Below are positions 1 through 64,000 of a stretch of DNA of 64,000 bases, in pieces. Within the stretch, counting starts at the first letter, position 1. Each line of letters begins with the position of its first letter. Both the position numbers and the translations under genes were made by a program. Where the stretch lies: assembly GCF_002849715.1 (NCBI RefSeq), contig NZ_CP018863.1:1860001-1924000 (forward strand), written 5' to 3'. This DNA comes from Arthrobacter crystallopoietes (GTDB lineage Bacteria > Actinomycetota > Actinomycetes > Actinomycetales > Micrococcaceae). Below the pieces are notes generated by a model, which saw only the letters and a list, made by a program, of their open reading frames with translations, did not search any database and had not been told where the DNA came from.

Positions 1-165
1 GGCGAGGACGGAACGATCGAGTACGGCCCCCGCCGCTCCATTCACGTTGAGGAAGGGCTACGGCACATCGTCGGCCTTCAGTGTCCGGCCTACAGAGATG
101 ATTCGCGCCTCTACTTTGCCTGGCACCGGAAACACCACTTCAACACCCAGGGAGAACACAGGTAA
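1..165 (+). CDS. C-terminal end of an unrecognised protein (partial)
   Basis: An open frame runs in from the left edge and stops at TAA 163-165, giving 54 residues. It is rich in His, Arg and aromatic residues (a WHRKHHF stretch near the end) and has no motif I recognise. The start lies outside the window. The frame is open from base 1 with GC-rich third positions, which supports a real gene end, but no function can be given. Confidence 0.45.
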   Translation, partial: GEDGTIEYGPRRSIHVEEGLRHIVGLQCPAYRDDSRLYFAWHRKHHFNTQGEHR

Positions 166-469
166 AGGAACGCCTTGCATAGTGCCGTCACAAAGGAGAG
201 CCCAGAGGATATCGGTCTAAGCGTTGGCAGTGCAGTGAGCGCGATAACTGCAGACGGCAGGCCGCTGGGGCTGTGCGCGCCGGGCATGAGCGTGCGTCCG
301 TGGACGAGCGTCTCCTGGACGTGGTTGTCCGCTTTGACTGTGTGGCCGCCGTCGGAATGAACAGGGCTATGGCAACGCAGACCACGGCAGCCAAGGCGGC
401 TTCCGCGCGCAATAACAGGTTCGGTGTCACAAACTAAATGCTTGGCATCGCTCCACTATTCTCGATCAT
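166..469. other. intergenic stretch, no supported gene
   Basis: Nothing convincing is present on the plus strand. On the minus strand a frame from about 430 down to 188 begins with a hydrophobic stretch (LAAVVCVAIALFI) but then becomes an Arg/Ser/Thr-rich tail unlike a real protein, so I did not call it. No clear terminator for the upstream gene was seen. Confidence 0.4.
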
Positions 470-1339
470 ATGGCTAAAAACGGGGGGAAATGGGCAAAAT
501 CTCAGCTCATTATGATCACGCTGCTCGCTGCTGCCGTTATCGCGCTCGGTGTGGCACTCGTGGTGTCAACTGGCAGCCAGGTAGCTCCGCCCGAGGCCGA
601 TGTCGCATCGGTGGCACAGGCATTGCCTACTCCATCGGCTAGTGAGCCGACCACAGCCGTTACTCCTGATTCCGAGCAGAAGCAGAACTCTCGGGAGGAT
701 TCGACAGAGCCGGAGTGGACGCCGCCGGCCGATGAGCCCGCAACTGAGTCTGAAGATTCCGCGCCGGAGTGGACGTCACCTGCTGATGTACCCGCAACTG
801 AATCTGAAGATCTCGCGCCGGAGTGGACGTCACCTGCTGATGAACCCGCAACCGAGCCTGTATATTCCGGGCCGGTCTGTCCAGGGATTCACCTCACTTC
901 CCATATAAGCTCGATCGCGTACGAACAGGCAGATTATGAGCACGAGTACTACGTACACGTGGCAGGGACCTTGGTCAATGAAACGCCCTACCCCGTCGAA
1001 ATGTATTTGGATCTTGTCCCAAGTGTGGAGGGCTTGATACCTGACGGAACCTCTGCTGTCTCCGTCGACGTGGGTGACTACGAATGGAAACCTGCTCCCG
1101 GAAAACCTCGCCCCAGCCAAGTCATCATCGAGCCTGGCCAAGAGTTCCCCTTCAACTCCAGAAGCAACTTCCCGAGTGATGTCGAAAGCCTTCAAAAAAT
1201 AACACAGTGGTACACGGGCACCGAGTCGGTGTACTACTCGTACTATGTCAGCCAGGATGCCCCGGATTGCTCGCCCACAAACGACATAGGAGAGGGTAAA
1301 TCCATTCCTGTTTCAGCGTTCCCACCGCCGATAAAATAA
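470..1339 (+). CDS. membrane-anchored or secreted protein with Pro/Glu/Thr repeats
   Basis: The 289-residue protein has a short Lys-rich N-terminus and one hydrophobic segment at about residues 12-33, which could be an uncleaved anchor or a signal peptide without a lipobox. Residues 35-135 form a low-complexity acidic Pro/Ser/Thr/Glu linker containing three 18-residue repeats of the type PEWTSPADEPATESED. The rest (about 136-289) is Tyr-rich with two Cys (in PVCPG and DAPDCSP) and looks like a compact extracytoplasmic beta domain. This layout suits a cell-surface protein holding a domain away from the membrane. Start ATG 470 has no clear Shine-Dalgarno site. It stands alone. Function unknown. 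Confidence 0.75.
   Translation: MAKNGGKWAKSQLIMITLLAAAVIALGVALVVSTGSQVAPPEADVASVAQALPTPSASEPTTAVTPDSEQKQNSREDSTEPEWTPPADEPATESEDSAPEWTSPADVPATESEDLAPEWTSPADEPATEPVYSGPVCPGIHLTSHISSIAYEQADYEHEYYVHVAGTLVNETPYPVEMYLDLVPSVEGLIPDGTSAVSVDVGDYEWKPAPGKPRPSQVIIEPGQEFPFNSRSNFPSDVESLQKITQWYTGTESVYYSYYVSQDAPDCSPTNDIGEGKSIPVSAFPPPIK
713..859 (+). repeat. three in-frame 54-bp tandem repeats
   Basis: Residues 82-99, 100-117 and 118-130 of the surface protein repeat with an 18-residue period (EWT-P/S-PAD-E/V-PATESED), and the DNA repeats with a 54-bp period. The last copy is partial. Such an array can change copy number by slippage and so alter linker length. Confidence 0.8.
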
Positions 1340-1771
1340 CCGGCGGTTCCCCTCCCCTTATGGGATCGATTTGCAGAAGCGTTGTCGCATGCGGCCTAGG
1401 GTGAGTGCGCAAGCCTCTGTTGGTCGGAGCGGCCGGCTACTCAGCTGTGGTTAAGCCAAGTGAGGTTGCGTGCGCCGATTCTGCGGATCGTCGCGCAGAA
1501 TGCGACCCACGTAAGTGGATTGCCAAACCGCCATCGTTAGATTTGGCCGGTGAACTCATGACGCTGAGCAATGTGACGCCGACTATTCGAGGGAATTTGT
1601 CTACAAACGGCCGTCCGGGCTTGGACTCGCCGTAGCGGACCGGACTTCCTTCGGCAGGGATCGGTCAAAGAAGCGCTTGTGAGGGCGGGCATTGATTCCC
1701 GCCAGATTGGCATGTGAAGAGGATGTGGCCGGCGGCCATGCCGTAAGTCCTGATCGGAAGGTTCGTTGCTG
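1340..1771. other. intergenic stretch, no supported gene
   Basis: Short open frames exist on the plus strand (for example 1405-1635) but lack ribosome sites and have unlikely composition. The stretch separates a plus-strand gene from the end of a minus-strand gene. I see no strong hairpin. Confidence 0.4.
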
Positions 1772-2242
1772 TCAGTTGCGTGCGGCCGTGCGCAAGAGCC
1801 GAGCGACCTCCGGGGTCATGGAGTAGCGCTCACCGTCCCAACCCCAGATGTAGTGCCAAGAGGTGCCCCTAGGGGTGGTGTACATCGGAAGGCCGGCGCG
1901 ACGGATTGCTTTCCCCACGCCACCGAGAATGCCTGCGATGCCCGACGTGCCTTTCGGGTGCGACATCGCCTTGGCGATCTCGTCTGGAAGGAAGTGCACG
2001 GTCTCATCGCCAGTCGCTCGTATCATGTGAAGGAGAACTGAGTGTCCCGGCAGTGAGATCTCATCCCATAAGGTCGCGGCGATTGCTGGAGCTTCGTCGG
2101 TCTGAACCCAAGAGGGGACGGTCCCCGACGGCAGCACGGTGGGTGCATCGGGATTAGGTACGTTAGCCACGAATTCTCCAAAACGGATGTAAAAGTCCTC
2201 AACCCGGTGGTCGGGGACGTGGACGGTAATAGGAATAATCAC
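1772..2242 (-). CDS. conserved hypothetical protein, 156 aa
   Basis: The start is GTG at 2242, preceded by TTGGAG about six bases upstream. The 156-residue protein has no signal peptide or membrane segment. It opens with a beta-strand-like stretch (IPITVHVPD) and has a helical middle (LPDEIAKAMSHPKGTSGIAGIL) and a C-terminal aromatic patch (WHYIWGWDGERYSM) ending in MTPEVARLLR. The small/helical/aromatic pattern resembles short actinobacterial proteins of unknown function; I do not recognise the family securely. It is monocistronic as far as can be seen. Confidence 0.6.
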   Translation of the reverse strand: MIIPITVHVPDHRVEDFYIRFGEFVANVPNPDAPTVLPSGTVPSWVQTDEAPAIAATLWDEISLPGHSVLLHMIRATGDETVHFLPDEIAKAMSHPKGTSGIAGILGGVGKAIRRAGLPMYTTPRGTSWHYIWGWDGERYSMTPEVARLLRTAARN

Positions 2243-2801
2243 GCGAACTCCAAGATAGGTTGCAACACAGGTTGGTGCTCCCAGTCTGGGTTATGGAAAC
2301 TCCAACGTCAAGAGGGGTTGCAACCGGGCTTGGAGTAGGCCGCGTTTACAGAAACGCCATAGGGCGAATCTCAACAAAGGATCGTTTATCAGGATGCGGC
2401 GGACCACTAGCCAGCTGACGGGCTCATCTTGAAATCGAAGATTTTGTCGGTCTCATCAACATGTCTTACATCTATTTTCTTGGAAACCACAGATCGGAAC
2501 CTTTGATGGGATGACTATGACCGCGAGTTGGCCACATTTCCCAGGTAGCCGACCAGTGGATGCAGCTCCGGTGAAACCGACATGGCCAAACAGGTCTGCC
2601 AGGTGATGGCGTGTACGGCCACACTGTAGCCATGGAACACCGAACAGTAGGCGTTCGCGCAGCAGGAGGCATCGGGAAAAACTATTTGGTCCTAACGTCC
2701 GTCGCACGATTCGAAGAGCGGGACGAGGCGTCTGTGAAGTGCTCGCGTTCCCGGCGGGCGTGGTTGTCCTGCCGATGTCATGGGTTCCGGTACGTAAGCA
2801 G
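2243..2801. other. intergenic stretch, no supported gene
   Basis: About 560 bases without a supported gene. Two GTTGCAAC octamers lie near 2257 and 2316, about 60 bases apart, upstream of the GTG start at 2242; they could be a regulator site but match nothing I know. Minus-strand frames between 2456 and 2860 are Arg/Cys-rich and unconvincing. Confidence 0.4.
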
Positions 2802-3221
2802 TTAGGCCGTCCTCGCGTTGTGTACGTGGACAAGCAGCGCGACCGCGAACTGCCGGGCATCCAATGTCTTCGCCGCCCGCTTGGCGGGTGTCTCCAGAAT
2901 CTGTTTTAGTTCGGCATCATAGGGAGAGATAAGCAGGAGCCCTGTGGTAGCGGGCTTCGTGGTTATCTCTGCGGCTTGGAGTTGTTCCCAGTTGACGTCC
3001 CCGGTTTCAACAACGCGCTCGGCTACTTCTTCAAGTTTCCGGGCGATAATCTGCTGGCCGGTGCGTTTTCGCAGCAGCCATTGGCCTCCGAACCTCGACA
3101 GGATGATGCGTTTGCCGGCGGCCCGTTGCAGCAGGTCGGTTACCTCGGCGGTGAGGCCGTTCAGATTCGCATAGGCGGTTAGGCGGGAGACGACTGTTCC
3201 GCCTGGGCACGCTCCGCACAT
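2802..3221 (-). CDS. small conserved protein with N-terminal CGAC motif
   Basis: I chose ATG 3221, which has AGGAG seven bases upstream; a longer frame to 3290 lacks such a site. The 139-residue product starts MCGACPGGT, so Cys2 and Cys5 form a CxxC pair at the extreme N-terminus that could bind metal or be redox active. The rest is mixed alpha/beta with a basic centre (LLQRAAGKRIILSRFGGQWLLRKRTG) and no membrane segment. It is the last minus-strand gene after the CE4/asparaginase genes, separated by about 120 bases, so co-transcription is possible but not shown. Function unknown. Confidence 0.6.
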   Translation of the reverse strand: MCGACPGGTVVSRLTAYANLNGLTAEVTDLLQRAAGKRIILSRFGGQWLLRKRTGQQIIARKLEEVAERVVETGDVNWEQLQAAEITTKPATTGLLLISPYDAELKQILETPAKRAAKTLDARQFAVALLVHVHNARTA

Positions 3222-3344
3222 GGTTTTCTCCTGCTCCGCGAGCTGAATGTCGATACTGCCCGGACAGTGAGACTGGCCGGGGTGAAGCACCTTAGCCGCG
3301 GAGGTTGCAAGCGGCAGGGACGGGTCTCCGGCCAGCGTCCAGTT

Positions 3345-4223
3345 TTAGCGGGGGTTGCGCTTGAGGAAGTCGCGTGCGATGTCTTCCATGGAGGTGAACC
3401 GGACGCCGTCGTGGCCCTGAATGTGGTCGAAGAGCCGCTCGAGCATGAGCAGGTTCTGTGGTCGTCCGCTGACGTCCGGGTGGATGGTGATGGGGAAGAC
3501 GGCGTAGTCCATTTCGCGGTAGACCCAGTCGAACTGGTCTTTCCAAAGCTGTTCGATATCGCGCGGGCTGACGAAGCCGTGGCTGTTCGGGCTGCCCTTG
3601 ATAAACATCATCGGAGGCAGATCATCCAGGTACCAGTTGGCAGGGATCTCGACGAGTTCTGTTTCCTGGCCGCGGATGAGCGGTTTCATCCATTCCTGCG
3701 CTGACTCGGCCTCGTAGTTGATTTTGGTCCAGTTGTCGCCGACGCGCACGTAGTAGGGCGTGAAATCGTTGTGCATCAGGGAGTGGTCATAGAGGAATCC
3801 GCGTTCGAGCAGGATCTCATTGGTTACCGGGGAGAATTCCCACCATGGCGCAACGTAACCGACCGGTTTCTTGCCCGTGCGGGAGACGAACAGGTCGATG
3901 CAGTGGTCCAAAACCTCCGTTTCCTGCTTGCGGGTCATCGCGATCGGGTTCTCATGACTGTATCCATGGACGCCGACTTCGTGGCCGGCAGCGACGGTGG
4001 CCTCAAACTGCTGGGGGAACGTCTCGATGGAATGTCCCGGCCAGAACCACGTGACGGGAATTTGCCGGTCGGTGGCGAGTTTCAGCAGGCGGGGAACACC
4101 GACTTCGCCGGCGAACAGGCCGCGGGAGATATCGCCCGGGGAATCCTCACCCCCGTAGGAGCCCAGCCAGCCGCCGACAGCGTCGACGTCGATACCGACC
4201 GATACGTAAATCTCCTTGGACAC
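3345..4223 (-). CDS. polysaccharide deacetylase (CE4) family protein, PuuE/cyclic-imide-hydrolase-like
   Basis: The 292-residue protein is a NodB-fold protein of the CE4 superfamily: the metal-site Asp pair is IDVDA (Asp12, Asp14) and the histidines are in [13 protein letters not shown] (His86, His90). It has no signal peptide, so it is not a wall deacetylase. Cytoplasmic members of this branch include PuuE-type allantoinase and bacterial cyclic imide hydrolase, which open five- and six-membered cyclic amides. Placement directly behind an asparaginase and inside a hydantoin island supports a cyclic amide or imide substrate; the exact substrate is inferred. The gap to asparaginase is 24 bases, so they likely form one operon. 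Confidence 0.85.
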
Positions 4224-4247
4224 AGTTCCTCCTGTAGGGATGACGGG

Positions 4248-5216
4248 TTAGCAGTAGCGGGAAAAAGCATGGGGAAAGTCGTTCATGGGCGTTCCGTGGG
4301 ACAGCAGCAGGGCCGCCAGCATGCGGGACTGGAACGGGTTCAGGTCACCGGAGGGGACCGCACCGGCTGCGACCAGATCGGTGCCCCCGCCGTTGCCGTA
4401 GGTGGGTACCACCGGGCCCCACGGAGTGCGGGTGCTCAGCACGACCGGACAGCCGGTGCGCACGGCGGATCCGATGGCGTCGGCGAAGCCGGGTCCGGCG
4501 TTTCCGACCCCGGACCCGGCCAGGACGATGGCATGGGCCCCGGAGGCGACGGCAAAGTCGAACAGGTCCGTTGTTGCCCCGGGATAGACGGTAATGATCT
4601 CCACCCGGGTCGTATCAAACGCCGTGGTAGGCAGCGGTAGGGCCGGGTGCCTGACCGGCAGGCCGGTCACGACGAGTTCCTTCCCGACCATATGCGCTAC
4701 CTTGCAGCCGCCGGAGAACGGGTTCGCCGCAGTGGTGTGGGCCTTGCGTGCGCCGCGGGCCGAGCGGACGGAACCGCTGAAGGAGATCAGCGCCCCCGAT
4801 CCGCGCAGCTGCCGGCACCCGGCCGCCAGTACGGCTTCTTCCAGGTTGCGAGGCCCGTCCGGATTCAAGCTGTCGGCGGTGTTTTGGGCCCCGGTCATCA
4901 CCACGGTCTTGGGTGAACCGTGAACCAGTTCGAGGAGGAAGGCGGTCTCTTCCATCGTGTCCGTGCCATGGGTGATGACCACGCCGTCAACCTGCTCATC
5001 GTCCGAGGCCTTATGGACGAACTCGGCGATCGTGCGCAGATCACCCAGTCCCAGCCGGTAACTGCCGGTCGTCAGGATGTCCTGGGAGTCGACGGTGTGC
5101 TCGCCGGATAATCCCCGGAGCAGATCCTCGGCACTGTCGGAGGCAACAGCACCGGTACCGCTGCCCTTCCTGGAAGCGATCGTGCCGCCTGTCCCAAAAA
5201 TCCGAATGTGAGCCAA
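4248..5216 (-). CDS. type II-like L-asparaginase/amidase
   Basis: Asparaginase fold: the N-terminal threonine motif FGTGGTIASRKG sits about eight residues in, and the second motif is ITHGTDTMEETA. I chose TTG 5216 because AGGGAG lies about nine bases upstream and the resulting 322 residues match the family's usual length; a longer frame to 5339 adds an Arg-rich extension lacking family features. No signal peptide is seen with this start, so it is probably cytoplasmic. It would hydrolyse asparagine or a related amide to acid and ammonia. A LacI-type operator lies about 65 bases upstream, tying it to the hydantoin regulon. It is followed by the CE4 hydrolase. Confidence 0.85.
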   Translation of the reverse strand: MAHIRIFGTGGTIASRKGSGTGAVASDSAEDLLRGLSGEHTVDSQDILTTGSYRLGLGDLRTIAEFVHKASDDEQVDGVVITHGTDTMEETAFLLELVHGSPKTVVMTGAQNTADSLNPDGPRNLEEAVLAAGCRQLRGSGALISFSGSVRSARGARKAHTTAANPFSGGCKVAHMVGKELVVTGLPVRHPALPLPTTAFDTTRVEIITVYPGATTDLFDFAVASGAHAIVLAGSGVGNAGPGFADAIGSAVRTGCPVVLSTRTPWGPVVPTYGNGGGTDLVAAGAVPSGDLNPFQSRMLAALLLSHGTPMNDFPHAFSRYC

Positions 5217-5278
5217 ACGCCTGCAACTCCCTAACGTCTTTGTATGAAAAGTCGGCCAACAGTTGGACAAACGCAGCC

Positions 5279-5292
5279 TGCAATCGTTTGCG
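5279..5292. promoter_or_regulatory. putative LacI-family operator upstream of asparaginase
   Basis: TGCAATCGTTTGCG is a near-perfect palindrome with a central CG and closely matches TGCAATCGATTGCA found upstream of the main hydantoin operon. It lies about 65 bases before the asparaginase start. LacI-family sites usually have this form. Inference from sequence similarity only. Confidence 0.55.
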
Positions 5293-5459
5293 TAGCCTTC
5301 TTGAAAGATAGTATGGCGCACGGATGTGAGGCGCAACACTTTTTTGAAGAAGGCTGATACCGCTGGAAAGAGTCACACCGGAAATAATTTCCGCTGGGTT
5401 TCCACAAAATAAGCGGTTGTTGCTGGAGATGACGCCGAGAGCCCGCAAGGACTTGGAGC

Positions 5460-6659
5460 TCAGCCGATTAGTCTGTTCCGTGCTGACAGAACCGCGACGA
5501 TGCATAGGACAAGCATGGATCCCGCGGTCGCTGCCAGAGGCAGTGTCCAGCCTCCACTGAGGTCGTGAAGGGCACCGAAGGCAACGGGACCGGCTGCTGC
5601 GATGGCATAACCGATGGATTGTGCCATTCCGGAAAGCGCCGCGGCCTGTGTATGGTGCACCGTGCGCAGGCTGAATAGCGACAAGGCGATAACGATGAGG
5701 CTGCCGCAGCCAAGCGCAGCCACGACGCACCAGAGCAAGGACACTTCAGGGGCCACCGCCAGCCCAACATACGCGCCGACCGCGAACACACTGGTGATCA
5801 GGGCAAGTGGCCGCTGGTCGGTGAATCGGTGCAGCAGTGCGCCGGCGCCAAGACTGGCCAGCGTCCCCGTGGAGAGGAACACCGAAATATGCATGCCGGA
5901 AGCAACCTGTGAAATGCCATGGTCCTGTTCAATGCTGGGCAGCCAGGCCATGAGGATGAAGAACGCCATGGACTGCAGGCCCATGAAGACGGTGACCTGC
6001 CAGCCCAACGCCGACTTCCAGGGTGAACGGTAGGTCGGGGACGGGCCGTCGGCAGCCGGTCCTGCACTGGAGACGTGGCGGCGGATCCGGGGCAAAAGGA
6101 CGGCCAGGGCAACCAACGCCAAGCCGGCCCAAATCCCCAGGGCCAGTCTCCAGCCCGAGTTTGTGGCGTGCGCGATTGGCACGACGAGTGCAGCGCCCCC
6201 AGCCGAGACGGCGCCCTGGGCTGCGGTATAGATTCCCGTCACCTGGCTGACCCGCGTGGGGACGTCCCGTTTGACCAGGGAAGGCAGCAGGACATTCAGG
6301 AACGCGATCGCAGCCCCCAGGAGAGCGGTTCCGACCCAGATGGCGCCTTCCACCGGGGCTGACCTGGCAAGAACGCCAAGCATGAGCAGCAACAGTGAGA
6401 CCCACAGAGCACGGTCCAGACCCAGCCGAAACGCCAATCCCGGGGCTACGGGAGAGAAGACAGCAAAGGCGATAAGCGGCAGCCCGGTCAACAGTCCGGC
6501 GGTGCTGTTGGACCAGCCCTGGTCGCTGCTGATCTCCACCAGCAAAGGACCGACGCTGACAAAAGCTACACGCAGGTTCACCGCTATGACCATGATGCCC
6601 ACGAACGCGAGCCCGAAGCGCACAGTACGTTCTGTCTTCACTCCGTCAACAACCGACAT
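5460..6659 (-). CDS. MFS transporter, CynX/NimT-like
   Basis: The 399-residue protein has about 12 hydrophobic segments and the N-terminal pattern of the CynX/NimT (cyanate/2-nitroimidazole) branch of the major facilitator superfamily (NLRVAFVSVGPLLVEI, then GLLTGLPLIAFAVFSPVAPGLAFRLG). This branch transports small anions or amides; cyanate, carbamate-like products or nitroimidazoles are examples. It sits between the carbamoylase and asparaginase genes in the same orientation with gaps of about 180 and 240 bases, so it may have its own promoter. Role in the pathway (import of substrate or export of product) is inferred. Confidence 0.85.
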   Translation of the reverse strand: MSVVDGVKTERTVRFGLAFVGIMVIAVNLRVAFVSVGPLLVEISSDQGWSNSTAGLLTGLPLIAFAVFSPVAPGLAFRLGLDRALWVSLLLLMLGVLARSAPVEGAIWVGTALLGAAIAFLNVLLPSLVKRDVPTRVSQVTGIYTAAQGAVSAGGAALVVPIAHATNSGWRLALGIWAGLALVALAVLLPRIRRHVSSAGPAADGPSPTYRSPWKSALGWQVTVFMGLQSMAFFILMAWLPSIEQDHGISQVASGMHISVFLSTGTLASLGAGALLHRFTDQRPLALITSVFAVGAYVGLAVAPEVSLLWCVVAALGCGSLIVIALSLFSLRTVHHTQAAALSGMAQSIGYAIAAAGPVAFGALHDLSGGWTLPLAATAGSMLVLCIVAVLSARNRLIG

Positions 6660-6838
6660 TTAGTCCTGATCCTCAAAGCGACGCAAACCCACCGTATAGC
6701 CTTGCCGGCCCCTTGGCATGCGGAAAAGCACCAACCACGCCAGTGTTGCATCCGCGAGACGGGAATGGGTCTGTATGACAAGCCTCATGTTAATTGCCGG
6801 GGGCTTGTGCTCGACCCGCTCAGGGCCCGGCTATTCCC

Positions 6839-8080
6839 CTAACCGTCGGCGACGAGGGCTCCCTGAACCAGCTCCCAGGAGAGTTCTGTCAGCAAATCGA
6901 CTCCTGCTGTCATATCTTCATCGGTGGTGAATTCACGTTCGCAGTGGGAAACTCCGTCGACTGACGGGATGAAAACCATTACTGACGGCACGATACGGTT
7001 CAGGGCGACCGAATCGTGGCCGGCCATGGTCTGCATGCGCCGAACACCCAGGCCCAGGTTCGCCGCCAGTTTTTCGGTGAGCTCGACACCGGATTCCGGG
7101 TAGTACTGGTTCTCGCGGATATCGAAGTCGCGGACGTTGATCTCTACTTGGTGTTCGTCCGAGAGGTCGTTGAGCTGCTTGAGCAGGGACGACCGTGCGG
7201 CTTTTACTATTTCCGGTGAATTGGAGCGAAGGTCAGCTACCAGCTGCACTCTCCTCGGGACAACTATGGGCGAGTTGGGTTCCAGGGTCATCCGGCCAAC
7301 CGAGGAGACTATGGCCTCGGGCTCAAAATCGTCCACCACGTCGTGCACCATCAGTATGACTCTGGACGCGGTGACGAGCGCGTCGCGTCGATCGGCCATC
7401 GCTGTAGCACCGGTGTGTGACTGTTCACCGAGGATTTCGATATCGAGTTTCTGGGTATACCAGGAAGAATCGACCGCCCCGATTTGCAGTCCTTCCCGCT
7501 CCAGGATGCGGCCCTGTTCGATGTGGATTTCGGCATAGCTTGCTGCTTCCGGCGCGGTGTCGCTGCCCAGATAGCCGATGCTGCCGAGGGCTTCTGCGAC
7601 GGTCGTTCCCCCAAGGTCCCGTACCTGCAGCATCTCCCCGCGGTCCATGATTCCGGCGTAGACGCTGCTTCCCATGATGGAAGGGGCGAACCGGCCGCCT
7701 TCTTCGTTGAACCAGTTGACGACGGCCAGGTTGAACATCGGCAGTTCCCCGCCGTTGTCCACGCGTTTCACCAGCCGTTCTGCCGCGTGCAACGCCGCGA
7801 GGACGCCGTAGGCTCCGTCGAAGCGGCCGCCGAGCGGCTGGCTGTCGAGGTGGGAACCGACGACGACGTACTTGGCGTCCTTGCGCCAGGTTATGAGCGC
7901 GAATTGATTGCCGATGGCATCGACCCGGGTTTCCCACCCCCGCTCGGTGGCGAACGTACGAAACCAATCCCTGGTGCGGCGGTCCTCAGGCGTGGCTGCC
8001 TGCCGGTCTACTCCATGATTGAGGGTGGCGCCGATGCTGGCGACATGGTGAAAATCTTTGAGGAAATTTTCGGCGTTCAC
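6839..8080 (-). CDS. hyuC: N-carbamoyl-L-amino acid hydrolase (M20 family)
   Basis: A 413-residue M20-type zinc amidohydrolase of the HyuC/AllC branch. Metal ligands are visible in VVGSHLDSQPLGGRFDGAYGV (His77, Asp88) and FNEEGGRF (Glu126/Glu127), with later His in AGHDSVALN and the C-terminal DGVSHCEREF. The family removes the carbamoyl group from N-carbamoyl-L-amino acids, allantoate or beta-ureidopropionate with release of ammonia and CO2. It lies 28 bases after the racemase gene, in the same operon as dihydropyrimidinase, which argues for the L-carbamoylase role. Start ATG 8080 has AGGAG nearby. The 'hyu' label rests on context. Confidence 0.85.
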   Translation of the reverse strand: MNAENFLKDFHHVASIGATLNHGVDRQAATPEDRRTRDWFRTFATERGWETRVDAIGNQFALITWRKDAKYVVVGSHLDSQPLGGRFDGAYGVLAALHAAERLVKRVDNGGELPMFNLAVVNWFNEEGGRFAPSIMGSSVYAGIMDRGEMLQVRDLGGTTVAEALGSIGYLGSDTAPEAASYAEIHIEQGRILEREGLQIGAVDSSWYTQKLDIEILGEQSHTGATAMADRRDALVTASRVILMVHDVVDDFEPEAIVSSVGRMTLEPNSPIVVPRRVQLVADLRSNSPEIVKAARSSLLKQLNDLSDEHQVEINVRDFDIRENQYYPESGVELTEKLAANLGLGVRRMQTMAGHDSVALNRIVPSVMVFIPSVDGVSHCEREFTTDEDMTAGVDLLTELSWELVQGALVADG

Positions 8081-8108
8081 GTTGATTCTCTCCTGTGATG
8101 GACCGTAG

Positions 8109-8873
8109 CTAGGCGTTAACTTTTAGTTCCGTGGCGGGCACGTAGATCTGCTCGAGCAGTGGGTCAAGACCTGGCGATTTTTTGGCGGGAGGCCGGTCGT
8201 AGCTGTTGATTTTGCTGGTCGTGATCCCGTATTTGACGCATGATTCGGCGAGGGGCACAGCGCATGCCACCCCGTCAAGAACAGGAACTCCCAGCTCCTC
8301 CTGCAACCGTTTGTCGAGTGGGCCCATGCCGGCGCAGCCCAGGGCGATGGCTTCGGCTCCGTCTTCGCTGATGGCCTTTAACGCCTCAGCAGCGATGAGT
8401 GTTGCGGCCCGTTCGAGGTCGGCATCGATGTCCAGTACACCCAGATCCACGCCGCGGACCGAAGCGCATCGCGATGACAGTCCTGCGGCGTCGATGACGT
8501 TTTCGACGTGGCGGACGCCGCGGCGAAGCACGGTCACGACGGAAAATTTCGGGGCGACCAGGCTGGCCATGTGGGCGGAGGCTTCTGCGATGCCGATAAC
8601 AGGAACGTCCAGGACTTCCCGGAGCGCCTCGAGTGCCGGGTCGTAGTAGCAGGCGATGACCAGGGCATCATAGGGTTCCGGATATGTCGTTGCGGCTTCT
8701 ATGAGCCTGTAGCCGGCGACGATGTCCTCCGCGTGGCTTTCAATTGAGGCAGGAGCCATCTCCGGGGAGATGGTTGAGATTATTGTGTCTGGACCGGCCA
8801 TGCTCTTGGCCATGCGGTCGATGTTCTGCGTCATGGCTTGGTTCGAGTTGGGGTTGATGACAAGAATTCGCAT
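8109..8873 (-). CDS. hyuA: Asp/Glu/hydantoin racemase
   Basis: The 254-residue protein belongs to the cofactor-independent Asp/Glu/hydantoin racemase family. The two catalytic cysteines are in LVIACYYDP (Cys75) and ALGCAGMG (Cys179), and the N-terminus ILVINPNSN is typical of hydantoin racemases. It would interconvert D- and L-5-substituted hydantoins so that both isomers reach the enantioselective carbamoylases. It is encoded between the NCS1 permease and the L-carbamoylase. The length is normal for the family (about 240-250). A substrate other than hydantoin, such as allantoin, is possible. Confidence 0.88.
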   Translation of the reverse strand: MRILVINPNSNQAMTQNIDRMAKSMAGPDTIISTISPEMAPASIESHAEDIVAGYRLIEAATTYPEPYDALVIACYYDPALEALREVLDVPVIGIAEASAHMASLVAPKFSVVTVLRRGVRHVENVIDAAGLSSRCASVRGVDLGVLDIDADLERAATLIAAEALKAISEDGAEAIALGCAGMGPLDKRLQEELGVPVLDGVACAVPLAESCVKYGITTSKINSYDRPPAKKSPGLDPLLEQIYVPATELKVNA

Positions 8874-8909
8874 CGTGGGTATCCTTCGCCTGATGAGGCC
8901 GGTTCGGGC

Positions 8910-8945
8910 GGCAGGTGTCGAGTTGGACCGTCCTCGACACCTGCC
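8910..8945 (-). terminator. intercistronic hairpin between permease and racemase
   Basis: A perfect 13-bp stem (GGCAGGTGTCGAG with CTCGACACCTGCC) and 10-base loop lie in the 95-base gap between the permease stop and the racemase start. No T-run follows on the minus strand, so it may partly terminate or stabilise the mRNA rather than end the operon. Confidence 0.55.
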
Positions 8946-8968
8946 CGCTTGACGTAGGGAACAGAGGT

Positions 8969-10450
8969 TTAGTCGAGCGTTTGTACAGCTTCAGCCGAAA
9001 CGCTTTCGCTGGAGCGGGAGTAGTCCGGACCGGACTTCACAATGTCTTTGCGGGAGATGAAGTAGTACAAACCGGCACCGACCAGGACACCTACCGGCCA
9101 GGCCAGGGGCGCCCAGCTTGCGAAAGCCGGAATAACCGACATGACGATCGTGAACAGGCCCGCCACCGCCAGGGCCCCTACAGCTTTGGGGTTGTATCCC
9201 TTCTTGTAGTAGTAAAGCCCTGACGGTTCGGCATTGAAAAGTTCATCGGTCTGGATCCGGCACTTCTTGACCAGGTAGTAATCGGTCATGATCACACCGA
9301 AGAGCGGTCCCATCAAAGCGCCCACTCCACCAACGAACTGGTTGACGATCACCGGGTTCGCGAACAGGTTCCACGGGGTTATAACGACGGCCAGCACCGC
9401 GACGAGCACGCCGGCGCTGCGGAACGTGAACACCTTGGGCCACACGTTGATGAGGTCGTAAACGGGGGAGACGAAGTTCAAAATGATGTTGATGCCCGCG
9501 GTCGCCAGGCCCACGGCAATGATCGCGATGAGAAGCAGCGTGATGCTGTCGATGTCAGCCAGCAGCGCGATGGGATCATGGATCGCCTCTCCGTAGACTT
9601 TCACGGATGCAAGCGCAATGACGACGGAGATGATGCCGAAGGCGATGGCATTAATCAGGAGGCCGAGCGCGTTCCCCTTCCTCACGGATGCTTCAGACGG
9701 GGCGTTGCGGGTGAAGTCGGCGAAGTTCAGCGACGGGCCGGCGAAGTATGCCACGATGATGAAGATGGCCGAGGCGAAGCTGATGGTTTGCGCGCCTGCG
9801 CTTCCCAACTGCGCCATTGAATAGGTGAAGTCGATGCTCCAGTCAGCCCTGGACAGCACCCAGATCGCCAGGGCGAGCATTGCGACCCAGATCGTGGGCC
9901 CGGCGAAGTCGGAGAGCCGGCGTACTGCTTCCATACCGCCCAAAAGCACAAGGAGCTGGATGAGCGAGAGCCCCAGGAAGCAAATCCAGCCCAGTGCAGA
10001 CAGGCCCAGGAAGCTGACTGCCTCAAGACCGGCCGCTCCTGGCACTATCTTGATGGCCAGGAGCATGACGACTGCCGACGCAAGGTAGGTCTGGATTCCG
10101 TACCAGGCGATGGCGACCACGGCCCGGAGCAGTGCCGGGATGTTTGCCCCGTAGACTCCGAAGGAGGCACGGGCGAAAACGGGGAACGGCACCTTGACGC
10201 GCTGGCCCGCGACGCCGCTGAGGTTGTTGACGAAGTACAGGATGACGATGCCGATGGAGAAGGCCAGGATAACCTGCCAGCCCATCAGCCCCAGGGCGAA
10301 GAGCCCGATGGCTACGGTGTAGCCGCCCAGGCTGTGCCAGGCGGACATCCACCAGTTGAACAGGTTGACGGTTTTCCATGTCCCGGAGGCGGATTCGGGG
10401 GACAGTTCTTTGTTATAGAGCGGAGAGGCTTTTTGCTGTGAAACAGACAT
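8969..10450 (-). CDS. NCS1-family nucleobase/hydantoin/allantoin permease
   Basis: The 493-residue protein has about 12 hydrophobic segments. Its N-terminal part (LFNWWMSAWHSLGGYTVAIGLFALGL, then VFARASFGVYGANIPALLRAVVAIAWYGIQT) is typical of NCS1 cation symporters, which include the hydantoin transporter Mhp1, the allantoin permease PucI and the uracil permease. The late TDYYLVKKCRIQ motif is also NCS1-like. It sits between dihydropyrimidinase and racemase genes, as HyuP does in Arthrobacter hydantoin clusters, so it most likely imports the cyclic ureide substrate. Specificity cannot be read from the sequence. Confidence 0.9.
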   Translation of the reverse strand: MSVSQQKASPLYNKELSPESASGTWKTVNLFNWWMSAWHSLGGYTVAIGLFALGLMGWQVILAFSIGIVILYFVNNLSGVAGQRVKVPFPVFARASFGVYGANIPALLRAVVAIAWYGIQTYLASAVVMLLAIKIVPGAAGLEAVSFLGLSALGWICFLGLSLIQLLVLLGGMEAVRRLSDFAGPTIWVAMLALAIWVLSRADWSIDFTYSMAQLGSAGAQTISFASAIFIIVAYFAGPSLNFADFTRNAPSEASVRKGNALGLLINAIAFGIISVVIALASVKVYGEAIHDPIALLADIDSITLLLIAIIAVGLATAGINIILNFVSPVYDLINVWPKVFTFRSAGVLVAVLAVVITPWNLFANPVIVNQFVGGVGALMGPLFGVIMTDYYLVKKCRIQTDELFNAEPSGLYYYKKGYNPKAVGALAVAGLFTIVMSVIPAFASWAPLAWPVGVLVGAGLYYFISRKDIVKSGPDYSRSSESVSAEAVQTLD

Positions 10451-10525
10451 TTAGCGTTCCTTTAGTGAGCGGTCTCCATTGACCGGTAAATAGTTGTTGA
10501 GGTTGCGATACCTGCAGCGCAGTAT

Positions 10526-11899
10526 CTATCGCTTGATGAATTCGCCGCGTCCGCTTGCACCGACATAGTCGCCTTTGACGCTGATCAAATCGCCGCGCGA
10601 GAAGACCTGGTCGATGGAGCAACGGATTTTGAAGCCTTCGAACAGGGTGTAGTCCATGTTCTGCTTTTGGGTGTCGGCGCTGATGAGGGTTGTTCCGTTG
10701 GGGTCGACCACGATAATGTCTGCATCGGAGCCCGGCGCTATTGTTCCCTTTTTGGGGTACATGTCGAATTGCTTGGCCGGGTTCTCGGCGGTCACCTCGA
10801 CGAATTTCTCGATCGTCATTTTTCCTTCCGCGACACCGGTCTCGTACATTACGAGCATCCGGTGCTCCACGCCGGGTCCGCCGTTGGGGATCTGCCGGAA
10901 GTCGTCCGCCCCCATCCGCTGCTTTTCCTCAAAGCAGAACGGGCAGTGGTCCGAACTGACGACACTGAGCGCACCGGTGTTAATGCCTCTCCACAACGCG
11001 TCCTGGTGTTCCTGGGTACGCAGCGGTGGCGTGAGGACGGCTTTGGCCGGCTCGAAACCGGGCTGGTCGTAGATGTCCCGGCTCAGCGACAGGTAGTGCG
11101 TGCAGGTTTCGGCGCTGATGGGCCATCCTGTCATCTGCGCGGCAGCTACTTCCTCGACGGCCCCCTGGGTGGAAAGATGCACGAAATACAGCGGTACCTC
11201 GGCCATCCGGGAGATCTTGATGGCCCGGCTGACTGCTTCGACTTCCGATGCCGGCGGGCGTGCGATCTCGTGGGTCCCGGGGCCGGTTTTTCCCTGGGCG
11301 TAGAGGTCGGCGGCGATCCTGTCGATGACGTCGCCGTTCTCCGCGTGGACGCACAGTTTCGCACCGCTGGAACCGACTCCCTTCAGGATGTCGAACAGTT
11401 CGCCGTCATTGATCATCAGACTGCCGCGGTAGGCCATGAAGACTTTGAAACTGGAGATCCCGTCCTGGGTCAGTTCTGCCATATGTGAATCGAAATTCTC
11501 ATAAAGGTCCGTGACGCACATATGGAAGCCGTAATCGATGACGGATTTGCCCTGTGCCTTTTTGTGGTGCGCGTCGGCGGATTCCAGCAGGTTCTTGCCG
11601 GCGAGCTGTTGTCCGAAGTCGACGATGGTCGTGGTTCCGCCGGTCGCTGCTGCAATCGTTCCGCTGACAAAGTCATCGGCGGTGGTGGTCCCCATCAGGG
11701 GGGAATCGATATGGGTGTGGACGTCGATGCCGCCGGGCATGACGTATTTTCCGTCGCAGTCGACCCGTTCGACAGCGTCCGGTGTCGCGGCGTCCAGCAT
11801 GCCGACCGCGGCAACTTTACCGTTTTCGATGAGCACGTCGGCACGGACTTTGCCGGTCGAGGAAACAATGGTGCCGCCAACAAGGAGTTTCGCATCCAT
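10526..11899 (-). CDS. hydA: dihydropyrimidinase/hydantoinase
   Basis: A 457-residue cyclic amidohydrolase of the dihydropyrimidinase family. Zinc ligands and helpers are visible: VHTHID (His61, His63), FKVFMAYRG with the lysine that becomes carboxylated (Lys152) and Tyr157, CVHAEN (His185), YFVHLST (His241) and SSDHCPF (Asp317). It opens the hydantoin or dihydropyrimidine ring to the N-carbamoyl amino acid. The length is normal (about 460). It lies 34 bases after the D-carbamoylase gene and ahead of the permease in one operon. Confidence 0.92.
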   Translation of the reverse strand: MDAKLLVGGTIVSSTGKVRADVLIENGKVAAVGMLDAATPDAVERVDCDGKYVMPGGIDVHTHIDSPLMGTTTADDFVSGTIAAATGGTTTIVDFGQQLAGKNLLESADAHHKKAQGKSVIDYGFHMCVTDLYENFDSHMAELTQDGISSFKVFMAYRGSLMINDGELFDILKGVGSSGAKLCVHAENGDVIDRIAADLYAQGKTGPGTHEIARPPASEVEAVSRAIKISRMAEVPLYFVHLSTQGAVEEVAAAQMTGWPISAETCTHYLSLSRDIYDQPGFEPAKAVLTPPLRTQEHQDALWRGINTGALSVVSSDHCPFCFEEKQRMGADDFRQIPNGGPGVEHRMLVMYETGVAEGKMTIEKFVEVTAENPAKQFDMYPKKGTIAPGSDADIIVVDPNGTTLISADTQKQNMDYTLFEGFKIRCSIDQVFSRGDLISVKGDYVGASGRGEFIKR

Positions 11900-11933
11900 T
11901 TTTGGTTACCGTCTTTCTTGTTTGATTGGTCTC

Positions 11934-12881
11934 TTAGTCATTCACGTTGAACGCGACGGGCAGCGGGGCGCCCCGCCCTTTTCTTTCGGCGATGATGCCG
12001 TACGCGTCGGGGCGCCGGTGGGCGGCGAAGTCGAAGACGCTTTCCTTATAGGGCCTGCCCATGTCGATATCTGCTTTCACAACGACGACTTCATCGCCCT
12101 CACCGGCCGCTTTGGCCAGGATTTCGCCGCTGGGCGCGACGACCGCTGATCCACCGATCATGTGGTGCCCGTCCTCGAAGCCCGACTTGCCCGCGGCAGC
12201 GACAAATACCGAGTTCTGGTATGCGCCCGCCTGAAGCGAGAGAAGGTGCGTGAACATCTTTGCGTGCGGCTCTTCCTGCCAGCCCGGAACGAAATCGGGG
12301 GTGTTATAGCCCAGGACAACGAGTTCTGCTCCCTGCAGGGAAAGCGAACGGTAGACCTCGGGCCAGCGCCGGTCATTGCAGAGACACATGCCGACCTGCA
12401 CGCCATGGAAGTCGAAGACACCGAACCCGAGGTCTCCTTCGAGGAAGTACTTCTTTTCGAGATGCTGGTTGGGAAGTCCTTCCCGGTTATCGGCATGGCC
12501 CGGCAGATGCATCTTGCGGTACTTGCCCACGATGTCCCCGTGCTTGTTCACCAGGATCGATGTGTTGTACCGCTTCTGATCACTGGTCAGTTCCGCGTAC
12601 CCGAGATAGAAACCAACACCAAGGTCTTTGGCCCGTTCGAAGAGGGGCCGGACATCGTCATTGGGCATGGATTTTTCGAAGTATCCCTCGAAGTCCCCTT
12701 CTTCGAACCAGGTCCGCGGGAAGAACGTGGTCAGCGTGAGTTCGGGAAAGACCACCAGTTCCGCGCCCTGGGACGCTGCTTCTTCCAGCAGGGCAATCAG
12801 GCGTGCGACGACTTCGGGTTTTGATTCCGAACTATCGATACCGCCGACTTGAGCAACCGCGAGCATCAAGTTTTTCGCCAA
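11934..12881 (-). CDS. nitrilase-family N-carbamoyl-D-amino acid hydrolase
   Basis: A 315-residue nitrilase-superfamily protein with the complete triad: Glu47 in VFPELTLTTFFPR, Lys123 in YRKMHLPG and Cys168 in MCLCNDRRWPE. The TTFFPR and CNDRRWPE strings are hallmarks of D-carbamoylase, which converts N-carbamoyl-D-amino acids to D-amino acids, ammonia and CO2; beta-ureidopropionase is the alternative. It is the second gene of the main operon, after an M20 hydrolase and before dihydropyrimidinase. Together with the racemase and the M20 L-carbamoylase it means both enantiomers could be handled. Confidence 0.9.
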   Translation of the reverse strand: MAKNLMLAVAQVGGIDSSESKPEVVARLIALLEEAASQGAELVVFPELTLTTFFPRTWFEEGDFEGYFEKSMPNDDVRPLFERAKDLGVGFYLGYAELTSDQKRYNTSILVNKHGDIVGKYRKMHLPGHADNREGLPNQHLEKKYFLEGDLGFGVFDFHGVQVGMCLCNDRRWPEVYRSLSLQGAELVVLGYNTPDFVPGWQEEPHAKMFTHLLSLQAGAYQNSVFVAAAGKSGFEDGHHMIGGSAVVAPSGEILAKAAGEGDEVVVVKADIDMGRPYKESVFDFAAHRRPDAYGIIAERKGRGAPLPVAFNVND

Positions 12882-12938
12882 TTTGTTTTCCTTCTTTCCG
12901 TTTTTTCCTAGATTTGTTTCCCTTTGAAAAGCGCCGGT

Positions 12939-14196
12939 TCAAGGCCGTGATTCATCGACCAGACGGACGCTTTTTTCGAGTACCGCAATGCCGTTGAGTA
13001 TGTCTTTTTTTGGGCGTGAACTCTTCCGGGCAGTGGCTTCGGCCGTCGATCGACGGAATGAAGATCATGCCCATGGGGGCTATCCCCGTCATATGTACCG
13101 AGTCGTGGGTGGCCCCGCTCGGAACCGCGGTCCAGGTCAGTCCCAGACTGGTTGATGCAGCGGCAATGGTTTCCTGGAGCGTGGCATCGGTGTGCGTGAT
13201 TTCGTTATCGAGAAACCATTCGACGTCCAGCTCGCAGCCGAACTCTGCCGCGCGCATGGACAGCCGCAGCGCGAGGTCTTTCTCGATGGCTCCGAACCAG
13301 GCGGAATCTGTTGAGCGTAGTTCCGCCCGAAGTTCCGATCGGCCGGGTACAACGTTCTGCGCCAGCTGCAGGGAGTCGATATGCGTTGTGGTTGCCACTG
13401 CATATTCCGGACTTCCACAGGCGAACTCATGAAGCGCCAGAGCGGAAGAAGCAGCGGCAAGCAGCGCGTCTTTTCTGGTCTTCATCCGGGCACCGCCCGC
13501 ATGGTCGTATTGGCCCATGTAGCGACCTACCAGTCGCTTGATTCCGGCGATGGCCGAGACGACGCCGATATTGCACCCCGTCTGATCCAAGGTTGAACTT
13601 TGTTCAATGTGCAGTTCGAGGTAGGCATGCCAGCTGCCCTGCGCCGGATGCTTGCCGCTGACGGCACGTGAGGGGTCCAGGCCGAAGGACTGCATCGCAT
13701 CGCCCAGGCGCTTGCCTTCCGGGCTCACACGCTCCAGATCCGTCACCGTCAGACTGCCCGCAAGCGCCCTGCTGCCGAGGCAGGTAAGCCCGAACGGGTT
13801 AGCCTCTTCGCCGAAGAAGTCAATGACCATCAGCGGCCGGTTCAGGACACTTCCGGATTCCTTGATCCGCTGCGCAACCTCGAGTGCGCCCAGGACGCCA
13901 ACGATTCCATCGAACCGGCCGCCGCGCTCGACAGTGTCCGTATGTGAGCCGATCACGATGGGCTTGGCGTCACTGTAGCGTCCGGGCAATATCCCGACGA
14001 TGTTTCCAAAGTCATCGACACGCACACCCTCGAGTCCCGCGAGTATGAATTCCTCGGTCATCCAGGAACGTTCCGCCCGATAAGAAGGGCTAAAGACAGT
14101 CCTCGTCCAACCGTCAAATGCGGGATCGACAAAAGCTTCAATACCTGCAAACAGCCGATCGATCCGGCCCGTAGAAATGCCGTCAAGTGTTTCCAT
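12939..14196 (-). CDS. second M20 N-carbamoyl-amino acid/allantoate hydrolase, frameshifted near the 3' end
   Basis: An M20 zinc hydrolase of the HyuC/AllC family (VIGSHTDTVERGGRFDGIVGVLG, DFFGEEANPFGL, C-terminal DGRSHCPEEFTP). As read, the frame continues past EEFTPKK into an Arg-rich tail ending at 12952. Removing one A from the A7 run (13005-13011, T on the plus strand) restores a family-like end, DILNGIAVLEKSVRLVDESRP, with a stop at 12939-12941. So a one-base homopolymer error or a real indel changes the last roughly 20 residues. I chose ATG 14196, with AAGG upstream, over ATG 14229. First gene of the main operon, about 110 bases after a LacI operator. Confidence 0.8.
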
Positions 14197-14305
14197 AGAG
14201 AGTGCCTTTGAGAGAGCGAATACCGGCATCAGGCCCCGGAGCGGAAGTGATCCCCATCACTTTTGATGCCTCTGGGCAACAACTTTAGCGAGGGCAAGAG
14301 GACAT

Positions 14306-14319
14306 TGCAATCGATTGCA
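14306..14319. promoter_or_regulatory. perfect LacI-type operator upstream of the hydantoin operon
   Basis: TGCAATCGATTGCA is a perfect 14-bp palindrome with central CG, the usual form of LacI/GalR-family sites. It is about 110 bases upstream of the first hydantoin operon gene and about 260 bases from the 3' end of the LacI-family gene, its likely reader. Confidence 0.65.
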
Positions 14320-14538
14320 GAAATTTTTTTGAGATTGCTTAGCGGGCCCCGCGACCTGAAGGATATGCAGTCGTGCTGAGGATCCCGCCTGGAACGGGAT
14401 GCCCGGCAAGGACATGGCTTGATGGCGGGGAGGCAGAAAGAGCGGCCAAGTCGCGACCGCGAACTAACGGTGTTCCAGCCCAGGCGGGAACAGACGGGGT
14501 CACACGGAGCAGGCCAACATCTTCACGGTCATGATGAG

Positions 14539-14552
14539 AGCAAACGCTTGGA
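14539..14552. promoter_or_regulatory. secondary LacI-type operator
   Basis: AGCAAACGCTTGGA matches the consensus GCAANCGNTTGC except for one base at the right end. It lies about 233 bases from the perfect site, a distance that could allow looping between two dimers. Weaker than the other two sites. Confidence 0.4.
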
Positions 14553-14581
14553 GCAGGACGGCGGAAGCTGTTCGGAAAAGA

Positions 14582-15610
14582 TCAGGCGTTCACCGGAGCG
14601 AATGCAAGTGTTGATTCCCTGGCGAGCAGCTGCGGCGTGAGTTTCAAGGAGCGTGGCGTGCGGCCTTCGATGGCCTCGACCAGGGTGTCGAGGCTTCTGG
14701 CTCCCACCTCATGCAGAGGGGAAGCAATGGTGGTCAGAGGCACCGGCAGATGCTTGGAAATTTCTATGTCGTTGTAGCCGACCAGGGCGACGTCGCGCCC
14801 TATCGTTATCCCTGCCTCCCGGAGCCTGAACATGATGCCGGCGGCAGTCAGGTCGTTGCTGGCAAAGATGGCTGTGGGAAGTTTAGGCCAGTCAAGCAGC
14901 GTTTCGGCGGCGCGCTGGCCGGAGGCAATATCGAATCCCGCAGGGACTATCCGTGAATCGTCAATCCTTGTGCCCAATTCCAGCATGCGGCGCCGAAAGC
15001 CTTCGACTCTGTCCCTGCCCGTGCTCACTGAACTATCAGGCGAAATGATCGCTATCTCCGTATGTCCCGCTGCCGCCAGATGTTCAGCAGCCAACCGTCC
15101 ACCCAGCAGATCGTCGACGGCGACTGAAACCTCGTCGTCGTTCTTCCTCAGGCACATCACATACGGTATGTGCCGCTTCCGCAAAGTCGCCGGGAGGAGA
15201 TCGCCCTCAAAGGTGTCTTGGATGATGATTCCTTCGACACGGCTGCGGATAAGGCTGTTGGCGCGGCTGGGAGAGCGATCATCAAGATTGGCCGACATGC
15301 TCAACATGGTCGAGTAGCCTCTGCGCAAGGCCTGCTTGTCGATGCCTTCATAGGTGGTGGCGTGAACCGGATCGGTCAGGCTCGGGACCGTGACGCCGAT
15401 GAGCCGGCTGCGGCGGGTCCGTAACCGTGAAGCTGTGGCATCCGGCTGAAAATCGAGTTGGTCGGCCAGCTCCCTGATTATCAGGGTGGTCTTGTTGGTC
15501 GTATGTTGCCGCGGTTCCTGCAACGCCCGCGAAACCGTCGAGATGTGCACTCCGACCCGCTTGGCAAGGGTTGCCATAGTAACGGGTGAAGTATCCCGCG
15601 TATCTTCCAT
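14582..15610 (-). CDS. LacI-family transcriptional regulator
   Basis: The N-terminal helix-turn-helix is VTMATLAKRVGVHISTVSRALQEP, followed by the hinge and a periplasmic-binding-protein-like sensor (LIGVTVPSLTDPVHATTYEGID, then FASNDLTAAGIMFRLREAG). I chose ATG 15610, with GGGGAG six bases upstream and the family-typical 342 residues. ATG 15706 also has an AGGGA site, but the added 32 residues are low-complexity with poor codon bias. It is encoded upstream of and in the same direction as the hydantoin operon and most likely represses it through the TGCAATCGATTGCA sites. The effector is probably a hydantoin, ureide or carbamoyl amino acid; this is inferred. Confidence 0.88.
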   Translation of the reverse strand: MEDTRDTSPVTMATLAKRVGVHISTVSRALQEPRQHTTNKTTLIIRELADQLDFQPDATASRLRTRRSRLIGVTVPSLTDPVHATTYEGIDKQALRRGYSTMLSMSANLDDRSPSRANSLIRSRVEGIIIQDTFEGDLLPATLRKRHIPYVMCLRKNDDEVSVAVDDLLGGRLAAEHLAAAGHTEIAIISPDSSVSTGRDRVEGFRRRMLELGTRIDDSRIVPAGFDIASGQRAAETLLDWPKLPTAIFASNDLTAAGIMFRLREAGITIGRDVALVGYNDIEISKHLPVPLTTIASPLHEVGARSLDTLVEAIEGRTPRSLKLTPQLLARESTLAFAPVNA

Positions 15611-16732
15611 GGGACTCTCCCCGTCATCGGTGATTTCCCGTATCAGTTTACCGCTATCGCTTTGCGCGCGATTAGGGCTAGACGGCGCTTCAGAGTGCTC
15701 AATCATGACCAGTCCCTGTTGAATCAAATTTTGTGGGGTATCTCCCCCCCCCTGAGACATGAGGGGTCTAACGAGCATAGAACCGGATGATACTCATGGT
15801 GGTACTCGTGAGAACCGCCGCTATGCGTGTCGCTGTGCAGAGAAGAGCGACAGACAGCGGCAAGCCGCCAAGCGAAGACATCGAAAGAACGGCCCGATTC
15901 TTACTGCTTGTGCAGCACCATGTTCTTCGAAGAAGAATATGTGTCTCATCTACAACGTGTCCCCTGGAAGAAAATTCTTACGATTTTCGTTCCTCCGTTC
16001 CTCGGGACAAATCGTGGTCCTTTTCAGCGCGCCGATACTTCCCCTGCTGAAATCGTGTGGCAATCAAGGGTCGCGGTAAAGGACCGGCTTGTGCGACTGC
16101 GGGGACGCTTGGAGTGAGCCGGAGTTTCAATAAGGGGTTTCTTAGGCCGGTGGTAACCGGCGGAACGGAACGGACGCGCGGGGAGTCCTGGTAGGGGAAA
16201 TTGCCGGCGTTGCCCTGAGGGAGGCATCCGTCTCAGTGGGCGCGGGGCGTGGAGCATTCCATAGGGTTCTAGCATCCTGGCGGACGGACGCTTTGCCTTC
16301 GGCGAGCAGCTAGCCCATATGGAGATGCTGTCCTCCGTTGCTTACCCCGTGACCGTCGAGCTTGCCGGATGGATGGAGATTACCCGGAACGCTCCAAGGC
16401 CTTCGTGACCGACGAGCCTTTGGCTTGTCAGCACGACGCAATGGACGGGTTCTTCGTCAAGACGCGTGCCTCACTAGCTCGATGTGCGGAATTCCTAAAT
16501 TTTTTAAATTTCTAGTGCAAACTCTGCAGCACATGTGTAAGGTAGTCGCATAAGCAATGAAGTGATGAAGGTCACCTTGGGGGAGGCGCCGCGATAGTTC
16601 CCGCGGCTCGCAACTAATGGCCTTCCGCTATCGCGGTGCACACCTCGCAGTCTGGGCGGGTGTGCCTAAGTCTTCGACGGCAAGTAGTTCAAGGGCGTGC
16701 GACGCCGCTGCAACATGAAAAAGGAGAACCTC
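15611..16732. other. long intergenic stretch with a possible gene remnant
   Basis: About 1.1 kb without an intact gene. It is less GC-biased than its surroundings, with an AT-rich near-palindrome AAATTTTTTAAATTT around 16497-16511 that could be part of a promoter or operator for the downstream flavin reductase. A frameshifted remnant is listed at 16273-16515. Open frames on either strand here lack ribosome sites. Confidence 0.45.
16273..16515 (+). pseudogene. possible remnant of an isocitrate lyase/PEP mutase-like gene
   Basis: One frame reads ILADGRFAFGEQLAHMEML and SSVAYPVTVEL; after a one-frame shift near 16368 it continues DGDYPERSKAFVTDEPLAC. The join resembles the DG...E...PVTVDL-DGDYP pattern of PEP mutase/isocitrate lyase proteins. 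There is no start, and a stop follows soon after. Weak evidence; it could be chance. Confidence 0.25.
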
Positions 16733-17293
16733 ATGATTACTGCACCCTCTCGTTTGGAGACTCTGGTGCCTCCTGCGCAACTGCGCGATTCCATCGACGT
16801 CGACACCTTCAAGTCCGCGTTCCGCATGCATCCGGCCGGAGTCTCCGTTATTGCGGCAGACGCCGGCAACGGCCCAGCCGCGATGACGATCAGTTCGCTC
16901 ACCTCGGTCAGCACCGAACCGCCACTGGTGACTTTCTCGCTATCAGCGCTCTCGTGGAGCACCCCGGTCTTCCTGGAAGCGGACACCGTAGTCGTTCACC
17001 TGCTTGGTTCCGAGCACCTGCGGCTAGCGCAGCTGGGTGCCACCGGTCGTGTCGACCGGTTTGCGGATAAGTCGGCCTGGACGCGTCTGCCAACGGGGGA
17101 GCCCGTCTTTAAAGAGACGTACGCGTGGCTGCGCGGGCACATCGTGAACCGCCTGGAAGCAGGAAACTCGGTAATCTGCGTTGCGCACATCGTGCAGGCC
17201 TCGGTTCCTGATGCGGCCGCGGCGGAGACGTCCGTCCCGCTTGTTTACCACGGGCGCACCTGGCATCAGCTGGGTACGCATTCCGCTATCTGA
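16733..17293 (+). CDS. flavin reductase, HpaC-like component of a two-component monooxygenase
   Basis: I chose ATG 16733, which has AGGAG six bases upstream, giving 186 residues. The fold is the flavin-reductase FMN-binding split barrel: FKSAFRMHPAGVSVIAADAG, then TISSLTSVSTEPPLVTFSLS and the C-terminal PLVYHGRTWHQLG. It reduces free FMN or FAD with NAD(P)H and hands it to a partner oxygenase. The next gene is an HpaB-like oxygenase, the natural partner. This is the first gene of a plus-strand catabolic island. Confidence 0.88.
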   Translation: MITAPSRLETLVPPAQLRDSIDVDTFKSAFRMHPAGVSVIAADAGNGPAAMTISSLTSVSTEPPLVTFSLSALSWSTPVFLEADTVVVHLLGSEHLRLAQLGATGRVDRFADKSAWTRLPTGEPVFKETYAWLRGHIVNRLEAGNSVICVAHIVQASVPDAAAAETSVPLVYHGRTWHQLGTHSAI

Positions 17294-17449
17294 TTTGTTT
17301 GCGTGCGCTCCGGGCCGCATAGCTGCAGCGCCGTGAGCCCTGCCAGACCCGGTACAGGGGGCCCGGTGATGCGCGGGCACCGGCCGTTGCCACCGGAGTT
17401 TAGACCATCTCTACCCGTTCCATCCTCACCACGACCCATGAAGGAAATC

Positions 17450-18955
17450 ATGAGCATAGAAAACGTAGAAGCGTTCGCGTCCGTCAACGCCATGCGCAAC
17501 GTCCAGGAAATCCTCAATCAAGGCACCGAACCACATCTGCTCTCCGGTGCCCAGTACCTGGAGTCACTTCGCGACGGCCGTCGGGTAATTGACAGCCAGG
17601 GCAAGGAAATTCCGGACGTCACCGAACATCCGACGACCGGGCCTTCAGCCCACACGTTCGCAAGCGTCATGGATATGCAGTTCGACGAAAAATACCGCAA
17701 CACCCTGACTTACCTGGACGACGCAGGTGACCGCCGAGCCCGCGGGTGGCACATCCCGCGCAACAAGGAGGACCTTTTCCTCAAGCGGGAGCAGATTGGC
17801 GCGACCGGTGAGCGTACTCTCGGCATGTTCGGGCGTCCCCCGGAGTACGGCCCGGCGATGTCGCTCGGCTTCCTTGCGATCATCGACCGGATCGAGAAGG
17901 AAAACCCCGTCTTCGCAGAGAACATCCGCCGGTTTGTGGACCAATCCAGCAGGCTGAATCTGCTGAGCACCGACCTCATCGCCGACCCGCAATCCGACCG
18001 CCGCGTGCCGCGAAACGAACGTCCCGGCACCCTGCGCGTCGTCGGCGAGACCGACGAGGGCATTATGCTCCGGGGAAGCAAAATCGCAGGGAGTTCCGGC
18101 TCCATCTCGCACTTCTTCACACTGTCGACGACCCTCGGCGAAGGCCTGGGTCCGGACGCTGCCATCTGGGCAGCGATCCCGGTCAACCTGCCGGGAGTAA
18201 CACTCGTGACCCGTGAGCCCGCCCTGCACAAAAAGCAAAACCCCGTTGACAATCCCATCGGGGTGCTCGGCGAGGAGGTCGACCAGATCATCCTCTTCGA
18301 CGACGCGGTGCTTCCAAAGGACCTCGTGTTCAGCCTGGGCAATACGGAGCTGCTCACGGCATACTTCGACAGCTGCGTGTTCGTGTTCTGGCACATCCTC
18401 ACCCGCCTCGCCTATCGTGCCGAACTCTTCGCCGGCACCGCCCAGGTGATCGCCGAGACCCTGGGCACCGACAAGATCCCGGGCGTGCGCCGGACGATCG
18501 CGGACATCACAACCTACGCCCAGGTCCTCAAAGGCTTCTCGATCTCAGCGATCGCGGAAAGCGAGAACTGGAACGGGGTGGAGGTCCCCAATCCGGGCCT
18601 GGTTTCCGCCGGCCGCTACTACTCGATTTCCGAGTACGACAACGTCATCTCGAAGCTGAAAGACCTCTGCGGCCAGGGGCTCATCTCCCGGTGGCCGACC
18701 GAGATCTGGGAGCACCCGGAGTTCGGCCCGAAGCTGAAATCGTTCCTTCCCGGGCACGACATCGACGCGTTCGGAAAGAACCAGCTCTTCAACTTCGCCT
18801 GGGACCTCACCGCCAGTGCGAACGCCGGCCGCCTCGGTCTGTTCGAGAAGGTCAACGCGACTCCTCCGGCGTTTGTCGCCGAGATCGTGTACCAGCACGT
18901 CGGCCGCGATAAGAGCGCACAGTTCGTCCGCGACTTTCTCGCCCGCAGCCGGTAG
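17450..18955 (+). CDS. HpaB-family flavin-dependent monooxygenase (oxygenase component)
   Basis: ATG 17450 has AAGGA upstream and gives 501 residues, typical of 4-hydroxyphenylacetate 3-monooxygenase-family oxygenases. The flavin/substrate-site motif GRPPEY (Arg129, Tyr133) is kept, as are EEVDQIILFDDAVLP and the C-terminal GRLGLFE. Where phenol hydroxylases of this family have, as I recall, a substrate-contacting His before the NPQ-type motif, this protein has STDLIADPQSDR (Asp175), so the substrate may not be a phenol. Family members also hydroxylate N-heterocycles such as pyrrole-2-carboxylate and indole. Uses reduced flavin from the upstream reductase. Substrate unknown. Confidence 0.88.
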   Translation: MSIENVEAFASVNAMRNVQEILNQGTEPHLLSGAQYLESLRDGRRVIDSQGKEIPDVTEHPTTGPSAHTFASVMDMQFDEKYRNTLTYLDDAGDRRARGWHIPRNKEDLFLKREQIGATGERTLGMFGRPPEYGPAMSLGFLAIIDRIEKENPVFAENIRRFVDQSSRLNLLSTDLIADPQSDRRVPRNERPGTLRVVGETDEGIMLRGSKIAGSSGSISHFFTLSTTLGEGLGPDAAIWAAIPVNLPGVTLVTREPALHKKQNPVDNPIGVLGEEVDQIILFDDAVLPKDLVFSLGNTELLTAYFDSCVFVFWHILTRLAYRAELFAGTAQVIAETLGTDKIPGVRRTIADITTYAQVLKGFSISAIAESENWNGVEVPNPGLVSAGRYYSISEYDNVISKLKDLCGQGLISRWPTEIWEHPEFGPKLKSFLPGHDIDAFGKNQLFNFAWDLTASANAGRLGLFEKVNATPPAFVAEIVYQHVGRDKSAQFVRDFLARSR

Positions 18956-18957
18956 CA

Positions 18958-19002
18958 GGGGTGAGCGGGGCCGCGGCCGCTGACCGCGGCCCCGCTCACC
19001 CC
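18958..19002 (+). terminator. perfect 19-bp hairpin after the oxygenase gene
   Basis: Arms 18958-18976 (GGGGTGAGCGGGGCCGCGG) and 18984-19002 pair without mismatch around a 7-base loop. No T-run follows. It starts two bases after the oxygenase stop and sits 37 bases before the cyclase start, so it may cut expression of the downstream genes or protect the upstream mRNA. Confidence 0.65.
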
Positions 19003-19038
19003 CACCAATCCCCGAAACGACCAACCTAAGGAAAAACC

Positions 19039-19794
19039 ATGAGCATTGAAACGACCAATCGAACGTTTCCGAAGCTGGGCACCGATCTGCTGGACCGCTC
19101 CCTTGACGTGATTGACCTGACCCGTCCGATTTACGAGGGCATGCCTCAGTGGTTCGGTCATCAGAAGACCTTCATCATGGTCAACCAGACGCACGACCAG
19201 TTTATGGAGAAGTGGAAGACGACGTGCGGGTTCGAAGCCCACAACCTGCTCATCAGCGAACACGTCGGCACGCATACGGACGCCATCTTCGAGTACGCGA
19301 AGGACGGTCCCAAACTCGACGAGTCGCCGTTGGCCTTCTATTACGGTCCGGCCGTGTGCATCGATGTCGAACCCTTCGTGGAATCGGACGTGGAGCTGCT
19401 CTCCCAGAAGAAGCTCGTCCAGGCCGTCGCCGCCAGCGGGCAGGAGATCCGCCGCGGGGACGTTCTGCTGCTGCACTTCGGCTACGGTGACCGCGTCTGG
19501 CCGGAACTCGCGTACGCGGAACGGAACCCGGGCCTGTCACATGAGGCGGCCCTGTGGATCGCCGAGCAGGGTGTCGTGAACATTGGCGTGGACCAGATGA
19601 GCATCGACAGCAGCGAGGACGCGGAGTTCTCCGCCCACGTCGTCTGCGCCGAGTACGGCATCGTCAATACCGAAAGCCTCACCAACCTCTCGCGAATCAA
19701 GAACGAGCGCGTGCTCTACCTCGGTCTGCCCCTTAACATCCGGGGCGGCACGGGCTCTCCGATCCGCGCTGTCGCCATCCGCCAGGCCGGCTAA
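19039..19794 (+). CDS. cyclase-family metal-dependent amidohydrolase (kynurenine formamidase/isatin hydrolase-like)
   Basis: The 251-residue protein starts IDLTRPIYEGMPQW and carries SEHVGTHTDAIFEY, the metal motif HxGTHxD (His75, His79, Asp81). The usual following PxH is changed to FE (Glu85). The family includes kynurenine formamidase, isatin hydrolase and the IndC-type enzyme of indole degradation, all of which hydrolyse amide or lactam bonds. Directly after an HpaB-type oxygenase and its reductase, it would be the ring-opening step on a hydroxylated lactam. It has a good AAGGA site before ATG 19039. A decayed second copy of its 3' end follows. Confidence 0.85.
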   Translation: MSIETTNRTFPKLGTDLLDRSLDVIDLTRPIYEGMPQWFGHQKTFIMVNQTHDQFMEKWKTTCGFEAHNLLISEHVGTHTDAIFEYAKDGPKLDESPLAFYYGPAVCIDVEPFVESDVELLSQKKLVQAVAASGQEIRRGDVLLLHFGYGDRVWPELAYAERNPGLSHEAALWIAEQGVVNIGVDQMSIDSSEDAEFSAHVVCAEYGIVNTESLTNLSRIKNERVLYLGLPLNIRGGTGSPIRAVAIRQAG

Positions 19795-19796
19795 CC

Positions 19797-19943
19797 GTGT
19801 CCGCGGATCCAAGACAGGCAGCATCTGCGGCCGCCGCCGGTGGCATGGAGGTACACGGCGTCGAACTCAGAGGCCTGCCACTTAATATCTGCGGTGGGAG
19901 CGGCTTTCCCCTCCGCGCCGACGCAATCCTAAATAGAGGGTGA
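19797..19943 (+). pseudogene. fragment of a second cyclase gene (3' end only)
   Basis: The frame ending at TGA 19941-19943 reads GVELRGLPLNICGGSGFPLRADAI, clearly matching the end of the intact cyclase (LYLGLPLNIRGGTGSPIRAVAI). Only about 30 codons are recognisable; the upstream 16 codons are Ala-rich and unrelated. It fills the gap between the cyclase and permease genes and most likely marks loss of a tandem paralogue. Confidence 0.7.
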
Positions 19944-19949
19944 TCGAAT

Positions 19950-21461
19950 ATGGCTGAACCGATCCGGCCCGAGCCGGGGACCGCTGGCAAGACTGTCAAT
20001 TTCGAACTTCGGGGCATTGATTACGTGCCGGATGATATGAGGGACTCGACACCCTCTAATCTCTTCCGGGTATTTGTCGGTGCACAACTGACCTTCGGCA
20101 TCATGATCCTGGGATGGCTGCCGGTTGTCTTTGGGCTCGATTTCTGGAGCGCTGTAACTGCGACAACACTCGGCACGATCGTTGGTGCAGTGATGTTCGG
20201 CTTGTTCTCTCTCCTGGGACCCAGAACCGGCACCAACAGCGCTGTCAGCACGGGTTTCTGCTACGGGGTAAAAGGCCGCCTACTGGGTTCCTTTAAGGCT
20301 CTCTTTATCGGCGTAGGCTACCTCGCCCTGACCGTGTGGGTCTGCGGAGATATGGTTGCCGCGGGGGTGGCCAGGATGACCGGGAGCGGGACATCGGATG
20401 CCTTGCGGGCGATATCGTATCTGGTGATCATGGCAGCGCTTATCATTATCGCGCTGGTTGGTCATGATTTGCTCGTCAAGCTTCAAAAATACGTCATCCC
20501 ACTAGTGCTGTTGGGTCTTGCAGTGATGGTGGCGACGACGTTCTCCGCCTTCGGGAGCACGCTCGAGACTCAGGCAAGCACTTTGAGTCCTTCCGAATAC
20601 TGGGTGGCCTGGGTTGCGACATTCGTAATTGCAATGCAGCTGCCGGTCTCTTACATGCCTTTCGCTAACGGGTTTACCCGGTATATCAGCCGAAAGAGAT
20701 GGAATGACCGGTCCGTTTTCCTCGGCATGTCCCTCGGGGTTAGTCTAGGCGTCCTCATTGCCCTGATCGTCGGCATCTATATTTCCACTTTGTTCGCGGC
20801 TGACCAGATGTCCTTTGGTGACGGTGTGGTTAGTGTCGTTCCTTCGTGGTTCGTGCTTCCACTGGTTCTAATAGCGCTCATCGGCGCCTTTGACCAGGGC
20901 GGGTTTGCGCTCTACGGGTCAGGACTCGACGCTTCTTCGGTTATCCCGGCCTTGCGTCGGCTGCCGGCGACAGTTGTTCTAAGTGTCATATCTTTGCTCC
21001 TGGTATTTCTGGGATCTTTCGTATGGGACGCCGCCGTTATCGTTTCGGGCTTTGTGACCATCATTGCCGTCTTCGTGCTGCCATGGGCTGCCGTGGGCTT
21101 TACTAGTTTCCTGTTCCAGAAGGGCCGGCTATGGCCGCTGGACCTTCAGGTCTTTGAGAAGGGGATTCGCGGCGGAGCGTATTGGTATAACCGGGGATGG
21201 AACTGGCGGTCTACGGCAGCGTATGCGGCCGGCGTGCTTGTGGCGCTCCTGTTCGTCAAGAGCGACGTCTACAACGGCGTTTTGGCTGACGCTTTCGGCG
21301 GAGCCGACCTGAGCATGTTTGTCAGTACGATCGTCGCGGTCGCGCTGTATACAGTCTTCCGACTCATCTCCCCCGAGCAGCTGGAACTGCCGGCAAAAGG
21401 GGAAACCTCTACGGCATCACCTGCCTTGAAAAATCCGGCGTCCGCCTCCGTACCGGAGTGA
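19950..21461 (+). CDS. NCS1-family cytosine/purine-type permease
   Basis: The 503-residue protein has about 12 membrane segments and belongs to the CodB/purine-cytosine permease branch of NCS1 (DYVPDDMRDSTPSNLFRVFVGAQLTFGIMILG, then GPRTGTNSAVSTGFCYGVKGR). It likely imports a nucleobase-like or other small N-heterocycle by cation symport. It starts at ATG 19950 right after the cyclase fragment and is followed by a strong terminator, so it closes the first half of this island. It differs from the other NCS1 permease in this window, which is of the hydantoin/allantoin branch. Confidence 0.88.
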   Translation: MAEPIRPEPGTAGKTVNFELRGIDYVPDDMRDSTPSNLFRVFVGAQLTFGIMILGWLPVVFGLDFWSAVTATTLGTIVGAVMFGLFSLLGPRTGTNSAVSTGFCYGVKGRLLGSFKALFIGVGYLALTVWVCGDMVAAGVARMTGSGTSDALRAISYLVIMAALIIIALVGHDLLVKLQKYVIPLVLLGLAVMVATTFSAFGSTLETQASTLSPSEYWVAWVATFVIAMQLPVSYMPFANGFTRYISRKRWNDRSVFLGMSLGVSLGVLIALIVGIYISTLFAADQMSFGDGVVSVVPSWFVLPLVLIALIGAFDQGGFALYGSGLDASSVIPALRRLPATVVLSVISLLLVFLGSFVWDAAVIVSGFVTIIAVFVLPWAAVGFTSFLFQKGRLWPLDLQVFEKGIRGGAYWYNRGWNWRSTAAYAAGVLVALLFVKSDVYNGVLADAFGGADLSMFVSTIVAVALYTVFRLISPEQLELPAKGETSTASPALKNPASASVPE

Positions 21462-21466
21462 CCGGA

Positions 21467-21511
21467 GGGTGTTGCCCCGGCCGCGGCGGTCACACTACCG
21501 GGGCAACACCC
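21467..21511 (+). terminator. terminator hairpin after the NCS1 permease
   Basis: GGGTGTTGCCCCGG (21467-21480) pairs perfectly with CCGGGGCAACACCC (21498-21511) around a 17-base loop. It begins six bases after the permease stop. No T-tract is present, as is common in high-GC actinobacteria. Confidence 0.7.
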
Positions 21512-21633
21512 GTAAACCTGCTGCAGTCCTGCTACGACTCCAGGAGGAAGCGTGTTTCTGGCAATCGCGAGATCAACACGAATGAAATTTGAAATGTTTT
21601 ACTGCACATCATCTATTGACGGAAGGGGCGGTT

Positions 21634-22854
21634 ATGCGGCTAGAGGAGAGTGTTTTGGCTGTTGACGATGAACTTCTGAAAATTTACAAGCAGCTACATG
21701 CGAACCCTGAATTATCAATGGCAGAATTTCAAACATCTGCGTTTATCCGACGCGAGTTGGAACAACTGGGTTTTGAGGTTCGCAGCTGTGGGGGAACCGG
21801 ACTTGTCGGGACCTTGAAAAACGGTGCCGGCCCCTCCGTGGCATTTCGCGCGGACATGGACGGCCTGCCTGTGCGTGAGGAGACCGGGGCATCTCACGCC
21901 AGCGCAGTCAAAGCCCGTGATCGTTCAGGTTCCGAAGTACCCGTGATGCACGCCTGCGGACACGATATTCACATGACGGTAGCCCTCGGTCTGGCGCGGC
22001 AAATGAAAGCTGACGTAGGCAGGTGGTCCGGCACTCTAATCCTCATATTTCAACCTGGAGAAGAGACCGGTGAGGGAGCACGCGCAATGCTCGACGACGG
22101 TCTGTGGGACATCGCGCAATTACCTGACTGCGTCTTTGGGCTGCACGTCTGGCCTCTGGCTGCCGGCTCCGTCGAGCTCGTTGTGGGCGACACCATGGCC
22201 ATGGGCGATTCACTCCGCGTCACGGTCAAAGGCATCGGCGGACACGGGTCACAGCCGCAAGACTCCGTCGACCCCGTCGTGATCGCCGCCAATATGGTTG
22301 TCGCGCTGCAGTCTGCCGTGTCCCGTAATCTTGATCCACTAAGTGCCGGGGTTGTGACCGTTGGCACCTTCCACGCGGGCACCAAGGAAAACATCATCCC
22401 CGCTGAGGCCGAATTTACCATCAACATCCGCTCTATTGACCTGGACGCCAGAAAGGTGTTGATGGGGGCGGTCGAGCGAATTATCGGTGGTGTTGCTTCA
22501 GCCTTCGGTGCTCCCGAACCGTCGATCAGTGTGATTAACAGCTTCCCGCATCTTTATAGTGACCCTGTCCTCATCTCGGACATCAAGTCGCGTTTCGATG
22601 TCGCGCTGGGCGAGACGAATGTGCGATACGGAAAGCCCCGCCTCGCAAGCGAAGACTTCGGACTGCTGGGGGAAGCTATCGGCGCGCCGAGTGCGTACTG
22701 GTTTATCGGCGGTCTTCCTGAAGGCGTTATGGGGAATGAGCAGATCCCGAGGAATCATTCCCCGTTCTTTTATCCGGATCCGGTCCCCACGCTCGAGGTG
22801 GGCATTCGCACTGCCTACGAAGCCTGCCTCTCGGTGTTGGATACAAATGCGTAG
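21634..22854 (+). CDS. M20D amidohydrolase (hippurate/IAA-amino acid hydrolase-like)
   Basis: I chose ATG 21634, preceded by GGAAGGGG, giving 406 residues. The M20D signature is clear: FRADMDGLPVREETG, VMHACGHDIHMT (Cys108, His110) and QPGEETGEGARAML (Glu143/Glu144). These enzymes cut an acyl-amino acid or other N-acyl amide, or deacetylate intermediates. It starts a second transcription unit with the RidA-like and CE4 genes; about 120 bases separate it from the terminator, leaving room for a promoter. A likely late step that releases an amine or acid from the opened ring. Confidence 0.88.
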   Translation: MRLEESVLAVDDELLKIYKQLHANPELSMAEFQTSAFIRRELEQLGFEVRSCGGTGLVGTLKNGAGPSVAFRADMDGLPVREETGASHASAVKARDRSGSEVPVMHACGHDIHMTVALGLARQMKADVGRWSGTLILIFQPGEETGEGARAMLDDGLWDIAQLPDCVFGLHVWPLAAGSVELVVGDTMAMGDSLRVTVKGIGGHGSQPQDSVDPVVIAANMVVALQSAVSRNLDPLSAGVVTVGTFHAGTKENIIPAEAEFTINIRSIDLDARKVLMGAVERIIGGVASAFGAPEPSISVINSFPHLYSDPVLISDIKSRFDVALGETNVRYGKPRLASEDFGLLGEAIGAPSAYWFIGGLPEGVMGNEQIPRNHSPFFYPDPVPTLEVGIRTAYEACLSVLDTNA

Positions 22855-22899
22855 CGTCGCGTATTCCTCGCGACGCGCTAAATGAAAGGAAATACGATA

Positions 22900-23331
22900 A
22901 TGAACAAAACCCGCATCATGCCCGCTGACCTCTGGGACTGGCCGGTCCCGACTCCCTTCACCCAGGGCTGGAAAGTAAGCGGCGACTACGAGACCATCTT
23001 TGTCGGCGGCCAGATTTCTGTTGACCACAATAACAACGTGATCGGCAAGGGCGATATCGAAGTGCAGACCAGAAACGTCTTCGAGAACATCCAAAAGGTT
23101 CTCAAAGAGGCCGGGGCCGAGATGACCGACATTGTGAAGTTCAACACCTTCTACACATTTGAAGGGTCCGGGGAGGACGTGCAGCATTTTTGGGAAAAGA
23201 TGAATCGCGTGCGTTTGGAATTCCTTAAGGAGCCGGGCCCCGCCGGGACCGCGGTCCGATGCTCAGGATTTATGCTGGACGACATTCTCATTGAGGTGGA
23301 GGCAATAGCTGTCATTCCGCGGAGAGACTAA
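22900..23331 (+). CDS. RidA/YjgF-family protein lacking the deaminase arginine
   Basis: ATG 22900 has AAAGGAAA upstream, giving 143 residues. The RidA fold is seen in YETIFVGGQISVD, ...TRNVFENIQKVLKEAGAEMTDIVKFNTFY and the C-terminal ILIEVEAIAV. The catalytic Arg of enamine/imine deaminases (PARS in E. coli RidA) is Gly here (GPAGTAVRCSG), so it probably does not act as a classical imine deaminase. Members of other Rid subgroups work in heterocycle and nitro-aromatic pathways. It lies between an M20D hydrolase and a CE4 hydrolase, with gaps of 45 and 30 bases. Confidence 0.85.
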   Translation: MNKTRIMPADLWDWPVPTPFTQGWKVSGDYETIFVGGQISVDHNNNVIGKGDIEVQTRNVFENIQKVLKEAGAEMTDIVKFNTFYTFEGSGEDVQHFWEKMNRVRLEFLKEPGPAGTAVRCSGFMLDDILIEVEAIAVIPRRD

Positions 23332-23361
23332 AAGACTTCGATCATTTAGGAGAGTCACCGC

Positions 23362-24285
23362 ATGATCGCCAACCCTATTCAGTGGCCTAACGGTGCGAAG
23401 GTAGCCGTGGCGCTAAGCTTCGATATGGACTCGGACAGTACGCTGCTTCTGGACCATCCGGACCGTGCCCACCGCCTGGTGTCACCAAACTCCTGGCTTC
23501 GGTACGATGAAGTTGCGATTCCGCGCATCCTTGAAATGTTCAGGCGCCACGGTATCAAGCAGACCTTTTATGTGCCGTCATGGTGCATCGAGCGCTATCC
23601 CCACTTGGTCGAGTCAATACTGGATGGCGGACATGAGCTGGCGCATCACGGCTACCTGCACGAGAACCCGAATTCACTTTCTGCCGAGGATCAGGCTTAT
23701 TGGCTGGAGAGGGGGATCGGCGTCTTCGAGAAGTTTACAGGTTCCCGACCCCGAGGATTCAGGTCACCGATGTATAACTTCTCCGAAGTTACCGCCAAGC
23801 TACTCGGAGAAAACGGCTTCCTCTACGATTCATCGTTGATGGGAGACGACGTCCCCTATTTGATAGATGGAGGTGCCGGAAAGCTCGTTGAGCTGCCGAC
23901 TCACTGGGCACTGGATGATTGGCCCCATTACACGCACATGCCGGATTTCGGCTATACGATGCCGATTAGCTCCCCGGGGCGCGCGATGGAGGTGTTCCTT
24001 AGCGAATTTGATGCTGCCTGGGAGTTTGGCGGTATGTGGGTTTCGGTTTGGCATCCGTTTGTAAGCGGGCGCCTGGCTCGTTGCCGGGAAGTGGATAAGA
24101 TGATCACCTACATGCAAGACAAGGGCGATGTATGGTTCGCCACGCTTGAGGAGATTGCCCGGCACGTGGTTGAGTCCGTTGATCAAGGATCCTATGTTCC
24201 CCGCGAAGTCCGCTTGCCATACTACGATGGGGCCGCCATGGGCGTGGGAACGCGCGATTTTGCACCTGGAACCCCTGATAAATGA
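23362..24285 (+). CDS. polysaccharide deacetylase (CE4) family protein, PuuE/cyclic-imide-hydrolase-like
   Basis: The 307-residue cytoplasmic protein has the NodB Asp pair LSFDMDSD (Asp21, Asp23) and the His pair in ELAHHGYLHEN (His96, His100). It resembles PuuE allantoinase and cyclic imide hydrolase more than wall deacetylases: it has no export signal, and the long loops RLVSPNSWLRYDEVAIPRIL and HWALDDWPHYTHMPDF are typical of that branch. AGGAG precedes ATG 23362. It would open a cyclic amide or imide in the unknown pathway. It is distinct from the other CE4 protein in the hydantoin island. Confidence 0.85.
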   Translation: MIANPIQWPNGAKVAVALSFDMDSDSTLLLDHPDRAHRLVSPNSWLRYDEVAIPRILEMFRRHGIKQTFYVPSWCIERYPHLVESILDGGHELAHHGYLHENPNSLSAEDQAYWLERGIGVFEKFTGSRPRGFRSPMYNFSEVTAKLLGENGFLYDSSLMGDDVPYLIDGGAGKLVELPTHWALDDWPHYTHMPDFGYTMPISSPGRAMEVFLSEFDAAWEFGGMWVSVWHPFVSGRLARCREVDKMITYMQDKGDVWFATLEEIARHVVESVDQGSYVPREVRLPYYDGAAMGVGTRDFAPGTPDK

Positions 24286-24380
24286 ACCGCTGGATGCCAA
24301 GCTTGCATCTTGTCGCTCTTGCCCAAGGATAGGTTAGCTGCCGGCGTCGGCGCGAACGCGCAGGAGCCGCCTTTCGGCGC

Positions 24381-24413
24381 GTGGGCGCAGGCCCTCTCGG
24401 AGGCTGCGCCCAC
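24381..24413 (+). terminator. hairpin downstream of the CE4 gene
   Basis: GTGGGCGCAG (24381-24390) pairs with CTGCGCCCAC (24404-24413) around a 13-base loop, about 95 bases after the CE4 stop. No T-run follows. Confidence 0.55.
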
Positions 24414-24902
24414 GCTCGGAACCGTGTAACTAACAGACGTCTGCATATCAGCGTCCTCCGCGGGGTCGAGATTGAAAACAAGCTTATGTCCGTGAACGTA
24501 GGGGCCCCGTCGTCATACTCGTAAGACGACATGGTGGCCATGCTTATACCGGCGCAGTCAGTTCCGAAATTCCAAAGGCGTGGCCTATGAACAGGAACAC
24601 CGGGCCATTCCAAAAGCAATACCCATCCTGCCTCCACACGCCTCGAGACCCGGCGGGACCGGGAACGGTGCCGTCGGCAACGGATGCCTCCGCCAAGGGC
24701 AACAGCAGCCACCCGGTGCCGCGGCATTCGTTCCGTCGGCACTGCAGGCAGCTGTGCCGAGTTCGGAACTCTTCCCCCAACGAGGTCCGGACCGACAAGT
24801 TCCCATCAACACGCCCTGTGCGGCACGGGCATGCTGGCGCTGCCTGCTTCTTCATGTTCGCCGCCTGCAACGGCCGCATGTCAGAGGACGGCGTCGCACC
24901 GT

Positions 24903-24940
24903 TTGTGCGGCTTCCTTCAGTGCTTGTGCGGCTTCTTTCA
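24903..24940. promoter_or_regulatory. 21-bp-spaced direct repeat upstream of the MerR-XRE-cupin gene
   Basis: TTGTGCGGCTTCCTTCA (24903-24919) is repeated with one mismatch at 24924-24940. The 21-base offset is two helical turns, so two protein units would bind the same face. The repeats end about 20 bases before a TATGAT -10 candidate, a position suited to control of the regulator itself. Confidence 0.5.
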
Positions 24941-25000
24941 TGTCTGGTGCAGCGAACACTATATGATCGATTGAAACACTCATCTTTCAGGAGAACTTTT

Positions 25001-25882
25001 CTGGCAGCGGGGCAGGAGGAGAGAACCATCACGACCGGCATCGACCAGGACCAGGCCGGGAATGAAGAACAGGCCGCTGAAGCGCCCATTCTCAAGATCG
25101 GGCATGTCGCAAGCATCCTCGGGGTGCCGACGGCACGCATCCGCTTGTGGGAACACGAGCGGCTCATTAACCCTTTGCGCACAGACAGTGGCCAGCGGCG
25201 ATACTCGCCGCGGGATCTCGAGCGCCTTCAGACGATCCGGGACCTTCTCGACACCAAGGCTATGACCCTCACCGGCGTGCGAGAGGCACTCAGCGAAGAG
25301 GTCGTACCGCCAAGCTCCATGGAACCGTCTCCGGCTCCCGCCGATCCGGTCGGCGCCCGGGCGAAGGCCTTGCGCCTCCAGCAGGGCATGAGCCTTCGGG
25401 ACCTTGCCAAATTGAGTGGAATCAGTCCTTCAGCTCTGGGAGCATTCGAGCGCGGACTGAACAAACCGAACACCGGTCGGATCTCGAAAATCGCCCATGC
25501 GCTCGGAACAACGGTTCCGGAACTTCTCGGCACCGCGCCACCGGAAAGCGGGACAGTCGTCCGGGCCGCGGAACGTCCATCATTACCGCTAAACGACGAG
25601 GGCGTCACCATCGAGTTGCTGTACCGATCTGCGACCGCCCTGCAGCCGCAGTCGATCGTGGTCCAACCCGGATGCGGAATACGTGAAGCGATCACTCACA
25701 CGGGAGAAGATTTCCTAGTGGTCATGACCGGGGAAATCAATCTCGTTCTCGACACGATCGAGGTGCACCACCTTGGACCGGGGGACTCCGCGACATTCCC
25801 GAGCACGCGGCCGCACAGTTTTCACAACCCGGGAACAGTACCTGCCCACCTCATCTGGGTGAACACGCCAGCGACATTCTGA
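25001..25882 (+). CDS. regulator with MerR-type and XRE-type DNA-binding domains plus cupin
   Basis: Three domains are visible, numbered from CTG 25001. A MerR-like winged helix is at about 30-95 (LKIGHVASILGVPTARIRLWEHE, QRRYSPRDLERL). An XRE helix-turn-helix is at about 117-175 (ALRLQQGMSLRDLAKLSGIS). A C-terminal cupin is at about 195-293 (HTGEDFLVVMTGEINL, PHSFHNPG). No ATG in a sensible place is in frame; CTG 25001 has AGGAG seven bases upstream, and ATC 25028 has GGAGGAG. XRE-cupin proteins usually sense small metabolites of amine or ureide pathways. It is placed to control the preceding catabolic genes and itself. Confidence 0.8.
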   Translation: MAAGQEERTITTGIDQDQAGNEEQAAEAPILKIGHVASILGVPTARIRLWEHERLINPLRTDSGQRRYSPRDLERLQTIRDLLDTKAMTLTGVREALSEEVVPPSSMEPSPAPADPVGARAKALRLQQGMSLRDLAKLSGISPSALGAFERGLNKPNTGRISKIAHALGTTVPELLGTAPPESGTVVRAAERPSLPLNDEGVTIELLYRSATALQPQSIVVQPGCGIREAITHTGEDFLVVMTGEINLVLDTIEVHHLGPGDSATFPSTRPHSFHNPGTVPAHLIWVNTPATF

Positions 25883-25931
25883 TTTAGCAATGTCGGCGTG
25901 TACGGTCAGCGCCGGACGAAGGGCGTTAACC

Positions 25932-26027
25932 ATGCCGGACGGTGATGGCCCCGACATCGATGAGGTAACCGTCCGATATGAAACCGGATATGCGGATTCG
26001 CTAGGAATTCCATACCGACGCGAGTAA
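25932..26027 (+). CDS. possible 31-aa small protein or gene remnant
   Basis: ATG 25932 follows GAAGGG at eight bases and the frame encodes 31 residues ending EVTVRYETGYADSLGIPYRRE before TAA. The composition is protein-like, and it may be the surviving end of a larger gene. No family is recognised. Confidence 0.25.
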   Translation: MPDGDGPDIDEVTVRYETGYADSLGIPYRRE

Positions 26028-26342
26028 TTCATCCGGCTCTCCACGTCTCCTGGTGCTTGGTCCTGTGTGCCCTGGAAACCGCGGTTCTTCATCGCTGATA
26101 ACCGTGAATATGTCGAAGGTGCCATGGAGATCAGTGCTGAGGCCAAACCGCTGTCGAAGGCCGGCAAACGGAAGTTCGCGTCCTGTCAGAGTGAACTCTA
26201 AGACCCGAGTCGCAGAACGTCAGAAATTGGGGAAATGGGAGTCTATCCTGACGGGGTTCCGGCCGCTCACCTGACGTCAGGTTGAGGTGTACTTCAAGCT
26301 GCGCTTGAGATCATATTCCTTGCGTATGCCTGGGTCGCATTT

Positions 26343-26365
26343 GGCCCCGCTCACCGGGCCTTTTT
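26343..26365 (+). terminator. weak intrinsic terminator
   Basis: GGCCC (26343-26347) pairs with GGGCC (26356-26360) and is followed by TTTTT. The stem is only five base pairs, and no plus-strand gene ends nearby, so its use is uncertain. Confidence 0.25.
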
Positions 26366-26652
26366 GGAGGGGCTGCGCGAATCGGAGCAGCCGGGGTTTA
26401 CAGGTGTAATTCTCACAAAGCCCTGGCCGAAACAGGCCTGAGACAAAATGCATTGAGACGAGTTGCTGAGATGTGAGAAGGACTGAAAAGACCGGGAAGC
26501 TGATCGCGGCCGTCAGCATCGGTCGCTGTCTTGAAAACCTGTTGTTTTCCAAGACGCTACTCCGCCATGGCGAGCGGCAGGTGATAGAAACAACCGGCCC
26601 TCGAATAGGAGGGTCTATTGGGAGCAGCGGAACCCCCAGAAGTAAGCATCGG

Positions 26653-27606
26653 TCATTCCGTACCGAGGAACGCTTCCGACGTCTTCTTCTCTGCCAGCGC
26701 CGCTGCATATGCGTCGGCGACTTCAACTGCGAACTGTATGATTTGGTCCACCTGTTCGTGACCGACCCAACCAGGCGGGGTGCGACCTGTCCACCTTGTC
26801 CCGGCGGACCCGAAGAGCGACTCGGCCCGCCTGCGGAAGTCGTCAGTCGTAAGTGCCGAGATCGGGATACCAGTATTTTGGCCTGCAAAAGCCCCGTACG
26901 GCACGGCAACCTGCCCATTTGGAAAGAGGGCAAGTACACCGCGCTCCCCACTCTTGGCCGGCCCCCTCGCCGCAAGGCTGACGTATCCCGAGTACCGCCA
27001 TACGAGGTGGCCCAGTGCTCGCCACCGCTTGACGAGCACGCTCATCGCCTCCCTGATCTCAAGGGTCTCGCACAGCGCGAGGAACTCGTCGAGACTCAGC
27101 GACTTCTCGGACCGCTTGGCCTGCTCGACTTGAGCCGTGAAAGAGTTCGGCGAGATAACGGCGCTGAATAGAGGGGCCCAGGGACTCCCCGAAATACGAA
27201 CCGCCTTGGCTTCTACCAGCCACACCGCAATTCCCTGCTCTGCATCGTGCTCGGCAAGTTCGTTTAGGTATTGCGCTACTGCCCGGAACTCATCTCGGTG
27301 CTCCTCCGCCACGACAATAAGACCCCGAGCACCGCGCGCGATAGCGTACGCAAGGCCTCGGGTTAGATGGTCATGGTCGGCACGCCCGTACTGGTTCTCA
27401 ATAACAAACTCGGGGCCGTCGGACGCTTGGGCTACGATGTCGATGCTCCGACCACCAGCCGTCGCAACCTCAGTCTGGCCGACAGCCAGAAGGTTTACGC
27501 CAATTTCGTCGCCAATGGCATCCAACTGCTCCGCCAGCAACGGTGTGAAGTCCGCTGCCTCGCCCTTCCAAGCTTCGCGGAGCGACCCAAATTCGAGCTT
27601 TGCCAT
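26653..27606 (-). CDS. PD-(D/E)XK nuclease-like protein (DUF4268-type)
   Basis: From ATG 27606 the protein starts MAKLEFGSLREAWKGEAADFTPLLAE, the usual N-terminus of this family, and has 317 residues. The nuclease-like core is GRSIDIVAQ followed by FVIENQYGRADHDHLTRGLAYA, giving the Asp and ExQ residues of a PD-(D/E)XK fold. Later come a LNELAEHD segment and SPWAPLFSAVISPN, as in DUF4268-associated proteins. An earlier ATG 27657 overlaps the upstream gene. Members are often orphan and linked to DNA restriction or mobile DNA; no methylase is near. Encoded with a zinc-ribbon protein just upstream. Confidence 0.75.
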   Translation of the reverse strand: MAKLEFGSLREAWKGEAADFTPLLAEQLDAIGDEIGVNLLAVGQTEVATAGGRSIDIVAQASDGPEFVIENQYGRADHDHLTRGLAYAIARGARGLIVVAEEHRDEFRAVAQYLNELAEHDAEQGIAVWLVEAKAVRISGSPWAPLFSAVISPNSFTAQVEQAKRSEKSLSLDEFLALCETLEIREAMSVLVKRWRALGHLVWRYSGYVSLAARGPAKSGERGVLALFPNGQVAVPYGAFAGQNTGIPISALTTDDFRRRAESLFGSAGTRWTGRTPPGWVGHEQVDQIIQFAVEVADAYAAALAEKKTSEAFLGTE

Positions 27607-27625
27607 CACCGGCTTCACTGATACG

Positions 27626-27958
27626 TCACTCGTCTTCACAGTTGGGGCATGCACCATTCAGGGGCCGTTCCATAAAGCACGACTCACAGACAGCACCCCT
27701 TCGGCCAGCTGAATCACGCTCGACGGCGCCGGAGCCGGGGGACATTTCGGCACAGGTCTGGCAAGGGGGGAGAGTGCGCATCTGCTCCTCCGACGCGCGG
27801 TACGGCGCCGCGCCGATCATCGAACCGTCGCTGGCACGATAAAAGTGCGAGCAGTCTTCGTGGTGCCTTCGTCGCGGAGCTGCGCCGGTCGGCTGGCCAT
27901 CAAGGTTAATCGGATCCTTGACCCAAACGAGACCCGGATACTCAATGCTTTCGTTCAC
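27626..27958 (-). CDS. small Cys-rich zinc-ribbon protein
   Basis: The 110-residue protein has seven Cys, including CQTC (66/69), CESC (91/94) and CPNC (104/107), which can build two zinc knuckles. Cys36 and nearby His (HHEDCSHF) may add a third site. The C-terminal CPNCEDE looks like a zinc ribbon. It ends 19 bases before the chosen start of the nuclease-like gene, so the two are probably co-expressed and may work together. Function unknown. Confidence 0.65.
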   Translation of the reverse strand: MNESIEYPGLVWVKDPINLDGQPTGAAPRRRHHEDCSHFYRASDGSMIGAAPYRASEEQMRTLPPCQTCAEMSPGSGAVERDSAGRRGAVCESCFMERPLNGACPNCEDE

Positions 27959-28357
27959 ATCACCACCTTAGTCCCGCGATCTGATACTTTGCCTCTGAGA
28001 TGCCGGGGTTCCGGGGTTAAAGCGCACCGCCGCATTTTGTGACCGGTGAACGAGATGGCCTATCAGATGCAGCACTTGAGCTACCTGTACGGGCTTTTTT
28101 ACGGGCGGGGTAACCGCCCATCGGTAAACCACGGAAACGCGGCAAACTTCTACGCCTTATTTCTTATGGGGAGTGGTGCGTTGGAGGACCGGCTTTCGCA
28201 GCTGTTTCCCTCAGTTACCATTCACGGGAGCAGCGGTAGCTGAAGCCACTGACCACTGTAACGAGGCTGCTTCCGATACGTGGGCCGTGGACGTGGTTCA
28301 CGAGACGAACATCCGATATTGCGACCGGTCTTTCTGCTGTCTCGCGACTGCGCATTA
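27959..28357. other. intergenic stretch
   Basis: No supported gene. A plus-strand frame at 28046-28243 (NEMAYQMQHLSYLYGLFYGR near the start) has protein-like composition but no ribosome site and no recognised family; it may be a remnant. Confidence 0.35.
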
Positions 28358-28927
28358 CGGAAGCCGCCCAGGTCTCGGCCGCGCGGCTGCGCCAGCTTGA
28401 TCTGGATGGAGTGGCACCGGACTGAGGCGTGATGCCGGTCCGCGGTGGAGGATGCCGCTTTATAGTGGTTGGCAGCGCAGGCCTCCTCTTCCGCGCATAG
28501 CGGCGTGGGCACCGGGAGCGAGCATCCGGTCCATCCGGACACAGGGATGGGCATGCCGTCGGCCGCGCAGCTGCACGATGTCGCCACCTGATTCCAGCGC
28601 GAATTCCTTGCCGATCAGCGGAGCCAAGTGGGCGCCCCGCAGGACTACGTTGCGGCGAGCCAAAAGTGGGTCAAACGGCGGGACGTCGAGCTCGGCGGCG
28701 ATGGCCTCGAGAGATTCGACTGCCATCAACGTGACGGCCGCATCCATGTGGGCTGCTTTGCCGAAGAACCTGTCACCGAGGATGCCTTTGCCCGCCACCA
28801 CCTCGACCCGGTCGAGATCTGCGGTGGGGACGCTTGCTGCGCCGTCGTTAGCTCTGCCGAAGTAGGCGTGGCCCGATGATACCAGCAGGTGCAGGATCTC
28901 CACTGGGTACCTGTACGTCGTCGTCAT
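28358..28927 (-). pseudogene. MOSC-domain protein gene cut by an in-frame stop (copy 1)
   Basis: The frame from ATG 28927 encodes a MOSC protein close to the intact copy at 51905-52477 (shared VEILHLLVSSGHAYFGR, VEVVAGKGI-GDRFFGKAAHM and RRNVVLRGAHLAPLIG). It stops at TAA 28460-28462, after 155 residues. Past the stop the same frame continues for 34 codons (ILHRGPASRLSPVPLHPDQ) and still matches the other copy's end (FLNRGPAMLLSPVPLQPEL). So copy 1 lost the last strand of the MOSC fold by a nonsense change. MOSC proteins handle molybdenum-cofactor or sulfur transfer chemistry. The truncated product may or may not fold. Confidence 0.75.
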
Positions 28928-29038
28928 TTCACCGGGCTCTCCCGGACTGCTCCGTGCGCCTGTAGGGCGATCCTATCGGTCGGGAGTGTGTCGTGTGTGC
29001 GGCGGCGTGCTGCGAGCGGATTCGGTAGTTGTAGGCGG

Positions 29039-29926
29039 CTAGGCGACGGGCAGGGTTTCGGGGCTGGTGGTAACCGGAGGGCGGTTTCCGGTGCGGGTGG
29101 CGCCGATGCCGGCGGCGATGACCAGGGCGATCCCGAGGATCGCGAAGGGGCTGGGCACCTGGCCGAGGAAGGCGAGCCCGACGATCATGCCGATGGCCGG
29201 TTCCAGGCACATCAGCGTGCCGAAGGCTGCGGCGGTGAGCCGGCGCAGGGCCAGCAGTTCGAGGCTGAACGGCACTACCGGCAGCAGCAGGGCAAGCCCG
29301 ACGCCGGCCAGCAGCAGGCGCCAGTCGAGGTGGGTGAACGCTTCCGGTCCCACCGTGAACGTTGCGACGAGCGCCGCGACCGGCATGGATACAGCCAGGG
29401 CGCCCAGTCCTTCGGCGGCGTCGCCCGCCCGCTGGGTCAGCAGGATGTAGGCGGCCCAGCAGAGGGCCGCGCCGAGCGCGAAGAGCACGCCCACGCCGTC
29501 GGTCTGGCCATGCCAGGGCTCGGTCAGCGCGACGACGCCTGCGCCGGCTACCAGTGCCCACAGCCGCGACACCCCTCGACCGCGCACCAAGGCCACGCCC
29601 AGCGGGCCGAGGAACTCCAGTGCGACGGCGGTGCCCAGAGGCAGTCGCTCGGCCGCGGCCATGAACAGGATGGTCATGCCGGCCGTGGCGACGCCCAGCA
29701 GGACGCAGGTGCGCAACGCGGCCGGGCTGAAGCGGATCCGCCAAGGCCGCGCGATGGCAACCAGGATCACGGCGGCCCATGCAAGGCGAAGCCACGCGAC
29801 ACCTCCTGCACCGAGTCGATCCACGAGTCCCACGGAAACGGCCAGACCCATTTGCACGCAGCACATGGCGGCGAACGCCATGGCGGTGCCGGAGGTCGTG
29901 CCGGAGATGCGGAGCGCAGTTGTCAT
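29039..29926 (-). CDS. EamA/DMT-family transporter (RhtA-like exporter)
   Basis: The 295-residue protein has ten hydrophobic segments in two EamA repeats (AAMCCVQMGLAVSVGLVDRLG and LGAALCWAAYILLTQRAGD). RhtA-type members export amino acids or similar metabolites. A LysR-type gene is divergently transcribed 75 bases away, a common arrangement in which the regulator controls the exporter. Substrate unknown. Confidence 0.87.
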   Translation of the reverse strand: MTTALRISGTTSGTAMAFAAMCCVQMGLAVSVGLVDRLGAGGVAWLRLAWAAVILVAIARPWRIRFSPAALRTCVLLGVATAGMTILFMAAAERLPLGTAVALEFLGPLGVALVRGRGVSRLWALVAGAGVVALTEPWHGQTDGVGVLFALGAALCWAAYILLTQRAGDAAEGLGALAVSMPVAALVATFTVGPEAFTHLDWRLLLAGVGLALLLPVVPFSLELLALRRLTAAAFGTLMCLEPAIGMIVGLAFLGQVPSPFAILGIALVIAAGIGATRTGNRPPVTTSPETLPVA

Positions 29927-29957
29927 CCCACCAGTAGAACCGGAATCCTCTATTCAC

Positions 29958-30000
29958 GTCCACGTGATGGTCACGTGCATACCGTTCACGAAACGTGGAC
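29958..30000. promoter_or_regulatory. divergent operator region of the EamA/LysR pair
   Basis: GTCCACGT (29958-29965) and ACGTGGAC (29993-30000) form an inverted repeat. Two overlapping CACGTG-type palindromes lie between them (29961-29966 and 29972-29977). This is the whole gap between the divergent genes and is the likely LysR binding site. Confidence 0.5.
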
Positions 30001-30001
30001 A

Positions 30002-30901
30002 ATGAGGAAGGTGGATATTCGACGGCTTCGAACGCTGCTTGAGCTCTCGCGCAGTGGGTCGATGCGCGAAGTGGCCGATCTGCTCGGCACCACCACCTCG
30101 ACGGTCTCGCAACAGATCGCGCTGCTCGCCCGCGAGACTGGTACGGTCCTGCTGGAACCCGAGGGCAGGGGAGTCCGGCTCACGCCGGCTGGGAGGCGCC
30201 TGTCGGAGCACGCGGCCACTATCCTCGCCGCAGTCGAGGCCGCGCGGGCGGACCTTGATCCGGAAGCCGCGCCTTCGGGCACCCTCCGGGTGGCTGGCTT
30301 CGCCACGGCGATCCGCAGAAACATCATGCCCGCCGTCAAAGAGGCTGCGGTCAGTCATCCGGCACTGCGGATCGCCGTGCAGGAACACGAGCCGGCCGAG
30401 GCGCTCGAAATGCTTTTAGCGGATAGGACGGACCTCGCACTGACCTACGACTACAACCTCGCTCCGGAGCTGGAGGATCCTCGGTTGGACAGGCTTCCTC
30501 TCTGGTCAACAGCCTGGGGCCTCGGCGTCCCCATGGACGACCAGCGATCCGTCAAAGGCAGCGCCTCGGAGGTTTTCAAAGCGTTCCGCGACCGGGACTG
30601 GGTCGGTAACTCGCGCAACCGGGCCGACGAGGTTGTGGTGCGGTCCATCGGTGCCCTCGCCGGCTTCGAACCCCGCCTGCGCCACGAAGCCGACAGCCTC
30701 GATCTCGTCGAAGACCTCATCCTCGCAGGTATGGGAGTCGGACTGCTGCCCGCGGACAGGAAGCCGCCATCCGGCGTCGCGGTCATCCCGCTCGCCGAGC
30801 CTGAAGTCCGGCTGCGCGCCTATGCCCACACGAGGAAAGGACGCACCACGTGGCCGCCCTTGCGTTATGTGTTAGCCCGCCTCTCCTCAGAACAGAGTTA
30901 G
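30002..30901 (+). CDS. LysR-family transcriptional regulator
   Basis: The helix-turn-helix is IRRLRTLLELSRSGSMREVADLLGTTTSTVSQQIALL, followed by a LysR substrate domain (LRVAGFATAIRRNIMPAVKEA). I chose ATG 30002 (299 residues); there is no ribosome site, so translation may be leaderless or start at GTG 30011. The open frame extends far upstream, but that part is antisense to the EamA gene. It probably regulates the divergent exporter. A broken paralogue of its last 93 codons lies at 35415-35693. Confidence 0.87.
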   Translation: MRKVDIRRLRTLLELSRSGSMREVADLLGTTTSTVSQQIALLARETGTVLLEPEGRGVRLTPAGRRLSEHAATILAAVEAARADLDPEAAPSGTLRVAGFATAIRRNIMPAVKEAAVSHPALRIAVQEHEPAEALEMLLADRTDLALTYDYNLAPELEDPRLDRLPLWSTAWGLGVPMDDQRSVKGSASEVFKAFRDRDWVGNSRNRADEVVVRSIGALAGFEPRLRHEADSLDLVEDLILAGMGVGLLPADRKPPSGVAVIPLAEPEVRLRAYAHTRKGRTTWPPLRYVLARLSSEQS

Positions 30902-31064
30902 GTCGACATTTGCCACCTGTCGAGACGAACGGGTACTTCTGCGTCGACTCGCCGACACATCGGAAGTCCACCGCAGGTAGTTCCAAGTTGAATCGCTAAG
31001 CTTGCCAGGAATCCTCGGGCATTTAGCCCTGCATGCCCACGGGGCAATGACGAATGGAGTTTTT

Positions 31065-32867
31065 GTGTCGAACGAGCCGATCTTGCTGTTTTTGCATGGC
31101 GTTGGAGACGGCGACCGAGATGATGACTGGAAAGTCGGGCTCACAGACAGCCTGCTCCGCCTTGGTTACCCTAATCTGGACGGGGTGCGAGTTATCGCGC
31201 CCAAGTACGCGCACGCATTAAAGGGTTCGGATGACAACGAGCCAGTGCCAGGCTTGACGATCAAACAGCCACTCCGCGATGCGGCCAAGAAGAACCGCCG
31301 AGACTTCGAGCGTCGCATTGGATCCGTGGAGTTCAGATTGGGACGTCATGATCAAGGCAATGGACGCCTCGGCGGAGATGCCGTCATCAATTTTGCCGTC
31401 GGGCTGCCTCTCTTCATCCAAGCGCGCAACTACATGAAAAATCCTCAAATTCGCGCCCAAGTCCTAAACCGCATCCTTAAGATGCTGCCCGAGTCAGGGA
31501 GGCTTGTGATCGTCGGTCATAGCCTTGGCTCCGTAATCGCTGCCGACCTCGTGCGCCGCTTGCCGGTTGGCCTCGACGTTGCCGGCATGTTGACCATCGG
31601 GAGCCCCCTGGCGAACGGAAACTTCGACGTCGACAAACTCCGGGAGACGCTGAAGGAGCCGCCGGCGAACCTGGCGTGGTGGGTAAATTTTTGGAACATC
31701 CACGACCCTGTGGCCGCCCACCGGGGTGTGTCATCTGTCTTCCCTTGGATGATCGATTTTCGTATCCAGACGAAAGTAAGCCCCCGGGTCCACGACGCGG
31801 CCGAGTATCTAACCAACGAGGCGGTGGCCGCGGCCATCGGTTTTGCACTGTTTGGGTCCAGATCGACGGAGCTCGCGGATATCAATAGGGGCCTCGACAT
31901 CCCCTTGGACGCCCCAGAACACTTCGCTCTTTTGGCGCTGAGGTACGCGTACCTTTTGAAGATGAGTCTGGAAGGAGACCAACTGGATCGTTTCGCTGGC
32001 GCACTTCGACAAGTGCAAGCGGCGGTCGTCGACGACATAAGGAGGAGGAATGCCAGCGAGGGGAGAGCGATGCCGTCAGCGGTTGCACGCCTCGCATTCG
32101 ACCTCTCCGATCCACACGGGACTGTGCCCGAGCCACTTCCGAGCAGCCATATCGCGAAGGACGAGGCCGTCGTCCTGTTAACGATCCTCGCGGCTGAGAA
32201 CGTCATTCGACCCTTCGAGATCTCGATCTCGAAGGACAAGTGGCAGGATGCCATGAAAAATCTCACCGCCGAGATGGGATTGGGAAGCCAGTATGGCGCC
32301 GATGTATTCATCGCAGCCAAACTTGCGCAGGAGACATTGAGCGGTGGCCGCGGAGTGAACTGGATGAAGTGGGGCGCATTAGGTGCCGGAACGGCGGCGA
32401 TTGTCGTGGCGACCGGTGGGCTTGCGCTTGCTGCTGGCGCCGGTCTTGCCGGAGCCGCAGTGATCACCAGCGCACTGGCGAGCTTTGGGCCTGGCGGAAT
32501 GATTGGGGGACTGATAACTGCGGGCACCCTCGTCACTGCGGGTGGCGGCGGCATCGCATTTAGCCTAGCCAGTCCTGGAACGACCGCGGAAACTCTCGAA
32601 GCCGTTGTTGAGCGAAGGCTGGCTGCGGCAATTCTGCGGCAACGGCAACACCTGGAGCCAGATACAGCCCTTTGGAGAACGCTGGCTGAGACCGAGATCG
32701 AGGTGCGGCGCGAACACGAGCGGCTCGATGAGTTTTCTGATGAAGCAGCGCCGGCTCTCAAAGAGCTGAAGCGGAAGATTGATGCCATCGAACGTGCGCT
32801 GAAATATCTGAGAGACAACGGCCTAGAGCCGGGCGTCCCTCTTAGTACTACTGGCGAGACGGATTGA
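31065..32867 (+). CDS. alpha/beta hydrolase with C-terminal glycine-rich membrane segment
   Basis: From GTG 31065 (GGAG six bases upstream) the protein has 600 residues; ATG 31047 is an alternative. The N-terminal half is an alpha/beta hydrolase: LLFLHGVGDGDRDDDW and the nucleophile elbow LVIVGHSLGSVIAADL (Ser153), followed by MLTIGSPLA and a late His in RVHDAAEY. Residues about 430-510 are a long Gly/Ala-rich hydrophobic stretch able to form two or three membrane helices. The end (about 530-600) is a charged coiled-coil-like helix. Such lipase-plus-membrane architectures occur in defence and toxin-like proteins. It appears monocistronic. Function unknown. Confidence 0.75.
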   Translation: MSNEPILLFLHGVGDGDRDDDWKVGLTDSLLRLGYPNLDGVRVIAPKYAHALKGSDDNEPVPGLTIKQPLRDAAKKNRRDFERRIGSVEFRLGRHDQGNGRLGGDAVINFAVGLPLFIQARNYMKNPQIRAQVLNRILKMLPESGRLVIVGHSLGSVIAADLVRRLPVGLDVAGMLTIGSPLANGNFDVDKLRETLKEPPANLAWWVNFWNIHDPVAAHRGVSSVFPWMIDFRIQTKVSPRVHDAAEYLTNEAVAAAIGFALFGSRSTELADINRGLDIPLDAPEHFALLALRYAYLLKMSLEGDQLDRFAGALRQVQAAVVDDIRRRNASEGRAMPSAVARLAFDLSDPHGTVPEPLPSSHIAKDEAVVLLTILAAENVIRPFEISISKDKWQDAMKNLTAEMGLGSQYGADVFIAAKLAQETLSGGRGVNWMKWGALGAGTAAIVVATGGLALAAGAGLAGAAVITSALASFGPGGMIGGLITAGTLVTAGGGGIAFSLASPGTTAETLEAVVERRLAAAILRQRQHLEPDTALWRTLAETEIEVRREHERLDEFSDEAAPALKELKRKIDAIERALKYLRDNGLEPGVPLSTTGETD

Positions 32868-33197
32868 AGTTGCAAGCAGCGGCTGCATCACCGTCAGGAG
32901 TTCCTTCGGCCGATCGGATGAGACAAAATCGCATGCTCAACCTGGCAGCTCTGTCCCGCTACACGATCCGCTTTCCGGACAATGCAAGACGACTCAAAGC
33001 TCACAGCTTGAGGTTGCGACACCGAGCCGCTACAAAGGGCGCCACTAAGAGTTGAAATACACACCTCGCTCGAGTAGATGCAGGTCGCGGCGCAGACACG
33101 CCTCGCTTCCGTCAGACTGTGCCGCCGAATCCAATATCGCTGCCATCTGGGCTTCGAAAAGTCGCTCTGCCGTGCTGTTGTCGTAGGTTGCACACGG

Positions 33198-33231
33198 TTG
33201 GTGACGGAAGCTGGATTGCTTCCGCCACCAA
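33198..33231. terminator. hairpin next to the betA fragment
   Basis: TTGGTGACGGAAGC pairs with GCTTCCGCCACCAA (one mismatch, 6-base loop). Nearly the same hairpin occurs at 35212-35245, each time directly downstream of a betA 3' fragment, so it is the old terminator of that gene. Confidence 0.6.
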
Positions 33232-33234
33232 CGA

Positions 33235-33475
33235 TTAGACGACGGACGCGCTGAGGTTCGCGTCCGCCGTCGTTATTTAAATGGATTGGTTGGAGCGGAT
33301 GAGGTCGGAGCAGCGCTCGCCGATCATCATGACGGTGAGGTTGGGGCTGAGCCTCATGTGCTCGGGCATGACCGAGGCGTCGGCGACGTGCAGGCCGTTG
33401 ACGCCCTTGACGCGCAGTTCGGGGTCGAGCGGCGGGATTCCGTCGCCGAGCGGGCCCATGTGCACTGTGCAGATG
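33235..33475 (-). pseudogene. betA-like (GMC oxidoreductase) 3' fragment 1
   Basis: On the minus strand this reads VHMGPLGDGIPPLDPELRVKG, then ADASVMPEHMRLSPNLTVMM and IGERCSDLIR, matching the end of the intact betA (RMGPSEDAMSPLDPELCVKG). A CAA-to-TAA change stops it at the SI end of the NQSI tetrapeptide; the normal last codons still follow. Only about 75 codons remain, and they join unrelated DNA at about 33475. Confidence 0.8.
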
Positions 33476-33612
33476 AGACAGTGCAAAGAGCCGTTCGCCG
33501 CAGATTGATGACCTTTCATCTACTGTGGCCCACCTCACTCATTGATCTTCCGAAGAGGCCGGGACACCGTGAAAGCGGAGGTTGGGCGTTTAACCACTCA
33601 ATGAGGAGAACC

Positions 33613-35157
33613 ATGAACGATTCACTTGATGCGACTGCGGTGACAAGCTCGCCGCTCGGACGACGCACCTTTCTCGGGGTCGCAGCACTCGGGGCTACTG
33701 GCCTCGCGAGCACCAGCCTGCTCAGCGGCGCCACGACAGCGAAACCGGCGGCAGCTGCAACTTTAGTGCCGGAGGCGGATAAGGATCCGCTCAATCTGCT
33801 TCAGCGCATGCTGTCCTTCGACACCCAGAATTCTGGTTCAGGGGCGAACACTCGCCCCCATGCCGAGATGCTCAAGGCAATTTGGGACAACGCCGGCGTT
33901 CCCGCCGAGATCATCGATACTCCGCAACCGAACAACGTGCATCTGATCGCCCGTATCCCCGGAACCGGTTCTGCTAAGCCGCTGCTGATACTCGGCCACT
34001 CCGACGTGGTGCCGGTCGAACGCGAGAATTGGTCCGTGGATCCGTTTTCCGGCGAGGTACGCAACGGGGAGGTGTACGGGCGTGGCGCCCTCGACATGAA
34101 GGGCGCGAACTCGGCAACGATCAGTGCCCTGCTGCGGCACGTCTCCGAAGGTGCTCGCTTCGACCGCGACATCATCGTGCTCACGGATTGCGACGAAGAG
34201 GCCGGTTCCTTCGGATCCCGCTGGTTGGCTGCCAACCATTGGGACAAGCTGGACGCAGGCATGGTGCTCACCGAGGGCGGCTGGTTCTTGGCACAGAAGG
34301 ATCAGACCAGTCCCATGCTGATCACCGCCACCCGCCAGGACAAGGTCTACTTCAACCTTGACCTGACCGCCAGCGGCATCGCCACCCACTCTTCCAAGCC
34401 CAATCCTGAAGCGGCTATCGTCACCCTGTCCCGCGCAGTGGCCGAGCTGGGCGACTGGCTCGCACCGGTGCACCTGACTCCGGTGACGCGCGACTACTTC
34501 GCCGCGCTGGCAAAGGCAACCGACGACGCCGGATTCACCCGCGCCATCGAGTTGATGCTCTCCGCTAATAGCCAGCAAGCACGTGAACGGGCCGCGCGCG
34601 TGGTGGTTTCCAAGTCGTCCTACCCGTGGCTGCATCAGGCCCTGCTCCGGACCACGCATGCGTTTGTTATCGAGGATGCCGGCTACAAGGAGAACGTCAT
34701 CCCGTCCTCGGCGCATGTGCGGGTCAACTGCCGTGCCGTCCCGGGCGGGCAGAAGCCCCGGGAGTTCCTTGAGCAGGTCCGCGAGCTAATGGCTGACCGG
34801 GGAATCGAGGTTGCCCTTGCTGCACCGGAGGGCACATCCGAGGAGCAGTACCTCAACGAGCTCGACGAAACTTGGGCAACCCCGCCTGCGGACATCGACA
34901 CGCCGTTGTATGGTGCCATTTCCGAAGCCGCCACCGAGACGTATCCAGATGCTGTCTTCGCGCCGGCCCTGTTTGAGGCGGGCACCAGCCTGGCACCATG
35001 GCGTCAGCGCGGCATCCCTGGCTACGGGGTCTACCCGTACGTGCTCAACAACGAGCAGCTCATTGCGATGCACGGCAACGACGAGCGAATCTACGTTGAG
35101 GCGCTCCAGCAAGGGACCGACTTCATGTACCGGATGTTCGCCCGCTTCCTCAGCTGA
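33613..35157 (+). CDS. Tat-exported M20-family peptidase/amidohydrolase
   Basis: ATG 33613 has AGGAG six bases upstream and gives 514 residues. The N-terminus carries a twin-arginine signal (LGRRTFLGVAALGATGL), so the folded enzyme is exported, probably with its metals. The M20 body follows: LLILGHSDVVPVERENWSVD, YGRGALDMKGANS and LTDCDEEAGSFGSRW hold the His/Asp/Glu metal ligands, and the C-terminal EAGTSLAPWRQ is typical. The family removes amino acids or acyl groups from peptides or amides. It stands alone between two betA fragments. Substrate unknown. Confidence 0.87.
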   Translation: MNDSLDATAVTSSPLGRRTFLGVAALGATGLASTSLLSGATTAKPAAAATLVPEADKDPLNLLQRMLSFDTQNSGSGANTRPHAEMLKAIWDNAGVPAEIIDTPQPNNVHLIARIPGTGSAKPLLILGHSDVVPVERENWSVDPFSGEVRNGEVYGRGALDMKGANSATISALLRHVSEGARFDRDIIVLTDCDEEAGSFGSRWLAANHWDKLDAGMVLTEGGWFLAQKDQTSPMLITATRQDKVYFNLDLTASGIATHSSKPNPEAAIVTLSRAVAELGDWLAPVHLTPVTRDYFAALAKATDDAGFTRAIELMLSANSQQARERAARVVVSKSSYPWLHQALLRTTHAFVIEDAGYKENVIPSSAHVRVNCRAVPGGQKPREFLEQVRELMADRGIEVALAAPEGTSEEQYLNELDETWATPPADIDTPLYGAISEAATETYPDAVFAPALFEAGTSLAPWRQRGIPGYGVYPYVLNNEQLIAMHGNDERIYVEALQQGTDFMYRMFARFLS

Positions 35158-35215
35158 CTAGTCGTGGCAGCACGCCGCGGCCCTGCCTGCTCGTTCTGAA
35201 AACCATCCGTTGTTG

Positions 35216-35243
35216 GTGGCGGAAGCACGAACGCTTCCGCCAC
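35216..35243. terminator. terminator hairpin
   Basis: GTGGCGGAAGC (35216-35226) pairs perfectly with GCTTCCGCCAC (35233-35243), loop ACGAAC. It may now end transcription of the M20 peptidase gene 56 bases upstream. Confidence 0.65.
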
Positions 35244-35249
35244 TAATGG

Positions 35250-35412
35250 TTAGACGAGGGACGCGCTGAGATTCGCGTCCGCCGTCGTTGTTTGGATGGG
35301 TTGGCTGGCGCGGATGAGGTCGGCACAGCGCTCGCCGATCATCATGACGGTGAGGTCGGGGTTGACCGTGACGTGTTCGGGCATGACCGAGGCGTCGGCG
35401 ACGCGCAGGTCG
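35250..35412 (-). pseudogene. betA-like 3' fragment 2
   Basis: The minus strand encodes LRVADASVMPEHVTVNPDL, then TVMMIGERCADLIRASQPI and the normal end TTTADANLSASLV with stop TAA. These 50 or so codons are almost identical to the intact betA at 36699. The 5' side is cut at about 35412 and fused to a lysR fragment. Confidence 0.85.
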
Positions 35413-35414
35413 GT

Positions 35415-35693
35415 GCTGACGAGGTTGTGTTGCGGTCCATCGGCTCCCTCGCCGGCTTCGAACCCCGCCTCCGCCATGAAGCAGACAGCCTCGATCTCGT
35501 CGAGGACCTCATCCTTGCCGGCCTGGGCGTCGGGCTGCTGCCCGCGGACAGGAAGACGCCGCCCGGCGTCGTAATCATCAGGCTCGCCGAACCCGAAGTC
35601 CGGCTACGCGCCTACGCCCACACGAGGAAAGGGCGAACGACGTGGCCGCCGTTGCGCTATGTGCTTGCGCGGCTCGAACCGGGAACGAGCTAG
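35415..35693 (+). pseudogene. LysR-regulator 3' fragment
   Basis: The 93-codon frame ADEVVLRSIGSLAGFEPRL ... RTTWPPLRYVLARLEPGTS closely matches the C-terminus of the LysR protein encoded at 30002-30901. The DNA-binding half is missing. The broken end touches the broken end of a minus-strand betA fragment. Confidence 0.85.
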
Positions 35694-35845
35694 ACGCCCT
35701 CTCCGCAGTAGCGAGGAACGGGGGACCAGTTACCAGCCGTGGGCTTCCAGTCATCGCGCGCGGACGAATTCGTACGGTTCTACGACATAGGGAGGACCTG
35801 AATCTGGGCAGGCGTAGGGTGGAATTTAGACGATAGGAGCACTTC

Positions 35846-36622
35846 ATGAAGAAAATCCTCATGGTACTGACCAGCGTTTCCGAGATCGGCGATACGGGCG
35901 AGAAGACCGGCTACAACGTGGCCGAGGCTGCACATCCCTGGAAGGTCTTCAAGGATTCCGGGCATTTCGTCGACTTCGCGTCCATCCAGGGTGGCCAGCC
36001 CCCGAGCGATGAGGTGGACTCGGAAGATCCTATCCAGGTTGCCTTCACGAAGGACGAGGTCACGCGCGCTGGGCTTTACAACACTGCCCGGGTTGACGTT
36101 GTTGATCCCGGTCAATACGACGCCGTTTACCTCGTGGGAGGTCACGGCACCATGTGGGATTTCCCGGATAGCGAAGGCTTGCGGAATCTGGTGGCCAGCG
36201 TCTACGACGCCGGCGGCGTGGTGGGAGCTGTCTGCCACGGCCCGGCCGGCCTGCTGAACGTGGAATTGGAGAACGGGCTTCGCCTCGTCGAGGGCCGGAG
36301 GGTGGCGGCCTTCACCAACGAGGAGGAGGTCGCCGCAGGGAAGGACAAGGTCATCCCGTTCTTTTTGGCAGACCGACTTGAGGAACAGGGGGCGACCCAC
36401 GTCTCCGCTGATGTCTTTGAGGAGAAGGTCGTGGTCGACGACCGGCTGGTGACCGGCCAGAACCCGGCTTCAGCCGCCGGCGTGGCAAAGGAGATGGAGA
36501 AGCTCCTTGCGGAGGTCATCCACCAGGAAAAAGCCGAGGAACAGCACGAGACGGAGACTCTGCGCGCCGAGAAGAACGCCGAGAAAAACGCCAAGAAGGC
36601 TGCCGCAGAAGCGGAGCACTAA
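35846..36622 (+). CDS. DJ-1/PfpI-superfamily protein, Hsp31/glyoxalase III-like
   Basis: The 258-residue protein has the DJ-1 core: KKILMVLTSVSEIGDTGEKTG, VYLVGGHGTMWDFPD and the nucleophile elbow GAVCHGPAGLL (Cys130, His131), with Glu27 in NVAEAAHPW. The class I glyoxalase III/Hsp31 type detoxifies methylglyoxal or acts as a holdase or deglycase. The last 40 residues are a charged Glu/Lys helix (EKAEEQHETETLRAEKNAEK) not found in most family members. GAGCAC and a weak AGG precede ATG 35846. It stands alone. Confidence 0.87.
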   Translation: MKKILMVLTSVSEIGDTGEKTGYNVAEAAHPWKVFKDSGHFVDFASIQGGQPPSDEVDSEDPIQVAFTKDEVTRAGLYNTARVDVVDPGQYDAVYLVGGHGTMWDFPDSEGLRNLVASVYDAGGVVGAVCHGPAGLLNVELENGLRLVEGRRVAAFTNEEEVAAGKDKVIPFFLADRLEEQGATHVSADVFEEKVVVDDRLVTGQNPASAAGVAKEMEKLLAEVIHQEKAEEQHETETLRAEKNAEKNAKKAAAEAEH

Positions 36623-36641
36623 CCCCAACAGCGCACTGAAA

Positions 36642-36675
36642 CTGGCGGCCACCCCGACGACGGGGCGGCCGCCAG
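36642..36675. terminator. terminator between DJ-1 gene and betA
   Basis: CTGGCGGCC-A-CCCCG and CGGGG-C-GGCCGCCAG pair with one mismatch around loop ACGA. It lies between the two converging genes and can serve both. Confidence 0.65.
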
Positions 36676-36698
36676 TTGGCGTACGTGCCGGGAACTTT

Positions 36699-38339
36699 CT
36701 AGACGAGGGACGCGCTGAGGTTCGCGTCCGCCGTCGTTGTTTGGATGGTTTGGCTGGTGCGGATGAGGTCGGCGCAGCGCTCGCCGATCATCATGACGGT
36801 GAGGTTGGGGTTGACCGTGACGTGTTCGGGCATGACCGAGGCGTCGGCGACGCGCAGGCCGGTGACGCCCTTGACGCACAGCTCGGGGTCGAGCGGCGAC
36901 ATTGCGTCCTCGGACGGGCCCATGCGCACGGTGCCGACGGGGTGGTAGACGGTGTTGTGCGTCTTGCGGATGTAGTCCTGGAGTTCCTCGTCGGTCTGTG
37001 CCTCGATCCCGGGGGACAGCTCGCGGCCGGCCCATTCGGCCATGGCGGGCTGGGCGGCGATTTCGCGGGCCTTGCGGATGCCGGCGACCATGACGCGCAT
37101 GTCGTGGCCTTCGGGGTCGGTGAAGTAGCGCGGGTCCACCATGGGCTTGTCGCGGAAGTCGCGGCTGCGCAGCCGGACGGTGCCGCGGGAGCGGGCGTGC
37201 GTGACGTTCGGGGTGAGGCTGAAGCCGTTCTCCGTGGTGGGGTAGCCATGGCGCAGAGTGTTCATGTCGAAGGGCACGGCGCCGTAGTGCATCATCAGGT
37301 CCGGGCGGTCCAGGCCCTCCTCCGTGGGCGTGAAGATGCCGATCTCCCACCACTGGGTGGAGGTTTGGACCATGGGCTGCTTGGCCTCGAACTGGACGAC
37401 GCCTTCGGGGTGGTCCTGCAGGTGTTCGCCGACGCCGGGGGAGTCGACCAGGACGTCGATGCCGTGTTCGGCGAGGTGGGCGGCGGGGCCGATGCCGGAG
37501 AGCATCAGCAGTTTCGGCGTATCGATGGCGCCGGTGGAGACGATGACTTCCTGCCGGGCTGTGAGCCGGTGCGTCCGCCCGAAGGCTGAATCCACAACAT
37601 CGACGCCGGTGCAGCGCTTCTCGGCGTCGAACACCAGTTGGCGGGCGCGCAGGCCGGTCAGCAGGGTGAAGTTGTCGCGTTCCATGATCGGGTGGATGTA
37701 GGAGACGGAGCTGGAGGAGCGCGTGCCGTCCGCGCGGCGGTTGATCTGGAAGAAGTTGGCGCCGTTGACCACGGTGGTGCCGTTGTTGAACTTGGCCCGC
37801 GGGATGCCGGACTGCTCGCAGGCGTCCAGCAGGGCGACGCCGGCCGGGTCAGCCGGCGGGACGTTCATGACGTGGACGGGGCCAGAGTCGCCGTGGTGCG
37901 GGGCATCCGGTCCGGCGTCCTCATTGGTTTCCAGCCGCTGGTACAGGGACCAGGCGTTCGCCGCGTTCCAGCCGGTGGCGCCGTACTTGGCTTCCCATTC
38001 GTCCAGGTCCTCGCGCGGGGCCCAGAAGGCGATGCAGGAGTTGTGGCTGGAGCAGCCGCCCATGACCTTCGCGCGGGAGTGCCGCATGAAGGAGTTGCCG
38101 TTCTCCTGCGGCTCGATGGGGTAGTCCCAGTCGTAGCCGGATTCGAGCAGTTCCATCCAGCGGTCCAGCTGCAGGACCTCGGGGATGCTGCGGTCGTCGG
38201 GGCCGGCCTCGACCAGCGCCACGGTCACTTCGGGGTCTTCGCTAAGCCGGGCGGCGACGGCGGCGCCGGCGGATCCGCCGCCGATCACGATGTAGTCAAA
38301 CTCCCGGTCCATCAGGTTGTCGATGTTGTCGAGGTGCAT
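36699..38339 (-). CDS. betA: choline dehydrogenase, GMC oxidoreductase
   Basis: A 546-residue GMC flavoprotein: FAD-binding YIVIGGGSAGAAVAARLSED near the N-terminus, the second GMC signature in STGAIDTPKLLMLSGIGP, and the active-site His in YHPVGTVRMG. It oxidises choline to betaine aldehyde. It directly follows betB (the betB TAA touches the betA ATG) in the order betT-betB-betA. Its 3' end occurs twice more in the window as broken fragments. Confidence 0.92.
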   Translation of the reverse strand: MHLDNIDNLMDREFDYIVIGGGSAGAAVAARLSEDPEVTVALVEAGPDDRSIPEVLQLDRWMELLESGYDWDYPIEPQENGNSFMRHSRAKVMGGCSSHNSCIAFWAPREDLDEWEAKYGATGWNAANAWSLYQRLETNEDAGPDAPHHGDSGPVHVMNVPPADPAGVALLDACEQSGIPRAKFNNGTTVVNGANFFQINRRADGTRSSSSVSYIHPIMERDNFTLLTGLRARQLVFDAEKRCTGVDVVDSAFGRTHRLTARQEVIVSTGAIDTPKLLMLSGIGPAAHLAEHGIDVLVDSPGVGEHLQDHPEGVVQFEAKQPMVQTSTQWWEIGIFTPTEEGLDRPDLMMHYGAVPFDMNTLRHGYPTTENGFSLTPNVTHARSRGTVRLRSRDFRDKPMVDPRYFTDPEGHDMRVMVAGIRKAREIAAQPAMAEWAGRELSPGIEAQTDEELQDYIRKTHNTVYHPVGTVRMGPSEDAMSPLDPELCVKGVTGLRVADASVMPEHVTVNPNLTVMMIGERCADLIRTSQTIQTTTADANLSASLV

Positions 38340-39836
38340 TTAGTTCTCCTTGCCGTGGTCAGCGAACCAGCCGGTTACCTGCGGGCTGGTGTTCTGGTAA
38401 ATGTGCTTGGCTTCCTGGTACTCGGCCAGGCCGGTGGGGCCCAGCTCGCGGCCGACGCCGGACTGGCCGAAGCCGCCCCATTCGGCCTGCGGCAGGTAGG
38501 GGTGGAAGTCGTTGATCCAGACGGTGCCGTGGCGCAGCCGGCCGGCCACGCGCTGCGCCTTGCCGGCGTCCTGCGTCCAGACCGCGCCGGCCAGGCCGTA
38601 GATCGTGTCGTTGGCGGTGGCCACGGCCTCGTCCTCGGTGCGGAAGGTCTCGACCGTCACCACCGGGCCGAAGGCTTCATCGACGACAACGGACATTCCC
38701 CTTCCCACGCGGTCCAGGACGGTCGGCTGGTAGTAGAACCCGCCGTCGTACTTCTCGCCCGCGGGGGCAGCACCGCCGCAGCGCAGCCGCGCGCCCTCCT
38801 GCACTCCGCGCTGGACGTACGCGTCCACCTTCTCGCGGTGTGCCGCGGAAATCAGCGGCCCGGTCTCCGCGGCCTCGTCGAAGGGGCCGCCGAGGCGAAT
38901 GCCCTCGGCGCGGCGGACCAGCTCGTCGACGAAGCGCTCGGCGATCGATTCCTCGACCACCAGCCGGGCCCCCGCAGAGCAGACCTGCCCGGAGTGCACA
39001 AAGGCGCCGTTCAGCGCATTATCGACGGCGGCATCGAAGTCCGCGTCGGCGAACACCACGTTGGGGTTCTTGCCGCCGAGCTCCAGGGCCACCTTCTTGA
39101 CGGTGCCGGCCGCGGCGGCGGCGATGCGCTTGCCCGTCTCCAGGCCGCCGGTGAAGGAGACAAGGTCGACGTCGGGATGTTCCGATAGCGGTGCGCCCGC
39201 CTCCGCGCCGGGGCCGGTGACGAGGTTGGCGACGCCGTCCGGCAGGCCGAGGTCCTGGAGCAGCTGCATGGTCAGGATGGCCGTGGACGGGGTGAGCTCG
39301 GAGGGCTTGAGCACAAATGTGCAGCCGGCGGCCAGCGCGGGCGCGATCTTCCACGCGGCCTGCAGCAGCGGATAGTTCCACGGCGTGATCAGGCCGCAAA
39401 CGCCCACCGGCTCGTGGACAATACGGCTAACGACGGCGGGGTCTCCGGCATCGACCACGCGGCCCGCGTCCTGCCCGGCGAGCCTGCCGAAATACTCGAA
39501 GCAGGCGGCAATGTCGTCCATGTCGATTCGGCTCTCGACCATGCGCTTGCCGGTGTCCAGCGACTCGGCGCGGGCGAACTTCTCGCGGCTTTCGCGCAGG
39601 CCGGCTGCGACCTTGAGCAGGAAGGCGCCGCGCTCAGGTGCCGGGATGGAGGCCCAGACGCCGGAATCGAAAGCGGCACGGGCCGCGGCGATGGCGCGTT
39701 CGGCGTCTTCCCGGCCGGCCTCGGACACCGTGGCGACCAGTTCGCCGTCGGCCGGGTTGCGGATCTCCCGCACCGCGCCGGACGCGGCCGGCTCCCAGGC
39801 GCCGTTGATGAGCAGGGTGGAGGCGGTATCGGTCAT
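38340..39836 (-). CDS. betB: betaine-aldehyde dehydrogenase
   Basis: A 498-residue aldehyde dehydrogenase with catalytic Glu252 (ALELGGKNPN) and Cys286 (SGQVCSAGARL), Asn in TPWNYPLLQ and the Rossmann FTGGLETGKRI. It converts betaine aldehyde to glycine betaine with NAD(P)+. The start overlaps the betT stop in an ATGA, showing translational coupling. Confidence 0.92.
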   Translation of the reverse strand: MTDTASTLLINGAWEPAASGAVREIRNPADGELVATVSEAGREDAERAIAAARAAFDSGVWASIPAPERGAFLLKVAAGLRESREKFARAESLDTGKRMVESRIDMDDIAACFEYFGRLAGQDAGRVVDAGDPAVVSRIVHEPVGVCGLITPWNYPLLQAAWKIAPALAAGCTFVLKPSELTPSTAILTMQLLQDLGLPDGVANLVTGPGAEAGAPLSEHPDVDLVSFTGGLETGKRIAAAAAGTVKKVALELGGKNPNVVFADADFDAAVDNALNGAFVHSGQVCSAGARLVVEESIAERFVDELVRRAEGIRLGGPFDEAAETGPLISAAHREKVDAYVQRGVQEGARLRCGGAAPAGEKYDGGFYYQPTVLDRVGRGMSVVVDEAFGPVVTVETFRTEDEAVATANDTIYGLAGAVWTQDAGKAQRVAGRLRHGTVWINDFHPYLPQAEWGGFGQSGVGRELGPTGLAEYQEAKHIYQNTSPQVTGWFADHGKEN

Positions 39837-42040
39837 GTTGTCTCCTTTGTAGGTGCGGCGACGGATTCGTCGACCGTGGTGTAGTCGGTTTCCCAGTCCG
39901 CCTTGGGCGGGACATTTTCGGCGACGGTGCTGTAGTGCAAGGTGTCGCAGTGCTGTTGCAGGAACTCGAGGTGCACTTCGTAGTGGTCCAGGACGTCCGC
40001 GATAACCTCGTCCTTGCTGTAGCCCATGAGGTCGTAGCCGTGGCTGCCCTCAAGCGAGAACACCTCGATCCGGTAGTACCTCCCGCCGGCGGCACTGGAC
40101 AGGGCGTGGGACGGGACGTTCCGCTGGACCGGGTAGATCTGGTACTTGAAGGTGCGCTCGCCGTCGAGCTCCACGCACAGGTCCGCGGTATCGATTCCGA
40201 AAGCCTCCACCGTGCTGGTTTCTAGCGTCGCCTTCAGCCCGCGGGCACGCAGATCCTCGCACACCTCGTTCAGCGCGGGAACCGCGACCGTGGAGACGAA
40301 GTTCTGGACCTGAGGGTGCCGGGGATAGTTCATGGCCCGGGCCAGACGCTGGCGCCAACCCCGGCGGCTGTCCGCGCCTCCCGGGACGTTCGTGCGCGAA
40401 TTGAGCACGGAGTGCAGGCTTGTCTGGTAGCTGTCCACCAGTGCAGTTTCCAGCCGCAGCGCCTTGTAGAGGCCCAGCATGATGAAGACCAGCACCACGG
40501 AGAACGGCAGCCCCATGATCACGGTGGCGCTCTGCAGCGTGGGGACCCCGCCCACCAGGAGCATGCCCAACGTCAGGAGGCCGGTGGCCACGGCCCAGAA
40601 GACACGCAGCCACTTGGGGCTGTCCGAGTCCGCATCCTTCAGGTGCGAGCTGAAGTTGGCCATCACGAGGGCGCCGGAATCTGCACTCGTGACGTAGAAC
40701 AGCAGTCCGGTGAAGGTGGCCACGGCCGCGCTGAGCGGAGCCATCGGATACTGCTCGAGCAGTCCGTAGAAGGCGCGCTCCGGGTTGCTCATCGCCATTT
40801 CGCCGAACTCGGCGTTGCCGCCCATCACGATCTCGAGGGCGCTGTTGCCGAAGATCGAGATCCACAGCAGGATGAAGCCGAACGGCACCACCAGCACTCC
40901 GAAGACGAACTCGCGCAGCGTGCGGCCGCGGGAAATGCGCGCCAGGAACAGTCCCACGAAGGGAGCCCAGGCGATCCACCAGGCCCAGAAGAACAGCGTC
41001 CAGCCGTTGAGCCACTCATCTGGCCGGTCGTAGGCGAAGGTATTCAGCGCCATCGACGGGAACCGGGACAGGGTGTCGCCGATGTTGGTCACGATGCCGT
41101 CGAAGAGGAAACGCGTGGACCCGGTGACGAGGATGAAGATCATCAGCGCGATGGCCAGAATGATGTTGAGCTCCGACAGCCGGCGGATGCCCTTTTCGAC
41201 GCCGGTGAGCACAGAGACGGTCGCCATCACCACAGCGACGGCGATCAGGGCGATCTGCACGAGGGTGTTCTCGGGGATTCCGAACTGGAAGCTCAGTCCG
41301 TAGTTGAGCTGTGCGACGCCGATGCCCAGGCTGGTAGCGATGCCGAAGATCGCACCGAGCAAGGCGGCAATATCGACGGCGTGCCCCAGCGGTCCGTGGA
41401 TCCGCTTGCCCAGGATGGGGTAGAGCGCGGAGCGGATGCTGAGCGGCAGGTTGTGCCGGTAAGCGAAGTAGCCGAGCGCCAGGCCCATCAGGGCATAGAG
41501 GCCCCAGCCCAGGATGCCGTAGTGGAACAACGTCCAGACCATGGCCTGCCGGGCTGCCTCAACAGTGGAAGCTTCGCCTCCCGGCGGAGCCAGGAACTGT
41601 GTCACGGGCTCCGACACCGAGAAGAACATCAGGTCGATCCCGATGCCGGCGGCGAAGAGCATCGCCGTCCACGTGAACATGTTGAACGTCGGGCGCGAGT
41701 GGTCCGGCCCGAGGCGGGTTCTTCCGACTCTGGATACAGCCACAAAGAGGACGAACGCGAGCACTGCGACGACGATCAGGGAGTACCACCAGCCGAACGT
41801 CTCGCCCACCCACGTCACGGCCGTACCGATCACGGCATCTGTCGATGCGCGGTCCAGGATGGCCCACAGCGCGATGCCGAGGACACCGGCCGCCGAGCCG
41901 ATAAAGACGGTCTTGTTCACCCGTGTCCGCGGTGTGGGATCAGGCGGGGTTTTGCTCGAAGGCGGGACGGTGTCTGGTGCTGGGCGCTTGTTGTTTCCGT
42001 CGTCGAGCTTGGGCTCGACGATTTCGGGAGGCGTGCTCAT
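39833..42040 (-). CDS. betT: BCCT-family choline transporter, BetT type
   Basis: The 735-residue protein is a BCCT carrier with 12 membrane segments. It has the conserved Trp-rich segment (LFFWAWWIAWAPFVGLFLARISRGRTLREFV) and the choline/betaine motif FGNSALE. A roughly 180-residue cytoplasmic C-terminal domain (from about residue 550) is typical of the long, osmotically regulated BetT form. It imports choline with protons. First gene of the betTBA operon; about 270 bases of untranslated leader follow the predicted promoter at 42320-42349. Confidence 0.92.
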   Translation of the reverse strand: MSTPPEIVEPKLDDGNNKRPAPDTVPPSSKTPPDPTPRTRVNKTVFIGSAAGVLGIALWAILDRASTDAVIGTAVTWVGETFGWWYSLIVVAVLAFVLFVAVSRVGRTRLGPDHSRPTFNMFTWTAMLFAAGIGIDLMFFSVSEPVTQFLAPPGGEASTVEAARQAMVWTLFHYGILGWGLYALMGLALGYFAYRHNLPLSIRSALYPILGKRIHGPLGHAVDIAALLGAIFGIATSLGIGVAQLNYGLSFQFGIPENTLVQIALIAVAVVMATVSVLTGVEKGIRRLSELNIILAIALMIFILVTGSTRFLFDGIVTNIGDTLSRFPSMALNTFAYDRPDEWLNGWTLFFWAWWIAWAPFVGLFLARISRGRTLREFVFGVLVVPFGFILLWISIFGNSALEIVMGGNAEFGEMAMSNPERAFYGLLEQYPMAPLSAAVATFTGLLFYVTSADSGALVMANFSSHLKDADSDSPKWLRVFWAVATGLLTLGMLLVGGVPTLQSATVIMGLPFSVVLVFIMLGLYKALRLETALVDSYQTSLHSVLNSRTNVPGGADSRRGWRQRLARAMNYPRHPQVQNFVSTVAVPALNEVCEDLRARGLKATLETSTVEAFGIDTADLCVELDGERTFKYQIYPVQRNVPSHALSSAAGGRYYRIEVFSLEGSHGYDLMGYSKDEVIADVLDHYEVHLEFLQQHCDTLHYSTVAENVPPKADWETDYTTVDESVAAPTKETT

Positions 42041-42508
42041 GTCGGTCTCGTACCTCGCATCAATAGTTTGTGCTGGTCGCGGTCTCAGTGATAGTCAGGC
42101 CCCATCAGGGGCGGAATCTGACGCTAGCAACAGCCGGAAACAGTCCGTCTGCGCGCGCTTAGCACATCCAAAAGGTGGTCAGAATCACTGGTCTAATAGA
42201 GCAACATCACTCAAGGCATGGCTCCCGAACAGGGTCCGGGTTGAGCTTTCCCCAGGTTGGAGAAAGGGACCAGCCAAGCCGCCGCTTCAATGAGGCGGAC
42301 TCCAGTTGATGTGATGCGGATCATATCGTGCACAGTAGTCGAGTTTGAACATCTGTTCAAGACTATCTTTGAACGAATGTTCAAGAAAATTTAGGCCGGA
42401 GGACCGGCTGCTGTAAGAAGAGGCTGATCAGAGTGCGGTGAGACCTTCTATCGCCGGGATGCAGTCGCACTACTGACGTCTCGTCCCCGAGAAGCTGCTC
42501 GAGTTTTG
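42041..42508. other. intergenic stretch between betI-like gene and betT, carrying the bet promoter
   Basis: No gene. It holds twin operators and the predicted promoter (listed next). A CCGCC/GGCGG hairpin lies near 42282-42299 in the presumed leader. Confidence 0.6.
42320..42384 (-). promoter_or_regulatory. betT promoter with twin TTGAAC/GTTCAA operators
   Basis: On the minus strand TTCAAA (42344-42349) and TATGAT (42320-42325) with an 18-base spacer form a good promoter. The palindromes TTGAACATCTGTTCAA (42345-42360) and TTGAACGAATGTTCAA (42369-42384), centres 24 bases apart, cover the -35 and upstream region. The adjacent TetR-type regulator is the likely reader. Confidence 0.65.
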
Positions 42509-43093
42509 TTACGGGGCGAAGGCGATCTCTTCTGTGCGGCTAATGCTTCTCTCGGTGGACGCGCGGTCCAAGCCAAGGAGTGCCGTTATCCACATTCCAT
42601 TTTGGATTACCACAATGTCATCTGCCCGCTTCCGGCATTCCTCAGGTGACAGTTCAGGCCTGGCGTTCCCGATCAACCCAGCGAGGCCGTCGACGTACCG
42701 CTCGAATGCTGCGTCGTTTATGACAGCGAAGTCTTCATTGGCCTGCGCTAGCGCCCATAAGTGGAGGCGCAGCGACAAGTATGGTGTGGTCAGCAGTTCC
42801 GGATCGGCTACGCGCCGAAGTGCCTCAAGGAGCCGCTCCTTTGGCGGCGATGCGGAATCGGCTTTGACCAGCGCAATGTCATGCTCGTCAACGCGTTTCA
42901 ATGCAGCCCGGATCAGGCTCGTCTTGTCTTCGTAGTAGTAGTTCACAAGCCCCAGCGCGACACCTGCTTCACGCGCGACGGCACGCATGTTGACGCCCGA
43001 GATGCCATGGCGCGACAGCAGGTCCATGGCGGCCTCGAGAATGCGCGCCTGCCTGTCGACCCGTTCGCCGGGCTTCACGGTGCTTGTATCCAT
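42509..43093 (-). CDS. TetR-family regulator, BetI-like
   Basis: The 194-residue protein has a TetR helix-turn-helix at about 15-60 (ARILEAAMDLLSRHGISGVNMRAVAREAGVALGLVNYYYEDKTSLI). The C-terminal ligand domain resembles BetI (YLSLRLHLWALAQANEDFAVINDAAFERYVDGLAGLI). It is upstream of betT in the same direction. By analogy with BetI it represses bet genes until choline is present, through the TTGAAC/GTTCAA sites. The start is ATG 43093, with no clear ribosome site. Confidence 0.85.
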   Translation of the reverse strand: MDTSTVKPGERVDRQARILEAAMDLLSRHGISGVNMRAVAREAGVALGLVNYYYEDKTSLIRAALKRVDEHDIALVKADSASPPKERLLEALRRVADPELLTTPYLSLRLHLWALAQANEDFAVINDAAFERYVDGLAGLIGNARPELSPEECRKRADDIVVIQNGMWITALLGLDRASTERSISRTEEIAFAP

Positions 43094-43234
43094 TCGGCCA
43101 GACTATTGCGAAAACTCCGGATGAGTGAATTGAGGTGCTCGCCTCGCCGTCCAGTGCCAATGATGATGATCCGACACTTGGCTTCCACCGCTGACCGGAG
43201 GACGATTAAGGGACCGAGATAGAGGAGGTTCGTG

Positions 43235-43420
43235 ATGTGCTACGCCTCGAATAAGGATTTCGGTTGGGGCTTCAGAAAGGAAACCGCACGCACGCCGGAA
43301 CCCCGCAGGGAGGACCAGGACGCCGGGGCCGAGACTTGGACGAAGTCCGATGACTCCGAAGTGAAGGCTTTCCTCGACAAGTCCGAAGTGGAAGAGCCGG
43401 CCAGCGACCGCGCCCCGTAG
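43235..43420 (+). CDS. small hydrophilic protein, 61 aa
   Basis: ATG 43235 has AGGAGG six bases upstream. The product begins MCYASNKDFGWGFRKETAR and continues as a charged, Pro/Glu-rich tail ending EVEEPASDRAP. It has no membrane segment. A strong hairpin follows 20 bases later, so this is a complete short transcription unit. I think similar short proteins occur in related actinobacteria, but cannot name a function. Confidence 0.65.
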   Translation: MCYASNKDFGWGFRKETARTPEPRREDQDAGAETWTKSDDSEVKAFLDKSEVEEPASDRAP

Positions 43421-43440
43421 CCGAAATACTGTACAGAGCA

Positions 43441-43472
43441 TTGAAGCCCCGCAGGATTCTGCGGGGCTTCAA
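43441..43472. terminator. bidirectional terminator hairpin
   Basis: TTGAAGCCCCGCAG and CTGCGGGGCTTCAA pair perfectly over 14 bp, loop GATT. It closes the small 61-aa gene and would also stop minus-strand transcripts. Confidence 0.75.
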
Positions 43473-43596
43473 TTGCGCGCACCGTTTCATAGGTTTCGCG
43501 CACAGCCACCTCGAGTCTGATCATTCATCGACTGTCGGTGCGCTCGCGACGTCATATACAGGGTCTTCGGTTCGATCATGAACTGCCTCGCAGAAA

Positions 43597-43613
43597 AGCT
43601 TGATTATCAAGCT
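43597..43613. promoter_or_regulatory. 17-bp palindrome, putative operator of the importer-sulfatase operon
   Basis: AGCTTGATTATCAAGCT is a perfect palindrome around a single central base, about 200 bases before the first permease gene. The IclR regulator at the end of this operon (50941-51798) is the natural candidate to bind it. Confidence 0.5.
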
Positions 43614-43810
43614 GGCTCGAGGTATGGGAGGACCAGCTTGCCGTGGTGGGGTGCGTCACATTCCGGTTCGTTCGATGATTTTCGCGTTCTTGGCCGATCA
43701 GGTATTGACACTGCAGGCGTCTATCCCGGAGTCTGGTCCGCATAGTGAAATGAATTGCACATGTGGCAACAGCTTCGTTTTGATCCAACCGGTTTCGGAG
43801 GACATTTAAC

Positions 43811-44452
43811 TTGTTGAACTTTATTGCCGACCGCTGGGAACAGGTTCTTTTCTCCTCCTGGCAGCATTTCAGCCTTGTAGTGCAGTGCGTCGTTTTAGCC
43901 AGCGTCATCGCCGTCGTTCTTGCTGCGCTCGTTTATCGCAACGGGACTTTGGCTTCCGTCGCCAACGCCGTATCTGCCGTAGGCCTAACCATTCCGTCCT
44001 TCGCCTTGATAGGGATCCTTATCGTTCCGTTCGGTTTCGGCGTGGCCCCGGCCGTCATCGTCATCACATTCTTCGCCGCTTTGCCTGTCCTTAGAAACGC
44101 CGTGGTTGGGCTAAGCGGCGTAAGCCCTGCACTTGTGGAATCCGCGCGTGGAGTGGGAATGAGCCGCATCAAAACTTTGCTGCGGGTCGAATTGCCGCTG
44201 GCCTGGCCCGTTATTTTGGCCGGCGTGCGGGTATCCGCGCAGATGGTGATGGGAGTCGCGGCCATTGCTGCGTTCGCCCTCGGTCCGGGCTTGGGCGGGT
44301 TCATCTTCTCCGGGCTGGCCCGTCTTGGCGGGGCAAACTCCCTCAGCTCGGTTGTCACCGGAGTTGTGGCAGTCATTATTTTGGCGCTGATTCTTGACCT
44401 TGGATTCATCGGCCTAGGCCGTCTGACTATCTCGAGAGGTATTCGTGTCTAA
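43811..44452 (+). CDS. OpuC/Pro-type ABC transporter permease (quaternary amine importer)
   Basis: TTG 43811 (GGAGG nine bases upstream; TTG 43814 also possible) starts a 213-residue permease with about five or six membrane segments. The BPD-transporter inner-membrane motif is VESARGVGMSRIKTLLRVELPLAWPVILAGVR. It resembles OpuCB/OpuBB. The stop overlaps the ATPase gene by eight bases. With the second permease, ATPase and binding lipoprotein it forms a complete glycine betaine/carnitine/choline-type importer. Confidence 0.9.
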   Translation: MLNFIADRWEQVLFSSWQHFSLVVQCVVLASVIAVVLAALVYRNGTLASVANAVSAVGLTIPSFALIGILIVPFGFGVAPAVIVITFFAALPVLRNAVVGLSGVSPALVESARGVGMSRIKTLLRVELPLAWPVILAGVRVSAQMVMGVAAIAAFALGPGLGGFIFSGLARLGGANSLSSVVTGVVAVIILALILDLGFIGLGRLTISRGIRV

Positions 44453-45707
44453 TACAATCTCCACCTCAAGCCAAGGGACCCATAGAGAGGGTTCCGCCAG
44501 TGACCGCGGCGCTGGAATACTTATTGATCGGGTAACCAAGCGTTACCCCGGTCAAAAAGCGCCGGCAGTTGATGGCATTACTTTGGAAATCCCCGCGGGC
44601 AAGACGGTCATGTTTGTTGGCCCGTCCGGTTGTGGCAAGACCACAACGCTAAAGATGATCAATCGCCTCATTGAGCCAAGCGAGGGACGCATCATTCTTG
44701 GTGACGACGACGTCACTGATATCGACGGAGACGAGCTGCGTCGCCGGATCGGATATGTTGTCCAAGCCGGGGGCCTATTTCCGCACATGAGCGTGGCCAA
44801 GAACATTGGGCTGGTTCCCAAGATGCTGGGCTGGGACAAGCAACGTATTTCCAATAGGGTCGATGAACTGCTGGATTTGGTTTCGCTGGATCCGGCCATC
44901 TACCGGGACCGCTACCCGAAAGAGCTGTCCGGCGGCCAACAGCAGCGCGTTGGCGTTGCGCGGGCCTTGGCCGCTGATCCGCCAGTGCTCCTAATGGACG
45001 AGCCCTTCGGCGCCGTGGATCCAATCACGCGCCAGCGGCTGCAGGATGAACTAATACACATCCAGAGCGAACTGCATAAGACCATCGTGTGCGTCACACA
45101 CGACTTCGATGAGGCCGTAAAGCTCGGCGACTGGATTGTTGTCTTCTCGGAACGGGCGGAAATCGTCCAATACGACACTCCCGAACGTATCCTCGCCGAA
45201 CCGGCGAATGAATTCGTCGAAGGATTCATCGGATCCTGTGCCGGGCTGAAACAACTGACACTTAGCCGCGTCGGTGACGTGGATCTGCTTCCGGGAATCA
45301 CCGCCCGGTCGGGCGACCGGGCCCAGGAAGTCATCGCCCGAATGGAACGTGCAGGGGAGCACCACGTCGTCGTACTCGATGACCGCGACCGCCCTGTCCA
45401 ATGGCTTTCACGCCGCCAACTCTCCCGCCTCAATGTCATAGATGGACTCACTGACCCCAAACTGCCGGTCGTCGGCAACCGTGCCACCTTGAACGATGCG
45501 TTGGACACCATGCTCGTCTGCGGCGAAGGTGCAGCAGTGGTGACCGGCCCGCGGGACAAGTTCCTAGGCATTATTGACGTCGAAACCGTGATGCGCGCGA
45601 TCACCGCCATTCGTCAGCAAGTCGCCAATTCGGTGCCTGCCGACGCGCCAGTTGGCACAAATACCGGGTCTGTTCCGACAACAGCAGCCGCCGGAGCACG
45701 CCTGTGA
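44445..45707 (+). CDS. OpuCA-type ATPase with CBS domains
   Basis: The 420-residue ABC ATPase has Walker A GPSGCGKTTTL (59-69), signature LSGGQQQRVGVARAL, Walker B VLLMDEPFGAVD and the switch His in VCVTHDFDEA. The C-terminal third carries tandem CBS domains (EHHVVVLDDRDRPVQW; GEGAAVVTGPRDKFLGIID), which gate uptake by ionic strength or nucleotides in OpuA/OpuC transporters. It energises the two flanking permeases. Confidence 0.92.
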   Translation: MSNTISTSSQGTHREGSASDRGAGILIDRVTKRYPGQKAPAVDGITLEIPAGKTVMFVGPSGCGKTTTLKMINRLIEPSEGRIILGDDDVTDIDGDELRRRIGYVVQAGGLFPHMSVAKNIGLVPKMLGWDKQRISNRVDELLDLVSLDPAIYRDRYPKELSGGQQQRVGVARALAADPPVLLMDEPFGAVDPITRQRLQDELIHIQSELHKTIVCVTHDFDEAVKLGDWIVVFSERAEIVQYDTPERILAEPANEFVEGFIGSCAGLKQLTLSRVGDVDLLPGITARSGDRAQEVIARMERAGEHHVVVLDDRDRPVQWLSRRQLSRLNVIDGLTDPKLPVVGNRATLNDALDTMLVCGEGAAVVTGPRDKFLGIIDVETVMRAITAIRQQVANSVPADAPVGTNTGSVPTTAAAGARL

Positions 45708-46474
45708 GCGTCACAGCCGCTGCAGAGACCAGGACGGATGCACCGGGACGCTCGAAGTCCGCGCGCGGTTTGGTCATCCAGCTCGCGGCGATTCTTACGC
45801 TGTTGGGCCTATTCACCACTTGGCTGCTGACAGTCGAACTCACCCCCACGGAATCGGCCACGTTGAACCCCTCTGCTTTGTGGGGCTATACCGCAGAACA
45901 CCTTTTTCTCACGTTCTCCGCCGCAGCCATCGTTCTCGTCATCGCCATTCCTCTCGGCGTCATCCTGACCAGACGCCCATTCAGGCGCTTGACCGGCCCG
46001 GTCCTTGCCCTAGTCAACGTCGGCCAGGCAGCACCGGCCATCGGGCTGATCGTTCTTCTGGCGTTCTGGCTAGGGTTCTCGCAAGCCGCGGCCACCGTTG
46101 CGCTCATCCTGTATGCGCTTCTACCAGTCCTGCGCAACACCATGGTTGGCCTCGACGGAGTGGATCCACGGCTTGTGGAGGCCGGCCGAGGCGTCGGAAT
46201 GAGCGCCGCAGCGGTCTTGTTCAAAGTCGAGCTGCCTTTGGCCGTTCCCGTGATGTTGGCCGGGATCCGCACGGCCCTCGTTCTCCTAGTGGGAACTGCG
46301 GCACTGGCCGCTTTCGTCAACGGCGGCGGCCTCGGTCTGCTCATCACAACCGGAGTCAACCTCTACCTACCCAAGGTGCTTGCCGCCGGCGCCTTACTTA
46401 CAGCCCTGTTGGCACTCTTTCTGGACTGGCTGGGCGGAATCGTCGAACACTTCGCGCGTCCGAAGGGAATCTGA
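45704..46474 (+). CDS. second OpuC/Pro-type ABC permease
   Basis: GTG 45704 overlaps the ATPase stop by four bases. The 256-residue protein has about six membrane segments and the coupling motif VEAGRGVGMSAAAVLFKVELPLAVPVMLAG. It resembles OpuCD/OpuBD and pairs with the first permease to form the channel. Confidence 0.9.
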   Translation: MSVTAAAETRTDAPGRSKSARGLVIQLAAILTLLGLFTTWLLTVELTPTESATLNPSALWGYTAEHLFLTFSAAAIVLVIAIPLGVILTRRPFRRLTGPVLALVNVGQAAPAIGLIVLLAFWLGFSQAAATVALILYALLPVLRNTMVGLDGVDPRLVEAGRGVGMSAAAVLFKVELPLAVPVMLAGIRTALVLLVGTAALAAFVNGGGLGLLITTGVNLYLPKVLAAGALLTALLALFLDWLGGIVEHFARPKGI

Positions 46475-46477
46475 TAC

Positions 46478-47473
46478 ATGAAAAGAGAACGACGCGGACA
46501 ACACGCCATCAGACTCCTGGCCGCCGTGGCGACACTGTCGGTGGCTGGTTGCGGCCTCCAGCCCGCCACGTCCTACGTCCCCGAGGTGGCGCCGGGATCA
46601 ATCCAGGAGCTGGACCTGCCCAAGGGCGCATCCTTAACCATTACCGGCAAGAACTTCACCGAACAGCTCATACTGGCAAAGATCGCCGTGCTGGCTGCGC
46701 GTGCCGCTGGCTTTGAAGTTAGGGACATGAGCGGCCTTCCAGGGAGTGTTCCCGTGCGCAAACTCATGCTCTCCGGCCAGGCCCAGATCCACTGGGACTA
46801 TACGGGAGCGGCCTGGTTGACCTACCTTGGCCAGGACCGAGGCCTCGCTGACCAGACAGAACAATGGGAAGCCGTCCGCGACGCTGAGCTGACGAACGGG
46901 CTGACGTGGCTGGAGCCGTCGGGATTGAACAATACGTATGCGATCGCAGTCAGCGAGGAAGTGCAAGAAGAGCTGGGGGGCATCTCCACACTGTCCGAGA
47001 TCGCGGAGTTGCCTGTCGAGGAGCGCACCTTCTGCGTCGAATCGGAGTTTAATTCACGGGCAGACGGGCTAACGCCAATGCTGAAGCACTATGGCATCGA
47101 GCGAGGAACGCCGGCCGGAGTTTCCAATTCCAACATCGCCATCCTCGACACCGGCGCCATTTATGAGGCGACAGCGCGAGGGCAATGCAATTTCGGTGAA
47201 GTCTTCGGCTCGGACGGACGGATCCTGGCGCTGAACCTGAATGTGCTCGAAGATGACCGCAAGTTTTTCCCGGCCTACAACGCCTCGGCCATCATCAATA
47301 CCGAAACGCTGCAGCAATACCCGCAGCTGCGGGACATCTTCGACAGCATTTCAGCCGAAATCACGACAGAGACCATGCAGGAGCTAAACCGAAAGGTGGA
47401 CGTGGATGGCCAGGAACCGGCAGAAGTCGCCGCGGATTGGATGATCGAAAACGGCTTCATCCGCCCTTCCTGA
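46478..47473 (+). CDS. OpuCC/OsmF-type substrate-binding lipoprotein
   Basis: The 331-residue protein has a lipoprotein signal ending SVAGCGLQ (lipobox Cys). The binding domain begins with the family's LTITGKNFTEQLILAKIAVLAARAAGF and the QIHWDYTGAAW segment, as in OpuBC/OpuCC and OsmF. It presents quaternary amines or related zwitterions to the permeases. It follows the second permease by three bases. The exact ligand is unknown; the next genes suggest a sulfate ester. Confidence 0.9.
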   Translation: MKRERRGQHAIRLLAAVATLSVAGCGLQPATSYVPEVAPGSIQELDLPKGASLTITGKNFTEQLILAKIAVLAARAAGFEVRDMSGLPGSVPVRKLMLSGQAQIHWDYTGAAWLTYLGQDRGLADQTEQWEAVRDAELTNGLTWLEPSGLNNTYAIAVSEEVQEELGGISTLSEIAELPVEERTFCVESEFNSRADGLTPMLKHYGIERGTPAGVSNSNIAILDTGAIYEATARGQCNFGEVFGSDGRILALNLNVLEDDRKFFPAYNASAIINTETLQQYPQLRDIFDSISAEITTETMQELNRKVDVDGQEPAEVAADWMIENGFIRPS

Positions 47474-47504
47474 CCCCCTCATTCAAAAGAACGGAGCAAG
47501 ACGA

Positions 47505-49859
47505 ATGGATTCAAGAATCCGAGAGATACTTCCCATCCCGGTGAGGACGAACCCTGTCCCTACATCAATGGGCATCCAGGGACAGAATGCCGCATTCACG
47601 CCGGTTGAGGCACTGCGACCTCCCGAGAACGCCCCCAATGTAGTCCTTGTCCTCATTGACGACATGGGCTTCGGGGCTTCGAGCGCCTTCGGGGGGCCGT
47701 GTGAGATGCCTACGGCAGAGCGTCTTTCCGGTGGAGGATTGCGGTACAGCCGATTCCATGTGACAGCTCTTTGCTCCCCGACCCGGCAGGCCCTGATGAC
47801 CGGCCGCAACCATCATTCCGTGGGCATGGGCGTTACAACGGAGATGACGACGTCGGCTCCTGGTTACACAGGGTTCCGGCCCCCCAGCGCCGCCACCATC
47901 GCCCAGACCCTGAGCGGTAACGGGTACAGCACAGCTGCGTTCGGTAAATGGCACCAGACTCCTCCACGGGAAGTTTGCGCTTCCGGTCCCTTCGACCGCT
48001 GGCCTACAGGCGAGGGCTTCGATAAGTTTTACGGCTTCATGGGCGCGGAGATGAATCACTGGTACCCGCAGTTGTTCGATGGAACAACACCGGTGGAACC
48101 TGCCCGCCGGCCAGAAGAGGGCTACCACCTCTCCGAAGACCTCGTCGATAACGCCATTGACTGGGTCCAAACACAGAAAACCCTCACACCCGACAAACCG
48201 TTCTTCACGTACATCGCCTTCGGCGCCACCCATGGCCCATTCCACGTGGGCAAGGATTGGAAGGCCAAATATCGGGGCCGCTTCGACCAAGGCTGGAACG
48301 TACAACGCGAAGAGACTCTGGCCAGGCAAAAGGAGTTGGGCATTGTGCCCGAGTCTGCCGATCTTTCCCCTTGGGCGGAGGTTGTCCCGGAGTGGGAGGA
48401 ACTGGACGAAACCGAGCGTGCGGTTGCCTGCGGCTTCATGGAAACATACGCGGCCTTTGCCGAGCATACGGACGCGCAGGTCGGCCGCTTCGTTGATGCA
48501 TTGGACGACATCGGCGAGCTGGACAACACGTTGTTCATCTATATTCTGGGCGACAACGGCGCCTCAGGAGAAGGCGGCATTGAAGGAACCACCAGGGAAC
48601 ATCTTGTAGGCCACGGTTTCGCCGACAGTACTGAGGTCATGGCTGCAGAAATGGAATCCCTCGGCGATGCCAGCACGTACGCTATTTATCCTGTTGGTTG
48701 GGCGCTGGCGATGAACACTCCCTACCAGTGGACCAAGCAGGTGGCTTCCCACTACGGCGGGACGCGCGACGGCATGATCATGCACTGGGGCAACGGCATC
48801 AGGGGTGGAGGCGATATCCGTCATCAGTGGCACCATGTCATCGATATCGCCCCCACGATCTTCGAAGCTGCAGGGGTGCCGCATCCGGTCATGGTCAACG
48901 GCGTCACCCAGCAGCCGATAGAAGGCACCAGCATGGTCTACACCTTCAACGATCAGGCTGCGCCGGATCGCCGCCGTACCCAATATTTCGAAATGTGCGG
49001 CAACAGGAGCATCTATCACGAGGGCTGGACCGCGGTCACTCGCCATGGCACCCCGTGGCTGATGGTGCCCGAGGGGCTGCCATCATTCGAAGACGATGTT
49101 TGGGAGCTGTACGACACCACGATCGACTGGACGCAGGCACATAATGTCGCCCACCTCTATCCCGAGAAACTCCGGGAACTCCAACAGCTTTTCCTCATTG
49201 AAGCCAGCAAATACAAGGTGTTTCCCCTGGACGACCGCGTCACTGAACGGGAGAATCCACAAGTCGCTGGTCGTATAGATGTATTCGCCGGCCGGCAGTC
49301 CGTTACCTATCGCGCCGGAATGGGACGCTTTACAGAGGAGACGGCACCGAATGTAAAAAACCGGTCACACCGGATCACCGCTCATGTAGACATTCCGGAA
49401 TCCGGGGCTGAAGGGGTGATCATTGCCCAAGGAGGACGTTTCGGCGGTTGGTCGCTGTATGTCCTGAACGGTTACTTGAATTATGCCTATAACTGTTACG
49501 GCCGCCACCTCTATACGATCCGTTCACGCGAGCAGTTACAGCCTGGGAGCCAGAAGCTGCTGTTCGAATTCGACTACGACGGCGACGGCATCGGTTTGGG
49601 CGGCGAGGTTCGGCTTGGTGTTGACGGCAGAAATATCGGCCACGGACGTGTAGAAAGGACCACGGCCTACTATTTCTCCTTCGACGAAACACTCAATATC
49701 GGCATCGACAGAGGCACACCCGTGACGGATGACTACGAGCCCTTGGATAATTCCTTCACCGGCACTATTCATACTGTGCGCATCGATCTGGACAGTGATG
49801 TTCCGGATGGGCACATGGACGCAACAGATCGTCAACGGCTGCTGCTAGCGCACCAATAG
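47505..49859 (+). CDS. type I sulfatase (Cys-type arylsulfatase family), cytoplasmic
   Basis: The 784-residue sulfatase has the metal Asp pair VLVLIDDMGFG (Asp52, Asp53) and the sulfatase signature ALCSPTRQALMTGRNHH, where Cys90 is converted to formylglycine. More metal residues lie in ILGDNGAS, and the C-terminal quarter is a beta-rich domain (RITAHVDIPES...GVIIAQGGRFGGWSLYVLNG). Size and layout match the 780-residue AtsA-type arylsulfatases rather than the roughly 500-residue choline sulfatase BetC. No signal peptide is visible, so it would act on an imported sulfate ester. It follows the binding-protein gene by 31 bases and precedes its maturase. Confidence 0.9.
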   Translation: MDSRIREILPIPVRTNPVPTSMGIQGQNAAFTPVEALRPPENAPNVVLVLIDDMGFGASSAFGGPCEMPTAERLSGGGLRYSRFHVTALCSPTRQALMTGRNHHSVGMGVTTEMTTSAPGYTGFRPPSAATIAQTLSGNGYSTAAFGKWHQTPPREVCASGPFDRWPTGEGFDKFYGFMGAEMNHWYPQLFDGTTPVEPARRPEEGYHLSEDLVDNAIDWVQTQKTLTPDKPFFTYIAFGATHGPFHVGKDWKAKYRGRFDQGWNVQREETLARQKELGIVPESADLSPWAEVVPEWEELDETERAVACGFMETYAAFAEHTDAQVGRFVDALDDIGELDNTLFIYILGDNGASGEGGIEGTTREHLVGHGFADSTEVMAAEMESLGDASTYAIYPVGWALAMNTPYQWTKQVASHYGGTRDGMIMHWGNGIRGGGDIRHQWHHVIDIAPTIFEAAGVPHPVMVNGVTQQPIEGTSMVYTFNDQAAPDRRRTQYFEMCGNRSIYHEGWTAVTRHGTPWLMVPEGLPSFEDDVWELYDTTIDWTQAHNVAHLYPEKLRELQQLFLIEASKYKVFPLDDRVTERENPQVAGRIDVFAGRQSVTYRAGMGRFTEETAPNVKNRSHRITAHVDIPESGAEGVIIAQGGRFGGWSLYVLNGYLNYAYNCYGRHLYTIRSREQLQPGSQKLLFEFDYDGDGIGLGGEVRLGVDGRNIGHGRVERTTAYYFSFDETLNIGIDRGTPVTDDYEPLDNSFTGTIHTVRIDLDSDVPDGHMDATDRQRLLLAHQ

Positions 49860-49872
49860 CATCTGAGCCCGG

Positions 49873-49913
49873 CGTTCTTGGAGGTGACAGACGGCCGCTT
49901 ACCTCCAAGAACG
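49873..49913 (+). terminator. 13-bp hairpin between sulfatase and FGE genes
   Basis: CGTTCTTGGAGGT (49873-49885) pairs perfectly with ACCTCCAAGAACG (49901-49913), loop 15 bases. No T-run follows. Since the next two genes serve the same system, partial termination is more likely than a hard stop. Confidence 0.6.
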
Positions 49914-50008
49914 TCCGGAGCTGTTTAATGAGCAATGGGCTGGTCCTGTTCGGTTTATCCCAGCAATAACTGAACTCACCGCAGGACCGGATAGAAAGGT
50001 AGTCCACA

Positions 50009-50944
50009 TTGAGTAACTGTTGCGGCCCATCAAGAGGGTCTGCGGAAGCGACGCCTCTGCGCCAGCCCGCAGCCCTGGGCCGCGCGCGGGGGCACGTCCG
50101 CGCTGAAGCCCACATTTCAGCAGGTACCTTCCTCATGGGAGATCATTTCGATGAAGGCTATGCCACCGACGGTGAGACACCGCTACATCGTGTGGAATTG
50201 AGTAGCTATTCGATTGATGCCACTACGGTCACCAATGCTCAGTTTGCCGAATTTGTCACCGCTACCGGCTATCGCACTGAATCAGAAATATTCGGATTCT
50301 CTGCAGTCTTCCACCTTGCCACCAAGGCGGACCCTGCCGATATTCAGGGAACGGCAACCGGTACTCCTTGGTGGCACGTAGTGCGCGGTGCCGACTGGGC
50401 GCATCCCGCCGGACCGAAAAGCACTTGGGAGGACATACCTGATCATCCCGTTGTTCAGGTTTCGTGGAACGATGCAATCTCGTACTGCCACTGGGCGGAC
50501 TGCAGGTTGCCTACTGAAGCGGAATGGGAATATGCCGCCCGGGGCGGTTTGGAAGGGCGCCGTTACCCCTGGGGAAACGAGCTTCAGATCGATGGTCAGC
50601 ATCTGTGCAACATCTGGCAAGGCGAATTTCCCGCACGCAACACCCAAGACGACGGTTTCCTCACCACTGCACCCGTGCGGCAATTCCCGAGTAACGGGTT
50701 CGGACTGTACGAGGTCAGTGGAAATGTTTGGGAGTGGTGCTCGGACTGGTTCCTTCCCAAGTACTATCGAAATTCACCTACTGCTGATCCGCAGGGCCCG
50801 ACGATTGGCATGGGACGCGTTATGCGCGGCGGCTCATACCTCTGCCATGACTCCTATTGCAACAGATACCGCGTTGCTGCGCGGAGCTATAACACCGCAG
50901 ACTCAGCAAGCGGAAACATTGGTTTTCGAACCGTCGCCTTATGA
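50009..50944 (+). CDS. formylglycine-generating enzyme (sulfatase maturase)
   Basis: TTG 50009 has GAAAGG nine bases upstream; the product has 311 residues. FGE features are clear: ISAGTFLMGDHFDEGYATDGE, VVQVSWNDAISYCHWADCRLPTEAEWEYAARGG, YEVSGNVWEWCSDWF and the copper-binding active site GGSYLCHDSYCNRYRVAARS (Cys279, Cys284). It oxidises the signature Cys of the sulfatase to formylglycine with oxygen. Its place right after the sulfatase gene marks it as the dedicated maturase. The stop overlaps the IclR start in an ATGA. Confidence 0.93.
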   Translation: MSNCCGPSRGSAEATPLRQPAALGRARGHVRAEAHISAGTFLMGDHFDEGYATDGETPLHRVELSSYSIDATTVTNAQFAEFVTATGYRTESEIFGFSAVFHLATKADPADIQGTATGTPWWHVVRGADWAHPAGPKSTWEDIPDHPVVQVSWNDAISYCHWADCRLPTEAEWEYAARGGLEGRRYPWGNELQIDGQHLCNIWQGEFPARNTQDDGFLTTAPVRQFPSNGFGLYEVSGNVWEWCSDWFLPKYYRNSPTADPQGPTIGMGRVMRGGSYLCHDSYCNRYRVAARSYNTADSASGNIGFRTVAL

Positions 50945-51798
50945 GTATTGAACTTCAGCCTCTTGCACGCCGTATAGGATTGGCCACCATGGAGCGTTCG
51001 AATACATCGCGACAGGTTCCTTTCGAACACACGGGTGCCTCTGCCGGCGGCGTGCAATCCGTGGACCGGGCCATCACAGTTCTGGATATCCTGGCCCGCG
51101 CTGGTAGTGCCGGAGTAATTGAAATTGCACGCGAAATGGGCGTCCACAAGTCCACCGCCTCTCGTTTGCTCGCCGCCTTGGACGCGCGGGGCATGGTCAA
51201 CCAGAACCGAGAACGCGGTAAATATCAGCTCGGGTTCACAGTCCTTCGACTAGCCAATTCGATACCCCGCAGGTTAAGCCTCGTCAAGGAGGCCGGACCA
51301 ATCCTCGAGGAACTCGCCGAGCGGTTCCAGGAAACGGTCAACCTAGCCGTGCTTCGGTCGCGGTATGCCGTCAATGTGGACCAAGCAATGGGCCCCTCGT
51401 CGCTGGCCACCACAAACTGGGTTGGAAGGCTGACCCCACTTCATGCCACCTCGAGCGGAAAAGTCTTGTTGGCTGGTTTGTCGGCCGACAGGCGAGAGGA
51501 GATCCTCAGGGAAACCGGTCTTCCAGCCAGAACAGCGAAAACCGTTACATCACGCAGCGAACTGGAAAAGTCGCTTGTGGAGATAGCTGCTGCCGGTTAC
51601 TCCATCGTCCACGAAGAGTTCGAAATTGGCCTAAATGGCATTGCCGTGCCGGTTCACGACCATACCGGCTCTGTTGCGGGCGCGCTCAGCATTTCCGGTC
51701 CCTCATTCCGATTTACGCCCGAAGAAACACCTGGTTTGATCGAGGATCTTAAGCAGTCCGCGCTGCGCATCAGCGCCCGAATGGGTTATCCCGGCTGA
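50941..51798 (+). CDS. IclR-family regulator of the importer-sulfatase operon
   Basis: The 285-residue protein has an N-terminal winged helix (VQSVDRAITVLDILARAGSAGVIEIAREMGVHKSTASRLLAAL) and an IclR effector domain (LTPLHATSSGKVLLAGLS, GYSIVHEEFEIGLNGIAVPV). The ATG overlaps the FGE stop; ATG 50989 is also possible. As the last gene of the operon it probably controls its own operon, perhaps through the 43597-43613 palindrome. The effector is likely the imported compound or its desulfated product. Confidence 0.9.
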   Translation: MSIELQPLARRIGLATMERSNTSRQVPFEHTGASAGGVQSVDRAITVLDILARAGSAGVIEIAREMGVHKSTASRLLAALDARGMVNQNRERGKYQLGFTVLRLANSIPRRLSLVKEAGPILEELAERFQETVNLAVLRSRYAVNVDQAMGPSSLATTNWVGRLTPLHATSSGKVLLAGLSADRREEILRETGLPARTAKTVTSRSELEKSLVEIAAAGYSIVHEEFEIGLNGIAVPVHDHTGSVAGALSISGPSFRFTPEETPGLIEDLKQSALRISARMGYPG

Positions 51799-51904
51799 CT
51801 CGACCTGCACGCAAGTGGGGCTGTCTGCAATTTCGGCTCCTTCGACTATCGCCTCGATCTCAACATATCAGCGGGTGTATCGTGCACCAGCCAGTGCCGG
51901 GTTG

Positions 51905-52477
51905 CTACGGCAACCGCCCTGGCCTCAACCGTGCAGCCACACCGGCTAGTTCGGGCTGGAGCGGGACCGGGCTGAGCAGCATTGCAGGTCCACGGTTAAG
52001 GAACCCGTCCGATAGCGGCTGGCAGCGCAGGCCTCCTCGTCCGCGCATGGCAGCGTGGGCGCCCGGAGCGAGCATGCGGTCCATCCAAACGCAGGGATGA
52101 GCGTGCCGTCCGCCGCGCAGCTGCACGATTTCGCCACGGGATTCCAAAGCGAATTCCTCGCCGATCAGCGGAGCCAGGTGGGCGCCGCGCAGGACCACGT
52201 TGCGCCGGGCCAGGAGCGGGTCAAACGGCGGAACGCCGAGCTCAGCCGCGATCGCTTCGAGAGATTCGACGGCCATCAGCGTAACAGCAGCATCCATATG
52301 CGCTGCCTTGCCGAAGAACCTGTCGCCCACAATTCCTTTGCCTGCCACTACCTCGACCCGGTCGGGATCCGACGTGGGGACGCTGGCGGCGCCGTCCTTC
52401 GAACGGCCGAAGTAGGCGTGCCCCGAGGACACCAGCAGGTGCAGGATTTCCACTGGGTACCTGTACGTGGTCGTCAT
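51905..52477 (-). CDS. MOSC-domain protein (intact copy 2)
   Basis: The 190-residue protein is a single MOSC domain: VEVVAGKGIVGDRFFG near the start, ARRNVVLRGAHLAPLIGEEF, AHPCVWMDRMLAPG with the conserved Cys, and RGRGGLRCQPLSDGFLNRGP at the end. MOSC domains, named from molybdenum cofactor sulfurase C-termini, bind sulfur or Mo-cofactor; small stand-alone members such as YiiM detoxify N-hydroxylated compounds. A closely similar but truncated copy is at 28358-28927. It converges on the IclR gene. Substrate not known. Confidence 0.87.
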   Translation of the reverse strand: MTTTYRYPVEILHLLVSSGHAYFGRSKDGAASVPTSDPDRVEVVAGKGIVGDRFFGKAAHMDAAVTLMAVESLEAIAAELGVPPFDPLLARRNVVLRGAHLAPLIGEEFALESRGEIVQLRGGRHAHPCVWMDRMLAPGAHAAMRGRGGLRCQPLSDGFLNRGPAMLLSPVPLQPELAGVAARLRPGRLP

Positions 52478-52615
52478 GCCATCACGCTCCCCGCGCTGCC
52501 TTATCCGTCCGTCCGGGCGATCGTACCCGTGCTGCGACGCCGTGCAAAGGAGCTGGACGTGGCTTCAATTGCGAGGGAGCCTCCTGGAGGCGGGCGCGAA
52601 CTGGTGTCGGATCAG

Positions 52616-53368
52616 TCAGACTGGTGCACCACCGAACCCGATCTCGTTGCCGTCCGGGTCGCGGAAGGTCGCCTTGCGGACCCCGTTGTCGTAGGTTTCG
52701 CGCACGGCCGGCTCGAGTCCGCGTTCGGCAATCTGCGAGATGCGGGTGTCAAAGTCGCCGAGGAAGACGGTGTGCATCGCGTGCCCTGCATGCTCGGGTC
52801 GGACCTCGATGAATACATACCGGTGCTCGGCGAGCTCCCACACCGCCTCGGTATCGTTGGGCAGGAATGCTGGCGGGGCTCCCAGAAGCCGCTCATACCA
52901 AACGACGGCTTCTGCGTAGTCGCGGACGGGGATGCCGGCGAACAGGTCTATGTCCGTGGCTTCCTCCTCTGGCGAGTTGGACAACGCTACCTCTCTTTCA
53001 GCTGGCGGGCTGTTGTCGTCGTGGTCTGCACACCAGGCCTTGATGACGGCCTGCAATTCGTCTGCAGCTTCCCTGACTTCCGCACTGTCTTCGAACCGCA
53101 TCACTCGTACCAGCCGTGCGTCACCGGTCAGCCGGGGGTGCTGTCCGCTGATTTCCGCGCCGCGGTGGAACATCAGGCTGACAAACTTTTTGGCCGGGCT
53201 GAAGCTGACGATGTCGCCCTTGAAAGAAAAGGTCGGTGTCTTCCACTTGATCGACTCGGTAACGCGGTCATCAGCAGTCAGGATGAGCTCGCGAGCCAGC
53301 TGCATGGTCTCTTCCAAAGGATGGGCGCGGTCTGCGAACCAGGCGTCGACCTCCGGTCGCTTATTCAA
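52616..53368 (-). CDS. fusion of DUF1801 and VOC (glyoxalase-like) domains
   Basis: I chose TTG 53368, with AGGAG five bases upstream and 19 bases after the previous stop, giving 250 residues. Residues 1-105 are a DUF1801/YdhG-like domain (NKRPEVDAWFADRAHPLEETMQLARELIL, VSLMFHRGAEISG). Residues 135-250 are a VOC fold (IPVRDYAEAVVWYERLLGAPP, ATFRDPDGNEIGF), which often binds small electrophiles or antibiotics. Such fusions are uncommon. Third gene of an ArsR-led operon; possibly stress- or toxin-related. Confidence 0.8.
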   Translation of the reverse strand: MNKRPEVDAWFADRAHPLEETMQLARELILTADDRVTESIKWKTPTFSFKGDIVSFSPAKKFVSLMFHRGAEISGQHPRLTGDARLVRVMRFEDSAEVREAADELQAVIKAWCADHDDNSPPAEREVALSNSPEEEATDIDLFAGIPVRDYAEAVVWYERLLGAPPAFLPNDTEAVWELAEHRYVFIEVRPEHAGHAMHTVFLGDFDTRISQIAERGLEPAVRETYDNGVRKATFRDPDGNEIGFGGAPV

Positions 53369-53387
53369 CTGTGCTCCTGTCCGCCGA

Positions 53388-54368
53388 TCATGCCGAAACG
53401 CTCCGGCCGGTGAACGCCAAGAGCCGTTCCAGGCTTCCGGCCGTCTCCGCCACTGGCTGGGCTGCCGCGAAGCTGCCGCTGGCCCGGACCTGATCGGAGA
53501 TGGTCTCTTCGGCAAGGCGCGTCACGTGGTCGCTAACGACGTCGGAAACATGGATTTCCTGCGCGGTGGCCTTTGCAAAATCCCAGGCGTGCACGAGAAG
53601 TTCCAGATTTACGATGCCCGCCACGACCGTTGCGGGCAGCTCGGCGAAGCCCATGTCGATGGCGCCCTCGGCGCCCCTGCGGGTGAAGGCCTCCAGCGTT
53701 GGCTGGGCGAGACCGGCGATACGTACCTCAGGTGCGGCGTCGGTGCGGTCGGTCGGGTTGGCCCCTAACGCCCCACCGACGCTTTTCAACGATCCGGCCA
53801 GGTGATCCAGCAACTGCCCGATGTTGAAGTTCTGGCACGGGGTGGGCTTGCCGTAGTCCTCGCTACTGATGTTCCGCAGCACGCGGAGCAGCACTGCGAG
53901 CGAGGCGTCGGCTGCGTTGAAGTGATCGATGGGGTCCGGCGCGGCAGCCCAGTCGTCCGGTCCGGCTCCGGTGGCCGATGATGTCTCGGCGGTCAGCCGG
54001 TCAAGGTAGTGGTTCCAGCCTTCGGCGTGGGCCGCGGCTTGTTCATCGGTGAGTCCCTCGTGCTCAAGCCGGAGCGAGGTGCCGTTCTCGTCGGGCTCAA
54101 GTGTGATCGTCACGGTCGATGAGCCGGGTGCAAGATCCATTCCGGATTCCCAGCCCCACGTGAAGACCACCCGCTTGCCGGGCTCGATCTCCTGGAAGGT
54201 TCCGGAGGCGTGGTGGCCCGGGGTGACGGTCCAGCGGTACTCGCCGCCTACCCGCAGGTCCACTCTGGCCGCGACGGTCTGCCAACGGCGCAGCCGCTCC
54301 GGGTCGGTCACAAGGGCGAACGCCTCATCTGCGTTGACGGGCAGGTGGATGGTCTTGTCGAATTTCAT
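53388..54368 (-). CDS. fusion of SRPBCC/AHSA1 and TIGR03086-type DinB-like domains
   Basis: The N-terminal 135 residues are an SRPBCC (AHSA1) domain (IHLPVNADEAFALVTDPERLRRWQ, GTFQEIEPGKRVVFTWGW). The remaining part is a mycothiol-dependent maleylpyruvate-isomerase-like helical domain (NFNIGQLLDHLAGSLKSVGGALG, NLELLVHAWDFAKATAQ) of the TIGR03086 kind. 326 residues. It overlaps the ArsR gene by four bases. AHSA1 genes are often run by adjacent ArsR regulators. A ligand-binding or detoxification role is likely. Confidence 0.85.
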   Translation of the reverse strand: MKFDKTIHLPVNADEAFALVTDPERLRRWQTVAARVDLRVGGEYRWTVTPGHHASGTFQEIEPGKRVVFTWGWESGMDLAPGSSTVTITLEPDENGTSLRLEHEGLTDEQAAAHAEGWNHYLDRLTAETSSATGAGPDDWAAAPDPIDHFNAADASLAVLLRVLRNISSEDYGKPTPCQNFNIGQLLDHLAGSLKSVGGALGANPTDRTDAAPEVRIAGLAQPTLEAFTRRGAEGAIDMGFAELPATVVAGIVNLELLVHAWDFAKATAQEIHVSDVVSDHVTRLAEETISDQVRASGSFAAAQPVAETAGSLERLLAFTGRSVSA

Positions 54369-54697
54369 GGCAATGTCTCTTTTCTGTCCAAGGGTGCTTT
54401 ACCGGCCAAGGCTTCGGCGTCCGAAGCGAGCAGATCCAGTTCGCGGGTCCAGAATTGCTCCACCAGCTCCCGAAGCCGGCCCATGCCTGCTGCATCGAGC
54501 CGATAGAACCTGCTGCGTCCTTCTTTGCGCGCCGTCACCAATCCGGCCCGTTCCAAAGCCAATAGATGTTGCGAAATTGCCGAACGGCTCACCTTGAAAT
54601 GGGCAGTCAGTTCTCCCACCGATTGTTCGCCGCCTGCCAAGAGGTGCAGTAGGCGGCGCCGGCTCGGCTCTGCGGCTATTTCCAACGGATCCATCAT
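54365..54697 (-). CDS. ArsR-family transcriptional regulator
   Basis: The 110-residue winged-helix protein reads AEPSRRRLLHLLAGGEQSVGELTAHFKVSRSAISQHLLALERAGLVTARKEGRSRFYRLD. It lacks the metal-binding Cys motif of ArsR/SmtB, so it probably senses something other than metal. It is the first gene of the operon with the SRPBCC and DUF1801-VOC genes and probably autoregulates it. ATG 54697. Confidence 0.88.
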   Translation of the reverse strand: MMDPLEIAAEPSRRRLLHLLAGGEQSVGELTAHFKVSRSAISQHLLALERAGLVTARKEGRSRFYRLDAAGMGRLRELVEQFWTRELDLLASDAEALAGKAPLDRKETLP

Positions 54698-55147
54698 CGA
54701 ATACGTTAGTCGCCGCTAACGTATCTGGCAAGAGGTAGAAAAGGCGCCTTGGAAAGCATGGTGGCGCGCCCCGTAAAAGGGACGCGCCGCCGTCGTTTAT
54801 TTGGATTGTTCAAATTACATTGCATCGCCACGATGCCGAGTTGCCGCGCAGCGCGTCATCAGCGAAGGATGACAGCGGCCGACGTGGATTGCAGATGGTT
54901 TAGGCAGCGGCGTGCCAGGCCCTTGCTGAGGTCAGTGCGTCGGGCGAGGTCGATGGTGTTCGTCCTTCTACCTGCCTGTTGTTCGGTTTCGAGTGCGCCG
55001 GCGACGCGTTGGACCGCCCACCCGGGAGGAGCGGAACGGCGGTGCGCAAGGGTTCCTTCGGTGGCCGGCATGGGGCTTCCTATCGCGGGGCGGACTTGGT
55101 CGAGGAATGGCTGCCGCACCTGACCGGGGCCAGGCGCGGCAGCGGTA
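54698..55147. other. intergenic stretch
   Basis: A hairpin at 54763-54788 is listed. Between about 54860 and 55120 a minus-strand frame (NTIDLARRTDLSKGLARRCL) looks partly protein-like, perhaps a decayed gene, but has no start or family match. Confidence 0.4.
54763..54788. terminator. hairpin upstream of the ArsR operon
   Basis: GGCGCGCCCC pairs with GGGACGCGCC (one mismatch), loop GTAAAA. It may end transcripts entering from the right. Confidence 0.45.
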
Positions 55148-56611
55148 TCAACGCTGGCCGTTGAGCGTTTGCGGCACGTCGAGCGGGTTGCCGTCCTGGA
55201 GAGCCTCGGGCAGCAGGTGCTGCGGGAAGCCTTGGAAGGCGACGGGACGCAGGAAGCGTTCGATCGCGGCCGTGCCGACCGACGTGGTGCCCGGTGCGGT
55301 GGTGGCCGGGTAGGGGCCGCCGTGCTGCTGCGCGTAGGTCACGGAGACGCCGGTGGACCACTGGTTCCACAGCACGCGTCCCGCCTTGTCGGCCAGCACC
55401 TGCACCAGCTCTGCCACGGGGCAGTCATCCTCAGCTTGGATCGTGGCCGCCAGCTGGCCCTCGAAGGACTGGGCCAGGGGAACGAGCTGGCTTTCGTCGT
55501 CGTACTCAACAACGACGGCGGTGGGCCCGAAGCACTCCGCCTCCAGTTCGCGCGGGGCGGCTAGGACATGCTCGGCGCGGGTCAGCAGCAGCGTGGGCGA
55601 GGGCGGATCGGACAGGGGATCCGGGCCCTGCGCCAGGACGCTGATGTGCTGGTGTGCGGACAGCTGCCGGAGGGATTCCAGGTAGCCGGACTGGATGCGG
55701 TCATTGAGCAACGCCGCGCCTGCGGGCAACGCGGCCGACCGGAGGTACTCGACCATCCCGGAGCCCGCGGGAACGAAGATCGTTCCGGGCTTGGTGCAGA
55801 ACTGTCCGGCGCCGAGGGTGAACGAGGCGACGAACTCCTCGGCGATCCTCGGGCCCCGTGCGGCTGCCGCCTTCTCCGTCACGAAGACGGGGTTGTTGCT
55901 GCCGAGCTCCCCGTAGAACGGGATGGGGTCGGGACGGGAAACCGCAATGTCCATCAGCGCACGTCCGCCCTGGATGGAACCGGTGAAGCTTCCGGCCTTG
56001 ATTCTCGGGTCCCGCAGGGCCGCACTTCCGGCCTCGGTCCCTTCGATCAGGGCGAAGACGCCCTCCGGTGCGCCGGCGGCGCGCAGGCAAGAGACCACGA
56101 TCCGGGCGGTTCGGACAGAGAGCTCGGGGTGGCCGGAATGGGCCTTGAGGATGACGGGATTGCCCGCGGCCAAGGCAGAGGCGGTGTCGCCGCCGGCTAC
56201 CGAGAACGCGAAGGGGAAGTTGCTCGCGGCGAAGACCAGCACCGGGCCGATGGGGCGCTGGGCCCGGCGCAGGTCCGGTCGCGGCGCGCCCATGGGCCAG
56301 TCGGGGTCGGCGTGGTCTATCCGGGCATCAAGGTATCCGCCGTCGCGCAGCACCTCGCCGAAGAGGCGCAGCTGGAAGGTGGTGCGCTTCAGTTCCCCCG
56401 TGAGGCGGCCGTTGGTGAGATTCGTTTCCCGGGCGGCCAGAGGGATGAGCTCCTCGGCCGCTGCATCCAGCGCAGCGGCCACATTGTCAAGGATGTCCGC
56501 CCGTTGCGCCGGGCGCAGGGCGCCCCACGGGCCGGCGGCCTCATGCGCGGCGGCCAGGATGTCTTCCAGCTCGGTGGCGGTCGTGACAGTGGAGGCAGTA
56601 GTTGTGGTCAT
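55148..56611 (-). CDS. aldehyde dehydrogenase, ketoglutarate-semialdehyde type
   Basis: A 487-residue aldehyde dehydrogenase with catalytic Glu235 (FYGELGSNNP) and Cys272 (LGAGQFCTKPG). The FASNFPFAFSVAGGDTASALAAGNPV segment is characteristic of the alpha-ketoglutarate-semialdehyde/fatty aldehyde NADP+ branch. It would oxidise the aldehyde made by the amine oxidase or monooxygenase of the same operon. Last gene of the four-gene operon; 14 bases after the flavin reductase. Confidence 0.9.
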   Translation of the reverse strand: MTTTTASTVTTATELEDILAAAHEAAGPWGALRPAQRADILDNVAAALDAAAEELIPLAARETNLTNGRLTGELKRTTFQLRLFGEVLRDGGYLDARIDHADPDWPMGAPRPDLRRAQRPIGPVLVFAASNFPFAFSVAGGDTASALAAGNPVILKAHSGHPELSVRTARIVVSCLRAAGAPEGVFALIEGTEAGSAALRDPRIKAGSFTGSIQGGRALMDIAVSRPDPIPFYGELGSNNPVFVTEKAAAARGPRIAEEFVASFTLGAGQFCTKPGTIFVPAGSGMVEYLRSAALPAGAALLNDRIQSGYLESLRQLSAHQHISVLAQGPDPLSDPPSPTLLLTRAEHVLAAPRELEAECFGPTAVVVEYDDESQLVPLAQSFEGQLAATIQAEDDCPVAELVQVLADKAGRVLWNQWSTGVSVTYAQQHGGPYPATTAPGTTSVGTAAIERFLRPVAFQGFPQHLLPEALQDGNPLDVPQTLNGQR

Positions 56612-56625
56612 GAATTCTCTCCTTC

Positions 56626-57138
56626 TTAGGCCGCGGCACTCTCACGGAAACCGCCGAGGCGGCCGCCGTGGAAGACGAGGGGTTCGCCGTCGGCTTCCTG
56701 CATCTCCTGGACGCTGGCGACGATCAGCAGATGGTCGCCGCCGTCGAGCTCCTGCTTGATGGTGCAGTCGATCCAGCCGAGGGCGCCGTTGATGTGCGGA
56801 TTTCCGTGCCGGGATTCCTCCCAGTCGATCGCCACGAACTTGTCTTCGGCTTTGCTGGAAAGGGCCTTGCACACCGTCTGCTGGCCGTCGGCGAGCAGGC
56901 TGACGCTGAACGTTCCGGAGCGGGCGATCTTGGGCCAACTGGTGGAGGTCCGGGTGACGCTGAAGGTCACCAGCGCCGGTTCCATGGACAGCGCTTGGAA
57001 CGTGCCTACGATCATGCCGCAGGGCTTGCCGGTCTCCGGGTCGATGGCGCACACGGCAGCGACGCCGGTGGGGAAATGACGCATGACGGAGCGGTAGTGG
57101 TCCGGCGCGATTGCGGGGGAGAGGGTCGCGATGCTCAT
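56626..57138 (-). CDS. flavin reductase, partner of the LLM monooxygenase
   Basis: A 170-residue FMN-binding split-barrel flavin reductase (YRSVMRHFPTGVAAVCAIDPETG, IVGTFQALSMEPALVTFSVT, C-terminal PLVFHGGRLGGF). It supplies reduced FMN, most likely to the LLM monooxygenase at the head of the operon, as NtaB does for NtaA. It is nine bases after the amine oxidase gene. Confidence 0.9.
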   Translation of the reverse strand: MSIATLSPAIAPDHYRSVMRHFPTGVAAVCAIDPETGKPCGMIVGTFQALSMEPALVTFSVTRTSTSWPKIARSGTFSVSLLADGQQTVCKALSSKAEDKFVAIDWEESRHGNPHINGALGWIDCTIKQELDGGDHLLIVASVQEMQEADGEPLVFHGGRLGGFRESAAA

Positions 57139-57147
57139 GGTTCTTCC

Positions 57148-58467
57148 TTAGGTTGCAGGGGTGAGTTGGGCGGAAGCGGTGATGGCGGCGTAGATTTCGC
57201 GGGCGGCGTTGAAGCCGCTTTCGATGGCGCCGTCGATAAAGCAGGGCCAGACGTTGGCGTAGTCTGCGCTGGCGAAATGCAGGGCCCCGGTGTTCTGCTG
57301 CTGGGCCTCGAGGTACTGGGTGAGCTGCCGCGGCTGCTGGATCAGCCAGGTCTCCTGGGAGTATTCGTCGGCCATCCAGTCGTGGCCCGTGGTCTCCAGC
57401 ACCTCCAGATCATCGCGCCATACCTTCAGGGCTTCGCGGACGGCGTCGATGTCGTTGACGTCGAGGCGCGTGGAGTCCGCGCCGAAAGCCACGAGCACGG
57501 CTTCGGTGTCGTTGATGTACTCCGTGCGCACCACGGACAGCGGGTGGTGCTGCGTGGAGTAGGCGAAGAACGGCTTGATGGGGCCGCGGACCCGGATCCA
57601 GGCCTTCACGCCGCGTGAGCCGGTCTTCTCGAGGCTGGGACGGATCTTGCCTTCGGGCAGCGCCGGGGTGATGTCGAGCTGGTGCAGCGTATTCATCGGG
57701 ACCGTGATGACCACCCGGGCGGCCCGGATCGTTTCGCCGGCACCGTAAGTGATCTCGGCGGAATCGGCGTCATGCTCGATCGAGCGGACGGGGGAGCCGA
57801 GCCGGATGTCGGCCCCGGCGTCCTGCGCGATGGCGTTCACCAGGCTGCGGGTGCCGTTGGCGAGGCGGAAGATAGCGGACGCCTCGTGCATCAGGTGCCA
57901 GGATCCGGCCGCTGCGGCGGTCCAGCGCAGCGCGTTGGTGTAGGCGCACTTATCCAGAGGGCCGTTGAAGTGCCCCACCCAGGCGGCCTCGTTGGCGTTG
58001 CGCTCGTCCACGGACAGATCCAGTTCGTCGAGCATCTCCTGCAGGTTGAACTGGTCTACCTCGGCGATTTCCCGCACCTTCAGCGGCTGGTCGGGACGCG
58101 GGATCCACTTCATGGTGTCTTCCAGCAGCCGGGTCATGCCCGGGTCGATGAGCTCCATGAAGTCTTCGAGCGTGCCGTGGCGCACCTCGTCGCCGGCGAG
58201 CCAGAAGGTCTCTTCAGAGCGGGGGCCGCGGGTCACGTCCAGGCCGTAGCGGGTGACCTCGGCCCAGACATGCGGCTGCGTCCAGTGCAGCCAGGTGCCG
58301 CCGATCTCCAGGTCGTGGCCGAGCCGGTGATCCGTCCAGGTGCGGCCGCCGATCCGGTCACGTGCTTCAAGGACGACGACGTTCAGGCCTTTGCGGGTGA
58401 GCTCGCGGGCGGTGATGAGCCCGGCGACTCCGGCGCCGACGACGACGACGTCTGTGGTTTCAGTCAT
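57148..58467 (-). CDS. flavin monoamine oxidase-family protein
   Basis: The 439-residue FAD protein has the N-terminal dinucleotide motif VVVGAGVAGLITARELTRKG and the ARDRIGGRTWTDHRLGHDLEIGGTWLHWTQPH segment of monoamine oxidases, and ends with LHFASADYANVWPCFIDGAIESG. It oxidises an amine to an imine or aldehyde with hydrogen peroxide. Between a monooxygenase and an aldehyde dehydrogenase it fits stepwise oxidation of an amine side chain. Substrate unknown. Confidence 0.9.
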   Translation of the reverse strand: MTETTDVVVVGAGVAGLITARELTRKGLNVVVLEARDRIGGRTWTDHRLGHDLEIGGTWLHWTQPHVWAEVTRYGLDVTRGPRSEETFWLAGDEVRHGTLEDFMELIDPGMTRLLEDTMKWIPRPDQPLKVREIAEVDQFNLQEMLDELDLSVDERNANEAAWVGHFNGPLDKCAYTNALRWTAAAAGSWHLMHEASAIFRLANGTRSLVNAIAQDAGADIRLGSPVRSIEHDADSAEITYGAGETIRAARVVITVPMNTLHQLDITPALPEGKIRPSLEKTGSRGVKAWIRVRGPIKPFFAYSTQHHPLSVVRTEYINDTEAVLVAFGADSTRLDVNDIDAVREALKVWRDDLEVLETTGHDWMADEYSQETWLIQQPRQLTQYLEAQQQNTGALHFASADYANVWPCFIDGAIESGFNAAREIYAAITASAQLTPAT

Positions 58468-58510
58468 GAGGTGCTTCTCCTGCTTGTGTTGTTGTCTTGC
58501 CTGGATCCCG

Positions 58511-59917
58511 CTAGGAAGCGAGGGCGACGGCGGGGGCGTTGCGGTATTCGGTGGCTGCGTGTCCGGGCAGCGTGTACTGGTTCCCGGGGCCGTAGAGCTT
58601 CTCTCGCAGCGTTAGCTGCTGTCCGTCGGAGGCCTGGGCGGGCTCGGCGACGAGGCCTTGGCGGCGCAGTTCGGGCAGCGCGTGCTCGATAAAGCGCTTC
58701 CACCCGTCGGGCTTGGTGGTGTAGCTGAGGTTGATGCCGTCCACGTCGGCCTCGTCGCGCCAGCGCTTGATTTCGGCGGCGACCGTTTCGGGCGAGCCGA
58801 CAATGGTGCTTCCGGTACCGCCGATGCCGAGGAACTCGGCGATGGCACGGGGTGTCCACACCCGGTCCGGGTCGGCCTTGGAGAACATGTCCACAATCGA
58901 CTGGACACCGCGGGTTTTCACGTGCGTAAGCGGGGCGTCGAGATCGGCGGTGGACAGGTCGACCCCGGTCCAGCCGCCGAAGCGGGCCAGCGTCCCTTCA
59001 ACGGTGACGTTATCTAGCGCCTGCCGGTGCAGGACTTCGGCTTCTTCGTCGGTCGGCGCGGCAATGACCGTCAGCAGGACGACGACCTTGATGTCGTACG
59101 GATTCCGACCATTCTCGACGGCGGCCTGCCGGATCTTTTCGACGCTCCGCCGGGCCTGCTGTACCGAGACGGCGTTGATGAACACGACCTCGGCGTGCCG
59201 TCCGGCGAAGGCCATGCCGCGGGGAGAGGCGCCGGCCTGGAACAGCACGGGAGTCCGCTGCGGCGAGGGCTCGCACAGATGCATGCCTGGAACAGAGAAG
59301 TACTTGCCGGAGTGCTTGATGGGGTGGACTCGGGACGGATCGATGAAGGTCGCGCCTTCCTTGTCGCGGACCACGGCGTCGGACTCCCAGGAGCGCTCCC
59401 AGAGCTTGTAGAGCACCTCCATGTATTCCTCGGCCAAGTCATAGCGCTCGTCGTGGTCGAGCTGCTGCCCCGTCCCCAGGTTCTTGGCTGCGGACTCGGA
59501 GTACGAGGTGACGATGTTCCAGCCCACTCGTCCACCGGTCAGGTGGTCGAGGGTGCTGAAGCGCCGTGCCATTAGGTACGGCTGCTCGTAGGAGACGGAA
59601 GACGTGACGCCGAAAGCGAGCTTTTCCGTCACGGCGGCCATCCCGCTGATCAGCAGCATCGGGTCGTTGACGGGGAACTGCGCAGCATCGCGCAATGCCG
59701 CGTCCGGCCGGCCCTCGTAGACGTCGTGGTAGCCGACGGTGTCGGCGAAGAAGATGCCGTCGAAGCCGGCGCCTTCGAGCATCCGGGCGACGTCCTTCCA
59801 GTAGGCCAGATCGGTGTAGCGGTGGCCTTGATCAGCCTCGTCACGCCATGAGCCCGAGGTCAGATGGGCGGGGGCGTTGACGTCAAAGGCGAAGAGGCTC
59901 AGCGGTTCATTCTTCAT
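58511..59917 (-). CDS. LLM-class FMN-dependent monooxygenase, NtaA/SnaA/DszA family
   Basis: A 468-residue luciferase-like monooxygenase with GAGFDGIFFADTVGYHDVY, the family's SVSYEQPYLMARRFSTLDHLTGGRVGWNIVTSYSES block and PVLFQAGASPRG. Relatives cleave C-N or C-S bonds (nitrilotriacetate, dibenzothiophene sulfone) using FMNH2 from a separate reductase. First gene of the operon and directly behind an operator-controlled promoter. The presence of an amine oxidase suggests an N-containing substrate. Confidence 0.92.
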   Translation of the reverse strand: MKNEPLSLFAFDVNAPAHLTSGSWRDEADQGHRYTDLAYWKDVARMLEGAGFDGIFFADTVGYHDVYEGRPDAALRDAAQFPVNDPMLLISGMAAVTEKLAFGVTSSVSYEQPYLMARRFSTLDHLTGGRVGWNIVTSYSESAAKNLGTGQQLDHDERYDLAEEYMEVLYKLWERSWESDAVVRDKEGATFIDPSRVHPIKHSGKYFSVPGMHLCEPSPQRTPVLFQAGASPRGMAFAGRHAEVVFINAVSVQQARRSVEKIRQAAVENGRNPYDIKVVVLLTVIAAPTDEEAEVLHRQALDNVTVEGTLARFGGWTGVDLSTADLDAPLTHVKTRGVQSIVDMFSKADPDRVWTPRAIAEFLGIGGTGSTIVGSPETVAAEIKRWRDEADVDGINLSYTTKPDGWKRFIEHALPELRRQGLVAEPAQASDGQQLTLREKLYGPGNQYTLPGHAATEYRNAPAVALAS

Positions 59918-59961
59918 AGCAGCGTGACTTCCTTGACCGGTGCAAACGGGAAACTGTAGAC

Positions 59962-60014
59962 GTTCAACTTCTGAACGTGGTGTTCAATTTAGTAGTCGCC
60001 TACGTCACTGTCAA
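59962..60014 (-). promoter_or_regulatory. promoter and operator of the monooxygenase operon
   Basis: On the minus strand -35 TTGACA (60009-60014) and -10 TAAATT (59986-59991) are 17 bases apart. Just downstream lie GTTCAACTTCTGAAC (59962-59976) and the overlapping GAACGTGGTGTTC (59973-59985). The divergent promoter carries the same pair of motifs. Confidence 0.7.
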
Positions 60015-60040
60015 GGGTTAAATCCGCGGATAGAAAAAAC

Positions 60041-60095
60041 TTGACGAGCGTGTGAGCCGTGTCATATCTTCGAACGTGGCGTTCAATTACTGAAC
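60041..60095 (+). promoter_or_regulatory. promoter and operator of the MFS gene
   Basis: -35 TTGACG (60041-60046) and -10 TATCTT (60065-60070; CATATC is the alternative) are followed by GAACGTGGCGTTC (60072-60084) and GTTCAATTACTGAAC (60081-60095). Same motifs as in the facing promoter. The downstream IclR regulator is the likely reader. Confidence 0.7.
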
Positions 60096-60182
60096 GTTTT
60101 CAGCGCGAGCAGGGGACTCCCCGAAGCTGCTCCCGGCCGTCATGTTCCTCGCGCCCCCTCAGACAAGACAAGGACATCCACC

Positions 60183-61532
60183 GTGACCTTTACGCGCATG
60201 CAATCGCCGCCCGGCAGGCCCACGCTCCAACCCTTGCAAGGCAAGCAACGTCGCTTCCTCGGCAAACTGAGTCTGGTCATCGCCGGAGGCATGTTTATCG
60301 ACGGGTTCATCCTCGGAGGCATCGGCGTCGTCATGCCTTCCATTACGGAAGATCTGCAGCTGTCCGCCGCCTGGCAGGGGCTCATCGGTGCCTCGGCCTT
60401 GATCGGCATCTTTTTCGGCGGGCCGCTCGGCGGCTATCTGGCCGACAAGGTCGGCCGCAAGCCGATGTTCACGTTCACCCTGGCGGTCTTCCTGATCGGC
60501 TCGGTTGCCCAGTTCTTTATCGCCGACGCAGCGATGCTGTTCTTCGTCCGGCTCCTGATGGGCATGGCTATTGGTGCCGACTACGCCATCGGGTGGCCCT
60601 TGCTCGCAGAGTTTGCGCCGGCCCGGCTACGCGGGAAACTGCTCGCCATCCAGGAGGTCGCCTGGTATGTGGGCTATCTGTTCTCCTATGCCATGGGATA
60701 TGCGCTGGTCAGCTCCATCACCATTGACTGGCAGATTGTCCTGGGCCTCAGCACCATCCCGTCCGTTATCGTCTTCCTGATGCGGCTCGGCACTCCCGAG
60801 TCTCCCCGCTGGCTGATGAGCAAGGGGCGGACCAAGGAAGCCGAGGCGATCGCCGCCGAGTTCATGACCGAGGAAGAGCAGCGCGATCTCAGGGAGGAAA
60901 AGGTCCGCAAGTCCAGCTTCCGCCTCCTGTTCTCGCCCGAGCACATCAAGACGACTACTTTCGTCAGCGTCTTCTGGATCTGCAACGTCACGCCGTACTT
61001 TGCAATTGCAACCTTCGCCCCCGTGGTCCTCACCCAGTTCGGTCTCAAGGACGGGCTGACCGGTGCACTCGCACTCAACGGCATAGTGGTCCTGGGATCC
61101 ATGGCGTCCGTCCTGCTCATCGAGCGAGTCGGTCGTCGGAAGCTGGCCATCCCGCCGTTCTGGATTTCGGCTGCCGCGCTGCTCCTTGTGGCCCTCTTCG
61201 CGGGCGCCTCGCCCACCGTGGTGATCTTGTGCTTCCTGGTCTTCTCCTTCTTCAATGCCGTGTCCACTGCCCTCACCGGCGTCTACCCCGGAGAGGTATT
61301 TCCCACGGAAATCCGTGGAGCCGGCGTTGGATTTGCCACCGCAGCATCACGGATCGGCGCCGCCGTAGGTACCTTCGTCCTTCCAGTTTCGATGGAAGGC
61401 CTGGGCGTCGCAACGACTATGGTGTTCGCCGCTGCAGTCTCCATTATTGGCGGGGTCGTGTCCCACTTCCTGGCCCCGGAGACCAAGGGACTCGTCCTCA
61501 GTGAAGCTTCCGGCGGCAGCAATCGGAAGTAG
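60183..61532 (+). CDS. MFS transporter, metabolite:H+ symporter type
   Basis: GTG 60183 (AAGGAC nine bases upstream) starts a 449-residue MFS carrier with 12 segments. It has the loop motif GGYLADKVGRKPMF between segments 2 and 3 and the GEVFPTEIRGAGVGFATAASRIGA block of the sugar/aromatic-acid symporter group. It probably imports the substrate of the divergent monooxygenase operon. A long terminator follows. Confidence 0.9.
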   Translation: MTFTRMQSPPGRPTLQPLQGKQRRFLGKLSLVIAGGMFIDGFILGGIGVVMPSITEDLQLSAAWQGLIGASALIGIFFGGPLGGYLADKVGRKPMFTFTLAVFLIGSVAQFFIADAAMLFFVRLLMGMAIGADYAIGWPLLAEFAPARLRGKLLAIQEVAWYVGYLFSYAMGYALVSSITIDWQIVLGLSTIPSVIVFLMRLGTPESPRWLMSKGRTKEAEAIAAEFMTEEEQRDLREEKVRKSSFRLLFSPEHIKTTTFVSVFWICNVTPYFAIATFAPVVLTQFGLKDGLTGALALNGIVVLGSMASVLLIERVGRRKLAIPPFWISAAALLLVALFAGASPTVVILCFLVFSFFNAVSTALTGVYPGEVFPTEIRGAGVGFATAASRIGAAVGTFVLPVSMEGLGVATTMVFAAAVSIIGGVVSHFLAPETKGLVLSEASGGSNRK

Positions 61533-61542
61533 CCCCTAAGCC

Positions 61543-61586
61543 GGTGGGGCAGCACAGTGGCCGGGGGACCACTGTGCTGCCCCACC
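61543..61586 (+). terminator. 18-bp terminator hairpin after the MFS gene
   Basis: GGTGGGGCAGCACAGTGG (61543-61560) pairs perfectly with CCACTGTGCTGCCCCACC (61569-61586), loop 8 bases, ten bases after the MFS stop. TTCGGG follows rather than a T-run. Confidence 0.75.
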
Positions 61587-61713
61587 TTCGGGCGTCCGTG
61601 TCCAGACGTTCGGATTCGGCCAAAGGAACACTCCGCCGTCGGGCTTGGATGACTCTTCACCGCATAAGGTGGTGTTGCTGCAATCAAAGGGTTGATGCCC
61701 CCGAGAGGAAAAC

Positions 61714-62508
61714 GTGATCATGCCGGAAACCGAACCGACCGACGAGTCCGCCGAAGCGCCGGACCTCACCAACAAGTCGGTAGTCAAGGCCATGACTCTG
61801 CTGCGCGAGCTGGGCCGCCACCCGCGTGGAATTACGGTCACCGAACTGGCCCAGATCGTCGGCATGACGCGTCCCACTGCCTTCCGCCTCCTGTTGAGCA
61901 TGGAACAGGTGGGGTTTGTTGACCGGACCGAGAACAACTACACGCTCGGCTGGGAGATGGCCCGGCTTGGACGGCTAGCCGACCCCACGGCAGGGGTAGC
62001 TGCGAAGGTCCAGCCGATCCTTGAAGGGGTCGCCCAGGAGATCAGCGAAACGGTCAGCTTCGCGCTCGTCAAGAGCCAGACGGAATACGAGATCATCGCC
62101 GAAGCCTCGGCCTCCAGGCTGTTGCAGGTATCGAACCTTTACGTACGCCGCCAGTACCCGCTGCACGCCAGCGCAACGGGGAAGATCCTGCTGGCAGATC
62201 TCGCTGATACACGGGTTTCCCAGCTCCTCTCCGGGACTCTGGCGTCCTTCACTCCGCAAACCATCACCGACAGCAAAGTGTTGGTGCGTCAGCTCAAGGA
62301 GATCCGCGAGAACGGCTACGCCGTGATCGACAACGAACTCGAAGAGGGCCTGTTCGCCGTCGCCGTTGGAGTCCGCGACGCCGACGGACTCCTGCTCGGC
62401 GTGGTCACCGCAACCGGCCCGGACCAGCGCATGAAGTCCGGACGCCTCGCCGGTACCGTCGAACAACTCCGCAGCACCGCCGAGGAAATCGGCAAGACCC
62501 TCGAGTAG
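61714..62508 (+). CDS. IclR-family regulator
   Basis: GTG 61714 follows GAGAGG at six bases; ATG 61720 is an alternative. The 264-residue protein has an IclR winged helix (KSVVKAMTLLRELGRHPRGITVTELAQIVGMTRPTAFRLLLSM) and effector domain (QYPLHASATGKILLADLA, GYAVIDNELEEGLFAVAVGV). It is the only regulator in this island and most likely binds the GTTCA-N5-TGAAC sites between the divergent promoters. The effector is unknown. Confidence 0.9.
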   Translation: MIMPETEPTDESAEAPDLTNKSVVKAMTLLRELGRHPRGITVTELAQIVGMTRPTAFRLLLSMEQVGFVDRTENNYTLGWEMARLGRLADPTAGVAAKVQPILEGVAQEISETVSFALVKSQTEYEIIAEASASRLLQVSNLYVRRQYPLHASATGKILLADLADTRVSQLLSGTLASFTPQTITDSKVLVRQLKEIRENGYAVIDNELEEGLFAVAVGVRDADGLLLGVVTATGPDQRMKSGRLAGTVEQLRSTAEEIGKTLE

Positions 62509-62588
62509 CCGAGCTTACGTCGGCGGCTACGGACTGTTCGCGTGACGTGCCGATCCGGTGGCGTTGCTCGGCCATGGACAAGTAATGT

Positions 62589-63569
62589 TCAATGCCAAGC
62601 ATGGACCCGCAGGAGGCGAGAGACCATGATGGCTTCGCCGGTCCGGCCGGAGAGCTCGAGGGCCGCGTCCAGCGCTTCGCGGTAAGACGCATAAGATCCG
62701 GCGTCCGTCGCATCCCTTTGCAACAGCAGCCGGTAGATTCGCCAGGCAGGATCATGGTGCGGCGGGACCGAGGGCGTGTCGGTTTCAGACCAGGCAGCGA
62801 CCAAGGTTCCTTGATTGACCACGGCCAGCTTTTCGTGGGCCACGAGCGATTTGTAGCCCATAGGCACTCCGCCGCGGTACGCGTCGTCGTAAGCCTGGTT
62901 GTCCGCTTCAGCAGAGGCGATCCAGCCGCGGCACCAGCCGCGCGCTAGGAAGAGATGCTGGGTTTGGGGCTCGTCGATGTCGAAGGGGTCCAGGCCGTCC
63001 TGTGGACAGTCCCAGGTGATTATCGACGGCGTTGGGCTGGGCCCACCTTCAGGCGAAGGCAGGACCTCCGCGCCTGAAGGGCCGGCGTCATGGCCATCGT
63101 CGGGCTGGAAGAGGTCCGCGAGATGCTTATCGACGATCGCCGTCAGTGCTTCGGCTAGGGGGTTCCACAGGTAATCGGTGCTTGGGTCACTGAGGCTGTG
63201 GGCCGGTTGGTTCAGATCCCTGTCCAGGAAAGCCCATTCGGCGCTCAGCGTCCGGGGGTACGACGTGGCATTGGCTTCGTACAGCGCCTTGGAGATATCC
63301 CAAAGCGCGCCCCAGGTTTGCGTCGCAAAGAAATCGAAGACGTCGTTGTAGACATCAACCTGGGCCGAATTAGAGTCGAGCTCATCACGCCCTGCCTCTT
63401 GCAGCTCCTCCTGCCACCGCGGAATGCCGTCCCGGAAGGAACGTTCCACCACCGCGATGAGGCGCTGCCAGCTGGAGTTGTCCTTCAGGAACGCGAACCG
63501 GGTAGGCGGGACCAGCGGCTGCTCCAGCTGATTCCTGCAGCCGTCCTCCGGTATCTGGATATTTGCCAT
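62589..63569 (-). CDS. hypothetical protein, 326 aa
   Basis: The protein has no signal peptide or membrane segment. The N-terminal part is helical and Trp-rich (FLKDNSSWQRLIAVVERSFRDGIPRWQEEL, VFDFFATQTWGALWDIS). A Pro/Gly/Ser linker at about 145-170 separates it from a C-terminal part with WDCPQDGLDPFDIDEPQTQHLFLARGWCRGW. It could be a two-domain protein, but I recognise no family. It converges with the IclR gene; a GyrI-like gene starts 57 bases away in the other direction. Confidence 0.65.
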   Translation of the reverse strand: MANIQIPEDGCRNQLEQPLVPPTRFAFLKDNSSWQRLIAVVERSFRDGIPRWQEELQEAGRDELDSNSAQVDVYNDVFDFFATQTWGALWDISKALYEANATSYPRTLSAEWAFLDRDLNQPAHSLSDPSTDYLWNPLAEALTAIVDKHLADLFQPDDGHDAGPSGAEVLPSPEGGPSPTPSIITWDCPQDGLDPFDIDEPQTQHLFLARGWCRGWIASAEADNQAYDDAYRGGVPMGYKSLVAHEKLAVVNQGTLVAAWSETDTPSVPPHHDPAWRIYRLLLQRDATDAGSYASYREALDAALELSGRTGEAIMVSRLLRVHAWH

Positions 63570-63625
63570 ACTTCATCCTGACAGGACGCGAACGGCTAAC
63601 GACAACCGGGACAGGGACGCACGCA

Positions 63626-64000
63626 GTGAAGATCGACTTCAAGAAGCAGATCGGAAGCTACTCCGCACCACGCGGCAGGTTCTCGGTCGTGACCGTCCCG
63701 GTGATGCAGTTCCTCATGATCGATGGTCACGGCGACCCGAACACCGCTCAGGCGTACGACGACGCACTAAAGACCATCTACCCCGTCGCCTACAAGTTGA
63801 AGTTCTTCAGCAAGACCGAACTGGACCGGGACTACACGGTCATGCCGCTCGAAGGCGTCTGGTGGGCGGAAGACATGGAGGCCTTCACAAATGCACGGGA
63901 TAAGTCCCAGTGGGACTGGACGCTGATGATCATGGTCCCCGACTGGATTACGCCCGAACACTACGAAGCAGCGCGGGAGACGGTGGCTTCCAAGGGCGGC
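63626..64000 (+). CDS. GyrI-like small-molecule-binding domain protein (partial)
   Basis: GTG 63626 has AGGGA eight bases upstream. The 125 visible residues run off the right edge and read KIDFKKQIGSYSAPRGRFSV, VPVMQFLMIDGHGDPNTAQAY and MPLEGVWWAEDM, the start of a GyrI-like/SOUL-type domain of the kind found in stand-alone proteins of about 200 residues. Members bind small toxic or metabolite molecules. Divergent from the unknown 326-residue protein. Confidence 0.8.
   Translation, partial: MKIDFKKQIGSYSAPRGRFSVVTVPVMQFLMIDGHGDPNTAQAYDDALKTIYPVAYKLKFFSKTELDRDYTVMPLEGVWWAEDMEAFTNARDKSQWDWTLMIMVPDWITPEHYEAARETVASKGG

Follow-up and report, generated by a model that had tools for sequence, protein, structure and literature searches.

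What does a run of eight genes, packed on one strand of an Arthrobacter crystallopoietes contig, allow its host to process? The original prediction read this part of the window (the whole 64,000-nucleotide stretch that was analysed) as a candidate pathway for the oxidative opening of an N-heterocycle. All eight genes were recovered on the + strand where it had placed them, and their identities were established with Pfam and NCBIfam profiles. The features discussed here are as follows:

2376..26306, no strand: segment common to the window and genome G002, 97.3–99.5% identity, 23.9 kb
16733..17293, +: A, flavin reductase, HpaC/RutF-like (Flavin_Reduct PF01613, 3e-27)
17450..18955, +: B, HpaB-type (group D) flavin-dependent oxygenase (HpaB_N/HpaB PF11794/PF03241, 1e-50/9e-31)
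18958..19002, no strand: possible terminator 3' of B, 19-bp perfect inverted repeat
19039..19794, +: C, cyclase-family amide hydrolase (Cyclase PF04199, 2e-33; motif HVGTHTD...E85)
19863..19943, +: remnant, C-terminal end of a second cyclase gene
19950..21461, +: D, NCS1 permease (Transp_cyt_pur PF02133, 1e-49)
21467..21511, no strand: possible terminator 3' of D, 14-bp perfect inverted repeat
21634..22854, +: E, M20D amidohydrolase (Peptidase_M20 + M20_dimer; TIGR01891 267 bits, cut-off 153.75)
22903..23331, +: F, Rid-family protein without the RidA catalytic Arg (Ribonuc_L-PSP PF01042, 3e-20)
23362..24285, +: G, CE4/PuuE-like hydrolase (Polysacc_deac_1 PF01522, 1e-16)
24373..24421, no strand: possible terminator 3' of G, 18-bp inverted repeat (89%)
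25029..25882, +: H, MerR-XRE-cupin regulator, candidate start (MerR_1 + HTH_3 + Cupin_2)

The oxygenase probably starts at 17450, versus 17303 for the longest ORF, and the M20D protein probably at the ATG at 21634 (alternative TTG, 21589). The Rid ORF has its first ATG at 22882, and the regulator ORF runs from 24587, the portion kept in relatives starting near 25090 by our reading of the sequence.

A profile search of genome contigs with the oxygenase led to 39 loci in other genomes (L030, L032 and L034 belong to one genome, L023 and L025 to one MAG); an earlier contig scan with a single oxygenase sequence, not a profile, had produced no matches. Rid proteins were present at 24 of the 39 loci (47–66% identity), and CE4 proteins also at 24—19 with at least 50% and five with 30–33% identity. 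Cyclase genes occurred at eight loci (51–65%), NCS1 permeases at 16 (24–40%) and regulator relatives adjoining the oxygenase at eight (32–56%), with two more of the latter in L011 (59% and 66%). An M20-family hydrolase was found at 26 loci, 12 by direct similarity and the others with a profile that picks up further M20 subfamilies too, and a flavin reductase at 30, seven by direct similarity and the rest by profile. The oxygenase accompanied by Rid and/or by CE4 or cyclase was seen in genomes named as Actinomycetota, Bacillota and Proteobacteria and in one Chloroflexi MAG, and the co-conservation that the original prediction had set as its main test is strong across phyla. Rid–CE4–oxygenase triplets occur twice each in L027, L028 and L030, the CE4 and oxygenase ORFs overlapping by 4 bp in five of these six triplets. 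CE4 and cyclase are both absent from seven of the 39 loci; four of these (L025, L026, L051 and L053) are short contigs, and at the other three (L035, L042 and L043) the oxygenase alone was recognised. Within sampled genomes of the window's order, oxygenase relatives appeared in 1 of 396, cyclase and Rid relatives in 1 of 198 each, and CE4 relatives in 13 of 396 (12 at just 36–46% identity), the close relatives of all four proteins coming from the window's own genome only. Because of this co-conservation and these rarity counts, the eight genes belong together beyond chance.

The module, together with a hydantoin/dihydropyrimidine cluster, lies in the segment shared with G002, another genome of the same genus, in which the flanks are unrelated; judged from sequence, this segment is an exchanged or mobile one. 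An empty insertion site was sought by comparing the G002 flanks with G000: one search, run without its own positive control, gave no match, and a second gave two matches of about 84 bases and no empty site. The longest word common to the two segment ends within 160 bases is 8.

In Pfam, the oxygenase matches the HpaB_N and HpaB domains only, which define group D flavin oxygenases (excerpts of PMC13101512), and with a separate PF01613 reductase gene it qualifies as a group D two-component monooxygenase. The reductase (68% identical to that of L011) would supply it with reduced flavin. Scores against the HpaB equivalogs TIGR02309 and TIGR02310 stay below the cut-offs (226.7 versus 480.2, and 96 versus 885.2). 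The substrate residues of 4-hydroxyphenylacetate 3-monooxygenase (HpaB) are given as R100-Y104-H142 in excerpts of PMC10816480; the window protein retains the first two as R129 and Y133, and D175 takes the place of TtHpaB His142. Of 46 oxygenase rows, 43 carry Asp and three carry Glu at position 175; R129 is kept in 45 (one row is truncated) and Y133 in 43. The equivalog scores and the His-to-Asp change speak against assignment as an HpaB 4-hydroxyphenylacetate hydroxylase. The best solved-structure matches are Thermus HpaB, a 4-nitrophenol monooxygenase and a chlorophenol monooxygenase. The dehalogenase catalytic His (HadA His290; excerpts of PMC10696468) is Phe in the window oxygenase when aligned by eye; its absence was dropped as a family hallmark, since His stands there in 17 of 46 relatives.

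Two predicted metal-dependent amide hydrolases accompany the oxygenase. The cyclase (89% identical to that of L011) retains HxGTHxD, with Glu85 at the place of the last His in 14/14 and 10/10 rows, relative to HxGTHxDxPxH, the metal motif of the family (isatin hydrolase, KynB). It scores 70.1 against kynurenine formamidase TIGR03035, below the cut-off of 223.05, and isatin hydrolases match it at about 1e-11, a family-level likeness; the second-cyclase remnant shares 74% identity over 19 residues with the C-termini of the intact and L011 cyclases. The CE4 protein has no signal peptide by eye and contains D23, H96, H100 and H231. The first three, the D-H-H metal triad of CE4 motifs, are kept in 28/28 rows (window protein counted twice). 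We rejected a plain PuuE allantoinase, as the score against TIGR03212 is 77.1 with a cut-off of 424.6 and H100 corresponds to Trp in PuuE; the closest solved structure by sequence is the CE4-like 3rxz (5.6e-65). The window carries both hydrolases. Because none of the 39 other loci holds both, CE4 and cyclase look interchangeable, and the reaction order first proposed, in which they acted as separate steps, does not agree with their use as alternatives elsewhere.

In the Rid protein, the catalytic column—located with an E. coli RidA sequence as reference—holds Arg in 0 of 35 rows and Gly in 30 (window protein counted twice), and the conserved Glu (E120) is Glu in the window protein and in 33/35 rows. 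Its score against RidA TIGR00004 is 67, below the cut-off of 106.25. RidA imine deaminases have a conserved catalytic Arg, and Rid proteins without it were termed mysterious in 2015 (excerpts of PMC4433059). Since the imine-hydrolysing Arg is missing, a plain iminohydrolase role seems doubtful; canonical RidA imine hydrolysis was rejected for the same reason, and the label 'RidA-like' holds at the family level, not for the catalytic arginine.

The M20D protein is likely an N-acyl amino acid hydrolase. The permease (40% identical to that of L015) scores 169.7 against the PF02133 gathering score of 23.5 and 64.5 against the 353.1 of TIGR00800. ABC or amino-acid-type transporters replace it at L012, L024 and L039, and because NCS1 is poorly conserved and other transporters serve elsewhere, substrates may differ between clades. 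Alanine dehydrogenase genes neighbour the module at L011 and L027, and serine dehydratase genes do so at L017, L019, L020 and L022 (four related clusters); such genes, adjoining 6/43 loci only, hint at alpha-amino-acid products.

Three hairpins interrupt the run, and a single long operon is unsupported. The hairpin 3' of the oxygenase has perfect arms of 19 bp (−48.7 kcal/mol; z −9.0), the one 3' of the permease has perfect arms of 14 bp (z −2.9), and the arms of the one 3' of the CE4 gene measure 18 bp (89%; z −2.4); together they would divide the run into blocks A-B, C-D, E-F-G and H. As terminators they are putative: all three lack a U-tract, and none of them was among the 9 sites of a consensus terminator scan (8.5 in shuffles). 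A dyad and k-mer search over nine clusters for a common operator of the regulator gave nothing convincing. In that search, one 6-mer dyad was common to two clusters (none was in 20 shuffles), and one 9-mer, from k-mers without a shuffle control, was common to four.

We favour, at a probability of about 0.6, a catabolic module, horizontally exchanged, that acts on a small N-heterocycle or on a cyclic amide. The substrate would enter through the NCS1 permease, and the oxygenase with reductase-supplied flavin would hydroxylate the ring, the keto form of the product being a cyclic amide. A metal-dependent amide hydrolase, cyclase-family or CE4, would then open this ring, the Rid protein may act on the ring-opened intermediate through a non-standard mechanism, and the M20D hydrolase would cleave an N-acyl or N-formyl derivative to release an alpha-amino acid. 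The alanine dehydrogenase or serine dehydratase adjoining the module in some other genomes would yield pyruvate, and the MerR-XRE-cupin protein would regulate the system. Oxidative N-heterocycle opening as originally predicted fits the oxygenase, the reductase, the amide hydrolases and the N-heterocycle-type permease; its indole analogy is unsupported, its order is at odds with CE4 and cyclase being alternatives elsewhere, and its RidA-like label applies to the family.

Our best guess for the ring is one of the imidazole or pyrazine type. An unlikely version is a general oxidative pathway acting on 4(5)-substituted imidazoles, parallel to histidine utilisation: the oxygenase would form an imidazolone, CE4 or cyclase would act as imidazolonase, and the Arg-less Rid and M20D proteins would strip a one-carbon formimino or formyl group. 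The side chain would set the amino acid released, methyl giving alanine and hydroxymethyl serine; in the same genome, the last gene of a paralogous operon encodes an aspartate ammonia-lyase, the enzyme that an acetate side chain would call for. If true, CE4 proteins named 'polysaccharide deacetylase' would have a ring-opening function other than that of allantoinase, and the mutual replacement of two unrelated hydrolases would be explained.

Degradation of alkylpyrazines, hydroxypyrazines or (dehydro)diketopiperazines, also unlikely, would involve two ring hydroxylations to a didehydro-diketopiperazine and amide hydrolyses to pyruvate plus alanine or serine. It would explain the repeated triplets in Bacilli, the alanine and serine enzymes and the N-acyl amino acid hydrolase, and the module is held by a Rhodococcus erythropolis genome (L022), a species with strains that can degrade 2,5-dimethylpyrazine; against it, pyrazines should pass membranes with no obvious need for a dedicated permease, and in Rhodococcus jostii the tpdABC operon for tetramethylpyrazine begins with a putative flavin monooxygenase (excerpts of PMC6099782). 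The hydrolases would suit the lactam in pyrrole-2-carboxylate degradation, in which the oxygenase would give 5-hydroxypyrrole-2-carboxylate, followed by lactam opening and deamination to 2-oxoglutarate; this route, which has no call for M20D or for alanine or serine enzymes, seems quite improbable. So does the view that the module detoxifies or processes a heterocyclic natural product, an antibiotic or an alkaloid, and does not serve growth on a nutrient: it is rare, patchy and horizontally shared, but the permease, and the ammonia- and pyruvate-yielding neighbour enzymes at some loci, look catabolic. Least probable is an ordinary phenol hydroxylase of the 4-HPA, chloro- or nitrophenol type among unrelated neighbours. 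The HpaB family membership, phenol-monooxygenase structure matches, R129 and Y133, and the His of 17/46 relatives (yet Phe in the window) speak for it; the co-conserved neighbours, the equivalog scores far under cut-off and the Asp or Glu in 46/46 rows argue against it.

Identifying one substrate would correct the names that annotated relatives carry, among them 'polysaccharide deacetylase', '4-hydroxyphenylacetate 3-monooxygenase' and 'kynurenine formamidase', would show what Rid proteins lacking the catalytic arginine do, and would expose a nitrogen compound that bacteria recycle using oxygen. In the open-licence PMC literature, with subscription papers mostly outside its scope, we found no description of this gene set. 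In its division of labour the module resembles the Rut pyrimidine pathway (RutA-G): both have a flavin oxygenase with a PF01613 reductase (here a weak RutF hit), a Rid protein (here a weak RutC hit), hydrolases and a nucleobase-type permease. Unlike Rut, none of the eight proteins has a RutA-type (luciferase-like) domain, the scores for RutF (53.1/254.75) and RutC (55.5/169.1) fall far under the cut-offs, and cyclase, CE4 and M20D stand where Rut has RutB/RutD. Indole degradation likewise pairs a two-component flavin oxygenase (IndA/IndB) with a cyclase-family, isatin-hydrolase-type enzyme, but IndA is a group E flavoprotein of the styrene-monooxygenase type (excerpts of PMC6165268), whereas the HpaB domains place the window oxygenase in group D; an indole-type pathway by IndA/B/C homology was rejected on this difference in class. 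HpaB/HpaC, TftD and HadA share the domain pair, the separate reductase and equivalents of Arg100 and Tyr104, and differ from the module oxygenase in its Asp175 for His142 and its co-conservation with amide hydrolases. PuuE allantoinase and 3rxz share the fold family of the CE4 protein, PuuE differing in score and in its Trp. In Arthrobacter sp. IN13, the kpi cluster for 4-hydroxypyridine similarly has a cytosine/purine/allantoin-family permease beside an N-heterocycle flavin monooxygenase, but KpiA is FAD_binding_3, KpiC amidohydrolase_1 and KpiB an alpha/beta hydrolase, and the permease family is the sole overlap among the catabolic genes described in excerpts of PMC7356986.

The eight genes of the module occupy positions 16733-25882 of the + strand of the window (G000:C1:1860001-1924000), in a host genome of 5.03 Mb and three contigs. 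Pfam and NCBIfam searches covered their products, and the gene list and end points of the original prediction are correct. The genes and three associated hairpins are, in order:

A, + strand: flavin reductase (Pfam/NCBIfam)
B, + strand, probable start 17450 (from sequence): HpaB-type oxygenase
Hairpin 3' of B: 19-bp perfect arms; -48.7 kcal/mol, z -9.0
C, + strand: cyclase-family hydrolase (Pfam/NCBIfam)
D, + strand: NCS1 permease (Pfam/NCBIfam)
Hairpin 3' of D: 14-bp perfect arms; z -2.9
E, + strand, probable start 21634 (from sequence): M20D amidohydrolase
F, + strand: Rid protein (Pfam/NCBIfam)
G, + strand: CE4 hydrolase (Pfam/NCBIfam)
Hairpin 3' of G: 18-bp arms, 89%; z -2.4
H, 25029-25882 (start tentative), + strand: MerR-XRE-cupin regulator

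Genes E, F and G are tightly spaced, with gaps of 27-48 bp and 30 bp. The three hairpins may mark transcript ends, a role we only infer because all lack a U-tract and none was among the 9 sites of a terminator scan (8.5 in shuffles). Between C and D lies the remnant of a lost second cyclase copy: positions 19863-19943 code for the end of such a protein, with 74% identity over 19 residues both to intact C and to the cyclase of an Arthrobacter plasmid cluster (L011). The combination of MerR, XRE and cupin within one regulator seems unusual; this regulator is co-conserved with actinobacterial clusters.

The gene set is co-conserved in other genomes, the check that the original prediction proposed, with partners recurring around the oxygenase among 39 loci from distant phyla. 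The oxygenase alone had no match among GTDB species contigs, a collection that may omit the window's genome and those very close to it; a profile of 28 oxygenases (A1) retrieved the 39 loci from these contigs, assigned by record titles to Actinomycetota, Bacillota, Proteobacteria, one Gemmatimonadetes and one Chloroflexi MAG. Not all are independent: a single genome accounts for L030, L032 and L034, the first two of which overlap on one contig, and a single MAG for L023 and L025, both counted. All rows enter the counts, with partners identified by tblastn or with profiles derived from the loci. Rid proteins occur in 24/39 loci (47-66% identity), CE4 in 24 (19 at ≥50%, 5 at 30-33%), the NCS1 permease in 16 (24-40%), and the cyclase and the regulator in 8 each (51-65% and 32-56%, respectively). 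M20-family hydrolases (26 loci, 12 via direct similarity) and flavin reductases (30 loci, 7 via direct similarity) are less informative, since their profiles also catch other subfamilies. Seven loci contain neither CE4 nor cyclase: L025, L026, L051 and L053, which are short contigs, and L035 (the Gemmatimonadetes MAG), L042 and L043, which are not, and in which only the oxygenase was recognised; the latter three count against the module model. None of the 39 combines CE4 with cyclase, and the window has both; one further such locus may exist, as a CE4 protein (P0125, 77%) and a cyclase (P0249, 74%) each come from a 9485-base contig.

While these loci provide the evidence for linkage, rarity was gauged by even sampling of the window's order. 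The oxygenase profile (E ≤ 1e-120) matched 1/396 genomes, the cyclase (E ≤ 1e-50) 1/198 and the Rid protein (E ≤ 1e-25) 1/198, in every case the one that holds the window; CE4 (E ≤ 1e-60) matched 13/396, with identities of 36-46% in the 12 genomes besides the window's. G002, another genome of the genus, and other known carriers of the order lie outside the samples, which therefore measure rarity and not absence. Chance does not explain why genes this rare are neighbours in distant phyla.

Gene order varies among the relatives. Bacilli, e.g., L030, have permease, Rid, CE4, oxygenase, reductase, FAD synthetase (its identity Pfam-checked in L027) and M20, and the permease lies 3' of the oxygenase in L029, L031 and L052. 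The Rid-CE4-oxygenase triplet is present in two copies each within L027, L028 and L030, with a 4-bp overlap of the CE4 and oxygenase ORFs in five of the six triplets. Clusters of Mycolicibacterium, Gordonia and Rhodococcus (L017, L018, L020, L022) contain permease, Rid, oxygenase, reductase, cyclase, a divergent regulator and M20; the regulator is upstream in L019. The order is reductase, oxygenase, M20, Rid and CE4 in Nocardioides (L024), and oxygenase, CE4, M20 and reductase on an Aminobacter plasmid (L012) and in Pseudaminobacter (L045), and L011 carries reductase, oxygenase, cyclase and a 450-bp Rid gene consecutively. We also observed an M20D protein with ~220 additional N-terminal residues (L011:16295-18184) and, in L017, a separate 207-aa gene, VOC-like by eye, preceding M20D. 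In a Thermoleophilia locus (L021), two Phenol_Hydrox proteins (soluble di-iron monooxygenase type) and a chaperonin lie beside the oxygenase, with three cyclase genes and several Rid genes around those proteins.

Affinities within the window module are split. Identity to the counterparts in L011, a cyclase-type cluster without CE4, is 68% for A, 86% for B, 89% for C and 66% for H, but only 24% for D and 36% for E; E and G are closer to CE4-type clusters (46% and 64% in L024; CE4 identity is 64-69% in most Bacilli rows), and F is no closer to one type than to the other (best identity 66%, against 59% in L011). Such a split, along with the remnant of a cyclase gene and the blocks set off by hairpins, suggests a possible fusion of two cluster types.

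A survey of 10 genomes of the genus gave a match at E ≤ 1e-40 in four, with high identity only in the window's genome (G000) and G002. Window segment 2376-26306 matches G002 at 97.3% (9,840 bp) and 99.5% (14,099 bp), ending sharply on both sides between unrelated flanks. The G002 flanks had no match in G000 in one search and two matches of ~84 bases in another; the two segment ends share no word longer than 8 bases, and none of the few flanking ORFs that were tested was recognised as a transposase. An inverted repeat (2247-2336) lies just outside the left end. The segment also carries a hydantoin/dihydropyrimidine utilisation cluster (3345-15778, - strand):

LacI regulator
two hydantoinase/carbamoylase-family proteins (above the TIGR01879 cut-off)
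carbon-nitrogen hydrolase
hydantoinase (TIGR02033, 702 bits, cut-off 393)
allantoin-type NCS1 permease (best match, below cut-off)
CynX-like MFS transporter (best match, below cut-off)
asparaginase-like protein (best match, below cut-off)
second CE4 gene (best match, below cut-off)

Regarding the substrate, PMC10816480 names R100, Y104 and H142 of Thermus HpaB as key substrate-binding residues, which align with R129, Y133 and D175 of the window oxygenase. Across 46 rows (loci and window, one gene twice), R129 is kept in 45 (one row is truncated) and Y133 in 43, and position 175 carries Asp in 43 rows and Glu in the remaining three (L013 once, L014 twice); all 28 profile sequences have Asp there, and a distant paralogue of the window's genome has Ser. 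L013 and L014, possibly a third version of the module, have more distant oxygenases (36-37%) and annotated isochorismatase-family hydrolases nearby, and neither CE4 nor cyclase. Residues at the position aligned by eye to HadA His290 are mixed (17 His, 15 Leu, 10 Phe and 4 Gln in 46 rows), and the position is given no weight. An acidic residue at the HpaB His position suggests a substrate with a hydrogen-bond donor, e.g., a ring N-H. Imidazole-type and pyrazine-type rings are the leading candidates, each at equally low odds; pyrrole-2-carboxylate is somewhat less likely still.

Among the hydrolases, D23, H96, H100 and H231 are kept in 28/28 CE4 rows (PuuE has Trp at the position of H100, whereas these rows have His) and HxGTHxD plus Glu at position 85 in 14/14 cyclase rows (10/10 in a second alignment). 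The catalytic Arg of Rid is present in 0/35 rows (Gly in 30) and the Glu in 33; the window protein is counted twice in the CE4, cyclase and Rid alignments. Rid4-Rid7 proteins, lacking the Arg, apparently do not hydrolyse imines, according to PMC4433059.

For the products, ORFs of 43 loci were clustered and checked with Pfam/NCBIfam. Alanine dehydrogenase adjoins the module in L011 (TIGR00518, 553 bits) and L027, and serine dehydratase domains do so in L017, L019, L020 and L022—6/43 loci, four being related clusters. In L011, alanine dehydrogenase is followed by an FdhF/YdeP-family oxidoreductase (905 bits, cut-off 582) that fails the strict formate dehydrogenase model (254 against 666). A paralogous operon elsewhere in the window's genome (L071, G000:C1:3238000-3248000) encodes reductase, HpaB-type oxygenase, M20D and aspartate ammonia-lyase and follows the same pattern; a Rid match next to its oxygenase was found in L009. 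Taken together, these neighbours and L071 point weakly to alpha-amino acids as module products. L071 also includes a 224-aa protein without NCBIfam match, DUF1028-like by eye, and an ABC binding protein, an M20 protein and a LysR-like protein (by eye) lie near the operon.

The module is thus a co-conserved, horizontally shared set of known enzyme families, most likely serving oxidative catabolism of an N-heterocycle or cyclic amide (probability about 0.6); no description of it as a set was found in the portions of open-licence full-text literature covered. The proposed parallel with indole degradation (IndA/IndB/IndC) fails, the oxygenase being of another class. The Rut pathway resembles the module in its oxygenase, PF01613 reductase, Rid protein, hydrolases and permease, but by Pfam and NCBIfam the module is not a member of it, and with the kpi cluster for 4-hydroxypyridine it has the permease family in common.
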